This document shows, piece by piece, positions 1 through 64,000 of a stretch of 64,000 bases of DNA. A model generated the notes under the pieces. That model saw nothing but the letters and a program-made list of their open reading frames with translations, ran no database searches and was not told the origin of the DNA. A program made the translations under genes and the position numbers. Source of the DNA: Eunapius fragilis (taxonomy: Eukaryota; Porifera; Demospongiae; Spongillida; Spongillidae); assembly GCA_963681505.1 (NCBI GenBank), contig OY811977.1, positions 530,001-594,000 on the forward strand. The letters run 5' to 3'. How positions within the stretch are numbered: position 1 is the first letter of the stretch; every line of letters starts with the position of its first letter.

Positions 1-112
1 GAGAGTGAGTGAAGATGAGTGGGAGGAAGATGAGATGAGAAGACAATTAAAGCTATCCCCAAACATGTGTACCATACAAGGCTAAATCTGATGGAGCGGA
101 TTGAACTCATAC
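1..112 (-). other. intron of the p190RhoGAP gene
   Basis: Sequence following the donor at 112/111 on the minus strand. It contains a purine-rich GAGTGAG/GATGAG stretch and no further exon that can be supported. Confidence 0.6.
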
Positions 113-1504
113 CTGGCTTCAACTGAGAAGCAGTGGCGAGAGCTACCTTCAACCTGTCGTAGGCCAGCTTCTGTCGCTTGACGAGGAGGATCTTGTCGAT
201 GTACGTCTTGATGATCTCTGTGGAACGACTGTTGGTGCTGTTGTCACTGACGAGGCTGAAGGGGATGAGAGGCGTGGCCCTGGCCAAAAAAGGAATGTTC
301 TCCTCCCAGTTCTTCTCCTCACAGAAGTAGTTGCCGAAGGCACTCGACTGCTTGAGCCGCTCCTTGCACTGCTCTGGTGTGGCGTCTAGGTCCAGTTCAG
401 GGAGGAGCTCCATCAGGATGCGAGGGAGGCGTCCAAAGAACTCCTCCGTCAGCTTCTGCACCTGCTTCTTCTTACCGTAGTTCAGCTTGGCCTGTACCAG
501 CTTCCTGGACCTCTGGTTCCCACACAGCTCCACCACAAGCTTGTACTCCGGCGAACCACTGAACCTGGTGAGTGCTGGCTCCAGGGGTAAGGTGAAGTCA
601 TTCAGCTCTCGGTCCAAGAGGTCCTGGAATGAACGCTCGCAGGAAGAGATGCGGTCGTCGAGGTTTTGCTTGGCGACAGCGTAGTTCACGAGACGACTGC
701 TCGACTTCTTGCTGTCGATGAGGTGGGCCAGAAGGAGGAAGGAGAGGTCTACGTTTATGCCCTTGAGGGCGGATACCTCCACGGTAGGCGGGGCCTGCCG
801 CTTCATCTTCGCCAGCAGTTCTTGCATCGCCTGGACGGTGTTGGGTTTGGCTTGGTCGAACTTGGTGAAGGCCACAACCAGCGGCTTCTTCAGTGCCGCC
901 AAGCTGGTGAGGAGGTTTTCCACGAACTCCACTTCCATTTCTGTGCTCTCGCACGAGACGTCCACGCATACCAGGAAGCCATCGACCAGAAACTTGTCCG
1001 GGAACCCGCTCGCCTTGTAGTTCTCTGGTAAGGAGAGCTGATCTGGGTGCACATAAGCCACCTTCCCGCCACTCTGTATTTTCAGCTGGGCGCACCGCTT
1101 GTAGTAATGTTTCGGGTAGGAGAACGGTTTGAGCGTGGCGTCATCAATGAACTCGGTGTGTTCTATGATCTGAGAATAGCCCACCGCTTACTCACACCCT
1201 TTACCCCGACCTTAAAATAAATAAAAGTTCTAACCTGTATTTTAGCTTCTTCGCCGTTATCCATACCAACGCTTTTCTCCCCCCAGTAGAGAAAGTGTGT
1301 GTTGTTCACCACGGTCCCCCCGTAGTCGGAGTGGTTAAGAACGCTCGGGTGGTTGTGGAAGAGGTCGTCGAAGTTGGGCCTCACGAAGCGGTTGCACAAG
1401 AGAGACTTCCCGGCCCCTTGCCCCTGGTGTGAGCTGTGCATGTACATGGATGACGTGAGCCCGCACACAGCTATCTGGAGCGGCTTTGGACCTTTCCCTG
1501 CCAT
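113..1504 (-). CDS. ARHGAP35: p190RhoGAP (ARHGAP5/35), 5' part, continues beyond the window
   Basis: Rho-family GTPase-activating protein that switches off RhoA at the cell cortex. Only the N-terminal part lies here, in two exons (1235-1504 and 113-1169) joined in phase 0. The last exon ends at a good donor (CCAG|GTATGAG), so the gene runs off the left edge. Exon 1 carries the N-terminal GTP-binding domain with P-loop GQGAGKS followed by LLCNRFVRP and then VVNNTHFLYWGE, a block characteristic of p190RhoGAP. Exon 2 continues with EHTEFIDDA, VDGFLVCVDVS and VAFTKFD (family-typical T/NKxD position), then the start of the FF-domain region. The RhoGAP domain itself is outside the window. Invertebrates usually have one co-ortholog of vertebrate ARHGAP5 and ARHGAP35, so the symbol stands for the pair. 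No frame break seen. Confidence 0.93.
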
Positions 1505-1826
1505 GTTTAGCTGGCGAGGAAATTGACAAGAGTGCGTTTGACATTATGCAAGATAATAAAAAGCGAGTGGAAAGACAACGTGGAGCTCACAGCTAACAAA
1601 TGTCCTCATTCGCACGACGCAATACGTACACACTCATGGTACTGCGCGCATGACACAAGCACACCCCCCTTTGACAAGCAAATCACTTACTTGGCGTGGC
1701 TGACACACCGGTGTCTTGACGTCGACATGCAATTAAAATGATGTCATTCGAAATGATTCTGTCGGGGGTGTGGCTGGGCAGTTTATAGCATCCGGTCGTT
1801 GCGGCTTTTACAATGCGGTACACTAA
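1505..1826. promoter_or_regulatory. shared upstream region between two divergent genes
   Basis: 322 bp separate the start codons of p190RhoGAP (minus) and the SAM-domain gene (plus). Both promoters and 5' UTRs must lie here unless there are upstream non-coding exons. No TATA box or other motif is convincing. Confidence 0.5.
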
Positions 1827-3397
1827 ATGGCAGTTACTACTCAGCCTCAGTCAAGGAGGGCCCAGCTAGAAGCATTGGTGGGAGACTTAGACCCCATTCA
1901 GGTGCAAGGTAAAAATTTTTGTGGGTGGCCATGGGGGGTCTCATGTTTTTTTTTTTGTTCGCAAATATTCATACCTCATTTGTAATGCGTATATGTGCAT
2001 ATATTCAGAATGGACTCCGGAGGACGTGATAGAGAAATTTCTAAAGCCCCTCTCCATGGAAGACATGGCGAAGGCATTTATCGACCAGCAGATAAGTGGG
2101 GCCGCCCTGCTGGCTCTAAGAGAGGAGCATGTGAAGGAGCTTGGGTTCAGAGTGCTGGGCGAGAGGCTGCTATTCCTGGAGTACCTATCCGTGCTCAAGA
2201 AAAACAAGAGGGACCTCGATCGTAGCAAGGCTCTGTGGAGCATCACCACCCCCCTGTGGGGCAAGCAGTCTCACCATCAAAGCCTCATGGGATGCTGCTT
2301 CCAGGCATGTCAGCGTATGCGGTGTGTGTATGTGTTTGTGTGTACATGTGCATGTGTTCATATCTACATGCATAGGGAAACTTTTTTTGTATTTTGTTTA
2401 TTATTTTGCACACTCCAGTTTTGGCATTGTGTCAAATGTGTGCACACACACACACAAACACACACGCACACACATGCACACACACATCACGCACTCACAC
2501 ACACATACACACATACATGCACACACACACATGCACACACACAGCTTTGCTTCCCATGCTGTGTGGGGACCACAGAGTGGAGGGTTACAGGACAGGGGAT
2601 CAGATGGAGGAGGAACAGAGCTGCTCTGGACTGCTGTGGTGATGGTGAGTGTGATGAGTGTTGGTGACGGTGAGTGTGATGAGTGACTGGTGAGTGTGAT
2701 GAGTGACTGGTGACGGTGAGTGTGATGAGTGACTGGTGACGGTGAGTGTGATGAGTGACTGGTGACGGTGAGTGTGATGAGTGACTGGTGACGGTGAGTG
2801 TGATGAGTGACTGGTGACGGTGAGTGTGATGAGTGACTGGTGACGGTGAGTGTGATGAGTGACTGGTGACGGTGAGTGTGATGAGTGACTGGTGACGGTG
2901 AGTGTGATGAGTGACTGGTGACGGTGAGTGTGATGAGTGACTGGTGATGGTGAGTGTGATGAGTGACTGGTGATGGATGATGTTAGCGATGGTGGTGGAC
3001 AACTACTGTGCATCACTCCCACACCTACACACCTACACACCTACACACCTACACACACATAAACAGTGGAAACACAGTTCATAGATTACAGGTTCCTGAA
3101 GGATCTTGAGCTGCGCAAGGAATCAAAATGTCTGTGCTGCTGTACAGCACACGAGTTATTCATCTATGCTGACGACAAGGACACAGCAAGGTATGCTACT
3201 CCACACGTAGTGTTTTCCGGTGATACATTTGTTCCCCTCCACGCACACACACACATAGTGGGCACAGGAGAGGCGTGGCATCGACACCTCTTATCTCTGG
3301 GGATGCCCCGCCCCTCATGATCGTCCACCCAGATGTGGGCAGGGCAGAGAGTGTTATCAGGAACGCCTGGGCAGACGTGAGGCTGGTGGCTGACTGA
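1827..3397 (+). CDS. SAM-domain protein with a C-terminal conserved module, 213 aa
   Basis: Four exons: 1827-1908, 2009-2314, 3067-3190 and 3268-3397; phases 1, 1 and 2 join without a stop (642 nt). Exon 2 encodes a SAM domain: W-TPEDV-EFL....M...F..Q.I.G..LL.L...H..ELG....G.R..FL.YL, a protein-protein interaction fold. Exons 3-4 encode a second conserved-looking module beginning IDYRFLKDLELRK, with a Cys-rich CLCCC strand and ending MIVHPDVGRAESVIRNAW, which I recognise only as a recurrent C-terminal partner of such proteins. Intron 2 (752 bp) holds CA repeats and a 26 bp minisatellite. A polyadenylation signal AATAAA lies at 3479-3484. Exact orthology is not recognised. Confidence 0.78.
2441..2545. 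repeat. (CA)n-rich microsatellite
   Basis: Interrupted CA dinucleotide tract with TGCACA and TCACACA variants, inside intron 2 of the SAM gene. Confidence 0.85.
2645..2985. repeat. 26 bp minisatellite, about 12 copies
   Basis: Near-perfect tandem copies of a unit with core GATGAGTGACTGGTGACGGT, period 26, in intron 2 of the SAM gene. Flanking copies are degenerate (TGATGG for TGACGG). Confidence 0.9.
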
Positions 3398-3478
3398 TGT
3401 CCTAAAAACTGCCATGTGCACCCGTCACTGAACATTGCGTTGTTACCAACCCACCTTTGAAACCTGAAATTTTTTTAT

Positions 3479-3484
3479 AATAAA
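3479..3484 (+). other. polyadenylation signal of the SAM-domain gene
   Basis: Canonical AATAAA 82 bp past the stop codon at 3395-3397. Confidence 0.55.
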
Positions 3485-3930
3485 TAATTTTGTGCTTTGT
3501 ATACACATTACTACACACGAACTTGCACAAAACTAGCCTTCAAGCAAGTCCATTGTTGTAGCCAACCTAGCATTGAAGGCACAGGCATTGGCTCGAACTA
3601 GTGTGAGGCTTAGTCTCCCATATAGTAAAGTTATTATTATTAATGAGATTATTTTTTTACTTTCAGATTCAGATTTCACAACTTCATTGTACACTGTATT
3701 TTGTTCCATGCCACCAGAATTCTTACTAATACTTGCTTGTATGGTTAACCCCATGCAATGTGGACTTAACCCCATGCAGTGTGACCTGGTGCATGCGTGC
3801 TGCTGTACACAGGATTTAACCCTCCACCCCCTGACCTGACATGGTGAATTCAATCACTAAAATGTGTCACATGTACATAGACAAATGGAAAGTTGTTTTA
3901 AAAAAAATAGCATCTGGTTGGCACTAAGAT
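3485..3930. other. intergenic, no gene seen
   Basis: AT-rich spacer between the SAM gene and the 3' end of SPRYD3. Only short chance ORFs; no repeat unit recognised. Confidence 0.6.
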
Positions 3931-5217
3931 CTAACCTGTGAGCGGATGGAAGTTCACACGCACCTGACTACCCTTCGTTGTCATGGCTACCAGTGGATAC
4001 AGCCCACCCTGGGGCATGACCACTTCAGTTTCTCCAATGACCTCACCATCCTTGGTGAAGAACAAAAGGCATGTCCTCTTAGTTCTTGAGGGCATTCTGT
4101 CTGGTTGTGGCTTCCGTAGGACAGGCTTCCTCACTCTGATGTGTTTTCGCAGCTCTTGCATAAATCGCCCCCTCCTGAAGAGTTCCTCTTCATCTTCAAA
4201 AGACCTATCTGCGTCCAGATCTGGTTCCACCAGCTCATTCTTTTCACCGTCCGATTCCGAGTCTTCAGCTGAAACGACATCGTTTGTCCCGGCAGCCGTG
4301 AACTTGAGGCCACACCCCATCCTGTTCCCCGCAGCGAACGTGTGTCCAAGCGGTACGCTGTCGCGGGTACCGTTGTACACGCACCCCTCACCACCGTGGT
4401 AGCCCACACTACCCTGGTCCTGCCCCGGGTAGCGGTGGAGAGGGTACAATGGAGCGCCGGCACCAATATATATGGCCCCACTCTGCCCATCGTTCAGTAT
4501 CTCTAGTTCGAAGTAGTGTTGCACCTCGCTCAGGGGGTATCTAGATTGCGCAATACCGACGTCCGTTGCTCGCTCGCTCTCGCTTCCAGCGTATTCCAAC
4601 GTGAGCCCGTCTTCGACAAAACGGATCCCGTTGGAGCGGAGCCATACGTGCGTCTCTCCCAGCTCCATGAGCAGTGCTCCCGTGACCAGCTCCCTCCTGC
4701 TGTGTCCAAGGTAACGCACTTTCTCCCCTCCACTGTGAAGGCCAATCATAGGATACAGTCCGTGGCGGGGCCGCTCCATCGTCACAACGTGTCCCACCAT
4801 TTGGCCGTTCTTGGTGAAGAAGACGCTCACTTTTGCCTCCTCCTTTCCCTCTTCGTCGAACTCCACCCCGCACCCCATCCTGTCTCCGGTCGTGCACGTT
4901 GGAGCAAAATTGGCGCCCATACCAGCTCCAAGAAACAGCTTCCCGTCGTCCGCGTGATATCCGCAACTGTTCGCGTTCCAGCCGGGCATGGCGCTCGCAG
5001 AATAGTCCTTCTCCCCTACTCCTAACCCTATGGCCGAGTCCTTTCCTATGTCCTCGATAACGTACTCAAAGTAGTTGAGCAGAGGGTTGAGTGGGTCTAA
5101 GAACTTTACTAAAAACAGAGGCCCTCCTTCCGACGATATGACGTCTCCGTTCACCGTTGTGGTTGGTGTGAGCTTTACTTGATTCCGTAAGTCCAGCTTG
5201 ACCCAGCTTTCGTCCAT
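3931..5217 (-). CDS. SPRYD3: SPRY domain-containing protein 3 (SPRYD3), 428 aa
   Basis: Single uninterrupted exon from ATG (5217) to TAG (3931-3933). Two SPRY domains in tandem. The first (about residues 40-180) has YHADDGKLFLG, GDRMGCGVEF and FFTKNGQ. The second (about 220-428) has DVGIAQSRYPLS..HYFELEI, GNRMGCGLKF, FFTKDGEVIG and a C-terminal FHPLTG. The second domain is split by an acidic insert rich in E and D (about residues 310-350), as in vertebrate SPRYD3. Length is close to the human protein (about 442 aa). SPRY domains are binding modules; the molecular role of SPRYD3 is not well known. The gene is intronless here, unlike all its neighbours. Its start lies 112 bp from the start of the LRR-Ig gene on the other strand. 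Confidence 0.92.
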   Translation of the reverse strand: MDESWVKLDLRNQVKLTPTTTVNGDVISSEGGPLFLVKFLDPLNPLLNYFEYVIEDIGKDSAIGLGVGEKDYSASAMPGWNANSCGYHADDGKLFLGAGMGANFAPTCTTGDRMGCGVEFDEEGKEEAKVSVFFTKNGQMVGHVVTMERPRHGLYPMIGLHSGGEKVRYLGHSRRELVTGALLMELGETHVWLRSNGIRFVEDGLTLEYAGSESERATDVGIAQSRYPLSEVQHYFELEILNDGQSGAIYIGAGAPLYPLHRYPGQDQGSVGYHGGEGCVYNGTRDSVPLGHTFAAGNRMGCGLKFTAAGTNDVVSAEDSESDGEKNELVEPDLDADRSFEDEEELFRRGRFMQELRKHIRVRKPVLRKPQPDRMPSRTKRTCLLFFTKDGEVIGETEVVMPQGGLYPLVAMTTKGSQVRVNFHPLTG

Positions 5218-5329
5218 CGTTGAGGGAGGGAGGGGATCAGTTTGGGGGAGGAGGAGGGTATGACGACATTCTCGTTCCCAGCCCCACTTCGTTTTTAAGG
5301 CGCGGCGCGGGATTGAGCCGCCTTTAAGA
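5218..5329. promoter_or_regulatory. 112 bp divergent promoter region
   Basis: Gap between the start codons of SPRYD3 (minus) and LRR-Ig gene A (plus), G+C-rich near gene A (GGCGCGGCGCGGG). The corresponding region upstream of gene B at 27.5 kb is unrelated, so the two paralogs have different promoters. Confidence 0.5.
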
Positions 5330-8300
5330 ATGGAGCCGTACGGAAGAGCAGCGTGCTTGGCAGTCCTATGGACGCAGGTGGTGTTGCTAGCAATAGGCCA
5401 GGTGTACTGCCCCGACCTCTGCTATTGTTACGAAAACCTTGCTCCAGATGGGTACACGTACACCGTCGATTGCAGCTATGAAGAGCTGTCGTCCGTACCG
5501 GCCTTCATTCCTACGAACACGACTCGTCTGTCAGCTTTGGGTGGGGGGGAAGGGGAAATATCGCTGACGAAAATGCGCCTGTCTCTCACTCCGCTTTTTC
5601 TCTTTCCATATGTGCAGGGACCTCAGTAATAACTACATCGGAAGGATCAGGAGGTCTGATCTTGCAGGACTAACCTCGCTCGTCTTCTTGTGCGTAAGCA
5701 GTATCCGTATATCTTTTCCGATTACCGCCGCCCGTGCAAACGATTAACCATCATTTCTGATCCGCAGACAGCTCCATGACAACCTCATAGCGGACATAGA
5801 GCCAGGATCATTCAGTGACCTTACCTCACTGCAAGCACTGTGAGAGCTAGTTATATCCTTCCCTTGTGGGATGACGGGTGATCAAAACGATTCATGCCAC
5901 TATCCCGCGAAGGTTCGTTTACAATAACAACGTCAGGACGCTGAAGGCTGGGGCATTAGCAGGCCTGGGAGCACTGTATGAACTGTGAGTGAGCTGGTCC
6001 ACACTGGTGTACTTTTACATTGCCTCCTGGCCCTCAAGAGATGCACACAACATACACCTGGAGAGCTTTGCAGAGGGAGTGTTTAGCCCTCTGAATAATG
6101 TCTATTACATGTTAAGTCTTCCCCCCCCACCCCCCTCCTCCCCACTCCAATGGGTGTATACCTTCTGCCCCTCCCTTGTCTCTACAGTGACCTCAGTGAT
6201 AACAGGTTGGAGGTACTTCCCCCTAACTCCTTCACAGGGCTGACCAAACTGCAGACTTTGTAAGTCTTTAGTCCAGAGCAGACACCTTCTTTAGTTATTT
6301 TTATCTTCTGCAACATTCTTTCGTTAGTCACTGTGACACTGTGTCTCATATAGGTTACTTAATGGCAGCTTTATTCAGAGCATCCAGAGGGGAGCTCTCA
6401 TCAACTTACCATCTCTTCAGGCTGTGTATGTTCTGTATGTCTTCTGTGTGGCCTAAATGTCCTGATGTCATTCCCATAGCAACCTTGATTACAACGGCCT
6501 GATGCACGTCGCCATGGCGGCCTTTGTTGCCCTCCCAAGCATACGCAACATGTAAGCATTTATAAGCCACACCCACTATCCCTATTGCTACACCCATTCC
6601 TTTCTTAACGTGCTAGTAGCCACATATCCTTATTTAGAGAGCTTAGGCAGTGGTTGGTATGTGCATAGTATTCGGCAGCCGATGTGTTATTATTTAAAGG
6701 GAACGTATTTGCATTAAGCTATACTTACTGCTTCCTAAGACAACCCAGAAGGATGGCCTTTATCCTTTTTTGAAATATTGAAACGTCTTCTTGAAAGATC
6801 TGTATTGTGTTGAAATTGTGGTCCGACTATACCCTATGCCCTCCCCCCCCCTCCCCCCTCTCCCCTCCCCTCCCAGCTCCCTCCAGATGAACCAGTTTGT
6901 GTGTGACTGTGAGGCTGTATGGCTGCTTGGGTGGTTGCTGAAAAAGGGCGTGGTTGGTCCCCTGTGTACCTACCCCGCCCCCCTCCTGGGTCGTCCCCTC
7001 CTCCAGCTGAAGCCACAGGACATATGCAGTGAGACACCTTCTTCTGTGCCCAGTGTACAGTGATGGGTGTGAGCCCTCCCCCTCTCCTCCCCACTCCAAG
7101 GGCCTCCTAGTGTTGCCATGGCTACCTCACCCTACGTGATTCTCAACCAATCAGCAACACTGATGCTGTTCTGTAATGCCTCTGGAGCCCCTCCCCCAAA
7201 GGTCCAATGGTCTGTGAATGGTTTTCCATTTAACCCCATGGACACCAGGGTGACGTCAAATGACACAAGCCTGAGGATAACAAATGTGGGGGTTAATGAC
7301 TCTGGTGTGTACTACTGCTGTGCCACCTCTGGTGCCAGCAGTGTGTCCTCCAGTGTATATGTCACTGTGCTGGGTGAGCTGGTGGGATGGTGATGGTGAT
7401 GGGGGTGAGAACACCTGGTTGTGTTTTGACACCTGGTGTGATACTCCTCTCAGATCTGACATCAGAGAACAACGTCTTCACTACTGCCTACGTTGGCACT
7501 ACTGCTCTGGTCCCTTGTGCCCAACCACTTCCTGTGTCACTTCCTGTCACCTGGCTGTTTCTTGGTAGTGCACTGAAGGCCTCACCAAAATACACCATCA
7601 CCTCCAACTCAACACTATTGGTGAACAATGTCTCCCTTAGCGATGATGGACTGTACCAGTGTGTTGTGGGTGGGGCTACAGCGCTGAAGAGAAGACTGAC
7701 AGTGATTGGTTAGTTAAATAATTATTGCCCCTCCTCTTGCATTAGCCCCTCCCCTTCCATTAGCCCCTCCCTCTAGTCACTACCAAATGATGACCTGTTT
7801 CTCCACTTGACCCCTCCCCTTCCTCCCTCAAGCCCCTCCCACCATCACCAGGTTCCTCCGTGGCCCATGCAGCAGTCCTCAGTACGTCTCCCTCAACACA
7901 TCCAGCATAGGTGACTTTGTATGCGATGCCTTTGGAGTCCCTCCCCCCACCATCCAATGGCTGTACAACGGAGGCTCTATTAGCCGTAGTAACCCTTCGA
8001 GTACTTTTACTCAACCTCGTGTTGTCACCTCCACTAACATGACTCACACATTTCTGATGTCATTATCCACTAACATCTTCAACAACATCATGGTGATACC
8101 CCCTGAAGCAGGAGGGAATTACACCTGTGTGGCTTCCAATCCCTACGGCTCTGATGTGAGGTCAACCTTTGTGGACCTTGTAGGTAGGTGACATTATGGT
8201 TGTCATGTGACTACCATGTGATCTGGTGACAACCATTATGTCTGTCTTGTGACTATCATGTGATACAGTGCCATTATGGTTGTCATGTGACTGTCATGTG

Positions 8301-11300
8301 ATCCCATAGCCTTGCATGGGAACATGAATGAATATGTCACTATGCAACTTTATAAATATTAATTGTTAAGTTAATGTTAAGTTACTGTTGGATGTAAGAG
8401 ACCACTATATGACAAATTAGTCCTCTATTAAATAGGATTAATAGGATCTCAATCTGTTTCATGTTTAGTGTTACTAATAAATTAAATCCACAGCATCAAG
8501 ATTTAAACATTATTAGAGTAAAGCTTTCACACTTCTCTTTTATTAAAGGCCAAAATTACGAGTAGTTTGGTTTTGCCATTTTTATTTTCAATTTCTGTTT
8601 AAGTTAACATCAATCTTACCTTAATAAACCCCTAATTGCTGATAGGTAATATTTGGACTGCTTTAATACGCGTCCTTGGTGGACTTCTTCACCTTATGAT
8701 TGGCATATACTTCACTGTGGGTGTCATGTGACCTGCGTGTGACTACTGTGTCCCCTTTCTCATTTCCAATAGTTGCCCTCCAGCCACCAGCCACGTTTGA
8801 TATCAATCACGACTCCATCACCGCCTTCCTGAATCAGTACCTGGTCTTACCATGCGATGTTGTGGCCCCTGCTAATGTGACTGTCAGTTTGAAATGGATT
8901 GGTCCCATCCCACCAACCGCCTTTGTCACCAAGGGAGGGTCACTTGTGTTTCTCGTGCTGATGGGTGGGGTGGAATACAGATGCCAAGTCCAAGGGGGTG
9001 GGGCACAGATTGATAGAATATATCGTATTTCTATTCGAGGTAAGAGGTACGAGAATCACTCAGACATCTACAAAGTAAACACAAACACAACACTTTAAAA
9101 CCATCCAGAATAATTTTTGCACACCCACAAATGTTTCACATAGCTTTAATATTAAGCACATAGTCATAAAAATAGGAGTTTTAAAATGTTTCCCTAGAAA
9201 TGCTACCTTTCGAGGGGGAGGGAGGGAGGAGGGAAGGGAAGGAGAGAAGAGGGGAGGGAAGGAGAGAAGAGGGAAGGGAAGGAGAGAAGAGGGAAGGGAA
9301 GGAGAGAAGAGGGGAGGGAAGGAGAGAAGAGGGTAGGGATACATTACTAACCATTTGGGAAATGTGTTCACATGTACAGAATCCCCCTCCATCATGAAGG
9401 AGTGCCCAGTCCCTACTGTCTCCTGCCTGCTTGGACAGACAGTGGGACTACTTTGCAACGTAACTGGTGCCCCGCCCCCTTTAGTCACATGGTACAGGGG
9501 TGGGGCCATGTTGTCATCGGGACGCTACAAGGTAGGATCCAATGGAGCTCTGGTCATCACCATGGCAACCATGGAGGACACTGGTGTATACACTTGTGTG
9601 GCCTCGAACAGTTACAATGAAATGGACAGCTATGATGTTTCACTTCAAGTGTTTAGTAAGTGTGGTCACCACTGTAAGACTGTATTACTTATGGTCTTGC
9701 TCTAATTACACAGAGAAACCATATTTTACACGATCGCCATCATCAGTGGGTGTGGCTGAAACGGACCCCGCCCAATTACAGTGTTCTGGGGCGGGGCTTC
9801 CGGCTCCTACTGTCACATGGTGGAAAGTCGACAGCACTACCTCCATGGCAACCCAGGTGTTGCCTTCCAGTGGTACAGTTATCAGTAGTGAGTACATGGT
9901 GATACTAAGAACCACGGTGATGGACAGAGGGTACTACTACTGCAACCTCTCTTCCCCCGTGGGCGTTGTCACAAGTCCCCAGGCCTACCTTAATGTGTTT
10001 GGTAAGTTGCATGACATTTAGAAAATGCAACTGTCAACCACAACCTATCAGCCACACCTCTATCAGCCATACCCCTGTCAGCCATAACCCTGCTACACCC
10101 CTGTCAGCCACACCCCTGACCCTGTCAACCACACCCCAGTCAGCCATAACCCTCTCAGCCACACCCTTGTCAGCCACAACCGTCAGCCATAACCTGTCAG
10201 CCATGCCTCTGTCAGCCTCACCCCTGTCAGCCACGCCCACACCCCTATAAGCCACACCCCTGTCAACCATACGCTCCCCTACCATCAAAGATTTTGTTGA
10301 ACTGTGTAGTTTATTGAGAGCAAATTATTTCTTACTTGTGGGCAAGGTGAAACTGGATGCAACGGACTTAAAATTGCGAGGGTTAATATTGAAGTCTGTT
10401 TAATAAAGTTTAATAACACGTTGAGATAGTGTTATTAGTCAATTTTCAATGCCTTCCCAGATTACTGGACCACTCACTGTGGTTTAAAAAAAATTTTCTT
10501 AATTGGTTTGGAGGGAAAAAAATTACTGGATTTTGAAAAGCCGTGAAGTGAATACATTTTCATTTAGCTAGTGGACTGCATTTGTAAGGCTCATATGTAT
10601 GCATATAAACCCCTTTGTGTTTTAACCCCTTGACAGCTCCTCCTATGTTCCTGCCTTCTCCAAGTGAAGTCAAGACGGTAGATGGTACCAACAGTGTCAC
10701 CATCCCCTGCCCCTCCTCTGGTGAACCTCCTCCCACCATCATCTGGTACTTCAACAACCTCTTCCTGCCGTTGCCAAGGAAACACGCAGTGGACCCCTAC
10801 GGAAACCTTACGGTGCTTCATGTCACCCCACAAGATGAGGGCGTGTACACATGCATTGCATCCAGCCCTGGTGGGGTGCGACAACGTAGCATCACCCTAA
10901 GGGTTAAAGGTCAGACCTAAGGGTCAGTGGTGACCTTTGGTTCATGTTTTCACCCTCCCGCCTCACATCATCCTCCCACCTCACCTCCTCACCCTCCCAC
11001 CTCACCTTCTCACCTCACCTCCCACTTCTCCTCACCTCATAACTTACCTCATCCCCAGTCCTGCCACAGGCATCGGTGACCCCAACCAACATCACAGTGA
11101 ATGAATCCTGCCAAGTAGCAATCTCCTGTTTGGACCATGGAGCTCCTCCCACTAACTTTCAGTGGTCATTTGATGGAAATCCACTTAATGATTCTGATCG
11201 TGTGACCATTCGACCAATGGGAATGTTGCTGATCACCAATGTGTTGCCATTGGATGCAGGGAACTACACGTGTACCGTGTGGGGATCAAATATTTCTGAG

Positions 11301-14300
11301 GCTTCGTCAAGTACTGCCATCTTGTCTGTCTATGCACGGACAGAGGGTGTGGGTAGGTGGAGATGTGATGTGTGTAAGTGCGAGGCGTGTAGGAGGGTGG
11401 AGTTGTGTGAGATGGTAGGTGGGCAGAACTGTGCTTTGTTTGAGAAAGGTGATGCTTCTCACTCTCCTTCCCTCCTCCCCTCTCCTTCCCTCCTCCCCTC
11501 TCCTTCCCTCCTCCCCTCTCCTCCCCTCTCCTCCCTTGTATAGTCCTTCCCTCCATCATATCACCCACACCATCGTTCCAACTGATCCCAGAGGCTGGCA
11601 CCGCACAGTTTGTTTGTGTTGCCACGGGAGACCCAACCCCTTCCATCCAGTGGAGGTTCAATGGTGCTCCAATCCGTAACTTCAGACGCATCAGTATGTC
11701 AGAGAACACTCTCACTGTGCAGCTCCTGAGGTCAACAGACGCGGGTACCTATGCGTGCATTGCTAACAACACTCAAGGGACCACAGCAAGGACCTTCCAA
11801 CTGGATGTAGCTGGTGAGACATCAGTGGGGGGAGGGGAGGGAACCATGGATCGGTGCGTAGTGCATCAAGGAAGAGCAGGAGTGTTTTAATCTGTGCGTG
11901 CCATCACGACAGAATCATTTAGGAGTCATTATATAGCCTATGTTAACTCCCTCCTCCTCCTCCTCCTCCTCCTCCCTCCTCCTCCCTCCCCCTCCTCCCT
12001 CCTCCTCCTCCTCCCCTTTCCACTACAGTCAGCCCCCAGTTCTCCATGGTACCTTCCCCCATCACCCTCCAAGAGGGGAGGAGGCTGTCCCTCCCATGTG
12101 CGGCCTATGGTCACCCAGACCCAGACATCCTCTGGTTCAAGGATGACATTCAGCTCACAAACCCCCTAGTGGACCCCGGCACACAGTCCCTTCAGAGCTA
12201 CAACACCACACCAGGGGACAGTGGAACATACACTTGTCTGGCCCGCAACTTTGCGGGTGTGATCCAGTACAGTGTGGCTGTTGTCATAGAACCAACCACA
12301 GGTCAGGTGATCTGTCACGTGACTATCATGTGATGAGTTGTTCCTCTTCCAACACAGTTCCGCCCACAGTAGTTTCCCCGCCCATCAGCAGTGTGGTTGT
12401 CGTGGGAACATCTGTTGCGTTGGACTGTGTGGTCGATGGTACCCCTCCCCCTAACGTGACATGGTACAAGGACACCGTACGACTAGTCAGCTCTGCTCGT
12501 AGGATGGTCACTTCCAAGTCTGTTTACATAAGAGTTGCCAATGTATCGGACACGGGTGTATACATGTGTGTAGCGGAGAATGTAGCTGGGAGGACTGCCT
12601 ACCAGGCATCCATTACTGTAACGGTACCAGCACCATCTCTGTTAGGTGGGTTAAAAATTTTGTGGGTGGATGTATATGGATGTGTGGGTGGGATGGGTGG
12701 ATGGAATGTGGGGTGGGTGGGTGGGATGTGTGGGTAGGTGGGATTTGTTAGTTTGGAAGAGCAGGTGGAAAGGTTCATTGATGGTGGAAGAGTGTGTCAT
12801 GCTCACATTTGGATTAGGAAGGGTTAATGTGTCATGCTCACATTTGGATTAGGAAGGGTTAATGTGTCATGCTCACATTTGGATTAGGAAGGGTTAATGT
12901 GTCATGCTCACATTTGGATTAGGAAGGGTTAATGTGTCATGCTCACATTTGGATTAGGAAGGGTTAATGTGTCATGCTCACATTTGGATTAGGAAGGGTT
13001 AATGTGTCATGCTCACATTTGGATTAGGAAGGGTTAATGTGTCATGCTCACATTTGGATTAGGAAGGGTTAATGTGTCATGCTCACATTTGGATTAGGAA
13101 GGGTTAATGTGTCATGCTCACATTTGGATTAGGAAGGGTTAATGTGTCATGCTCACATTTGGATTAGGAAGGGTTAATGTGTCAAACCACATCTCTCTGC
13201 CTCCCATAGCGGCCTCTACCCAATCAGGACCACCCTATTTCACCTTTACACCCAGTGACCTCTCAGCAACCATTGGCTCCACCCTCTTCCTGTCCTGTCA
13301 GGCCCATGGGTCACCCACACCTCAGATAACATGGATGTTCAACGGTCACCCTCTCCTCCTCTTTGGGTCTGGGGACAATGTGGTCGTCCATGACAACGGC
13401 ACCCTTGTCATCACAGAACTGACCCGTTCTGATCTGGGCAGCTACACCTGTACAGCATTGAACGCACTTGGCCAGGCCCAGGTTATGGCCACTGTTACCG
13501 AGGCAACACAAACAGGTTTGATGAACACGTATAAGTATTTATATACATCATTCTACCCAGAAGACCTACTATGAGCTTGCAGTACATAATATTTCCTTCA
13601 GTCTATGCTAAAAAAGCTGTTTTTAGCATAGAATTATTATACCATGGTACTTTTCTCTACCAACTTTGTGTGTCCTTCTGAATAGAATGATTTGGTGTAG
13701 AGTGCTACTGCTAATTAAGACGAATTTTGCACTTTGCAATACACATTGCTCAGATACAATTGATTACAAATTACCAGGTATACTGTATAACCTATATTTA
13801 TCAAACTGATTTATTTCGAAAATAATACCTGGGAGCACTCTATAAAGTGAGAATTCCCACATGTATATACATGTTCAGTAGAGTACACCCCAGGGGGCCT
13901 TTAGTACACCCCAGGGGGCCTTTAGTACACCCCAGGCCATTAGTACACCCCAGGCCATTAGTACACCCCAGGGGGCCTTTCTTTAGTACACCCCAGGGGG
14001 CCTTTAGTACACCCCAGGGGGCCTTTAGTAAACCCCAGGGAGCCTTTAGTAAACCCCAGGGGGTGGTCTTTGATCACCTCATGTTGTCAGTTGATAGCAC
14101 AACGTGACAAGAAAGTTTACTGAAATAATTAATAATTGGGGTAACCAGTCCCCAGTCCAACTCTCCTTCCTCCTCAGTCCCTCCACAGTTTAGTACCTTA
14201 CCTCACGGAGCCATACAAGTGTACAATGGTAATAGCCTCATTCTCGACTGCAATGCAACCGGGTACCCAGTCCCATCCATCATGTGGCAGAAAGACAGCC

Positions 14301-14862
14301 GACCAGTGGATGGGAGTGTCAACCAGAACGTGACAATAGCACCTAACCACTCCTTGGTCATCTGGTCCATTAGCCAAGCACTTAGTGGTCTGTACACCTG
14401 TGTGGCTAGAAATGATGTGGGTGTGGCCTACGCTGCTGTCCAAGTTGAAATAATCCCATGTGAGTTAAGAATAACAGAGGGATGGGTGGGAGAAGGAGAG
14501 GGAGGGAGATGGAGGGAGGATAGGAGAGGGAGAGGGAGGGAGGATTGAGGGAGGGAATGAAGCCAGTTTCCTCCCTGCCCCATCAGCTCCTCCTACTGTC
14601 ACCATCCCAACTCCTAACACCACTGTGCTGGTCGGAGGGATGGTGATATTTGATTGCCAGGTTGGTGGATCGCCTACTCCCTTGGTCTCATGGTTTAATG
14701 GAAGCATCCCTGTGATTGGAGGAGGCTACACTGTGGTGGTGAATAATTCCCTGGTCTTCAAGCGGACCACTCAGTTTGACTCAGGGTCTTATACCTGTGC
14801 TGCGTTCAACCTTAATGGAGTGAACCAAGCAAAGGTCTCACTAACTGTGCTACCAAGGCCTG

Positions 14863-14924
<62 letters not shown>

Positions 14925-15914
14925 GCGTGCGTGTGCATGTAGATAAAGCAATTACTCCCATAGTTTAGTTTCCATGGTAACATCACCACACCCCTTTGCA
15001 GAACCTCCTTTCATCACACGTGCACTTGCTGATGCTCTCGTGGTACAGGGAAGTTACATCATCTTCCCCTGTGAGGCCACCTCTTACCAGGGCACACCCA
15101 CCATTCAGTGGTCATTCAATGGCATCCCTCTGGTCTCCAGTCTGCGATGGAAGGTGCTCTCTGATCAGAGTCTTCTGCTCACGGCTGTAAACCTTAACGA
15201 CACAGGGACGTACAGCTGCATGGCTTCTAACCAATATGGAACTTCAGTTGCAAATGTCACTGTTTGGGTGTTGAGTGAGTGGGTGTATCACCATGGTTAC
15301 CACTGGCATTGTTTACATGTCTCCATGCAGGGATTCCATCTAATGCCTCCCTAATGGCTGTTGCAGGGAGTGCTGTCCAGTTGATCTGCAATGTGACAGG
15401 TACGGTGGTGTGGACGAAGGATGGGAACCCGCTGATGACATCATCAAGGGTGGTCATTGGCCCGCAGAAGCAGGTGTTTATCTCCAATGTCCAAACCAGT
15501 GATGAGGGAGAGTACAGATGTGATGGCGGGGGAAGGTGGAACGACACTTTCCTCCAAGTTATGGGTAGGTGGAGACTCCTGGTAACTATTAAATAGTTAG
15601 AAAGATCATCCAATGCTGTTTCCATTATGGCTGTAGCCAAGCCAGTCATCATCACACAGGCCGGCTTCATGTTTGGAAGTGTAGGAAGTACCATCATGCT
15701 GCCATGTGAGGCCACTGGCAAGCCACGCCCCCAGCTATCATGGATGTGGCAGGGGAGGACCCTCCAAGCAGATGGCCACTACGGTCTACTGTACAATGGC
15801 AGCCTTCTTGTGTACTCTGTAGATGACAGAGATGTGGGAGATTACTACTGCATCGCTCAGAATGTAGCGGGGATGGCTCAGAACTTGGTCTCTCTTCAGC
15901 TGTCAATGCCATGA
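5330..15914 (+). CDS. LRR-Ig gene A: secreted protein with 7 LRRs and 17 Ig domains, 1870 aa
   Basis: 26 exons, all phases consistent (5613 nt): 5330-5529; LRR exons of exactly 72 nt at 5618-5689, 5768-5839, 5913-5984, 6039-6110, 6188-6259, 6354-6425, 6480-6551; LRR-CT 6877-7028; Ig exons 7101-7373, 7454-7708, 7833-8183, 8773-9039, 9380-9655, 9714-10001, 10637-10909, 11059-11352, 11544-11813, 12029-12301, 12358-12645, 13210-13515, 14178-14459, 14587-14862, 15002-15274, 15331-15564, 15637-15914. Exon 1 encodes a signal peptide and an LRR-NT cysteine cluster (CPDLCYC...DC). LRR exons are phase 2; every Ig exon is one phase 1-1 domain of I-set/V type (Cys, Trp, then D-x-G-x-Y-x-C). The chain ends right after Ig17 with no transmembrane segment, so it is predicted to be secreted or matrix-bound. 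LRR arrays followed by many Ig domains in a secreted chain recall MXRA5/IGSF10, but orthology is not claimed. Many N-x-S/T sites. An inverted paralog (gene B) follows. A recognition or adhesion role is inference. Confidence 0.9.
8330..8700. other. AT-rich segment present only in gene A intron 12
   Basis: Gene B has a short intron here (24856-24949) flanked by the same GGTGACATTATGG sequence. The A copy carries about 400 bp of extra AT-rich sequence, either an insertion in A or a deletion in B. No clear terminal repeats seen. Confidence 0.5.
9207..9345. repeat. purine-rich minisatellite
   Basis: Tandem AGGGAAGGAGAGAAGAGGG units (about 19-20 bp) in intron 13 of gene A, about 35 bp before the Ig5 acceptor. 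Confidence 0.85.
10040..10272. repeat. degenerate CAGCCACACCCCTGT minisatellite
   Basis: About 15 imperfect copies of a 14-16 bp unit in intron 15 of gene A; not present in the corresponding gene B intron. Confidence 0.8.
11461..11537. repeat. CTCCCCTCTCCTTCC tandem repeat
   Basis: Pyrimidine tract directly upstream of the Ig9 acceptor in gene A. Gene B has a similar tract at 22396-22472. Confidence 0.8.
12790..13185. repeat. 35 bp minisatellite, about 11 copies
   Basis: Near-perfect copies with core GTCATGCTCACATTTGGATT, period 35, in intron 20 of gene A. The same intron of gene B carries a wholly different 18 bp minisatellite (20938-21300). Confidence 0.92.
13878..14062. repeat. minisatellite AGTACACCCCAGGGGGCCTT
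   Basis: About ten 14-23 bp copies in intron 21 of gene A. Related single units (GACCCCCCTGGGGTGTTC) occur at 19709-19745 in gene B. Confidence 0.8.
14864..14938. repeat. (GT)n microsatellite at the Ig14 donor
   Basis: The GT run begins at the donor of the Ig14 exon. The same microsatellite is present at the same place in gene B (17700-17779), showing that it predates the last homogenisation of the arms. Confidence 0.9.
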
Positions 15915-16003
15915 CAATAACCTGCTTATCAGACAACGATGGCCTGGTAATCTGACCGCATATATAATTTTCGGAATGTTAACGCAAACATTGTACATTT
16001 AAA

Positions 16004-16636
16004 AAATACTTGAGAATACGGCAGTGGCGTGGGAAAAGGAAAGAAAAAACTAATTATTCAATAGTTAGGTGTGGCAATTGAAGGGTGGCTCGTCCCAGAC
16101 CACATGACGTAACGATTATCGCTATATCTGTCTGGGAAATAAGAACGACGCACTTGTCAGAGCACATACAAGATTTTGCACAAACGTCACATCATATGCA
16201 CAGCTGATTTGCCGTCGGTATCCAGTTGGCAACCTGACGAAAATATATTTTCCTTGCATGAAGGTCTTTATTGCGTCCATCTGTTGTGGACGTAGGTCTA
16301 CCTGCACGCAAAACCGTGTTCGCACATTTCCATACTTTAATTCAGCTAAATTATGGACGAGACTAAATGACAGGTGCCGTGACCGGTTTCATTAACGGCG
16401 ATTGTTTTGAAGTTGACCTGATCTTCCAAATTACAGGATTTCGTGGCCGTGATAGGTAAGGGTGGTCTACCCAGCTGAAGTTTATGGGGGCTCCTGGCCG
16501 GGTAAGAAAATATACCTAGTCTCGTCCCCAGACCCGGGAGGAGTAGCATCGCCTCGTACCCAGACGTACGCCACCCACTGCCACCCCCCGCCCCCCACTT
16601 TTCTCACGCCAATCTTTGTGCGTGGATCTTCCAAGT
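16004..16636. other. spacer of the inverted duplication
   Basis: About 633 bp of non-palindromic sequence between the arms. It contains a broken RecQ-like helicase fragment on the minus strand and no other gene. Confidence 0.75.
16122..16325 (-). pseudogene. RecQ-like DNA helicase fragment, frameshifted
   Basis: A 67-codon minus-strand frame contains LRPQQMDAIKTFMQG followed by FVRLPTGY, matching motif 0 and the start of motif I (Walker A, PTGxGKS) of RecQ helicases. The Walker A is broken: the frame reads GYRRQIS, but GGC AAA TCA (GKS) is present in another frame, consistent with a small insertion. Only about 110 bp is recognisable. RecQ-like fragments are common as repeated pseudogene pieces in invertebrate genomes; here one sits at the centre of a palindrome. 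Confidence 0.65.
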
Positions 16637-16723
16637 CGTTTAAATGTGTAATGTTTGCGTAACATGAAAATTATATATGCCGTCAGATTACCAGGCCATC
16701 GTTGTCTGATAAGCAGGTTATTG

Positions 16724-17697
16724 TCATGGCATTGACAGCTGAAGAGAGAGCAAGTTCTGAGCCATCCCCGCTACATTCTGAGCGATGCAGTAGTAATCTC
16801 CCACATCTCTGTCATCTACAGAGTACACAAGAAGGCTGCCATTGTACAGTAGACCGTAGTGGCCATCTGCTTGGAGGGTCCTCCCCTGCCACATCCATGA
16901 TAGCTGGGGGCGTGGCTTGCCAGTGGCCTCACATGGCAGCATGATGGTGCTTCCTACACTTCCAAACATGAAGCCAGCCTGTGTGATGATGACTGGCTTG
17001 GCTACAGCCATAATGGAAACAGCATTGGATGATCTTTCTAACTATTTAATAGTTACCAGGAGTCTCCACCTACCAATAACTTGGAGGAAAGTGTCGTTCC
17101 ACCTCCCCCCGCCATCACATCTGTACTCTCCCTCGTCACTGGTTTGGACATTGGAGATAAACACCTGCTTCTGCGGGCCAATGACCACCCTTGATGATGT
17201 CATCAGCGGGTTCCCATCCTTCGTCCACACCACCGTACCTGTCACATTGCAGGTCAACTGGACAGCACTCCCTGCAACAGCCATTAGGGAGGCATTAGAT
17301 GGAATCCCTGCATGGAGACATGTAAACAATGCCAGTGGTAACCATGGTGATACACCCACTCACTCAACACCCAAACAGTGACATTTGCAACTGAAGTTCC
17401 ATATTGGTTAGAAGCCATGCAGCTGTACGTCCCTGTGTCGTTAAGGTTTACAGCCGTGAGCAGAAGACTCTGATCAGAGAGCACCTTCCACCGCAGACTG
17501 GGGACCAGAGGGATGCCATTGAATGACCACTGAATGGTGGGTGTGCCCTGGTAAGAGGTGGCCTCACAGGGGAAGATGATGTAACTTCCCTGTACCACGA
17601 GAGCATCAGCAAGTGCACGTGTGATGAAAGGAGGTTCTGCAAAGGGGTATGGTGATGTTACCATGGAAACTAAACTATGGGAGTAATTGCTTTATCT

Positions 17698-17779
<82 letters not shown>

Positions 17780-20700
17780 CAGGCCTTGGTAGCACAGTTA
17801 GTGAGACCATTGCTTGGTTCACTCCATTAAGGTTGAACGCAGCACAGGTATAAGACCCTGAGTCAAACTGAGTGGTCCGCTTGAAGACCAGGGAATTATT
17901 CACCATCATAGTGTAGCCTCCTCCAATCACAGGGATGCTTCCATTAAACCATGAGACCAAGGGAGTAGGCCATCCACCAACCTGGCAATCAAATATCACC
18001 ATCCCTCCGGCCAGCACAGTGGTGTTAGGAGTTGGGATGGTGACAGTGGGAGGAGCTGATGGGGCAGGGAGGAAACTGGCTTCATTCCCTCCCTCAATTC
18101 TCCCTCCCTCTCCCTCTCCTATCCTCCCTCCCTCTCCTTCTCCCAACCCATCCCTCTGTTATTCTTAACTCACATGGGATTATTTCAACTTGGACAGCAG
18201 CATAGGCCACACCCACATCATTTCTAGCCACACAGGTGTACAGACCACTAAGTGCTTGGCTAATGGACCAGATGACCAAGGAGTGGTTAGGTGCTATTGT
18301 CACGTTCTGGTTGACACTCCCATCCACTGGTCGGCTGTCTTTCTGCCACATGATGGATGGGACTGGGTACCCAGTTGCATTGCAGTCGAGAATGAGGCTA
18401 TTACCATTGTACACTTGTATGGTTCCGTGAGGTAAGGTACTAAACTGTGGAGGGACTGAGGAGGAAGGAGAGTTGGACTGGGGACTGGGGACTATGTGTG
18501 CTGACGGTACACATTGGTGATGTGATGGAGGAGATGTAGGGCTGTGATGAAATGATGAAGGTTGTGGTGATGTGATGTAGGGCTGTGATGAAATGATGAA
18601 GGGTGTGGTGATGTAGGACTGTGATGAAATGATGAAGGGTGTGGTGGTGTGATGTAGGGCTGTGATGAAATGATGAAGGGTGTGGTGATGTGATGTAGGG
18701 CTGTGATGAAATGATGAAGGGTGTGGTGGTGTGATGTAGGACTGTGATGAAATGATGAAGGGTGTGGTGATGTAGGACTGTGATGAAATGATGAAGGGTG
18801 TGGTGATGTGATGTAGGACTGTGATGAAATGATGAAGGGTGTGGTGATGTGATGTAGGGCTGTGATGAAATGATGAAGGGTGATGTGATGTAGGGCTGTG
18901 ATGAAATGATGAAGGGTGTGGTGATGTGATGTAGGACTGTGATGAAATGATGAAGGGTGTGGTGATGTGATGTAGGACTGTGATGAAATGATGAAGGGTG
19001 TGGTGATGTAGGACTGTGATGAAATGATGAAGGGTGTGGTGATGTGATGTAGGACTGTGATGAAATGATGAAGGGTGTGGTGATGTGATGTAGGGCTGTG
19101 ATGAAATGATGAAGGGTGATGTGATGTAGGGCTGTGATGAAATGATGAAGGGTGTGGTGATGTGATGTAGGACTGTGATGAAATGATGAAGGGTGTGGTG
19201 ATGTGATGTAGGACTGTGATGAAATGATGAAGGGTGTGGTGATGTAGGACTGTGATGAAATGATGAAGGGTGTGGTGATGTGATGTAGGCTGTGATGAAA
19301 TGATGAAGGTTGTGGTGATGTGATGTAGGGCTGTGATGAAAGGATGAAGGGTGTGGTGATGTGATGTAGGGCAGTGATGAAATGATGAAGGTTGTGGTGA
19401 TGTGATGTAGGGCTGTGATGAAAGGATGAAGGGTGTGGTGATGTAGGGCTATGATGAAATGGAGACTACATATTGGAGGACAATTGAGGAACTGTAGCAC
19501 ACATCATCATACCCCTACATCACACTATCACACCTCTAATCACACCATTACACCTAATCACATTAAATATCCTAGATTACACACCACACCCTGTATCACA
19601 TCATCATATCTCTACACCACATCATCACATTCCTACATCACATCATCACACCCCATGACATCATCTCTTGATACCCTTATATCACATCATCACATATCTA
19701 TTACTATAGACCCCCCTGGGGTGTTCTATAGACCCCCCTGGGATGTACTCATTTGCACCATTGAACAAGTAATTACATGTAGGTCATTTTCACTTCTTTG
19801 ATGGCAAATTTACATACTTATACGTGTTCATCAAACCTGTTTGTGTTGCCTCGGTAACAGTGGCCATAACCTGGGCCTGGCCAAGAGCGTTCATTGCTGT
19901 ACAGGTGTAGCTGCCCAGATCAGAACGGGTCAGTTCTGTGATGACAAGGGTGCCGTTGTCATGGACGACCACATTGTCCCCAGACCCAAAGAGGAGGAGA
20001 GGGTGACCGTTGAACATCCATGTTATCTGAGGTGTGGGTGACCCCTGGGCCTGACAGGGCAGGAAGAGGGTGGAGCCAATGGTTGCTGATATGTTAGTGG
20101 GTGTGACAATGAAATATGGCAGCCTTAGTCGAGTGGAGGCTACAGAAGTGGACGAAAGGGTCAAAGGCTTGACAGCTGGAGGGGTGCGTGGGGGAGGTGT
20201 GGGCACAGGGAGGTCCATACAATACCATCACACCATCACTAGTCATCGTTAGTGTACACACACCATCACTAAAGACCGCGACACCATCGAAGAAGTAAAA
20301 ATTATGCACTCTTTTTAAAAATAAAAGGTGTCTTTGGGGTCTAAATAATAGGTAAGACATTATTTTCCGCAGACTATCTTGTATTATTAAAAATTCAGTG
20401 AGTTGAAACTAATGAGCGAGACTATTATTGACGATAATTAACAAGTAGCGTGTGTGGTCACTAATGAAATTCACATGAAAACACTTTGAAACGTCAAGCG
20501 AATAAAGTACAAGTAGTGGCCTTATCTAACACTAAGCAAACTATGGTTCTGAACAGTTGAATTGTTTGTGTAACAGTCTAAAAGTGGCACCAGTAATGAG
20601 GCTAAAAAGTGAAGAATGTATTCTTGAAAATCAAACAGTGTAAAAGCAGAAGACAAGATATTGTATACTTAGAGGTATCAATACATGTAGAATCAAAATT

Positions 20701-23700
20701 TTAAATGCGGTACAAAATAATGGTCGAATTGAATAAATATTTTTATAGTACCCCCCCCCCCCCCCCCGTTAACTTGAAATTTTTGACTAATTGTTAAGCT
20801 GCACAAGGTTCATTTTTATAACCAACATAGCTGGTAGATTTCTACACATTGTGGTATTGTGGGCATGAATTTAATGTTATTCATTAAGAAGCCATTAACA
20901 TTTACTCAATTCCGCAATGGGTCATGGACTTAATGTACACACACCATCACTAATGCACACACACCATCACTAATGTACACACACCATCACTAATGAACAC
21001 ACACCATCACTAATGCACATACACCATCACTAATGTACATACACCATCACTAATGTAAACACACCATCACTAATGCAACACCATCACTAATGCACACACA
21101 CCATCACTAGTGTACAGACACCATCACTAATGTAAACACACCATCACTAATGCAACACCATCACTAATGCACACACACCATCACTAGTGTACAGACACCA
21201 TCACTAATGTAAACACACCATCACTAATGCAACACCATCACTAATGCACACACACCATCACTAGTGTACACACACCATCCCTAATGCACATACACTATCA
21301 CTATATCACTCACAGGATGTGTTCATTGTCACACCAATGAAGGCCTCTGCAGCGGTTCTACCAGCCATGTTCTCCGCTACACATGCGTACCGCCCTGAGT
21401 CTGAGAGAAGTGCCGGCGATATATGGAGGGTCCCCAGGCTTATATTCACACGAGCAGAGCTGACTAGTCGTATGGTGTCCTTGTACCATGTCACGTTAGG
21501 GGGAGGGGTACCAGTGACCACACAGTCCAATGCAACAGATGTTCCCACGACAACCACACTGCTGATGGGCGGGGAAACTACTGTGGGCGGAACTGTGTTG
21601 GAAGAGGAGCAACTCATCACATGATAGTCACGTGACAGATCACCTGACCTGTGGTTGGTTCTATGACAACAGCCACACTGTACTGGATCACACCCGCAAA
21701 GTTGCGGGCCAGACAAGTGTATGTTCCACTGTCCCCTGGTGTGGTGTTGTAGCTCTGAAGGGACTGTGTGCCGGGGTCCACTAGGGGGTTAATGAGCTGA
21801 ATGTCATCCTTGAACCAGAGGATGTCTGGGTCTGGGTGACCATAGGCCGCACATGGGAGGGACAGCCTCCTCCCCTCTTGGAGGGTGATGGGGGAAGGTA
21901 CCATGGAGAACTGGGGGCTGACTGTAGTGGAAAGGGGAGGAGGAGGAGGAGGAGGAGGGAGAAGGAGGAGGGAGGAGGAAGGAGTTAATATAAGCATATT
22001 TAATGACTCCTAAATGATTCTGTCGTGATGGCACACACAGATTAAAACACTTCTGCTCTTCCTTGATGCACTACGCACCGATCCATGGTAGCCCCTCCCC
22101 TCCCTCCCCCCACTGATGTCTCACCAGCTACATCCAGTTGGAAGGTCCTTGCTGTGGTCCCATGAGTGTTGTTAACAATGCACGCATAGGTACCCGCGTC
22201 TGTTGACCTCAGGAGCTGCACAGTGAGAGTGTTCTCTGACACACTGATGCGTCTGAAGTTACGGATTGGAGCACCATTGAACCTCCACTGGATGGAGGGG
22301 GTTGGGTCTCCCATGGCAACACAAATGAACTGTGCGGTGCCAGCCTCTGGGATCAGTTGGGATGATGGTGTGGGTGATATGATGGAGGGAAGGACTATAC
22401 AAGGGAGGAGAAGGGAGGAGGGAAGGAGAGGGGAGGAGAGAGAGGAGGGAAGGAGAGGGGAGGAGGGAAGGGAGTAGTGTAAGATGATCATTAGATACAC
22501 CCCAGTACTAACATGGTTCCATAGGTACATCAACGTTCAATGCTGCCGTACTTGAAGCTGTACCAGCTGAGTTCCACACTGTACAGGTATAATTGCCAAC
22601 GTCATATCTGCTGGCATTGGCAATGACCAGCATTCCCATTGGTCGAATGGTGACACGCCCAGAAGAGATCAGTCGACGTCCGTTCAGTGACCACATGTAG
22701 TTGATGGGCGGAGCCTGATGGTCAGTACAGTAGAACATGACCTGACACAATCCCTTCACCTGAGCAGTGGGTGGGGCTACATCTACCTGGGGCAACACTG
22801 CACCAGGTCAGAGAGGCATTAAAAACTTCATGATCTGATTGAAACATCACATCGGTTTGTTACAAGTAAAAGGGAAAGTGAAACATGTAATGATTGCAGT
22901 GTGTGTCACTAGTAGAGACAACAACTTCTTCCTAATGTACAGAGGAGCATTTCTAGGTGATGTCACATCCTGAGTACAAAATAACCAGATCCTGAAGTTG
23001 TCCATTCAGTTTCAAAGTTATTGTATCACAGCTAATCATTTTGTGTGTGTTGAATTAACCATATGCTCACGTGTTCTTAAGGGTTAAAATAGCAAATGAG
23101 CTTACCTTGTACCGTGAGGGTGACCGTGCGGGTCTTAGCACCAGCTTTGTTTATTGCTTTGCATGTGTAGGTGCCAGCATCTTGGGGGTTAACGCTGAGC
23201 ACGGTGAGACTACCACTGGGGTCTATGGTGTATCTGTCCGACTGTAAGAGCAGCACAGAGTTGAAGTACCAGAAGGTGGTGGGAGGTAGTTCACCAGAGG
23301 AGGGGCAGGGGATGGTGACACTGTTGGTACCATCTACCGTCTTGACTTCACTTGGAGAAGGCAGGAACGACGGAGCAGCTGTCAAGGGGTTAAAACAAAA
23401 GGGGTTAAAACACATGGGACGTTGGATGAAAGAGTTAAAACACATGGGTGTTAAATGGGTTAAACTTGGTTATGTGTGTATGTGTGTGTGCAACACCCTG
23501 ATATGTACATCAGAGCTGAAATGCTAAAATGTAATTACACAATCAGCTGACTTACTGAACACATTAAGGTAGGCCTGGGGACTCGTGACAACGCCCACGG
23601 GGGAAGAGAGGTTGCAGTAGTAGTACCCTCTGTCCATCACCGTGGTTCTTAGTATCACCATGTACTCACTACTGATAACTGTACCACTGGAAGGCAACAC

Positions 23701-24314
23701 CTGGGTTGCCATGGAGGTAGTGCTGTCGACTTTCCACCATGTGGCAGTAGGAGCCGGAAGCCCCGCCCCCAAGCAGGACAACTGAGCAGGTGTGCCTTCA
23801 TTGACAGCTGAGGAGATTGGACCTTGCGTGATGATAGGGGGCACTGCGAAGGAGGGAGGAGGGGAAGGGGAGGGGGAGAGGAGGAAGAGGAGAAGGGGAG
23901 GAGGGGAGGAGAAGGGGAGGAGGGGAGGAGGAGGGGAGGAGGAGGGGAGGAGGAGGATGAGATGAGGGAAAAAGTGGTGTCATTGAAGTATAATATGTTC
24001 TAAGTCTCCACACACGTACTGATTATCTCCAGCATTGTGGTGTACATGTCTACTTCGTTGTTGATGTTGGAGGCCTTGCATGTGTACACACCAGTGTCAT
24101 TTCCAGTGGTCGAGCTCACAACAAGAGCACCAGATGTGGCGTTGATTGCAAAGTGCTCAGTAGTAGTAGTAGCAGTAGCAGGAATCTCCTTGTCATCTTT
24201 GTACCATTTGATGGTGGGGGGTGGGGCCCCTCTGGCAGTGCATGGAAGCTGAGCATCCTGCCCCACAGAGAAAGTCAGACGAGGTACCCCACACTCCTTC
24301 CTAATAGAAGGCTG

Positions 24315-24362
<48 letters not shown>

Positions 24363-27300
24363 ATGTGCGTGTGTGTGTGTGTGTGTGTTAATATGTGTGT
24401 GTGTTCATATGTGTGTGTGTTATGTGTTTTTATGTGTGTGTGTTGTGTGTGTTCATGTGATTTAATGCAAGCAAATGCCTTGGATTGTATGGATAACTTC
24501 ACAACCAAAACATGACCACCCACATACACATGATGCCACCACATTGCCATCACACATACCACCCACATCTCTCCCTTCTTACCACGGACAGTCACATTGT
24601 ACCTAACGGTCCCTTCTATGGCCTGGCTTGCACAGGTGTACACACCTTTCTCTGGTGCGATAAAAAACAGTGAATTATCCTTAGTGATGAATGCATTAGG
24701 AGGGAGGAGAGAGGAGGGGAAGAGAGGAGATGAGGGAGGGAGGGTCTGGTTTATCCAGACGGAACTCATGTTGCACGTCAAGGTCAGGTTCTGGTTCCGG
24801 TACACCAGTATGGGAACAAGCAGCAGTGACGTTACGTTGCTGATCGTAGAGTTGTCTGTTGTTGTGAAGGAGGATGCAGAGAATACACATGACAACCATA
24901 ATGTCAGCGGATCACATGACAGTCACATGACAACCATAATGTCACCTACCTACAAGGTCCACAAAGGTGGACCTCACATCAGAACCATAGGGATTGGAAG
25001 CCACACAGGTGTAATTCCCTCCAGCATTACTTAGAGCAATGTGATTGGTGGAATTGAATACTACTGAGGCCCTGGCCATATTACTGGGAAGACTGGCAGT
25101 GACTATAATGTAGAGGGGGCGTGTCTTGTTTGGTAGGGCCACCCCATTGTACAGCCATTGGATGGTGGGGGGAGGGACCCCAAAGGCATCGCATACAAAG
25201 TCACCTATGCTGGATGTGTTGAGGGAGACGTACTGAGGACTGCTGCATGGGCCACGGAGGAACCTGGTGATGGTGGGAGGGGCTTGAGGGAGGAAGGGGA
25301 GGGGTCAAGTGGAGAAACAGGTCATCATTTGGTAGTGACTAGAGGGAGGGGCTAATGGAAGGGGAGGGGCAATAATTATTTAACTAACCAATCACTGACA
25401 ATCTTCTCTTCAGCGCTGTAGCCCCACCCACAACACACTGGTACAGTCCATCATCGCTAAGGGAGACATTGTTCACCAAAAGTGTTGAGTTGGAGGTGAT
25501 GGTGTATTTTGGTGAGCCCTTCAGTGCACTACCAAGAAACAGCCAGGTGACAGGAAGTGACACAGGAAGTGGTTGGATGACACAAGGGACCAGAGCAGTA
25601 GTGCCAACATAGGCAGTAGTGAAGACGTTGTTCTCTGATGTCAGATCTGAGAGGAGTATCACAACAGGTGTCAAAACACAACCAGGTGTTCTCACCCCCA
25701 TCACCATCACCATCCCACCAGCTCACCCAGCACAGTGACATATACACTGGAGGACACACTGCTGGCACCAGAGGTGGCACAGCAGTAGTACACACCAGAG
25801 TCATTAACCCCCACATTTGTTATCCTCAGGCTTGTGTTGTTTGACGTCACCCTGGTGTCCATGGGGTTAAATGGAAAACCATTCACAGACCATTGGACCT
25901 TTGGGGGAGGGGCTCCAGAGGCATTACAGAACAGCATCAGTGTTGCTGATTGGTTGAGAATCACGTAGGGTGAGGTAGCCATGGCAACACTAGGAGGCCC
26001 TTGGAGTGGGGAGGAGAGGGGGAGGGCTCACACCCATCACTGTACACTGGGCACAGAAGAAGGTGTCTCACTGCATATGTCCTGTGGCTTCAGCTGGAGG
26101 AGGGGACGACCCAGGAGGGGGGCGGGGTAGGTACACAGGGGACCAACCACGCCCTTTTTCAGCAACCACCCAAGCAGCCATACAGCCTCACAGTCACACA
26201 CAAACTGGTTCATCTGGAGGGAGCTGGGAGGGGAGGGGAGAGGGGGGAGGGGAGAGGGGGGAGGGGAGAGGGGTTACAGGGTAGGGAGTGTGGAACATAA
26301 AGGAACAGTGATGGTACTAACATGGTCTTTATGACCGGGAGAGATACAAACGCCATGGCTTCAACATGCTTCAAATGGTTGTTCATCAGGTTGCTATGGA
26401 ACGGAACATGCAAAGTGATGCTGGCCATATGTGGTCTTACATAGAAAGTAGAGAGGTAAGGTTGTTGAAGGAGCCGGTGGTAAGCCTCTGGATGAAGTTA
26501 CCACTGAGTGCCCTTTGATGCAGGAGATAAAAATAACTAAAGAAGGTGTCTGCTCTGGGTTAAAGACTTACAACGTCTGCAGTTTGGTCAGCCCTGTGAA
26601 GGAGTTAGGGGGAAGTACCTCCAACCTGTTATCACTGAGGTCACTGTGGAGACAAGGGAGGGGCAGAAGGTATACACCCATTAGAGTGGGGAGGAGGGAG
26701 GGGGAGGGGGAGAGACTTAACATGTAATAAATATTATTCAGAGGGCTAAACACTCCGTCTGCAAAGCTCTCCAGGTGTATGTTGTGTGCATCTCTTGAGG
26801 GCCAGGAGGCAATGTAAAAGTACACCAGTGTGGACCAGCTCACTCACAGTTCATAAAGTGCTCCCAGGCCTGCTAATGCCCCAGCCTTCAGCGTCCTGAC
26901 GTTGTTATTGTAAACGAACCTTCACGGGATAGTGGCATGAATCGTTTTGATCACCCGTCATCCCACAAGGGAAGGATATAACTAGCTCTCACAGTGCTTG
27001 CAGTGAGGTAAGGTCATTGAATGATCCTGGCTCTATGTCCGCTATGAGGTTGTCATGGAGCTGTCTGCGGATGAAATGTTACACACACACACACACAAAC
27101 ACGCACACACACACACACACATGTACACACACACACACAGCCGTAATGGGACTCACAGATAGATCAAGTTTCTTAGTCCCTTCAGATCATTCAGCCCCAC
27201 CTTCTCTATATAGTTCCAACTGAGGTCCCTGTGCAAGTGGTTGTGATGATGTTTGTGTGCCAGAAGGGGGCGTGGTCACTAACAGGTGGGTTGTTACGGC

Positions 27301-27483
27301 GGGAAGAAACGCCGGAAACGACGTCATCTGCATTCTGGTGCAGTCCACGGTGTACGTGTATCCGTCGGGGTACAGGTTGGAGTAACAGTAGCAGGCATGA
27401 GGGCACGAGGTGTCGTCCGAGGGCGCGAGTGCCAGCAGCGTCCAAAAGACCAGGCACGCGACGTAGAGGCCGCCCAAGGCCAT
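16724..27483 (-). CDS. LRR-Ig gene B: inverted paralog of gene A, 1867 aa
   Basis: 26 exons in the same order, intact (5604 nt): 27284-27483, 27157-27228, 26993-27064, 26848-26919, 26722-26793, 26572-26643, 26441-26512, 26322-26393, 26072-26223, 25727-25999, 25389-25646, 24950-25282, 24583-24855, 24020-24316, 23556-23843, 23106-23378, 22513-22797, 22125-22394, 21649-21921, 21314-21592, 19837-20139, 18174-18455, 17780-18055, 17364-17636, 17074-17307, 16724-17001. Signal peptide and LRR-NT (CPHACYC...DC), 7 LRRs, LRR-CT, 17 Ig domains, no membrane anchor. Against gene A: exon 1, LRR1, LRR6-7, Ig4, Ig5 and Ig8 are strongly diverged. LRR2-5, LRR-CT, Ig1-2, Ig9-10 and Ig13-17 are near-identical. 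Ig3, Ig6, Ig7, Ig11 and Ig12 are part identical, part diverged. For Ig12 I chose the acceptor CTTCTGTAG|CC; a longer exon is possible. No disabling change was found, so this is a gene, not a pseudogene. Confidence 0.9.
17700..17779. repeat. (CA)n microsatellite (gene B)
   Basis: Same position relative to Ig14 as the GT run in gene A. Confidence 0.9.
18515..19465. repeat. about 41 bp minisatellite in gene B intron 21
   Basis: More than 20 copies of a unit with core TGTGATGAAATGATGAAGGG plus GTGGTGATGTGATGTAGG; some units lack an internal GTGATGT. It accounts for a long chance ORF on the minus strand that runs through into Ig13. Confidence 0.92.
19500..19700. repeat. degenerate CATCATCACA/CTACATCACA repeats
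   Basis: Loosely repeated ATCACAC-type units following the main minisatellite in the same intron. Confidence 0.6.
20268..20512. repeat. interspersed repeat, copy 1
   Basis: Shares GACACCATCGA.GAAGTAAAAATTATGCACTC at one end and GAAATTCACATGAAAACACTTTGAAACG at the other with 46110-46290, in the opposite orientation. It lies in intron 20 of gene B. Confidence 0.75.
20938..21300. repeat. 18 bp minisatellite ACACACCATCACTAATGT
   Basis: About 20 copies with point variants and some 14 bp short units, in intron 20 of gene B. Isolated copies also occur at 20225-20275 next to the interspersed repeat. Confidence 0.9.
22800..23100. other. AT-rich part of gene B intron 16
   Basis: No exon or repeat unit recognised between the Ig7 and Ig8 exons. 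The gene A counterpart (10910-11058) is short and different. Confidence 0.5.
23850..23962. repeat. GGAGGAGGGGA purine repeat
   Basis: GA-rich tract in gene B intron 14; on the coding strand it forms a pyrimidine tract before the Ig6 acceptor. Confidence 0.8.
24317..24450. repeat. (GT)n microsatellite
   Basis: Interrupted GT run directly adjoining the Ig5 acceptor of gene B (CACACACAG|AC on the coding strand). Confidence 0.88.
27078..27140. repeat. (CA)n microsatellite
   Basis: CA run in gene B intron 2, at the outer edge of the homologous arm. Confidence 0.85.
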
Positions 27484-28311
27484 TGCAGAAATCTCCGGAG
27501 GTGCTTACGTATTGCCCAGCCAAGGAAGGATTTTATCATGGGATGTGGTTAAACTGTACCGCTGCGCAATGCGCTGGCCAGACAATTGTCATATACTAGT
27601 ATCATCTGGCGGTAAACCCGGAACCGTTTGTTCGGCCAAATCATGCTATGCGGAGATGCTATGCTGGTCGATACGATATTGATGTAGAACGTTTCCTAGG
27701 AACGTCTTTATTTTTAATTATTGGGGGGTAATTTTAGAGGAGAACGTTATATGCAATTTTTGAGTAGGTCACGTAGGTTAGTGGTAAAAAAGAAACTCAT
27801 TTGATTAATCTACAAATGCCAGCGCGGGCCGGCCGGGTGTTAGGTAAACTATACGAGGTATGGGCCGACTCAATTGTACTAGCTGTCTCAAATATAGCTT
27901 ACTGATGAATTCAGACACGCAAGATTGACCGCCCAAGTAACTATATACCCAACAAAAACGTTGCGTAGCCTCCAGCGCTTGTAGATTAAACAAAAACAGA
28001 GCTGCAACAGAGCTAGCATTGCGGCCTGGGGCAGACGTGGTTCCAAGCTGCGAGGCCATACAATTGTGCAGCTACCATGCAGTGATAATATCCGCAGAGT
28101 GGGCATTAACATTTCATCTCGATCTCTAGGCGAAGCCGTTAGTTGCGGGAGAAGAACTATTGGAATACATAATGATATGTCCTATACACGAAGTATATTT
28201 CTGTCGCGCTCGTTACTTGCATTTATTAAGTTACGCAGTCAATATTAACTAGTATGACTTAATTAAAACACGAGATCTATATGAAGCACCTGCTCCACGT
28301 TAGTCTACTTC
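27484..28311. other. upstream region of gene B, no gene seen
   Basis: Presumed promoter and 5' UTR of gene B nearest 27484; the rest is AT-rich with only chance ORFs. Not related to the region upstream of gene A. Confidence 0.5.
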
Positions 28312-28452
28312 ACTATGACGTGCACTGGGGACTAGCACGAGTACTCGTGCTAGTCCCCAGTCACGTCATAGTACGGTACTCGTGCTAGTCCCCAGTCCAC
28401 GTCATAGTACGGTACTCGTGCTAGTCCCCAGTCACGTCATAGTACGGTACGT
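28312..28452. repeat. perfect palindrome followed by direct repeats
   Basis: A perfect 38 bp palindrome with no spacer (arm ACTGGGGACTAGCACGAGT, 28324-28361) extends further outward with one unpaired base (CTATGACGTG/CACGTCATAG). The right half, GTACTCGTGCTAGTCCCCAGT plus CACGTCATAGTACG, is then repeated directly about three times. Confidence 0.88.
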
Positions 28453-29060
28453 CGAAGTAATTAAGTACGTAGTACGTCTGGCTTGCGAGACTAGCTTCAC
28501 GTAGCGGTACGGAGCATCTGCTACACTCTTTTGCTTAGAGGACCAGTGTCTTCAGCTGCCTGAAGCAACTGGCAAGGTGAATTCATCCAGACAGATAACG
28601 CAACGTGATCCAGCCCGCTGTCTGTAATAGTTATTAGCTGGTATTTTAGTAATCTAACTAAACAGCATAAAATTTAATCATAATGATTTGTGGTCCCCCC
28701 CTCCCTTTGCTGGTGAAGCCTGTTTTTTTTTGGGGGGGGGAGGACAGGCAGGAAACACCGCACCGCATTAGGGACAGAATACCTGCTGCATGGGATTTCC
28801 CCACCATGGGTGTCTTCCCATACCAACAAGGTGCACCAAAGCCAGCAATGCATAGCTAGCTTGCTGCCAGGCTACAATGTCAGCTAAAACCAGTTATGTA
28901 CCCGCTTTACCTCAAAGTTTTGGAGCAAGCATGGAACAGCCAGTCCTTCTGAAGTAACGCACACACAGTTTATGTAATTGCAGTGGGTCACATCACATGT
29001 TCATGACATCACATGTTTTCATCACACTGCAGACCCAACTGAAAACAGCTAAAATCTGAG
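28453..29060. other. intergenic, no gene seen
   Basis: No credible ORF, RNA gene or repeat unit beyond short C and G runs near 28696-28740. Confidence 0.5.
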
Positions 29061-29190
29061 AGGTGGATATGGTGAGCAGGTGGTGATCAGAGAGGTGGAT
29101 ATAGTGAGCAGGTGGTGATCAGAGAGGTGGATATGGTGATCAGAAAGGTGGATATAGTGAGCAGGTGATGATCAGAGAGGTGGATGGATT
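29055..29190. repeat. tandem repeat GATCAGAGAGGTGGATAT
   Basis: Four or five imperfect units of about 36 and 25 bp (AGAGGTGGATATGGTGAGCA and variants). Confidence 0.75.
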
Positions 29191-29378
29191 GATTAGTACA
29201 GCCGGTGTGGGAACAGTTTTGGTCTATCGGGGCTAGGACTGGGGACTGTTGGCAGCCATGATAACGGGGTAGTGTCATCCACAATATCCAGAAAGTCAGC
29301 AGACGATTGGACAGGATTGTGGAGCAAGACGCCTGTTATCTAAGGGATAGCAAATGTCTCCTGAGTACTAACAAAGAT

Positions 29379-29475
29379 GTGTGTGTGTGTGTGTGTGTGT
29401 GGGTGTGTGTGTATGTGTGTGTGTGTATGTGTGTGCATGTACATGTGTGTATATGTGTGTGTGTATGTGTACCTG
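29379..29475. repeat. (GT)n/(GTATGTGT)n microsatellite
   Basis: Interrupted GT-rich tract in the gene-free region. Confidence 0.85.
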
Positions 29476-30014
29476 GGAGGGTTTATAGTTTCCATGGTGA
29501 GGGGGGAGTAGTGATGAAGGATCAGAGTTTCCATTGGGGTGATGAAATGCTCTGAGGTCTTGGGTGCTGGTTGGATTACAGGGGGGTAGAGGAAGCTGAC
29601 CAAAGCAAGCAGACAGGTCTGTTCTTTCAGCTGATGTTACAGCCTCACTACGCACAGTGGGAACATACTCCAGCCTAAGGGCAAACAGGAATAGAAGGGC
29701 CATAAAGGATGAGATGCTACGTAAGGCCTGCCGAGGTATGCACGTCCCTTGGGCACAAAGTGCACATATAAAAGGAGCTCACGAGCCACAAACACGTGGC
29801 TCTTTTTCACTGACCTTTGTCTGATCAAGCCAGCCCAATGTGCTATCCCACATCAAACACATGCCTTTTCCTTTCAATCATGCCCTTTTTCACATAGGAA
29901 CCTCAGGTTAGTTTCACAACCGATTGAGGAATTGTAAGGTGAAAAGCTAAGAAATGTGTCCTTTTCTTCTTGCTGATGAAAAGTGTATGAACTCTTATAG
30001 TTGTGGTGCAGGAA

Positions 30015-30295
30015 GGTCTTAACCACATATTACACGCTAACCACAGGTTGTCACTACATCCTAACTGCAGGTGGACATTACACCCTGACCACAGGTGGCA
30101 TTATATCCCAACTGCAGGTGGGCATTACACCCTGACCACAGGTGGCATTATATCCCAACTGCAGGTGGGCATTACACCCTGTCCACAGGTGGCTTTATAT
30201 CCCAACTGCAGGTGGGCATTACACCCTGACCACAGGTGGCATTATATCCCAACTGCAGATGGGCATTACATCCTAAACCACAGACGGCCATTTAC
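30015..30295. repeat. about 46 bp minisatellite, 5-6 copies
   Basis: Unit made of CCACAGGTGGCATTATATCC and AACTGCAGGTGGGCATTACA halves, which are themselves related, so the unit is a dimer. Confidence 0.85.
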
Positions 30296-30715
30296 ACACT
30301 AATTTCATTACACAAATTGCAGGTGATTAAAACCCCTAAGGGACGTACACAGGAAATTGGAAAGGACCATTTACACGTACACCTTTCTTTAGAAACAATG
30401 CTCCACCTATCTAAACTTCCCTTCCTCCTCCCCATGCTTCACCTACTCTTTTGCAGGTTCAGAAGATGTCTTGGGCAGCTCCCTGGATGGAACCTTGAGG
30501 TGAGGGGTCAGTGTCTGACCCTGATGCACGCACTGAGTGAGCAGCTGGTAAAGTGAGAGGTTCCTTTAAGAGAGAAGGGAGGACACGCAGTGGAGGGATG
30601 CCAGGAGGGTAGGATAGCAGCTAAACGTTACACTGGTGCTCGTTTGATAAACAAGGCTAAGTCACACCCCACTTTGGAACGAGTTACACTCACCCCACCA
30701 CATAGCAATGTAAAC

Positions 30716-31530
30716 TCACTGCTGTTTGATCATATCTCTCAGTTCCTGTTTTGACTCCTTCAACCTGCTACCACACCTGAACACCTGCTCTGGTCTCAGT
30801 CCATCCAACACCCTCATGGCTATGTCGTGCAGAGGGGGGAGGACTTTGGGTTGAGGGGGCTCACAAGGCGATATCTCCATCACCGCAGGGGGCGGATGAT
30901 TACTGCAACGAGGGGAGAGTGAGGGAAGGGTGTGGCAAGAAATGCTAACCTAGCTGGTTCATTTGGGGAGGGTCTTGCAGTAGTGGGTGTGTCCAAGGCT
31001 GGAGATGCAGTCGAGGGATTTGGGGCTGGGACTGAGGGATTTGGGACTGGGGCCAAGGGATTAGTCAGGCAGCTACCAATCACCCTACGCAGGTCATTTT
31101 TAGCAGCGTTCGCTGCACTCTCAGTGAGCTGTGAGGGTGTGTGTGCACAGGTGCGTAGTGCAAGTGAAGGACTTCCCATCATGCACTTGTTTCTGCTGTG
31201 GTAACCTTCAGTCCTTCCAGAGGCTTTCCTAGAACAGAACAAATATGTCACTCAGAACTCAAAGATAGAAGTCTTCCTACTTCGTGATATTGTCTCGGAG
31301 CTCTTTGATTTGGAGTAGAGGCCCACCTTGTGCTGCAAGAGAAAGGCTTGGGAACGCCATTCATTTTTTAAACAGTAGCTTACACTAATTCGGTTTTTAG
31401 ATATTAGCGATGTGATGGTTTCAGAGTTCTCCTTGTCGGAAGCATGTAACTTCAGGTTTTTGAGGTAAGCTTCGTACATGCGCGCAAACTGAAGGCTCAC
31501 CATTTCACTGCTCAATTTTATCTTGCGCAT
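30716..31530 (-). CDS. unrecognised small protein, 220 aa, 4 exons
   Basis: Exons 31386-31530, 31281-31332, 30950-31228 and 30716-30902, phases 1, 2 and 2, with good splice sites (ATTA|GTGTAAG, TTGCAG|CA, TCTAG|G, GCTAG|GTTAGC, TTGCAG|T). The N-terminal half looks helical (FARMYEAYLKNLK). The middle has a low-complexity PNPSVPAPNPSTASPA stretch. The C-terminal part (PPLHDIAMRVLDGLRPEQVF...KESKQELRDMIKQQ) is charged and helical and is the most gene-like. The TGA stop overlaps a strong donor (CA|GTGAGT), so a further 3' exon is possible: 30458-30538 offers an open frame after TTTACCAG, but the phase does not fit. I do not recognise the family. The start lies 386 bp from the plus-strand Rab gene. 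Confidence 0.55.
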
Positions 31531-31916
31531 AATGTCTTGCGAGTTCTACAACAGACGAAAGCAGTAATGTGAGTGTGAAGGTTACAAAGGGTCTGCACCA
31601 TTTGACTCCCGCCCTTCGACTTTCGTTCTTTCCGTTTGGGCCTGCCGACGGCCTTGGACGGTCTCTGGCGCTCAGTCGTGAGGTCTTGCTTTGTGAAAAC
31701 CTCTCCGCTCTCTCCAAAATTAGAAGTGCTGAGACTGAACGTGCGTGCATGTTACACTATGCAAAACCTAACCTGAAGCGAACACCCTTCTCCCTCCCTC
31801 CATGCGAGAAGAGAGCGCAACAGCTGTAATATCTGCAGTGGCGCGGGGAAAAATTGAACCCAAATAAATCGAAGGAAATTATCAGCTGTGTATTACATTA
31901 ATTTTTCTCACACGTA
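31531..31916. promoter_or_regulatory. divergent upstream region of the 220 aa gene and Rab gene 1
   Basis: Start codons 386 bp apart on opposite strands. No clear core promoter motif. Confidence 0.4.
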
Positions 31917-32573
31917 ATGGCAGCTACCGTGTCGCTCGACTCCGTTATGGGGCCGCTAAGGCCTTCCGTAATGTGGATGTTCAACCATATCCGGAGGGAG
32001 GACCAAGAGGCCATAACCAAAGAGGACCTCAAAAGATTACTCGGCGTCAGCGATTCCGAAAGCATTGCACAACTGGACGAGGCGTTCGAACGGCTGGACG
32101 TGGACGAGGACGGACAAATATCGCTGGAAGACTTCATGACAGGGTTTGCGCGCTTTCTGCGCGAAGCTCCCAACATCTCCCTCCCTGAGGCCTCAGACAA
32201 GGGTTTTGACATGACCCCGACTCGCTCAGCGTTTAAGTACGACTCGGCAAGGGCTAACGCTCCGAAGATGGCGGAGGAAGAGTGCTACGAGAGCAACGCC
32301 GACGAGAGCAGTATAAACCCGGTGGTGAAAGCACCTTCGGTTCAGTTCCAACGCTCGCTGGCAGCACTGTCGTCCAACAACAGGTACGTTTAGTCGACGA
32401 ATGTTTTATTAATACCCGCCCCGTCCCGGGACTGGTGCGCGTTTCTTGTTTTGTAGGTGCGTGGACAACGGAGCGGCTAGTTTTGATTCACGTGCACGTG
32501 TGGATCGTACGCGTTGGGGGACCATTATGACGTTTCAACAACGCACGGCGTTCTATGCACTCTCCTCCGTCAC

Positions 32574-32659
<86 letters not shown>

Positions 32660-35600
32660 CACAGACATAGCATTCAGTCTCTGTGGAGTGCCATCCAGCG
32701 CACTGACCCAGAGCTGTTGTCCGATTTTGAAGGCTTTGTGGGGGAAGTGGCCAAGGAAGTGGAGGGAGCACAGAGGGCGCTGAAGTGAGTTATTAACGTT
32801 GAGGAGGGAGGAGTTTACTGGTGTCCCCTCCTAGTAAGCAGCGAGAGGTGACAAAACAGGAGGCCTTACAGTTGGACCAGGAGATCCAGGAGCGGCTGAA
32901 GGACGTGCAGACCAAACACCAAGTGGAGGTGAGATCAGAGTTAGTGAGCCTGTTGTTAGTGGAGGTGAGATCAGAGTTAGTGGGCCTGGTTATTAATGGA
33001 AGTGAGATCAGAGTTAGTGAGCCTGGTTATTTGTGGCCAGAGTTAGTGAGCCTGGTTATTAGTGGAGGTGAGATCAGAGTTAGTGGGTCTGGTTATTAAT
33101 GGAGGTGAGAGCAGAGTTATAGGTGAGATCAGCAAGCTAGTTAGCGAGCCTGGTTATTAATTGGGCAAAGTAACACCAAGAAGACATGTTGGGAGTGTAG
33201 GAAGACCTTATATACCTGTGGCAGCAACATCAGTACTAGCTCTATTAGTAAGCTTCTCCCTTCCCTTCTCCCTACACCTGTTCCCTCCCCCTCCTCCTCC
33301 CCATCCCCCTCCTCCTCCCCACCCCCCTCCTCCTCCCCACCCCTTCCCCTTGCAGAAGGCCTGGGTCCAAGAGCACACATCAGCACGGCTTCAGTCACAG
33401 TTGGAGGAGAAAGAGAGAGAGCTGTCAGCTGTTAAGGACAAGTTGAAAGAGGTTGCCTATGGTTGTCTGACCTGGTCACATGGTGGGGCGGGGGGAGAGG
33501 GGGGGCCACACCCACATGTACACACTTTCACAAAACATGCTCACACATCAGTTTGTCTTTTGTCATAGACATGCACTTAAAGCATGTCTTGTGAGAGGGA
33601 AGCAATGTGTGTGTGTGTGTGTGTGTGTAATGTGTGTGTGTGGTATGTGAGTATGTAATGTATGCTATTGTGAGGTGTGTGTGTGTGTTAGCTTGAATTG
33701 ATTTTTGACTTTGGACTGTGGGGCATGGTAACCTTGGGTTGAGTGAAGTTTGAGTGGGTCTGGGGGTGCTGGGGTCTGGGGGGTGCTGGGGTCTGGGGTG
33801 GGGGTGCTGGATCTGGGGGGTCTGGGGGTGCTGGGGTCTGGGGGGTGCTGGGGTCTGAGGTTGCTGGGTCTGGGGGTCTGGGGGTGCTGGGGTCTGAGGG
33901 TGCTGGGGTCTGGGGTCCGGGGTGGGGGGTGCTGGGGTCTGAGGGTGCTGGGGTCTGGCGGTGCTGGGGGTCTGAGGGTGCTGGGGTCTGGGGTCCGGGG
34001 TGGGGGGTGCTGGGGTCTGGGGGTGCTGGGATCTGAGGGTGCTGGATCTGGGGGGTCTGGGGGTGCTGGAGTCTAAGGGGTGCTGGGGTCTGGGGTGGGG
34101 GGTGCTAGGGTCTGGAGGGTGCTGGGGTTTGGGGGTCTGGGTGCTGGGGTGGGGGTGCTGGGGTCTGGGGGTGGGGGTGCTGGGGTCTGAGGTTGCTGGG
34201 TCTGGGGGTGCTGGGGTCTGGGGTGGGGGGTGCTGGGGTCTGGGGGGGGCTGGGTCTGGGGGTGCTGGGATCTAAGGGGCGCTGGGTCTGGGGGGCTGGG
34301 GGGGTCTGGGGGTTGCTGCTGGGGGGTGCTGTCTTACATGTTGTTCTGTTGTCTGTCTTACTATAGCTGTGTGATAAACTTGAGACATGTCAACGCTTTG
34401 CCCTCCAGCTGGAGAGTGAGGTGGTGGAGAACCAGCGAGAGAAGCATGGCCTAGCCCAGCAGTACAACAGCCTTTACCAAGTGAGAGGGTGTGGTGGAGG
34501 TGTGGGGTGTGGGGGAAGTTTGGGGTGTGGGGGAGGTGTGGGTGTGGGGAAGGTGTGGGGTGTGGGGGAGGTGTGGGGTGTGGGGGAGGTGTGGGGTGTG
34601 GGGGAGGTGTGGGGTGTGGGGGAGGAGTAGGGAGGTGTGGATGTGGGGAGGTATAGATGTGACAGTGTAGGTTGTGCATTGCAAAGTCTTGAGTGCATGT
34701 GTGTGTGCCTGTGTGTGTACCTGTGTGTGTGTGCATGTGTGTGCGTGTGTGTGTGTGCGTGTGTGTGCATGTGTGTGTGTGCATGTGTGTGCATGTGTGT
34801 GTGCATGTGTGTGCATGTGTATGGCACATGGATATGGTCAGGTTATGACTTATCCCTCTCCTCTCTCCCTCTCTCCTCTCTCCCCCTCTCCCTTCCTCCC
34901 ATCTCCCCCTCTCTCCCTTTCCCCTCCCCTAGGAGAAGGAGGTGTTACTCATAAGGCTTCAGACTTCTGAGCAGCTGCTGACAGAGAGGCAACAGGAGAT
35001 ATTGGGGGCGGGGTCACCTGTGAGAGGCGTGGCCAACAAGGTACCCCCTGGTTCCCGCCACCTGGCAAGACAGGATAGCAGTGAGCTGTTGAAAATAAAG
35101 AAGGCATACGAAGATGAAATAACTGATCTCAGGTGTGTGTTATTAAGAACCCCTTCTGGCCCCTCCCATTCTGTTCCACCCTCCAGCCCTTCCCACTTGC
35201 ACACACACTTACATGTTTATAGCAACCTAAAGCTAGTGAGAGAGAGAGGGAGAGAGAGAGAGAATTTAAGCAGCTGTCAGGATGAGCACACACACACACA
35301 CACTGAGCTGATTATTCACACCAAGCACACATCAAACCCACACACTCACCACAAATCTGTGTGCACATCTATATCAACTATGTGTTCTCATAACAGAATC
35401 CTCCAATCATGTGTGTATGTGTCCTCAAGGTTTTCTCTTTACAATGTCCGCATCTGCTTGTGGTCAAGGGTCAAGGTTGTGTCATGGATCTGGGCCATAG
35501 GGTGTGGTCATGGGTCATAGGGTGTGGTCATGGGCCATAGGGTGTGGTCATGGGTCATAGGGTGTGGTCATGGGTCATAGGGTGTGGTCATGGGTCATAG

Positions 35601-38600
35601 GGTGTGATCATGAGTCATAGGTGTTTGATAATTCCCAATTAAGCAATTTCCCTCCATGTGGGCCTGGCCTTGGGGTCCTTGTATCATGGGTTCATAGGTT
35701 GTGGGTGCAGGTGTGAGATATGTGGGGATGTGTGGGATGTGACAGTGCAGATGTGGGATGTGAGGGCAGGGCCGCCGAGAGCCAGCCCGGGGACACCAGG
35801 GCAAAAATGTTTCTTGGGCCCCATAGCCTAATATGTTTATATATGCATGCAACCAAAATGTTTAGCCCATCTCTAGGTTATCTCTAGGTTAGCAATTTTT
35901 TCCACTTGTTATCCTTAGAATAGCCAGTTGATAGAGCTAGTAAAGAGCGATTCACAGTGGAAGACTGGGTAAAGAGCCGACAAGGAAAGCAAAATAATGC
36001 TTGTTTGCTTTTGCTCCAGACTAGCCGATCACGATGAATGTCTTCTCCGTTTGGCAGTTTATAACATAGAAGAGAAACTGGGAACGCTCTGTTGGAAGAA
36101 TCGTTAGGAAATTGTAGCAGAAGCATTTCAGAACCTCTTCTAACAGCTTCTACTACTTCCCTTGTGGGCACATCTCCCTTGATGAAGATTCCTATATCAA
36201 CACTGACTTCCTCAACAATACGTTTGGTTTCTGCTGCCACTAAGGCCTCATCATGGATCTCCAGGCCTTCGGTTAACAGCAGCATCTGGTTCTGATTGAG
36301 GCACCTCTTCTTGAATCTCCACAAGGTCTTCTTTACTCAATACTTCAATAGCAATATCAGAATGTGATGGAGCTATTATTGCTTCCACACTAGGCTGCAC
36401 ACTGCTGCATTGCTTCTTCTCACGGTCGGTTCCTTCACTGTCTTCTTTTACATCAAAGCCATGTTGTTGAAGATTAGTGATGGTAGCTCTCTCTCGATCT
36501 TGCTTGTTAAATAGAAAGTGTAAATCAGTCACCCAAAACGCTGTGATTGGTTATAACGGTCTGGGCCTCCGGGGCCCAGGCCTGAATCAAATTGGGCAAC
36601 TCGGAACAACCTGTAGTGCCTAGACCCCTTGTGGACAAGCCACTCATTACCGACCCGGGGGCGTGCCTAATGATCAGTCTAGGGCGTTGCTCTAAAGGCC
36701 CGGGCCCCTTCTTGGCCCGGGCCTGGAGAATTTTGCCCCCCCCCCCCCTCTCGTAGGTGCTGTGTGAGGGTGCAGGTGTGGGATGTGAGGGTGCAGGTGT
36801 GGGATGTGAGGGTGCAGGTGTGGGATGTGAGGGTGCAGGTGTGGGATGTGAGGGTGCAGGTGTGGGATGTGAGGGTGCAGGTGTGGGATGTGAGGGTGCA
36901 GGTGTGGGATGTGAGGGTGCAGGTGTGGGATGTGAGGGATTTGTGTGCGGATGTGTGGGGGTGTATATATATACGTTGTGTTTATATACGTGTGGGTGTA
37001 TGGGATATATTTGTTCCAAATGTAAGCAGGGTTGGTAGGTAGGGAAGCTGGGCATGTGCATCTTGTTGGTATGGCTGCATGGCTGAATAACTGTGTGTGT
37101 GTGTTTTTATGTGGTATGTGTGTGTGTATGTGTGTATCTCCACTTTTGTCTGCAGACGCCAGCTGACTGCATTTCAGACGGCCCAGGTGTGTATTTCAGA
37201 GGAGGATAGCTCACACACTGAGCGCTCCGAGAGTAGACCACACCTCTCTCCCTCTCCACTGCACCATGACGGCTCTATCGCCATGGACACTACATTGTTG
37301 CAGCCCATCCTCCTCCCCAGTCCTCTCCAAGCGAAACATCACAAGTGTAGTACAGGGAGCTTGCCTGATCTGAGGACCATTGGGCTTTGCCCCCTGGGCC
37401 CCCTGGGGGAAGGAAATATTCCCCTCCAACAGGAACTACTTTGGTGAGTTTGTTGTGTACAAATGTCCTGGGAGATTAGCCTTACCGAAGTTATGTGCAT
37501 GCTGCATTCTAATTAATCATTGTTCTCATCTCACCCTCACCTCATCATTGCCCTCACCTCATCATTGCCCTCACCTCATCATTGCTCTCACCTCATCATT
37601 GCCATCACCTCATCATTGCCCTCACCTCATCACCTCATCATTGCTCTCACCTCATCATTGCCCTCACCTCATCATTGCCCTCACCTCATCATTGCTCTCA
37701 CCTCATCATTGCTCTCACCTCATCATTGCTCTCACCTCATCATTGCCATCACCTCATCATTGCCCTCACCTCATCACCTCATCATTGCCCTCACCTCATC
37801 ACCTCATCATTGGTCTCACCTCATCACCTCATCATTGCTCTCACCTCATCACCTCATCATTGCTCTCACCTCATCATTGCCCTCACCTCATCATTGCCCT
37901 CACCTCATCACCTCATCATTGCTCTCACCTCATTGCCCTCACCTCATCACCTCATCATTGCTCTCACCTCATCATTACCCTCACCTCATCACCTCATCAT
38001 TGCTCTCACCTCATCATTGCCCTCACCTCATCATTGCCCTCACCTCACCTTATCATTGTCATCACCTCATCATTGCCCTCACCTCATTGTCCTCACCTCA
38101 TCATAACCCTCACCTCATCACCTCATCATTGCTCTTACCTCATCATTGTCCTCACCTCATCATTGCCCTCACCTCATCATTGCCTTCACCTCATCACCTC
38201 ATCATTGCTCTCACCTCATTGCCCTCACCTCATCACCTCATCATTGCTCTCACCTCATCATTGCCCTCACCTCATCACCTCATCATTGCTCTCACCTCAT
38301 CATTACCCTCACCTCATCACCTCATCATTGCTCTCACCTCATCATTGCCCTCACCTCATCATTGCCCTCACCTCATCATTGCCCTCACCTCATCATTGCT
38401 CTCACCTCATCACCTCATTATTGCCCTCACCTCATTGCCCTCACCTCATCACCTCATCATTACCCTCACCTCATCACCTCATCATTGTCATCACCTCATC
38501 ATTGCCCTCACCTCATTGTCCTCACCTCATCATTACCCTCACCTCATCACCTCATCATTGCTCTTACCTCATCATTGTCCTCACCTCATCATTGCCCTCA

Positions 38601-40756
38601 CCTCATCATTGCCTTCACCTCATCACCTCATCATTGCTCTCACCTCATTGCCCTCACCTCATCACCTCATCATTGCTCTCACCTCATCATTGCCCTCACC
38701 TCATCACCTCATCATTGCTCTCACCTCATCATTGCCCTCACCTCATCACCTCATCATTGCTCTTACCTCATCATTGTCATCACCTCATCATTGCCCTCAC
38801 CTCATCATTGCTCTCACCTTGCAGGACTCCACAGTTAGATAGGAAGCGAGACGTTAGCAGAGGCAGGGGGGTGGTCATCACCATGGAAACAGGCACATCT
38901 CCTGACAGAACCTTCGATAATGGGGAGATGCCCCCCACCCCTACCAAACCTGAGCCCCTCCTGCCCCCCACCCCTACCAAACCTGAGCCCCTCCTGCCCC
39001 CCACCCCTACCAAACCTGAGCCCCTCCTGCCCCCTACCCCTACCAAACCTGAGCCCCTCCTGCCCCCTACCCCTACCAAACCGGAGCCCCTCCTGCCCCC
39101 TCGTCTTGAATCCCCCAGACCTGGGACCCCACAGCTTTCTCCACGTGAGACCTCCAAGACCCCCCAGCCATCCAGACCAGATACAGCAGTGCCATCCCAG
39201 CTGGTGAGGGTGGTGGGGAGGGGGGGTGTATGTGTGTGCGTGCATTGTGTGTTGTATGCATTGTGTCTGGGAGGAGAAGGAAGTTATGAAAGGGAAGGGA
39301 TGGGATGTGTGGATGGGGGTGGGCAAAGTTAGTCTAGGTAAGGAGTAGCTCGCAGCGAACACCGGTACCGTGAAGTAAAACGGATCACGCAGGGATATAT
39401 GGCGGCGGGCGCGCCGTTGTATCATTTCTCAACGGGTCAACGGGGCCCGCACGTTGCATTGTTGTGTTGTGCGTCCACTTTGACTGGTTGTACTTGTAAT
39501 GTCATTTGTCGTATAATGCCAAGAACACTACGGCTTCGTAAAGGAATTGTTTTTAAAACCGTAACTATACGGACGTCAGCGGATTTGTAGCACATCCGCT
39601 TTCGAACGAATGGACGGTGACGGCGAAGCTTTGATGACAGCTTCGTCGACACGAGACCAGAGAACTGGGGAAGCGATGGAGCGTTGTGCAAGTCAGCAAA
39701 GCGTCTCATCTCAGTCGGAACGTGTACGTCGTACGGTGTGGCGGCGACCGCAGAAACTTGCGAGGAGCGAGAATTGTGCATGCGTATTATGTGCACGGCG
39801 TGTTTATGTGTGCATGTGTGTTGTGGAGATCTAGTGTTAATTCTGCATTCCATCCCGTCTGATTGTTCGCACGGTGTGTGTGACCAACAATTTTTCACAC
39901 GCAGTCGCTAAACTTCATTGACGCTCCCGCCACCAAGCCCGATCACGTTCTGAAGATACTGGTGGTGGGTAACTCGTTCGTGGGCAAGTCCAGCTTTCTC
40001 ATGCGGTTATGCGTCAACGCCTTCTCCCAGCGCTACTCGTCCACTATCGGTACACTCCTCCGCACACAAGTTCTTTAAAAAAAAAAAAGTTTTAATTTTA
40101 TATTTAAAAAAAAAAATGGGGGGGGGGGGGGGGGGGGGGGGTGTTATGTGTGTCTCCTCCCCCTCCCTACATTGGTTTTGGTAGTTTATTTAAATCCTCT
40201 CCACTCCAATCGTGTATATTCGGCTTGCAGGGGTAGACTTCTATGCCAAGATGCTCAAAGTAGAGGACAAGGTAATTTCGCTTCAGTTGTGGGATACTGC
40301 TGGACAGGAGCGGTTCCAGTCTGTGACAAAGGCATACTACCGTGGAGCACATGGCATCATACTCATGTATGATATTGCCCAGGAGGAGTCCTTTGTGGCT
40401 GTGAAGACTTGGATCAACTCCATTAAGGTGAGCCCCTTTCTCCCTGGAGCCACCTCCCACTCCTTCTCCACCTCCCAACCCTCCTATTTCCTCTCCATCA
40501 CTTAGGATGCTGCCCAGGCTTGCATACGAACTCTTATTAATGTGCTGTTTTAAGGTCTCATCTCCCCCCCCCCCCCCCCCCCCCCCCCCCCACCCACAGC
40601 AAAGTGTCACAGAGCTACCTGCTGCCATGATCCTGGTGGGTAACAAGTTGGACCTTGATTTAGACGAGAGGGAGGTAACCACGGAGACGGGGCAAGATTT
40701 TGCCAAGGTAATAACGTCTGAATTACAATGGGTCATCCACACTACTGTGTGTGTGT

Positions 40757-40806
<50 letters not shown>

Positions 40807-41112
40807 AGCTCTATGGGACAGAGTTCATCGAAGCTAGTGCCAAGACAGGTCAAAATGTTGGGACTGCACTAATGTTGCTAGTGAGGTAAGAACACTGGTA
40901 CATATATGGGAGCGATGACGCATATGTTTGTGCATTGCACGCAATATTAATAAACACTCTATCACCCACAACACTCACACGACATCCACTCACCATCACC
41001 TGCACACAGGAAAGTTCTGCAGTCCATGGACATCCAGGTACCCAAGGATGAGGTCATAGCGGTTACACCTGCTCCTCCTGCCCAAACCAGCAAGGGATGC
41101 TGCTCCAGATAA
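31917..41112 (+). CDS. large Rab GTPase with EF-hand and coiled coil (RASEF/CRACR2A/Rab44 family), gene 1, 795 aa
   Basis: 13 exons, phases consistent (2388 nt): 31917-32383, 32665-32784, 32835-32928, 33356-33451, 34367-34480, 34933-35132, 37156-37443, 38825-39203, 39905-40049, 40231-40427, 40600-40707, 40809-40885, 41010-41112. Residues about 10-90 form an EF-hand pair, the second with a canonical loop DVDEDGQISLED. Exons 2-6 are coiled coil (QLDQEIQERLKD, LQSQLEEKERELSAV). Exon 8 has five copies of the 11-residue PPTPTKPEPLL. Exons 9-13 form a Rab domain with all G boxes: GNSFVGKSS, STIGVDF, WDTAGQE, NKLD, EASAKTG. The C-terminus GCCSR places two cysteines for geranylgeranylation. Family members link calcium signals to vesicle traffic. 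AATAAA lies at 41118-41123, six bases past the stop. A paralog lies tail-to-tail 303 bp away. I do not assign it to one vertebrate member. Confidence 0.92.
32577..32656. repeat. (CA)n microsatellite
   Basis: Forty CA units ending a few bases before the exon 2 acceptor of Rab gene 1. Confidence 0.92.
32925..33150. repeat. degenerate GAGATCAGAGTTAGTGAGCCTG repeats
   Basis: About six imperfect copies beginning at the exon 3 donor; the repeat includes copies of the exon end (GTGGAGGTGAGATC). Confidence 0.75.
33738..34335. repeat. minisatellite GGGGTGCTGGGGTCTG
   Basis: About 600 bp of 14-20 bp G-rich units in intron 4 of Rab gene 1. Runs of G spaced by T and CT make G-quadruplex formation plausible on the plus strand. 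Confidence 0.9.
34490..34632. repeat. minisatellite GTGTGGGGTGTGGGGGAG
   Basis: G-rich units of about 18 bp in intron 5 of Rab gene 1, beginning at the donor. Confidence 0.88.
34697..34825. repeat. (GT)n/(GTGTGCAT)n microsatellite
   Basis: Interrupted GT tract in intron 5 of Rab gene 1. Confidence 0.85.
35489..35622. repeat. minisatellite GTCATGGGTCATAGGGTGTG
   Basis: About six 20 bp units in intron 6 of Rab gene 1. Confidence 0.88.
35767..36762 (-). mobile_element. hAT-type DNA transposon remnant, 996 bp
   Basis: Inserted in a minisatellite in intron 6 of Rab gene 1. An 8 bp target duplication TGTGAGGG flanks it (35759-35766 and 36763-36770). The ends form an imperfect inverted repeat, CAGGGCCGCCGAGAG against CAGCACCTACGAGAG, with hAT-style CAG/CTG termini and subterminal GGGCAAAA. 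On the minus strand (36532-35884) a broken frame encodes an acidic leader and a TTF-type zinc-finger N-terminus (LPNGEDIHRDRLVWSKSKQA then FCFPCRLF), as in ZMYM1-like hAT transposases. The catalytic and dimerisation regions are missing and the frame shifts near 36290, so it is inactive. Confidence 0.82.
36763..36945. repeat. 20 bp minisatellite GTGAGGGTGCAGGTGTGGGAT
   Basis: Nine near-perfect units. Related units lie left of the hAT element (35700-35766), showing that the transposon landed inside this array. Confidence 0.9.
37528..38818. repeat. large minisatellite CTCACCTCATCATTGCC
   Basis: About 1.3 kb of 17-18 bp and 9 bp units filling most of intron 7 of Rab gene 1. Longer blocks recur: 38041-38270 resembles 38463-38690, indicating higher-order duplication. 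It creates long chance ORFs in all plus frames. Confidence 0.93.
38934..39098 (+). repeat. coding 33 bp repeat, 5 copies, in exon 8
   Basis: Tandem in-frame units encoding PPTPTKPEPLL between the coiled coil and the Rab domain. Copies differ only by single bases, so repeat number is probably polymorphic. Confidence 0.9.
39204..39904 (+). other. intron 8 of Rab gene 1, no further feature
   Basis: 700 bp with a G-rich start, then a GC-rich unique stretch from about 39350. No exon fits phase and no repeat was recognised. Confidence 0.5.
40116..40141. repeat. poly(G) run
   Basis: 26 consecutive G, preceded by poly(A) runs, in intron 9 of Rab gene 1. The exact length is likely uncertain in any assembly. 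Confidence 0.85.
40563..40591. repeat. poly(C) tract before an acceptor
   Basis: About 28 C residues followed by ACCCACAG|C; forms the whole polypyrimidine tract of the exon 11 acceptor. Confidence 0.85.
40745..40803. repeat. (GT)n microsatellite
   Basis: GT run ending 5 bp before the exon 12 acceptor (GTGTGAAAAG|CT). Confidence 0.88.
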
Positions 41113-41117
41113 ATCTT

Positions 41118-41123
41118 AATAAA
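41118..41123 (+). other. polyadenylation signal of Rab gene 1
   Basis: AATAAA overlapping the region just after the TAA stop (41110-41112), implying a very short 3' UTR. Confidence 0.55.
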
Positions 41124-41415
41124 ATCATTTATTTTTTAAATGTTTGTTTTGTGTCACCATTGCCTGATACAGGTGCCCAGACCTGCATTTCTATCTCCCA
41201 TGCCTCAGATCATGTGCAGGTGTATTGGTTGTATTCAGGTTAAGTTTTTACTCATTCTTCATTTTAAGGCTCAACAGCCCATTGGTCAATAACAGCATGA
41301 CATCAACAGGTATTGGAAGCAAATAAAACGAAAGTGGGAGAAAAAAAAGATTCAAAAAGTCACACAACATGAAAATGAAGGGGAAAAAAATAAATTGTAA
41401 AGTGCCAAGGTCACA

Positions 41416-42143
41416 TCAGCAAGCACATGGCTTGGTGCGGGAAGGGATGGGCTGGGTCAGTTTCTTTGTAGCCAAAATGACATCATCCTCCTTCTGAAGC
41501 AGCAGACGTGCAAGGTTCTCGTGTGCTTCAAGCACATTGCTTCCAGAAAATGCACTGGTCTCAGCAAATACAGCATTCAGTTCCTGTAGTGTTAGAAATG
41601 AATTGTTTTTAAAAAACACGGCCCATTTGTAGCATACTTACATTATGTGACTTCAACAAACTTGCCCATTTGTAGCATACTTACATTATGTGACTTCAAC
41701 AAACTGGCTAAGTACAATAACACAGCCCATATGTAGGTTCTGGCTATAAAATCATTGAAAACCACACCATATAAGGCAAGTTTTTAAATAATTTGCGGAG
41801 TCCATTTTATTGCAGACAGTCCTGTGGCCCATGCTGGTTACCCTACATCCCATCTATACAGGATGCACACACAAACACACACACACACACACACTGTACC
41901 AGCAGTACTTAAAGACCACACACAATTACTTCCTATTCCCGCGGCAGTAAGCCATGTCAAAAGGGAAGGCTTAAAACTCCATGGGTACAACAAACACACC
42001 AATATGATGGCTACATGTAACACAGGTGTGATTGCTTACAGCAGCCATACGAAGACCATCTTCCTTGGAAACAACTCTCTCGTTTACTCTATCACACTTG
42101 TTCCCTATCAGCATTACCACAGGGGAGTCATCCCTTATGGCAG

Positions 42144-42192
<49 letters not shown>

Positions 42193-45100
42193 AAATGGTA
42201 AACTCTACTATCATAGTAACACTAAGATTTCACAACACTCAAATAGTTTCATTCCTCAGAACAAAGAATCCCCCAAGTCCAAGCTACCCTCAACAGAGCC
42301 TTCTCCTCATCCCCCCTCCCGTCCTTCATCCCCCTCCCGTCCTTCACCCCCCCTCCCGTCCTTCATCCCCCCTCCCATCCTTCATCCACCCTCACTCACT
42401 TTAATAACATTCACCCAGGACAACACGTCTTTGAATGTCTTGATATTGGTGACATCATACACAATGATGAAGGCATCAGCTCTTCGGTAGTGAGCCACAG
42501 TTACTGAACAAAACCTGAAGCAATGGACGGCCAAGTAAAGATGACATGAGATACACCATAGTCCCCCCCCCCCCCCCAGGTTGGGTTTCGTGACAATGAT
42601 TCAGGGCACCATGTTACAGCAGTGGGTGTGGAAAATGAATACCAAAGGAGCATTACACAAACATGTGTGTGCACATGCCACACACATGCACACACACACA
42701 CACACACACAAATGAACTAACTTCTCCTGCCCAGCAGTGTCCCACAGTTGGAACACTACCCTCTCGTCCCCAATCAGTAGTATCTTAGTGACAAAGTCAA
42801 TGCCAACAGTGGCGGTGCAATGTCTGAATTCCCCCTGACTGAGGTAAGTGATCAGAGTGGACTTTCCCACACCACTATCTCCTGGGAGGCATAGGGGAGG
42901 AGGAGAGGAGGAGAAATAGGGGAGAAGGGGGAATAGGGAGATTACATAATTAGTATCAGTCCATCACTGCAATATGTCCTGTACATTGTGTGGTGATACA
43001 TGTGTAGATGTGTGGTAGTGATGTGTGTGGACATGACAACCATCATAACCCCTCCTACTCCCTCCCCACCACCCCTCCTCCTCCCCTCCCCACCACCCCA
43101 GCCTCCTCCCTCCCCACCACCCCATCCTCCCCCTCCTCACCACTCCATCCTCCTCCCCTCTCCACCACTTAGGTCACCCTTGGTTACCTAGAGCTGCCAC
43201 CTTGAACACCCTGGTCAAGCCTCCAGATGACCGCGGTAGACGGCTGGACCCAGTGAACCACCCTGACCCTACCATTGCTAGACCACCTCCTCCTCCTCCC
43301 TCCCTGTACCCATAGGTGATGGGACCAGACGACTGCAGGGAGTCAGAGCCATAGAGGTTGGGGGCGGGGCGCATGGGCCGCACGTAAGGAGGGATCCTCT
43401 GCACAGGGTCACCACAGGTGGGCGTGCCCTGACTGCTGCTCACGGGTTGGCCGTCCGGCGAAGTACGACCTACAGTCGATCCAGCCACCCTTCCTTTGTT
43501 GCCCCCCGGGGATATTGTCCTGTCGTCTTCCCCTGCGTGGTGCATCGGTGAGCACTGGTTAGAATTGATGTGGACAAAGCTGCTGTCATTGGAGCTGAAT
43601 GCGTTTACAGGCAAAGGGTGGCCCTGCCCGTTGGACTGGGGGTCTGGCTCGCTGGAGGCACTGGTTTCGGTTACGTTCAACACTTCCGTTCCATCTTCAG
43701 TTGTTCCCACACCACCACCATCACCACCACTGTCACCTCTGAACAGGTTGTTGAGCGAACACGACCTCACACTATTGGTTACCAAGGGAACAAGGAGCTC
43801 ATGATGCCACAACACAGGAGGTGGGGGCTATTGACATGTGTAAATAGAGTGGAAAGCCCCACCCTTCACAATCACAAAATATTAAGCCCCACCCTTCACA
43901 ATCGCCTACTTCCTCCCCCTCCAAAAATTGTGTTCTATGAACATACTGGTTTGCAATTGAGAAGGACTTTATTGTCCTGGTGGAGGTGGGCGTGGAGCAT
44001 TCAGGCCCATCATTCACGTCTTCTTGGGGATAATGATTGCTCTGGTCCATCTCTCTGATGTCCGGCAGGCTGGTAACACACCTGAGGGGTGCTTTCTCAC
44101 AGTCCTCTGACAGCTGCTTCATTGAAGACTCAAGCTTAACCAACAGAGTCTTGTTATCCTGAGTGAAAGAGATGGAGGAGGAAGATGGGTGAGGGAGGGG
44201 ATGGGGTGGGAGGAAGAGAGGGGAGGGGAGGGGAGGAGAAGGGGTATGAGTGAAATTGCAAAATATGTTGTCTATCTCCATGGATGAGCTTATACGCATG
44301 CAGTATTTAGACCGCGCAACATTGCCGGTAGCGCTAACACCTTTGCACGCTGGCTCACCGCCACAAGATGTTCCCGCTCCTGCCTCAGTACGGCTTCCGA
44401 CTCCATCCGCTCCTCCAGCGCCTTCTTGAGCGTGGCTTGGTTGGCCGATAGTTCGCTGATGAGGGCATCTCTCTCAGCCAGCAGGCTTTGGTACCGTTTC
44501 GATAGCTTCCTCGACTTCTCGGCGCTCTGTAAAGACGATAAAGGGCGTGGTCAAAACAAAAACGCATACATGTACAACATCGCATTGCTAACAGTGTGGC
44601 GGCTATCTTCAAGATCCATCGCGCGATAACTTACGTCATCATGTTACCGCCGCATAAACTTACGGCCCCGCCCACCATAACCTTATCCCCATCTTACATA
44701 GCATAAATAAAATTCATTTTACTGCTCTATTTCCACTGCGCGCCTTTTTTTTCACTGTTCATAGCTGTTCCAAAACCAAAGATACTGATATCACATACGC
44801 GTATGCTTACTGCCGCCATGTTGCGAGGTAACCATGCATAAACACCTACTTAACCATGCATTAACATGTACTTAACCATCATTAACATGTACTTAACCAT
44901 TAATAAACACGTACTTAACCATGCATTAACGTACTAAAACATGCATTAACACGTACTTAAACATCCATTAACACCTACGTAACCATCATTAACCATCCAT
45001 TAACACGTACTTAACCATGCATTAACATGTACTTAACCATTAATAAAATCATTAACATGTACTTAACCATGCATTAACACGTACTTAAACTTAACCATGT

Positions 45101-46843
45101 ACTTAACCATCATTAACCATCCATTAACATGTACTTAATCATCATTAACCATCCATTAACACGTACTTAACCATGCATTAACATGTACTTAACCATTAAT
45201 AAACACGTACTTAACCATGCATTAACGTACTAAAACATGCATTAACACGTACTTAAACATCCATTAACACCTACGTAACCATCATTAACCATCCATTAAC
45301 ACGTACTTAACCATGCATTAACATGTACTTAACCATTAATAAAATCATTAACATGTACTTAACCATGCATTAACACGTACTTAAACTTAACCATGTACTT
45401 AACCATCATTAACCATCCATTAACATGTACTTAATCATCATTAACCATCCATTAACACGTACTTAACCATGCATTAACATGTACTTAACCATTAATAAAC
45501 ACGTACTTAACCATGCATTAACGTACTAAAACATGCATTAACACGTACTTAAACATCCATTAACACCTACGTAACCATCATTAACCATCCATTAACACGT
45601 ACTTAACCATGCATTAACATGTACTTAACCATTAATAAAATCATTAACATGTACTTAACCATGCATTAACACGTACTTAAACTTAACCATGTACTTAACC
45701 ATCATTAACCATCCATTAACATGTACTTAATCATCATTAACCATCCATTAACACGTACTTAACCATGCATTAACATGTACTTAACCATTAATAAACACGT
45801 ACTTAACCATGCATTAACGTACTAAAACATGCATTAACACGTACTTAAACATCCATTAACACCTACGTAACCATCATTAACCATCCATTAACACATACTT
45901 AACCATGCATAAACACGTACTTAACTATGCATAAACACATACATAACCATCAATTAACACGTACTTAACCATGCATAAACACGTACTTAACTATGCATAA
46001 ACACATACATAACCATCATTAACCATCCATTAACACGTACTTAACCATGTATAAACACGTACTTAACCATGCATAAACATGTACTTCTTTGCTCTTGCGC
46101 CCAAACTTGTTATGTAAACGTTTCAAAGTGTTTTCATGTGAATTTCATTTGACCACATGCTCTATTTGTTAACTATTGTCAATAATATCGTCAATAAAAA
46201 CCTATTATTAATAACGTATTATTTGGACCTTTTGTTTTATAAAAGGAGTGCATAATTTTTACTTCCTCGATGGTGTCACGGACTATAATGTTTTACTGAA
46301 AATATAATTGCATTTATTGAGTTGCACGTAACATTGTTCCCTAGTGTATGGTCGCCTTAAGTCTCATCTCCACACCTCATACATGTAACATCATATGTAT
46401 ACAAATACACGTTTTGAAACCAGTTCACATAACAGGACAATGGCCAGAACCAGTTCACATAACAGGACAATGGCCAGAACCAGTTCACATAACAGGACAA
46501 TGGCCAGAACCAGTTCACATAACAGGACAATGGCCAGAACCAATTCACATAACAGGACAATGGCCAGAACCAGTTCACATAACAGGAAAATGGCCAGAAC
46601 CAGTTCACTTAACAGGACAATGGCCAGAACCAGTTCACATAACAGGACAATGGCCATAACACTCTGCATGGATCACCCATAGACACCCCCATTCACAAGC
46701 ACAAAAGGGACTGATTGACCTCTGACCTGGCATAAACCTAATTCCACCCACCTTTAAGATGATGGTTTCTTCAGCTTCACACACATGCTGCTTCACCATA
46801 GCATCAAACTCACTAGCCTCCTTGTTGTGCCTGTCCAGTACTC

Positions 46844-46876
<33 letters not shown>

Positions 46877-49000
46877 AGGGTGTGGTCACCCAATTGCAAC
46901 CACACTTCCATACACACCCTCACACATGACACCTCACACATGACAACCTCCCATACAATGACTCACTTCTTCACGTGATGTTCCAAGGTCTCCCTTGCAC
47001 TCTGGCTCTCATGTAGCTCTTCCACCACCTCTGAAAGGAAGCTCTCAAAGTTGTCCAGAAGTGAAGGGTCGTTTTGTTCCAATGCCGCCCACACAGAAGC
47101 GACATCAGACCTGGCCCACATTGAGGGAGAAACCCCAGGATGTCATCATGACATCATAATAGGGGAGGGGCAATATTTAACAGGAACCATATACAACATA
47201 CACACACATGCTTTATACAGTCAACACCTATGGATCAAAGGGATTTGTCACAGTAGATAATGAAATTGCTAAAAAGTGTGGATAATATAACCACTCACCA
47301 CCAACACTACATTTTTAATTCAAACCATATTATTACACTGCATAAGAGGTTATTATACTTGTAATTAACCAGATGCGTACAACCATTACCACTGCGTTTT
47401 GGGGGGTTACATACGCAATAACGTCGCAATACCACAGTGTTACGTACTAGCGTACAACAATACCTTTTTTCATTGTAAGACAACACACAAGACACACACA
47501 CATCTGCCACACGCATGGATAGACTGAACATCATTCCGTTGGCACGTATTCCTTTGATGACAAGGGTTTCTGCTGCCACCAACGCCTCGAACACATGACC
47601 TATCCAATCATCCTGGCCACTATAACCCCTTACTTGTAATCATCCTGGCCACTATAACCCCTTACCTGTCCAATCATCCTGGCCACTATAACCCCTTACT
47701 TGTAATCATCCTGGCCACTATAACCCCTTACTTGTCCAATCATCCTGGCCACTATAACCCCTTACTTGTAATCATCCTGGCCACTATAACCCCTTACTTG
47801 TAATCATCCTGGCCACTATAACCCCTTACTTGTCCAATCATCCTGGCCACTATAACCCCTTACTTGTAATCATCCTGGCCACTATAACCCCTTACTTGTC
47901 CAATCATCCTGGCCACTATAACCCCTTACCTGTCCAATCATCCTGGCCACTATAACCCCTTACTTGTCCAATCATCCTGGCCACTATAACCCCTTACTTG
48001 TCCAATCATCCCGGCCACTATAACCCCTTACCTGTCCAAGAGCCCGTCGGGATCAATCCTCCTGGCCACTTGTCCCCAACCACAAACTCCCATCAGTGCA
48101 CAAGGGTCGGACTCAAAGATGGATTCTTCCAGCTGACACTTACTGTCGCGGCAAGGTGTGGGAGGAGTTAAAGAGCTACCTCTCATCCTGTACTCTTCCT
48201 CCTCCTCCCCATCCTCCTCCTTACGGATGTTCTGGTAGACCTGGGGAGGAGGGAGCCTCAAGTCAGACCGCATCCCCTCCACCCCCTCCAGTAAGCAAGT
48301 GGGACACTGGTTTAGTCCTTGTGTCGCCATTAATATAGCATTCAAAATCCATGCAGCATGCCTTACATTCGTCCTCTCCTTGTTTCACTCACTCACTTCT
48401 CGCGCACTCGCGTCACATTGTGTCGTTTGCCCCTTTTACATTTAATGTTCCTTGTACCTTAAACCCGGCTAGAAATTCGTCAAAGGACACTCGACCGTCA
48501 TTATCCCTGTCGAGATGCTTCATGACGCACTCGAGTGTCTGCAAGTCTTCTCCACACTGCTGAACCATGTCCTTCTCCGTAATGTAGCCGTCCCCATCTC
48601 CGTCACACTGCTGAAAAACCTAGTTTGAGAAAAACGGTATGACTCATAAGATGGAAGAAAAAAAAAAAAAGGAAGCCGGTTGCAATATCAAAGAGCGGGT
48701 ACATAATTGCTCAGAAATCGCGCGCGAAGAATGTCCTGTACTAAGACCCTCTTTTCCTCTTTTAAAAAACAGCATGGTCTATCTTCACACCTGCTTGCAG
48801 TAGTCTTCCAGCGCGTCTCCCTCCAGCGCCATCACACTGCTTCTGGACAAGCGACTGGTTCGTGACATAACGCTTCCGGTCCTACATTGGAATCCTGAGA
48901 GATCTGAGCCAGGCGAAATGGATGTACGTGGACAATTCGCTGTAGCTGTGGCAACATTTTCTGCCATCGCAACGCACTTGTAATTAAATAGTTTCAACAA
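41416..49000 (-). CDS. large Rab GTPase with EF-hands and coiled coil (RASEF/CRACR2A/Rab44 family), gene 2, 775 aa
   Basis: 12 exons, phases consistent (2328 nt): 48791-49000, 48458-48619, 48032-48240, 46967-47110, 46752-46842, 44359-44526, 43947-44158, 43188-43771, 42722-42881, 42400-42514, 42040-42144, 41416-41583. A second in-frame ATG at 48967 would give 764 aa. Exon 2 holds two canonical EF-hand loops (DGDGDGYITEKD, DRDNDGRVSFDE). Exons 4-7 are coiled coil. Exon 8 is a long Ser/Gly/Pro-rich linker. Exons 9-12 form the Rab domain: GDSGVGKST, TATVGIDF, WDTAGQE, NKCD. The fifth box reads AETSAFSGSNV, with Phe where Rabs normally have Lys (SAK), and the switch II start is KFCS instead of RFRS. 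The C-terminus PCAC carries two cysteines for prenylation. Convergent with Rab gene 1; intron phases of the middle exons match, so the two are old duplicates. Confidence 0.92.
41840..41895. repeat. (CA)n microsatellite
   Basis: Short CA run (densest at 41867-41894) in the last intron of Rab gene 2. Confidence 0.75.
42146..42191. repeat. (GT)n microsatellite at the exon 11 acceptor
   Basis: On the coding strand a CA run leads directly into CACAG|GCTGCC, so the repeat serves as the 3' splice region. Confidence 0.85.
42296..42392. repeat. minisatellite CCTCCCGTCCTTCATCCCC
   Basis: Five imperfect units of 18-19 bp in intron 10 of Rab gene 2. Confidence 0.8.
43050..43168. repeat. C-rich CCTCCTCCCCTCCCCACCACC repeat
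   Basis: Imperfect units of about 20 bp just after the exon 8 donor of Rab gene 2. Confidence 0.75.
44833..46085. repeat. minisatellite TTAACCATGCATTAACACGTAC with higher-order unit of about 297 bp
   Basis: About 1.25 kb in intron 5 of Rab gene 2. The basic unit is about 20 bp. A distinctive block containing GCATTAACGTACTAAAACAT recurs near 44923, 45218, 45515 and 45812, so a unit of about 297 bp was amplified roughly 3.5 times. Confidence 0.9.
46110..46290. repeat. interspersed repeat, copy 2
   Basis: Reverse-complement relative of 20268-20512 (shared GTTTCAAAGTGTTTTCATGT and GAGTGCATAATTTTTACTTC). Both copies adjoin a minisatellite and lie in introns of unrelated genes. Confidence 0.75.
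46424..46660. repeat. 30 bp minisatellite, 8 copies
   Basis: Near-perfect units with core CCAGTTCACATAACAGGACA and TGGCCAGAA, in intron 5 of Rab gene 2. Confidence 0.93.
46847..46875. repeat. poly(G) run (poly(C) on the coding strand)
   Basis: On the minus strand a run of about 28 C is followed by AAG|A at the exon 5 acceptor of Rab gene 2, replacing a normal polypyrimidine tract. Confidence 0.85.
47599..48030. repeat. minisatellite TCCTGGCCACTATAACCCCT
   Basis: About 13 units of 30 or 35 bp (with or without GTCCA) in intron 3 of Rab gene 2, directly adjoining the exon 3 donor. The last unit reads into the donor (CCTTACCTGTCCAAG), so the repeat seems to have grown from the splice-site region. 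Confidence 0.9.
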
Positions 49001-49096
49001 CGAATGATCTGACTATTAGCAATTAACTGCATGGGAACCGTGAGGTAACTTTTTCCCGCGGAAAAAGGCGTGGTCTGTACTTTAAGCACATGAACA
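49001..49096. promoter_or_regulatory. 96 bp divergent promoter region
   Basis: Separates the start codons of Rab gene 2 (minus) and SLC25A20 (plus). No motif can be assigned with confidence. Confidence 0.5.
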
Positions 49097-49903
49097 ATGG
49101 AGCCAAGCCTCACGAAGACGTTTATAGCAGGAGGCTTCGGCGGGGCCTGCCTGGTGGTCGTGGGCCACCCGTTGGATACCATCAAGGTTAGCCGTGCATC
49201 TGGGGAGGAGGGGTGAGGTGGGGTAACGTGCTACTTAGTCCATAAAAACGTGCTATATTTTTTACAGGTGATGCTGCAGACACAAACCAAGCCTGCGCCT
49301 GGAATGCAACCGCTTTATACGTCAGCGTGGAACTGTGCCATGAAGACCTTCAGAAGCGAGGTAAGTAATAATTTGACCTAGTAACGCACTACTGATCAAT
49401 GGGCTCGCGCTCTTCCCTCACAAGGGCATACCTGGTCTCTATAGAGGCATGCTTTCTCCGCTGTTAGGCGTTACTCCAATTAACGCCATCATATTCCTCT
49501 TTTATGGGTTTGGGAAAAAGATCCAACAGACGAGTCCCGGTGACGTCTTAACGTAAGCCCCTCCCACCAGGCACTGTCGCGTTTAACCCCTTGCATTCTT
49601 TCTCTTGTACAGCATGCCACAAATAGGCTTGGCAGGAGCGCTGTCTGGCGTCTTTGCTACCGCGGTAACAGTACCAGTGGAGAGGGTTAAGTGTGTCATG
49701 CAGGTTAGAGGGTGATATCCAAGGATATCCTGAGTGTGCATCATGTGATGGCTGTTGCACTAATATACCCTTAGGTGCAAAAGTCGGCAGGTGGAGTTAA
49801 GATGTATTCCAATTCGTTGGCCTGTGGTATGGGGCTATACAAGAAGGGAGGACTGAGGCTGCTGTATAGAGGCACCGTCATTACCTGGATCAGAGGTGTG
49901 TGC

Positions 49904-49943
<40 letters not shown>

Positions 49944-50979
49944 CTGCATGTTATATATATATAGTACACGTGCGTATGGTATACAGATCTATGTGTTTAC
50001 ACTTCTCTTTGCTCTCACACATGGTGTTGGTCACCTGATGTTTGCTCTCACACATGGTGTTGGTCATCTGACGTTTGCTCTCACACATGGTGTTGGTCAC
50101 CTGATGTTTGCCCTCACACATGGTGTTGGTCACCTGATGTTTGCTCTCACACATGGTGTTGGTCACCTGATGTTTGCACTCACAGACATTCCAGGATTTG
50201 CTGTGTATTTTGCTAGCTATGAAATGTTCATCAGATGGGTTACTAAGGATGGAAAAAGGTATGTTAAATTGGGCTTGGGGGAAATGTGATGGTGTCCTCT
50301 TTCCTCTTTCTCTCGACTGTGTGTTTTTTCTGCAGTCGAAAAGACCTTAATCCCTTGTATGTGATCTGTGCTGGAGGTATAGCAGGAGTCCTTGACTGGG
50401 GTTACAGCATCGTTCCCGATACACTTAAGTCAAGGATACAGACAGGTTTGACATTAGTATCTATCTTGTCCCCAGACTGCTATGTTTATTTCCCAACAGT
50501 TCCCAATGGTCAGTACAAAGGAATAGCTCATGTCTACCACACCTTGGTAAGTTAAATGTTACTTGTGTGTAGTATGCAGATGATGTGACTTGTGATGTAT
50601 CGAGTGGGTGTGGCTTATTATGTGGTAAGTAGGCATTGCTTGATGTATGTGGGATAGGTGTGGCTTAATATGTGGGTACTAGCTCTCGGGCTTAGATATG
50701 TCTTCCCATCAGGTGAAGTCAGAGGGATACTCAGCCTTGTTCAAGGGCATGGGTCCAGTCCTCCTCAGAGCATTTCCAGCTAACGCTGTGAGTTGCATTC
50801 CATATCAGTGATAAATCTATCCTTTTCACTTCTTCCTCTTCCCCCTTCCTCTCCCTCTTCCTCCCTCCCTCTCTCCCTTTCACTCCTTCCTCTGCCCTAC
50901 CATATCCTGGGGTCAGGTATGTTTCCTTGGATTTGAAGCAGCCATCAAATTTATGGACAGGGTGTTCCCAAATTTATAG
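49097..50979 (+). CDS. SLC25A20: mitochondrial carnitine/acylcarnitine carrier, 296 aa
   Basis: Ten exons, phases consistent (891 nt): 49097-49186, 49268-49360, 49425-49552, 49613-49703, 49775-49895, 50186-50258, 50336-50445, 50500-50546, 50713-50787, 50917-50979. Inner-membrane antiporter that brings acylcarnitines into the matrix in exchange for carnitine, for beta-oxidation. Three carrier repeats with their signatures: [23 protein letters not shown] and [11 protein letters not shown] (Px[DE]xx[KR]), six hydrophobic helices expected. Diagnostic for the carnitine carrier: [39 protein letters not shown] and the C-terminal [20 protein letters not shown]. Length matches the family (about 300 aa). 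The second signature uses Glu in place of Asp, also normal for this carrier. No frame break. Confidence 0.94.
49896..49942. repeat. (GT)n microsatellite at the exon 5 donor
   Basis: GT run starting at the donor AGAG|GTGTGT of SLC25A20. Confidence 0.85.
50000..50182. repeat. 31 bp minisatellite, 5-6 copies
   Basis: Units with core TTTGCTCTCACACATGGTGT and TGGTCACCTGA in intron 5 of SLC25A20. The last unit runs into the exon 6 acceptor (TTTGCACTCACAG|AC). Confidence 0.9.
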
Positions 50980-51840
50980 AATAATTTTCTGTCATTATTT
51001 TTGATGTCCGTGTATGTCAAGCCAATTTATTTATCATTATTATTGAAACTGAAGAGCAGTACAATGACCCTGGAGGTTGTGAGCAAACACAGTGCAATTA
51101 GGGGTTCAATCATAGATTGACCAATTGTGACTTAAGTCACAATACATTTCAATGAAGAAATACGACAAAAAATTTAACAAACTGATTTAGAAACTTCCCT
51201 CACATGCAGGATGCATGTGCGTTCTCAGAATGCAATTATGAACACTTGGCTATGCATAACTTTATTTTGGCATTTGCTGTACGCGATCTCATATACATAA
51301 CTACCGCGTCATTGCAACTAAAGTCACAATACTTTTGATGTAGTAAAACAAAATTTGCTATCAACTATTTTAAAAATACGTATTACAATAATACAAATAT
51401 CTGCTCTCATAGTATAGCTTTAGAACTGCTCGGAGATACCTCTTACAGCAGTTACAAGACGTTTTACCTTCCAATCCCCAAAACGGACATTGTGGAACAA
51501 AAAAAATGTGTGACTTAGGTCACAAAGCTTTTAAACATATAGAATTTTCTGCGAGTACCTATGACTATGTACATGAAATTGAATGCCAAGGAATGTTACA
51601 TAAGAAATCTGAAGTTGTGATTTTAGAATTGTGGCTTACTAAATTTCATGGCCAATCTATGATTAATTCAGGGATGTGCAAACCTTGAAAAAAAACCTTG
51701 CATTTGGGCATCCATTTTTCAAGGCGTTAGTAGTCCTTGGTATTTGGGAGCACTCTTAATTGAAATTCCAATCAAAGTTATGTAGACTTCCTTATATGGT
51801 TTCTTGAATTTACATATTAGGGTTCATGAGCATCTTCCCT
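50980..51840. other. intergenic AT-rich region, no gene seen
   Basis: 3' flank of SLC25A20. Only chance ORFs. The phrase TGACTTA(A/G)GTCACAA occurs twice (51128-51142, 51510-51524), without clear meaning. Confidence 0.5.
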
Positions 51841-51857
51841 GTCTTGCTTCTAATACA

Positions 51858-52005
51858 TACAGATGCGTGCCATCCTGGGGGTCATTCTATGGCAGCTGCG
51901 TGCCGTCCTGGGGGTCATTATATGGCAGCTGCATGCCGTCCTGCGGGTCATTTTATGACAGCTGCGTGCCGTCCTGGGGGTCATTCTATGGCAGCTACTT
52001 GAATT
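51858..52005. repeat. 33 bp repeat, 4-5 copies
   Basis: Units with core CCGTCCTGGGGGTCATTCTA and TGGCAGCTGCGTG. Confidence 0.88.
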
Positions 52006-52006
52006 A

Positions 52007-52785
52007 GAAGCCTCATCAACACCTTGATGTTAAGATAGTCAAACTTTACCATAGAGATGTCCATAGAAATGTATGGGTGGGAACCTACTTTTGAATTGCT
52101 TGTTAAACCCATACTGAAGCACGAATGCATGAGGTGGCATCAAACAGAGAAAGAGGAATGGTCACTGCTATCTTCCAAGTGTGCAGTTGTTTCCTAGTAA
52201 TAGAAGCCTCATCATCATCAAGTCGATAAGATAGTCAAACTTTACCATAGACATATCCATAGAAATGTATGGGTGGGAACCTACTTTTGAATTGCTTGTT
52301 AAACCCATACTGAAGCACTTTTTAATGCCACCCCGAGCATACCTGCTTTGGTATGGGTTAACCAAGCGATTCAAAAGTAGGTTCCCACCCATACATTTCT
52401 ATGGGAAACCACCCATACATCTCTATGGGAAATATTGACTACCTTAGCAACGAGGTGTTGATGAGACATGCAATATGAGCAAACCACTGCACACTAGGAA
52501 GATAGCAGTAACCACACCTCTAGCATACCAGCTTCGGTGTGGGTTTACCAAGCGATTCAACAGTAGGTTCCCACCCATACATTTCTATGGGAAATTGTAG
52601 ACTATCTTAACATCGAGGTGTTGATGAGACTTGAAATATGTGCAAACCAATGCACACATGGAAGATAGCAGTAACCAAACCTCTATCTCTTTTTAATGCC
52701 ACCCCAAGATACCTGCTTCGGTATGGGTTCACCAAGCGATTCAAAAGTAGGTTCCCACCCATACATTGCTATGGGAAACCACCCA
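52007..52785. repeat. fold-back cluster of a roughly 185 bp repeat
   Basis: Five copies of a segment containing CATAGAAATGTATGGGTGGG and AACCTACTTTTGAAT...TTAACCCATAC: two direct (52050-52125, 52240-52320) then three inverted (52340-52410, 52525-52595, 52710-52785). The outer boundaries carry GAAGCCTCATCAACACCTTGATG and its inverse. Likely nested copies of a non-autonomous fold-back element. Confidence 0.8.
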
Positions 52786-53950
52786 ATTGGTGCGGTATGT
52801 CCCAATGAATTGATGCCAATTGGGCCAATTGGTTCCATCGGCCCAATTGGCGCGATATGTCCTATTGATGCCAATTGGGCCAATTGGTTCCACGGGCCCA
52901 ATTGGTGTGATATGTCCCAATGAATTGATGCCAAATGGGCCAATTGGTTCCATCGGCTCAATTGGAGCGATATGTACTATTATTTATGCCAATTGGGCCA
53001 TTTGGTTCAACGGGCCGAATTGGAGCGATATGTCCCAATAAATTGATGCCAATTGGGCCAATTGGTTCCGTCGGCCCAATTGGCGCGATATGTCCTATTG
53101 ATGCCAATTGGGCCAATTGGTTCAACGGGCCGAATTGGAGCGATATGTCCCAATAAATTGATGCCAATTGGGCCAATTGGTTCCGTCGGCCCAATTGGCG
53201 CGATATGTCCTATTGATGCCAATTGGGCCAATTGGTTCAACGGGCCGAATTGGAGCGATATGTCCCAATAAATTGATGCCAATTGGGCCAATTGGTTCCG
53301 TCGGCCCAATTGGCGCGATATGTCCTATTGATGCCAATTGGGCCAATTGGTTCCACGGGCCCAATTGGCGCGATATGTACTATGTATGCCAATTGGGCCA
53401 ATTGGTTCCACGGGCCCAATTGGTGCGATATGTCCCAATGAATTCATGTCAATTGGGCCAATTGGTTCCATCGGCCCAAATGGCGCGATATGTACTATTT
53501 ATGCCAATTGGGCCAATTGGTTCCACGGGCCCAATTGGTGCGATATGTCCCAATGAATTGATGCCAATTGGGCCAATTGGTTCCATCAGCCCAATTGGCG
53601 CGATATTTCCTATTGTTGCCAATTGGGCCAATTGGTTCCACGGGCCCAATTGCTGCGATATGTACCAATGAATTGATGCCAATTGGGCCAATTGGTTCCG
53701 TCGGCCCAATTGGCGCGATATGTACTATTTATGCCAATTGGGCCAATTGGTTCCACGGGCCCAATTGGTGCGATATGTCCCGATGAATTGATGCCAATTG
53801 GGCCAATTGGTTCCACGGGCCCAATTGGCGCGATATGTACTATGTATGCCAATGGGCCAATTGGTTCCACGGGCCCAATTGGTGCGACATGGCCCAATGA
53901 ATTCATGCCAATTGGGCCAATTGGTTCCATCGGCCCGAATGGCGCGATAT
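52786..53950. repeat. CCAATTGG satellite array, left block
   Basis: Tandem dimeric unit of about 115 bp (half-units of about 55 and 60 bp). Each half has CCAATTGGGCCAATTGG, then TTCCAC/T, then GGGCCCAATTGG or CGGCCCAATTGG, then TGCGATATG or CGCGATATG. The array is bounded on the left by the fold-back cluster. Confidence 0.95.
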
Positions 53951-54702
53951 CGAGAGTTACGTTAGTAACTCTCATATAGGATTTGACCCCGATTATGAAT
54001 GTCATAAAAAAAACGCGACTCGCTTCTAACAAGACGCTTGACGAGCGGATGGCTTACCTTGTTATCGTCGTCGTACAAGAAGGCAACAACAAGCAGTTTC
54101 GTGTTTGTTTGATGTCACAAAACCGCGTGGTTGTAGAGAACAAAACCAGAGATAATATATATTATCTCTGACAAAACAATTTTCGAAACTCGTACCCAGT
54201 CCCACGTATTTCTCGTTCTTCTTGTTCTTGACCACGCATAACTCGGGATAGGAACACTTTTAAGAAATGAAAATCACACCAATGGCTTCAGAATTCGTTG
54301 GCATTTTCGCTTCTGTGGTCAAAACGTCTCGAGGCTACATGACATATATCGGTGGTTGTGTTAGCAAATCACGTATAGTTAAGCTTACTGCACTGACACG
54401 ACTCGGATAGGTCGTACTTCGATCTTTATACGAAGTACTAGCAGTATACATGATGTAATCAAATGTGTACGGTCTGGGCACTACACGTAGTGGTAATTAA
54501 CTGTGGCAGTTATGTAGTTTTAATAACGTGCACGTGCGACGTGCGTACTATAATCATTCTTGTTATTCGATCGTTGTAAGTTTGACGCTCTTTGTAACTT
54601 AGTGAAGTTGTTTTCAAAATGCCTTCACGTCAGGAAAAGAAGAAACCCAAACGACGAGCATAGTACCTCAAAACTTAAGACGACGTATTAGATTCAGCCC
54701 GA

Positions 54703-55142
54703 GCGGAACTACAAAGCAGAGCCTGAAAAGAAGCGGCCCTCTCAACGTGAAATTTATCGAGCAGAGCCTGAAAAGAAACGGACCTCTCGACGCGCAAGGT
54801 ATCGAGATGCGATTAGTAAGGGGGGGGGAGGGGGGGGAGACGGTGCTGTCTGGATCTGGCCCGGTACAAAACGCGTTCTCATGGGTTCGATCGCGCTGGG
54901 GCGACAATCTATTTCAGCCGCCCCTTAAAGCCCCCTCAGATCCTGAAAAGGAACGGACCTCTCGACGTGCAAGGTATCGAGCAGATCCTGAAAAAAGACA
55001 GCGATATTGCCATAGACCTGAACGTGCATCTCGCTCGGCGAAAAAAGTTAAGGTCACTCAAAGGTATGGCGTACCTTTACAACCTCCCTCTCATATCAAG
55101 ATGGATTACTTCACATGCTATATGGCTCATAATCGGGTATGA
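54703..55142 (+). pseudogene. remnant ORF with repeated PEKKR-SRRARYRA motif
   Basis: Reading in shifting frames: two motifs of type AEPEKKRxSxRxxYRA at 54711-54813, a G-rich interruption at 54820-54840, then DPEKERTSRRARYRADPEKR at 54943-55002. Tandem ARYxADPEKR motifs of this sort occur in the N-terminal parts of Helitron-like and other transposon proteins of marine invertebrates (from memory, not checked). No catalytic domain is present. Confidence 0.5.
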
Positions 55143-55157
55143 ATAAAAATCAATGAA

Positions 55158-55450
55158 ACAAGTAAATAAAAAACATTCTCTATGAGAAAGTTGGTGGCAT
55201 ATAGGATTTGAAGGCAATGGTGGTGTAAACATGAAGGAAACAAGGGTCTAATAATAAGGGAAAATGGAATAGTCCTATATTTAGCACATTTCTATATGTA
55301 GGATATAGTATGTTATTCGTGTGCTAAATATAGGACTATTCCATTTTCCCTTATTATTAGACCCTTGTTTCCTTCCTTTTTACACCACCATTGCCTTCAA
55401 ATCCTATATGCCACCAACTTTCTCATAGAGAATGATTTTTATTTACTTGT
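55158..55450. mobile_element. hairpin (MITE-like) element with 130 bp arms
   Basis: Arms 55158-55287 and 55321-55450 are near-perfect inverted repeats with a 33 bp loop. Ends read ACAAGTAAATAAAAA and its complement. The right terminus coincides with the insert/satellite boundary. Confidence 0.85.
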
Positions 55451-58400
55451 GTACTATTTATGCCAATTGGGCCAATTGGTTCCACGGGCCCAATTGGTGC
55501 GATTTGTCACAATGAATTGATGCCAATTGGGCCAATTAGTTCCGTCGGACCAATTGGCGCGATATGTCCTTTTGATGCCAATTGGGCCAATTGGTTCCAC
55601 GGGCCCAATAGGCGCGATATGTACTATGTATGCCAATTGGGCCAATTGGTTCCACGGGCCCAATTGGTGCGATATGTCACAATGAATTGATGCCAATTGG
55701 GCCAATTGGATCCGTCGGCCCAATTGGCGCGATATGTCTAATTGATGCCAATTGGGCCAATTGGTTCCACGGGCCCAATTGGTGCGATATGTCCCAATCA
55801 ATTAATGCAAATTGGGCCAATTGGGCCAATTGGTTCCATCGGCCCAATTGGCGCGATATGTACTTTGTATGCTAATTGGGCCAATTGGTTCCACGGGCCC
55901 AATTGGTGCGATTTGTCCCAATGAAATGATGCCGATTGGGCCAAATGGTTCCATCGGCCCAATTGGCGCGTTGTTTCCTATTGTTGCCAATTGGGCCAAT
56001 TGGTTCCACGGGCCCAATTGGTGCGATATGTACCAATGAATTGATGCCAATTGGGCCAATTGGTTCCATCAGCCCAATTGGCGCGATATGTCCTATTGAT
56101 GCCAATTGGGCCGATTGGTTACACGGGCCCAATTGGCGCGATATATACTATGTATGCCAATTGGGCCAATTGGTTCCACCGGCCCAATTGTCTCAATGAG
56201 TTAATGCCAATTGGGCCTATTGGTTCCATCGGCCCAATTGGCGCGATATGTACTATTGATGCCAATTGGGCCAATTGGTTGCACGGGCCCAATTGGTGCG
56301 ATATGACACAATGAATTGATGCTAAATGGGCCAATTGGTTACATCGGCCCATTTGGCGCGATATGACCCATTGATGCCAATCGGGCCAATTGGTTCCATG
56401 GGCCCAATTGGTGCGATATGTCCCAATGAATTGAAGCCAATTGGGCCAATTGGTTCCATCGGCCCAATTGGCGCGATATGTACTATTTATGCCAATTGGG
56501 CCAATTGGTTCCACGGGCCCAATTGGTGCGATTTGCACCAATGAATTGATGCCAATTGGGCCAATTGGTTCCATCGGCCCAATTGGCGCGATATGTACTA
56601 TTTATGCTAATTGGGCCACTTGGTTCAACGGGCCCGATTGGAGCGATGTGTCCCAATAAATTGACGCCAATTGGGCCAATTGGCCCAATTGACGCGATGT
56701 ACTATTTATGCCAATTGGGCCAATTGGTTTCACGGGCCCAATTGGTGCGATATGTTCCAATGAATTGATGCCAAATGGGCCAATTGGTTCCACGGGCCCA
56801 ATTGGCGCGATATGTACTATTTATGCCAATTGGGCCAATTGGTTCTACGGGCCCAATGGGCGCGATGTGTACTATGTATGCCAATTGGGCCAATTGGTTC
56901 CACGGGCCCAATTGGTGCGATATGTCTGAATGAATTATTGCCAATTGGGCCAATTGGTTCCATCGGCCCAATTGGCGCGATATGTACAATTTATGCCAAT
57001 TGGGCCAATTGGTTCCACGGGCACAATAGGTGCGATATGTCCCAATGAATTAATGCCAATTGGGCCAATTGGTTCCATCGGCCCAATTGGCGCGATATGT
57101 ACTATTTATGCCAATTGGACCAATTGGTTCCTCGGGCCCAATTGGTGCGATTTGTCCCAATGAATTGATGCCAAGTGGGCCAATTGGTTCCATCGGCCCA
57201 ATTAGCGCGATATATCCTATTGTTGCCAATTGGGCCAATTGGTTCCACGGGCCCAATTGGTGCGATATGTACCAATAAATTGAAGCCAATTGGGCCAATT
57301 GGTTCCATCGGCCCAATTGGCGCGATGTGTTCTATGTTTGCCAATTGGGCCAATTGGTTCCACGGGCCCAAGTGGTGCGATATATCCCAAAGAATTAATG
57401 CCAATTGGGCCAATTGGTTCCATCGGCCCAATTGGCGCTATATGTCCTATTGATGCTAATTGGGCCAATTGGTTCTACGGGCCTAATTAACGCGATATGT
57501 ACTATGTATGCCAATAGGGCCAATTGGTTCCACGGGCCCAATTGGTGCATCTTGTCCCAATGAATTGATGCCAATTGGGCCAATTGGTTCCAACGGCCCA
57601 ATTGGCGCGATATATACTATTGTTGCCAATTGGGCCAATTGGTTCCACGGGCCCAATTGTTACGATATGTCCCATGGAATTAATGCCAATTGTGCAAATT
57701 ATTTCCATCGGCCCAATTGGCGCGATATGTACTATTTATGCCAATTGGGCCAATTGGTTCCACGGGCCCAATTGGTGCGATATGTCTCAATGAATGATTG
57801 CCAATTGGGCCAATTGGTTCCATCGGCCCAATTGGCGCGATATGTACTATATATGCCAATTGCGCCAATTGGTTCCTCGGGCCCAATAGGTGCGATATGT
57901 CCCAATGAATTGATGCCAATTGGGCCAATTGGTTCCATCGGCCCAATTGGCGCGATATATCCTATTGTTGCCAATTGGGCCAATTGGTTCCACCGGCCCA
58001 ATTGGTGCGATATGTACCAATAAATTGATGCCAATTGGGCCAATTGGTTCCATCGGCCCAATTGGGGCGATGTGTACTATGTATGCCAATTGGGCCAATT
58101 GGTTCCACGGGCCCAATTGGTGCGATATGTACCAATAAATGAATGCCAATTGGGCGAATTGGTTCCATCGGCCCAATTGGCTCTATATGTCCTATTGATG
58201 CCAATTGGGCCAATTGGTTCCACGGGCCCAATTGGTGCATTTTGTCCCAATGAATTGATGCCAATTGGGCCAATTGGTTCCACCGGACCAATTGGCGCGA
58301 TATATCCTATTGTTGCCAATTGGGCCAATTGGTTCCACGGGCCCAATTGGTGCGATATGTACCAATGAATTGATGCCAATTGGGCCAATTGGTTCCATCG

Positions 58401-61400
58401 GCCCATTTGGCGCGATATGTCCTATTGATGCCAATTGTGCCAATTGGTTCCACGGGCCCAATTGGCACGATATGTACTATGAATGCCAATTGGGCCATTT
58501 GGTTCCACGGGCCGAATTGCTGCGATATGTACCAATGAATTGATGCCAATTGGGCTAATTGGTTCCACGGGCCCAATTGGTACGATACGTACTATGAATG
58601 CCAATTGGGCCAATTGGATCCACGGGCGATATGTACAAATCAATTGTTGCCAATTGGGCCAATTGGTTCCATCGGCCCAATTGGCGCGATATGTCGTATT
58701 GATGCCAATTCAATCGGCCCAATTGGCGCGATATGTAATATTTATGCCAATTGGACCAATTGGTTCCACGGGCCCAATTGGTGCGATATGTCCCATTGAC
58801 TTGATGCCAATTCGGCCAATTGGTTCCATCGGCCCAATTGGCGCGATATGTACTATTTATGCCAATTGGGCCAATCGGTTCCACGGGCCCAATTGGTGCG
58901 ATTTGTCCCAATGAATTGATGCCAATTGGGCCAATTGGTTCCACCGGCCCAATTTGCGCGATATTACCTATTGTTGCCAATTGGGCCAATTGGTTCCACG
59001 GGCCCAATCGGTGCGATATGTACAAATCAATTGTTGCAAATTGGGCCAATTGGTTCCATCGGCCCAATTGGCGCGATATGTCGTATTGATGCCAATTGGG
59101 CCAATTGGTTCCACGGGCCCAATTGGAACGATATGTACTATGAATTCCAATTGGGCCAATTGGTTCCACGGGCCCAATTGGTGCGATTTGTATCAATGAA
59201 TTAATGCCAATTGGGCCAATTGGTTCCATCGGCCCAATTGGCGCGATATGTAATATTTATCGCAATTGGACCAATTGGTTCCATGGGCCCAATTGGTGCG
59301 ATATGTCCCATTGACTTGATGCCAATTGGGCCAATTGGTTCCATCGGCCCAATTGGCGCGATAAGTACTATTTATGCCAATTGGGCCAATTGGTTCCACG
59401 GGCCCAATTGGTGCGATTTGTCCTGATGAATTGATGCCAATTGGGCCAATTGGTTCCACCGGCCCAATTGGCGCGATATTCCCTACTGTTGCCAATTGGG
59501 CCAATTGGTTCCACGGGCCCAATTGGTGCGATATGTCTCAATGAATTATTGACAATTGGGCCAATTGGTTCCATCGGCCCAATTGGCGCGATATGTACTA
59601 TTTATGCCAATTGGGCCAATTGGTTCCACGGGCCCAATTGGTGCGATATGTCTCAATGAATTATTGCCAATTGTGCCAATTGGTTCCATCGGCCCAATTG
59701 GCGCGATATGTACTATTTATGCCAATTGGGCCAATTGCTTCCACGGGCCCAATTGATGCGATATGTACGATGTATGCCAATTGGGCCAATTGGTTCCACA
59801 GGCCCAATTGGTGCCATATGTCTCAATGAATTATTGCCAATTGGGCCAATTGGTTCCATCGGGCCAATTGGCGCGATTTTTCCTATTGTTGCCAATTGGG
59901 CCAATTGGTTCCACGGGTCCAATTGGTTCCATCGGCCCAATTGGCGCAATATGTACTATTTATGCCAATTGGGCGAATTGGTTCCACGGGCCCAATTGGT
60001 GCGATATGTACCAATGAATTGATGCCAATTGGGCCAATTGGTTCCATCGGCCCAATGGCGCGATATGTCCTATTAATGCCAATTGGGCCAATTGGTTCCA
60101 CGGGCCCAATTGGTGCGATATGTCCCAATGAATTAATGCCAATTGGGCCAATTGGTTCCGTCGGCCCAACTGGCGCGATATGTACTATTTATGCCAATTG
60201 GGCCAATTGGTTCTACGGGCCCAATGGGCGCGATGTGTACTATGTATGCCAATTGGGCCAATTGGTTCCACGGGCCCAATTGGTGCGATATGTCTGAATG
60301 AATTATTGCCAATTGGGCCAATTGGTTCCATCGGCCCAATTGGCGCGATATGTACAATTTATGCCAATTGGGCCAATTGGTTCCACGGGCCCAATAGTTG
60401 CGATATGTCCCAATGAATTAATGCCAATTGGGCCAATTGGTTCCATCGACCCAATTGGCGCGATATGTACTATTTATGCCAATTGGACCAATTGGTTCCT
60501 CTGGCCCAATTGGTGCGATTTGTCCCAATGAATTGATGCCAATTGGGCCAATTGGTTCCATCGGCCCAATTGGCGCGATATATCCTATTGTTGCCAATTG
60601 GGCCAATTGGTTCCACGGGCCCAATTGGTGCGATATGTACCAATAAATTGAAGCCAATTGGGCCAATTGGTTCCATCGGCCCAATTGGCGCGATGTGTTC
60701 TATGTTTGCCAATAGGGCCAATTGGTTCCACGGGCCCAAGTGGTGCGATATATCCCAAAGAATTAATGCCAATTGGGCCAATTGGTTCCATCGGCCCAAT
60801 TGGCGCTATATGTCCTATTGATGCTAATTGGGCCAATTGGTTCTACGGGCCTAATTGGCGCGATATGTACTATGTATGCCAATTGGGCCAATTGGTTCCA
60901 CGGGCCCAATTGGTGCATCTTGTCCCAATGAATTGATGCCAATTGGGCCAATTGGTTCCAACGGCCCAATTGGCGCGATGTATACTATTGTTGCCAATTG
61001 GGCCAATTGGTTCCACGGGCCCAATTGTTACGATATGTCCCATGGAATTAATGCCAATTGGGCAAATTATTTCCATCGGCCCAATTGGCGCGATATGTAC
61101 TATTTATGCCAATTGGGCCAATTGGTTCCACGGGCCCAATTGGTGCGATATGTCTCAATGAATGATTGCCAATTGGGCCAATTGGTTCCATCGGCCCAAT
61201 TGGCGCGATATGTACTATTTATGCCAATTGCGCCAATTGGTTCCTCGGGCCCAATAGGTGCGATATGTCCCAATGAATTGATGCCAATTGGGCCAATTGG
61301 TTCCATCGGCCCAATTGGCGCGATATATCCTATTGTTGCCAATTGGGCCAATTGGTTCCACGGGCCCAATTGGTGCATCTTGTCCCAATGAATTGATGCC

Positions 61401-61709
61401 AATTGGGCCAATCGGCCCAATTGGCGCGATATATCCTATTGTTGCCAATTGGGCCAATTGGTTCCACGGGCCCAATTGTTACGATATGTCCCATGGAATT
61501 AATGCCAATTGGGCAAATTATTTCCATCGGCCCAATTGGCGCGATATGTACTATTTATGCCAATTGGGCCAATTGGTTCCACGGGCCCAATTGGTGCGAT
61601 ATGTCTCAATGAATGATTGCCAATTGGGCCAATTGGTTCCATCGGCCCAATTGGCGCGATATGTACTATTTATGCCAATTGCGCCAATTGGTTCCTCGGG
61701 CCCAATAGG
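55451..61709. repeat. CCAATTGG satellite array, main block
   Basis: About 54 copies of the 115 bp dimer with point changes. A segment of roughly 1.2 kb (56815 to about 58000) recurs at 60183 to about 61370 at a fixed offset of 3368 bp. A shorter block near 60.9-61.25 kb recurs about 450-460 bp downstream. Chance ORFs (IGPIG-type on plus, IAPIGPVEPIGPIG-type on minus) cover both strands and are not genes. Confidence 0.95.
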
Positions 61710-63837
61710 TAGGTACTTCAAGATTTTTTTGAAATCGTGTTTTGTGTTGCGATTTTATTATCATCAAAAAGAGCAATACAAATGCTGCAGAATGACACCT
61801 TAAGCATGATGTTTGGTTTAGTATATCAAAAGTTATAGTGTTCCAAACACTGCATTTTGAGTGAACGGTACGGTATGCGCAATCATAGAAAGAATTGTGA
61901 CGGTTAATGTTCTCTTTACTACAGCTATTGTACCACTCAATATTATCTTGACAGAATATAACTACATGTAGGGTACACATGTATATGCATACAAATTAGA
62001 TTAAATAGCATTTTCAGGTATTTGCAGGTCATCAGTAACATAGTCAACTAAGAACTCATAAACGGTCATAGTAACGTCATGTCCTTCATCCTGATTTTCA
62101 TCGTGTTTCCAGTAGGTATAGTAGTAACTTTTGGCATGTTTGACCTTTTGGAACACTTTACTGATAAGACATGACCTTGGTAAAGGACATTTTGGTTGTC
62201 TACAAACCACATATGTTCAAAGTGAAATCCAATAATTATGGCTGGATTGGCCGGTGAGTATTGCAGTAATGGTGCTTCTCTGATTATACTGTAGTTCTGG
62301 GAACTCGTCATGCAGCTGGGCCTTTCCATCAGCTACATCCTGCATTTTTTTTGCAGTTTTCTTCTGAATGGGTTATTTCACACCATCTACTTGTTTGCTT
62401 CAACAATAAGTTTTCAGTTTTCAAATGTTTTATTGCTGCATCTTTCTGAGCCATCTTTTTCTTAAGATCCCTTAATTGTGAGCGAAGGTTGCTTTCAATT
62501 CTTAATTTTCTACTCAAAGCCTGTTGTTGTTTTCGATTGTCATGCTTTCTGTTTAAAATAGTTTGAAACTTTTGCTTCAGCACCTTCTTTGAAATCCAAA
62601 TCTCTTTTACTTTCAATTGTCTGCTTAGACCTTGTTCACAGTGGGTCCTTAGCTTCTGTGAGATGGAACTACTTGGCTTGTCAACTACTGGACACAATGA
62701 GGTAGAAGTATGAGGTGCTGAAAGGATTTGAGTTGGAAGGATGAATTGCTCATCTAAGCTAGAGCTTTAATCACGGCATCCCAATTCCGATCTAGATGCT
62801 TCTTGATTGTTTTTATTGTGTTAAAACGTTGTATTGACCTCTGTAAGGCATCCATGTTCACAAATGCTCCAGCTTGTAGAGAAGCCACTTTTTTGGCAGT
62901 GCCTGAAATGCTTCTATTTGTGTCATTTGTATATAGGTACATCACCAATCCTTTTCTTAGTACTGCAGCCTGTAGAATATTGTCATCACTCATATCACTT
63001 CTGAATTCTTCAAGATGCTTGATAAAATCAGCAGCAGTCTTCATCCTAATATACAAAATGACACACATTTGACGATTTGTTTACAACGTCTACATATTTT
63101 TTTACTTTGTGACCGTAAAGTAAGTCATTATAATTGGCCTGGGGACTAGGCTTGAAATGATAACCTTGTTTAAAAAGTACCTTGGGCATCGGTTGTAAAT
63201 TACAGAATTCTAATCCCTAGTACTGTTGCATTAGCCATAAAAGAATCTCAACTAAATAGTTGCGCCGCTCGAAGATTAAGGTACGCTCTAATTAGAGTTA
63301 TAACGTGCTCGATCATTAGACACATAAAACTATTTTCCACTGTTTTATAAGTTACAGAAACTAGTAAAAAAAACATGCTTGTTACACTAAGAGGTTTTGT
63401 ACGTGATTTGGTTTTAAAAAGAGCGTATATCAAGTGCAAACACGAAGGCCATTTGATAACACCTTGGGCATCGTCTGAAGTCCATGAAAAAAGAAATGCC
63501 AGTAGATTATAACGTTTGGAACCTGTTTATTAAAACTCTATCCCCGCCGCTCAACACATACAAAAGTTTTGCAGAATATGAAAATCAGCCATTATTTCAG
63601 CGCGCCAGAAATATTGAACAAGTCTAGTTTTCTAGGTTTTGACTGCACCAAGGCTTAGATAATTTAGTATCCTACCTGAAAAGCACAGCAGAGTCCTCAC
63701 TTGCAACCGAACAAATACAAACTAGCCTTCGCTTCTATATCCCGTACAACTTCAACCCGTCACTTCCGTCACAATTTTTACTCGTTATTTCGGTTACCAC
63801 TTTTTCGGTACACGTACGTCAAATATTGAAGTACCTA
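61710..63837 (-). mobile_element. 2128 bp DNA transposon with 12 bp TIRs inserted in the satellite
   Basis: Perfect terminal inverted repeats TAGGTACTTCAA (61710-61721 and 63826-63837) flanked by the 7 bp duplication CAATAGG (61703-61709 and 63838-63844). Removing the element restores a normal satellite unit (CCCAATAGG|TGCGATATG). Minus-strand frames: 63068-62754 (104 aa), 62697-62329 (122 aa, strongly basic coiled coil with KLRIESNLRSQLRDLKKKM), then 62329-62000 in shifting frames (WFVDNQNVLYQGHV ... VYEFLVDYVTDDLQ). Frame jumps near 62350 and 62170 suggest decay or undetected introns. No transposase catalytic motif recognised, so the superfamily is not assigned. Confidence 0.85.
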
Positions 63838-63863
63838 CAATAGGTGCGATATGTCCCAATTAG
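63838..63863. repeat. last partial satellite unit
   Basis: CAATAGGTGCGATATGTCCCAAT continues the unit interrupted at 61709; the array ends here. Confidence 0.9.
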
Positions 63864-64000
63864 GCCTGTCGAAAAAATGCCACACAAAAATTCTCAAAAA
63901 TTCCGACCGTAATATGCAAAAAATGCTCTGTAAAATTTCCAAATTCCACCAAAAAATGCCGGTTATCTTTTTAACCGTCACGATAGTTTAATTTGGTCCA
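63864..64000. other. right edge, no feature seen
   Basis: AT-rich; AAAAAATGCC repeated loosely three or four times. No gene. Confidence 0.5.

Follow-up and report, generated by a model that had tools for sequence, protein, structure and literature searches.

Introduction

Mosaic concerted evolution has been described for the mammalian gene pairs BMP8A/B, DDX19A/B, and TUBG1/2, in which, according to the available text of PMC2720389, exon-intron segments kept more than 97% alike by conversion lie beside segments that have been diverging since before species splits. A freshwater sponge, Eunapius fragilis, shows a similar arrangement in a pair of genes, A and B, on its chromosome 7, where near-identical blocks alternate with strongly diverged islands. 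As in BMP8A/B, the sponge genes are inverted, and as in the mammalian pairs, for which that text reports no positive selection, no sign of it was seen in the sponge islands, whose synonymous sites are saturated. The sponge pair differs in that its members lie 0.6 kb apart, compared with, for example, 235 kb among the mammalian pairs, and in its 26 exons, at least six main tracts, saturated coding divergence in islands, and block edges inside exons (PMC2720389, available text).

The human red and green opsin genes also combine a mostly homogenized pair with persistent peaks of divergence. There, in the account accessible in PMC3924837, the peak lies in an exon flanked by homogenized introns, which implicates selection on coding sequence. 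In contrast, the sponge island introns cannot be aligned, and the intron between Ig12 and Ig13 is unalignable although both neighboring exons are homogenized. Theory set out in the same part of that source holds that conversion keeps divergence low and that divergence runs away once conversion is restricted.

Other parallels come from Ig-type genes. Siglec-11/16 are likewise neighboring, inverted Ig-superfamily genes with fragmented conversion tracts; they are head to head, 9 kb apart, and encode membrane receptors with opposite signaling, whereas the sponge genes are tail to tail and their products apparently secreted. CEACAM32, like our pair, involves an Ig-type paralog captured by conversion only in part, but conversion there affected the leader exon and introns and spared the Ig exons, which are converted in the sponge (PMC7042247, available text). 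Among the matches listed, the best non-sponge proteins with LRRs followed by many Ig domains are vertebrate MXRA5 and IGSF10, similarity hits that share 22-28% identity with the sponge proteins over part of their length. Hydractinia Alr genes offer a further likeness, being invertebrate Ig-type genes shaped by recombination; they are set apart as a cluster of membrane-protein genes whose polymorphism is known. To our knowledge, mosaic conversion has not been reported before for a gene pair of a sponge, and the open-licence papers listed by our searches included no such case.

Results

Gene models

Self-BLAST of the 64-kb window (the whole stretch of DNA analyzed) detected two inverted arms, A of ~10.7 kb and B of ~10.8 kb, separated by a 635-bp spacer. 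Genes A (+ strand) and B (- strand) are convergent, tail to tail, with their 3′ ends facing. A sequence-only reading had described two intact 26-exon genes on inverted arms, in which near-identical stretches alternate with islands. This observation is real and confirmed. Splice models, drawn by eye and by script without RNA evidence, have AG/GT at 25 of 25 introns in both copies and a single terminal stop in coding sequences of 5613 nt (A) and 5604 nt (B). The features are as follows.

5330-15914, + strand: gene A, 1870 aa in 26 exons (splice model with one stop and AG/GT at each of the 25 introns; Pfam)
5330-5529, + strand: gene A, LRRNT exon (splice model)
5618-6551, + strand: gene A, LRR1-7, 72-nt exons (splice model)
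6877-7028, + strand: gene A, LRRCT exon (splice model)
7101-15914, + strand: gene A, Ig1-Ig17, one exon per Ig (splice model)
27483-16724, - strand: gene B, 26 exons, 1867 aa, with the architecture of gene A (splice model; outgroup comparison)
16004-16638, no strand: spacer between the arms, with a dispersed-repeat fragment (arms end at 16003 and 16639)

In both genes, the exon-wise models give the order LRRNT, seven LRRs, LRRCT, and 17 Ig domains. Pfam, run on gene A only, found LRR_8 in four stretches, 16 Ig_3 and 15 I-set matches; it listed neither LRRNT nor LRRCT, which we named by their cysteine pattern. An LRR block followed by Ig domains places A, and with it B (80% identical to A), in the LRR-Ig family. 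LRR proteins of solved structure that match the N-terminal 351 residues of A by sequence include IGFALS, LRIG1, and LRRC4B. The two sponge proteins contain 38 (A) and 41 (B) N-glycosylation sequons.

In a hydropathy scan, the sole strong membrane- or signal-like hydrophobic stretch of each protein was its signal-peptide-like N-terminus; other windows of 1.5-1.8 fall inside Ig or linker sequence. The scan gave no transmembrane segment in the splice models of A and B, which thus do not show the cell-surface character of allorecognition genes, although spliced isoforms may do so.

A SPRY-domain gene (PF00622) lies upstream of A at 3934-5217 (- strand), its start 113 bp from the ATG of gene A on the opposite strand, and the two may have a common bidirectional promoter within 5217-5330. 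Since A has this short divergent intergenic region and B a different upstream region, the two genes may be expressed differently. The outer flanks of A and B gave no blastn match to each other (part of one flank reads N); by tblastx there were seven short matches of 26-46 aa, all in one repetitive stretch. Within the spacer, positions 16130-16350 hold a dispersed-repeat fragment with at least 64 further genome matches (best 40 of 70 candidates scored); it contains a short reading frame that looked helicase-like by eye and gave no hit in Pfam. Elsewhere in the window, very large minisatellite arrays at 52782-53950 and 55450-61710, with a unit of ~115 bp, are rich in CCAATTGG/GGCCAATTGG palindromic motifs.

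Blocks and islands

Nucleotide identity between A and B was 64% in the LRRNT exon and 63% in LRR1, in line with the sequence-only description of exons 1 and 2 as distantly alike. It was 96-99% in LRR2-5, 73-74% in LRR6-7, and 100% in LRRCT. Among the Ig exons, identity was 98-99% in Ig1-2, 86% in Ig3, 57% in Ig4, 62% in Ig5, 89% in Ig6, 78% in Ig7, 63% in Ig8, 97-99% in Ig9-10, 81% in Ig11, 93% in Ig12, and 98-99% in Ig13-17. A two-state model of the A/B codon alignment resolved seven blocks, one of just 24 codons, and seven islands, one of just five; all six islands named in the sequence-only reading are among them. Blocks make up 1255 of the 1851 aligned codons and islands 596, with sharp alternation at both the DNA and codon levels. 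The longest identical run was 315 nt, whereas none of 2000 codon shuffles gave one above 124, and the window variance/mean was 22.0, compared to at most 2.39 in the shuffles. As both values are far above those of the shuffles, the patchwork is not due to chance.

The introns follow the same pattern. Thirteen of the 25 can be aligned over most of their length, most at 90% identity or more, and 12 are unalignable; introns in blocks are alike and mostly short, and those inside islands are unalignable. The homogenized tracts thus take in introns, as in mosaic concerted evolution. Tandem repeats of at least 45 bp occur in 10 of the 12 unalignable introns versus four of the 13 alignable ones (p = 0.015, hand-picked arrays), and two unalignable introns have no tandem repeats. 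In the Ig12-Ig13 intron, gene B carries a specific 118/41-bp minisatellite at 18533-19444, and A has a 21-bp one instead. Blocks and islands are given below in order along gene A, with protein identities, where noted, as A-B/A-Ephydatia/B-Ephydatia.

A 5330-5751 (+), B 27079-27483: island, LRRNT-LRR1; LRR1 50/42/79%
A 5752-6315 (+), B 26516-27078: block, LRR2-LRR5; 96.6% identical
A 6316-6847 (+), B 26253-26515: island, LRR6-LRR7; LRR6 42/38/62%, LRR7 54/50/71%
A 6848-7971 (+), B 25144-26252: block, LRRCT to first part of Ig3; noncoding differences 1/287
A 7972-8110 (+), B 25023-25143: island, middle of Ig3
A 8188-9787 (+), B 23770-24945: island, Ig4, Ig5, and first third of Ig6; Ig4 28/34/76%
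A 9788-10007 (+), B 23550-23769: block, last two thirds of Ig6; isolated tract with unalignable introns on both sides
A 10608-10755 (+), B 23260-23406: block, first part of Ig7
A 10756-11460 (+), B 22476-23259: island, second part of Ig7 and Ig8; Ig8 53/49/84%
A 11461-12500 (+), B 21450-22475: block, Ig9 to first half of Ig11
A 12501-13232 (+), B 20120-21449: island, second half of Ig11 and start of Ig12
A 13233-13544 (+), B 19808-20119: block, most of Ig12
A 13545-14144 (+), B 18489-19807: intron-only island, Ig12-Ig13; copy-specific minisatellites
A 14145-16003 (+), B 16639-18488: block, Ig13-Ig17 and 89 bp beyond the stop codon; 97.5% identical

In the blocks (1255 codons), 26 synonymous differences over 932 sites and 34 nonsynonymous differences over 2833 sites correspond to a dS of 0.028 and a dN of 0.012. 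In the islands (596 codons), pS was 0.722 and pN 0.386, giving a JC dS of 2.47 and dN of 0.54, with two islands beyond correction. Divergence is two-peaked, either ~0.03 or saturated, with little between; the uniform divergence of the aligned arms that the sequence-only reading had itself set against its proposal was not seen. The island dN/dS of ~0.22, a rough figure since synonymous sites are saturated, suggests old, constrained sequence rather than recent diversification. The islands give no sign of positive selection, although with dS saturated past episodes are invisible.

Judged from E. fragilis alone, the ages of the blocks are homogeneous at synonymous sites and heterogeneous at noncoding and at all CDS sites. 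Synonymous divergence is equal across the six larger blocks (p = 0.99). Noncoding sites differ among blocks, from 1/287 to 12/331 (p = 0.016), as do all CDS sites (p = 3e-5), a figure on which short tracts weigh, their ends maybe running into islands. Divergence is higher in the 24-codon end of Ig3 (3/18 versus 23/913 synonymous sites, p = 0.012), where tract ends too may enter islands. Theory in the available text of PMC3924837 covers both a burst of conversion and a steady state, either of which is compatible with these block ages.

Comparison with Ephydatia muelleri

The closest relative among 5.8 billion proteins is Ephydatia muelleri EMCRGX_G023697 (1823 aa), which matches A over its full length at 62% identity; the other 119 of the best 120 of 182 matches are at most 38% identical to A. 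This one protein, with no outgroup DNA, served as the outgroup. It ends at the same Ig as A and B. Overall protein identity is 80.0% between A and B, 64.4% between A and Ephydatia, and 72.8% between B and Ephydatia.

In the blocks, 898 residues are the same in all three proteins, 13 differ only in A, nine only in B, and 275 only in Ephydatia, and 10 are all different. With 275 Ephydatia-only residues versus 22 specific to A or B, the paralogs are closer to each other than to their ortholog. The islands show the reverse grouping: 219 residues are the same, 181 A-only, 34 B-only, 39 Ephydatia-only, and 121 all different, so that B agrees with Ephydatia against A at 181 positions, versus 39 at which A and B agree against Ephydatia. 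In all islands longer than five codons, B groups with Ephydatia (A-only/B-only residues 22/8, 11/0, 14/1, 72/15, 46/8, and 14/2). Gap runs in islands, with neighboring runs counted apart, are shared 12 times by B and Ephydatia, four times by A and B, and four times by A and Ephydatia.

This grouping indicates that A and B split before, or not long after, the genera did. B-only and Ephydatia-only residues are similar in number (p = 0.64), suggesting that the amount of change in B and in Ephydatia has been much the same since the departure of A; the 95% interval of their ratio, 0.53-1.42, would allow A to have branched off from B as late as about midway between the split of the genera and the present. 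The idea that these are old paralogs whose arms were mostly homogenized by conversion, already part of the sequence-only reading, thus stands for the coding sequence and is made firm by the E. muelleri outgroup.

Mismatch to Ephydatia is 24-25% in the blocks, 33% for B in the islands, and 57% for A in the islands. As the block level is near that of B islands and far from that of A islands, block sequence is of B type, and the net flow was probably from B to A. In individual domains like Ig13 and Ig17 (63-65%), this polarity is weaker. B and Ephydatia differ more in island segments (194/594) than in blocks (294/1205, p = 0.0002); such faster change would suit weaker constraint or specialized binding segments. 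No E. muelleri counterpart of A was found among the best 120 of 182 and the best 120 of 147 protein matches, although the gene may still exist, and a search with one Ig3 exon of B gave no hit.

The best match of each A domain is the domain at the same position in B and in Ephydatia, for 17/17 Igs and 7/7 LRRs, which rules out domain shuffling. Exon shuffling at exon borders is ruled out as well, since six of the 16 DNA block ends lie inside exons.

Copies elsewhere in the genome

Searching the genome with the LRR part revealed no further locus above 28% identity. With the Igs of the B islands, matches outside the pair were merely short and single-domain, the top one being 44% identical over 69 aa and another 63% over 27 aa (best 90 of 319 scored). 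Thus, these queries found no third LRR-Ig copy. The B-island search also revealed clusters of Ig-encoding frames at G000:C10:8433442-8447953 and G000:C1:4085640-5587593, with at least 12 matches each, and at C8:7598721-7606940, with at least seven (best 90 of 319). These multicopy Ig arrays on C10, C1, and C8 look like better places for sponge recognition genes than the A/B pair.

Discussion

We consider it likely, judging from the gene models and the outgroup, that A and B are old LRR-Ig paralogs, arranged tail to tail, in mosaic concerted evolution. Until recently, the inverted arms, with the 635-bp spacer between them, would have undergone interlocus gene conversion, by which about two thirds of the coding sequence was either copied or kept shared. 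The net direction was probably B to A, with blocks of the B/Ephydatia type, and old A sequence would survive in the islands, where exchange stopped. The main cause of island persistence may be heterology, in the form of diverged introns, many with copy-specific tandem repeats; selection for A-specific segments is a possible second cause. That island introns are unalignable, and that tandem repeats (hand-picked arrays) are more frequent in unalignable introns, favors heterology over selection, which would leave coding peaks amid homogenized introns, as in the opsin genes. Judging from their architecture, the products are predicted to be long and rigid LRR-Ig proteins, secreted and acting in adhesion or in the matrix, with a common scaffold and putative A- or B-specific binding segments.

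Conversion between ~60%-identical partners is hard, and the blocks may either never have diverged or have been overwritten late. The equal synonymous divergence of the six larger blocks is the pattern expected of a single event and counts against mosaic concerted evolution, but noncoding and all CDS sites differ among blocks. Together with the two-peaked divergence, the equal synonymous divergence fits a history in which a recent inverted duplication of B made A, and islands were later imported into A from a now-lost older paralog or allele. We regard this history as unlikely: it needs at least six imports from a donor that neither the LRR part nor the B-island Igs (best 90 of 319 scored) revealed, and because old or unrelated sequence also makes up the 5′ exons and the region upstream of A, the outer end of the arm would have to have been replaced too.

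The sequence-only reading went further and proposed a candidate diversifying recognition pair, in which a conserved scaffold carries variable patches, and here the results did not follow it. The many Ig domains, the sharply bounded variable patches, the gene conversion, and the larger difference between B and Ephydatia in island segments all suit an allorecognition or immune role, for which Hydractinia Alr and Botryllus provide precedents of polymorphic Ig-type genes. A k-mer completeness of 55.49% for the primary and 71.17% for the combined assembly (PMC12616128, available text) also suggests a very heterozygous animal, in which hidden polymorphism is possible. Yet the islands look long constrained, with a dN/dS of ~0.22 on saturated dS; E. 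muelleri has a whole-length ortholog that is B-like in all islands longer than five codons; the hydropathy scan gave no transmembrane segment in A or B, and the same Ig is the last one in the Ephydatia protein; and there are two genes rather than a cluster, with no third copy found by the LRR part or the B-island Igs (best 90 of 319 scored). Such a pair is therefore quite improbable, the proposal being unsupported rather than refuted.

A related and highly improbable scenario is a recombining recognition system, in which A and B exchange the scaffold within the population and a few islands, possibly ancient allelic lineages in two loci, are held apart by balancing selection for longer than the age of the genera. 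Block divergence would in this case be no larger than allelic divergence. If it were true, each sponge would display a genotype-specific mosaic of secreted LRR-Ig proteins. An assembly artefact, whether a head-to-head join of two haplotypes or a chimera made by amplification, is scarcely credible: although the library was of the ultra-low-input (amplified) type and the draft had much haplotypic duplication (PMC12616128, available text), the window contains no N, the outer flanks share no blastn match (with the part reading N noted above), the islands are too old for ordinary alleles, and both reading frames are intact.

Among known cases of mosaic concerted evolution, the A/B pair is an unusually long and finely divided sponge example. 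It is a striking but recognizable form of gene-pair evolution, and not yet evidence of self/non-self recognition. The pair amounts to a natural experiment on how far gene conversion holds two paralogs together, with at least six homogenized tracts beside islands old enough for grouping by genus and with edges inside domains. As the island introns are lost to alignment too, it allows escape through structural heterology to be tested against selection on the protein. Should polymorphism be found in the islands, sponge recognition genetics would be opened at a defined locus.
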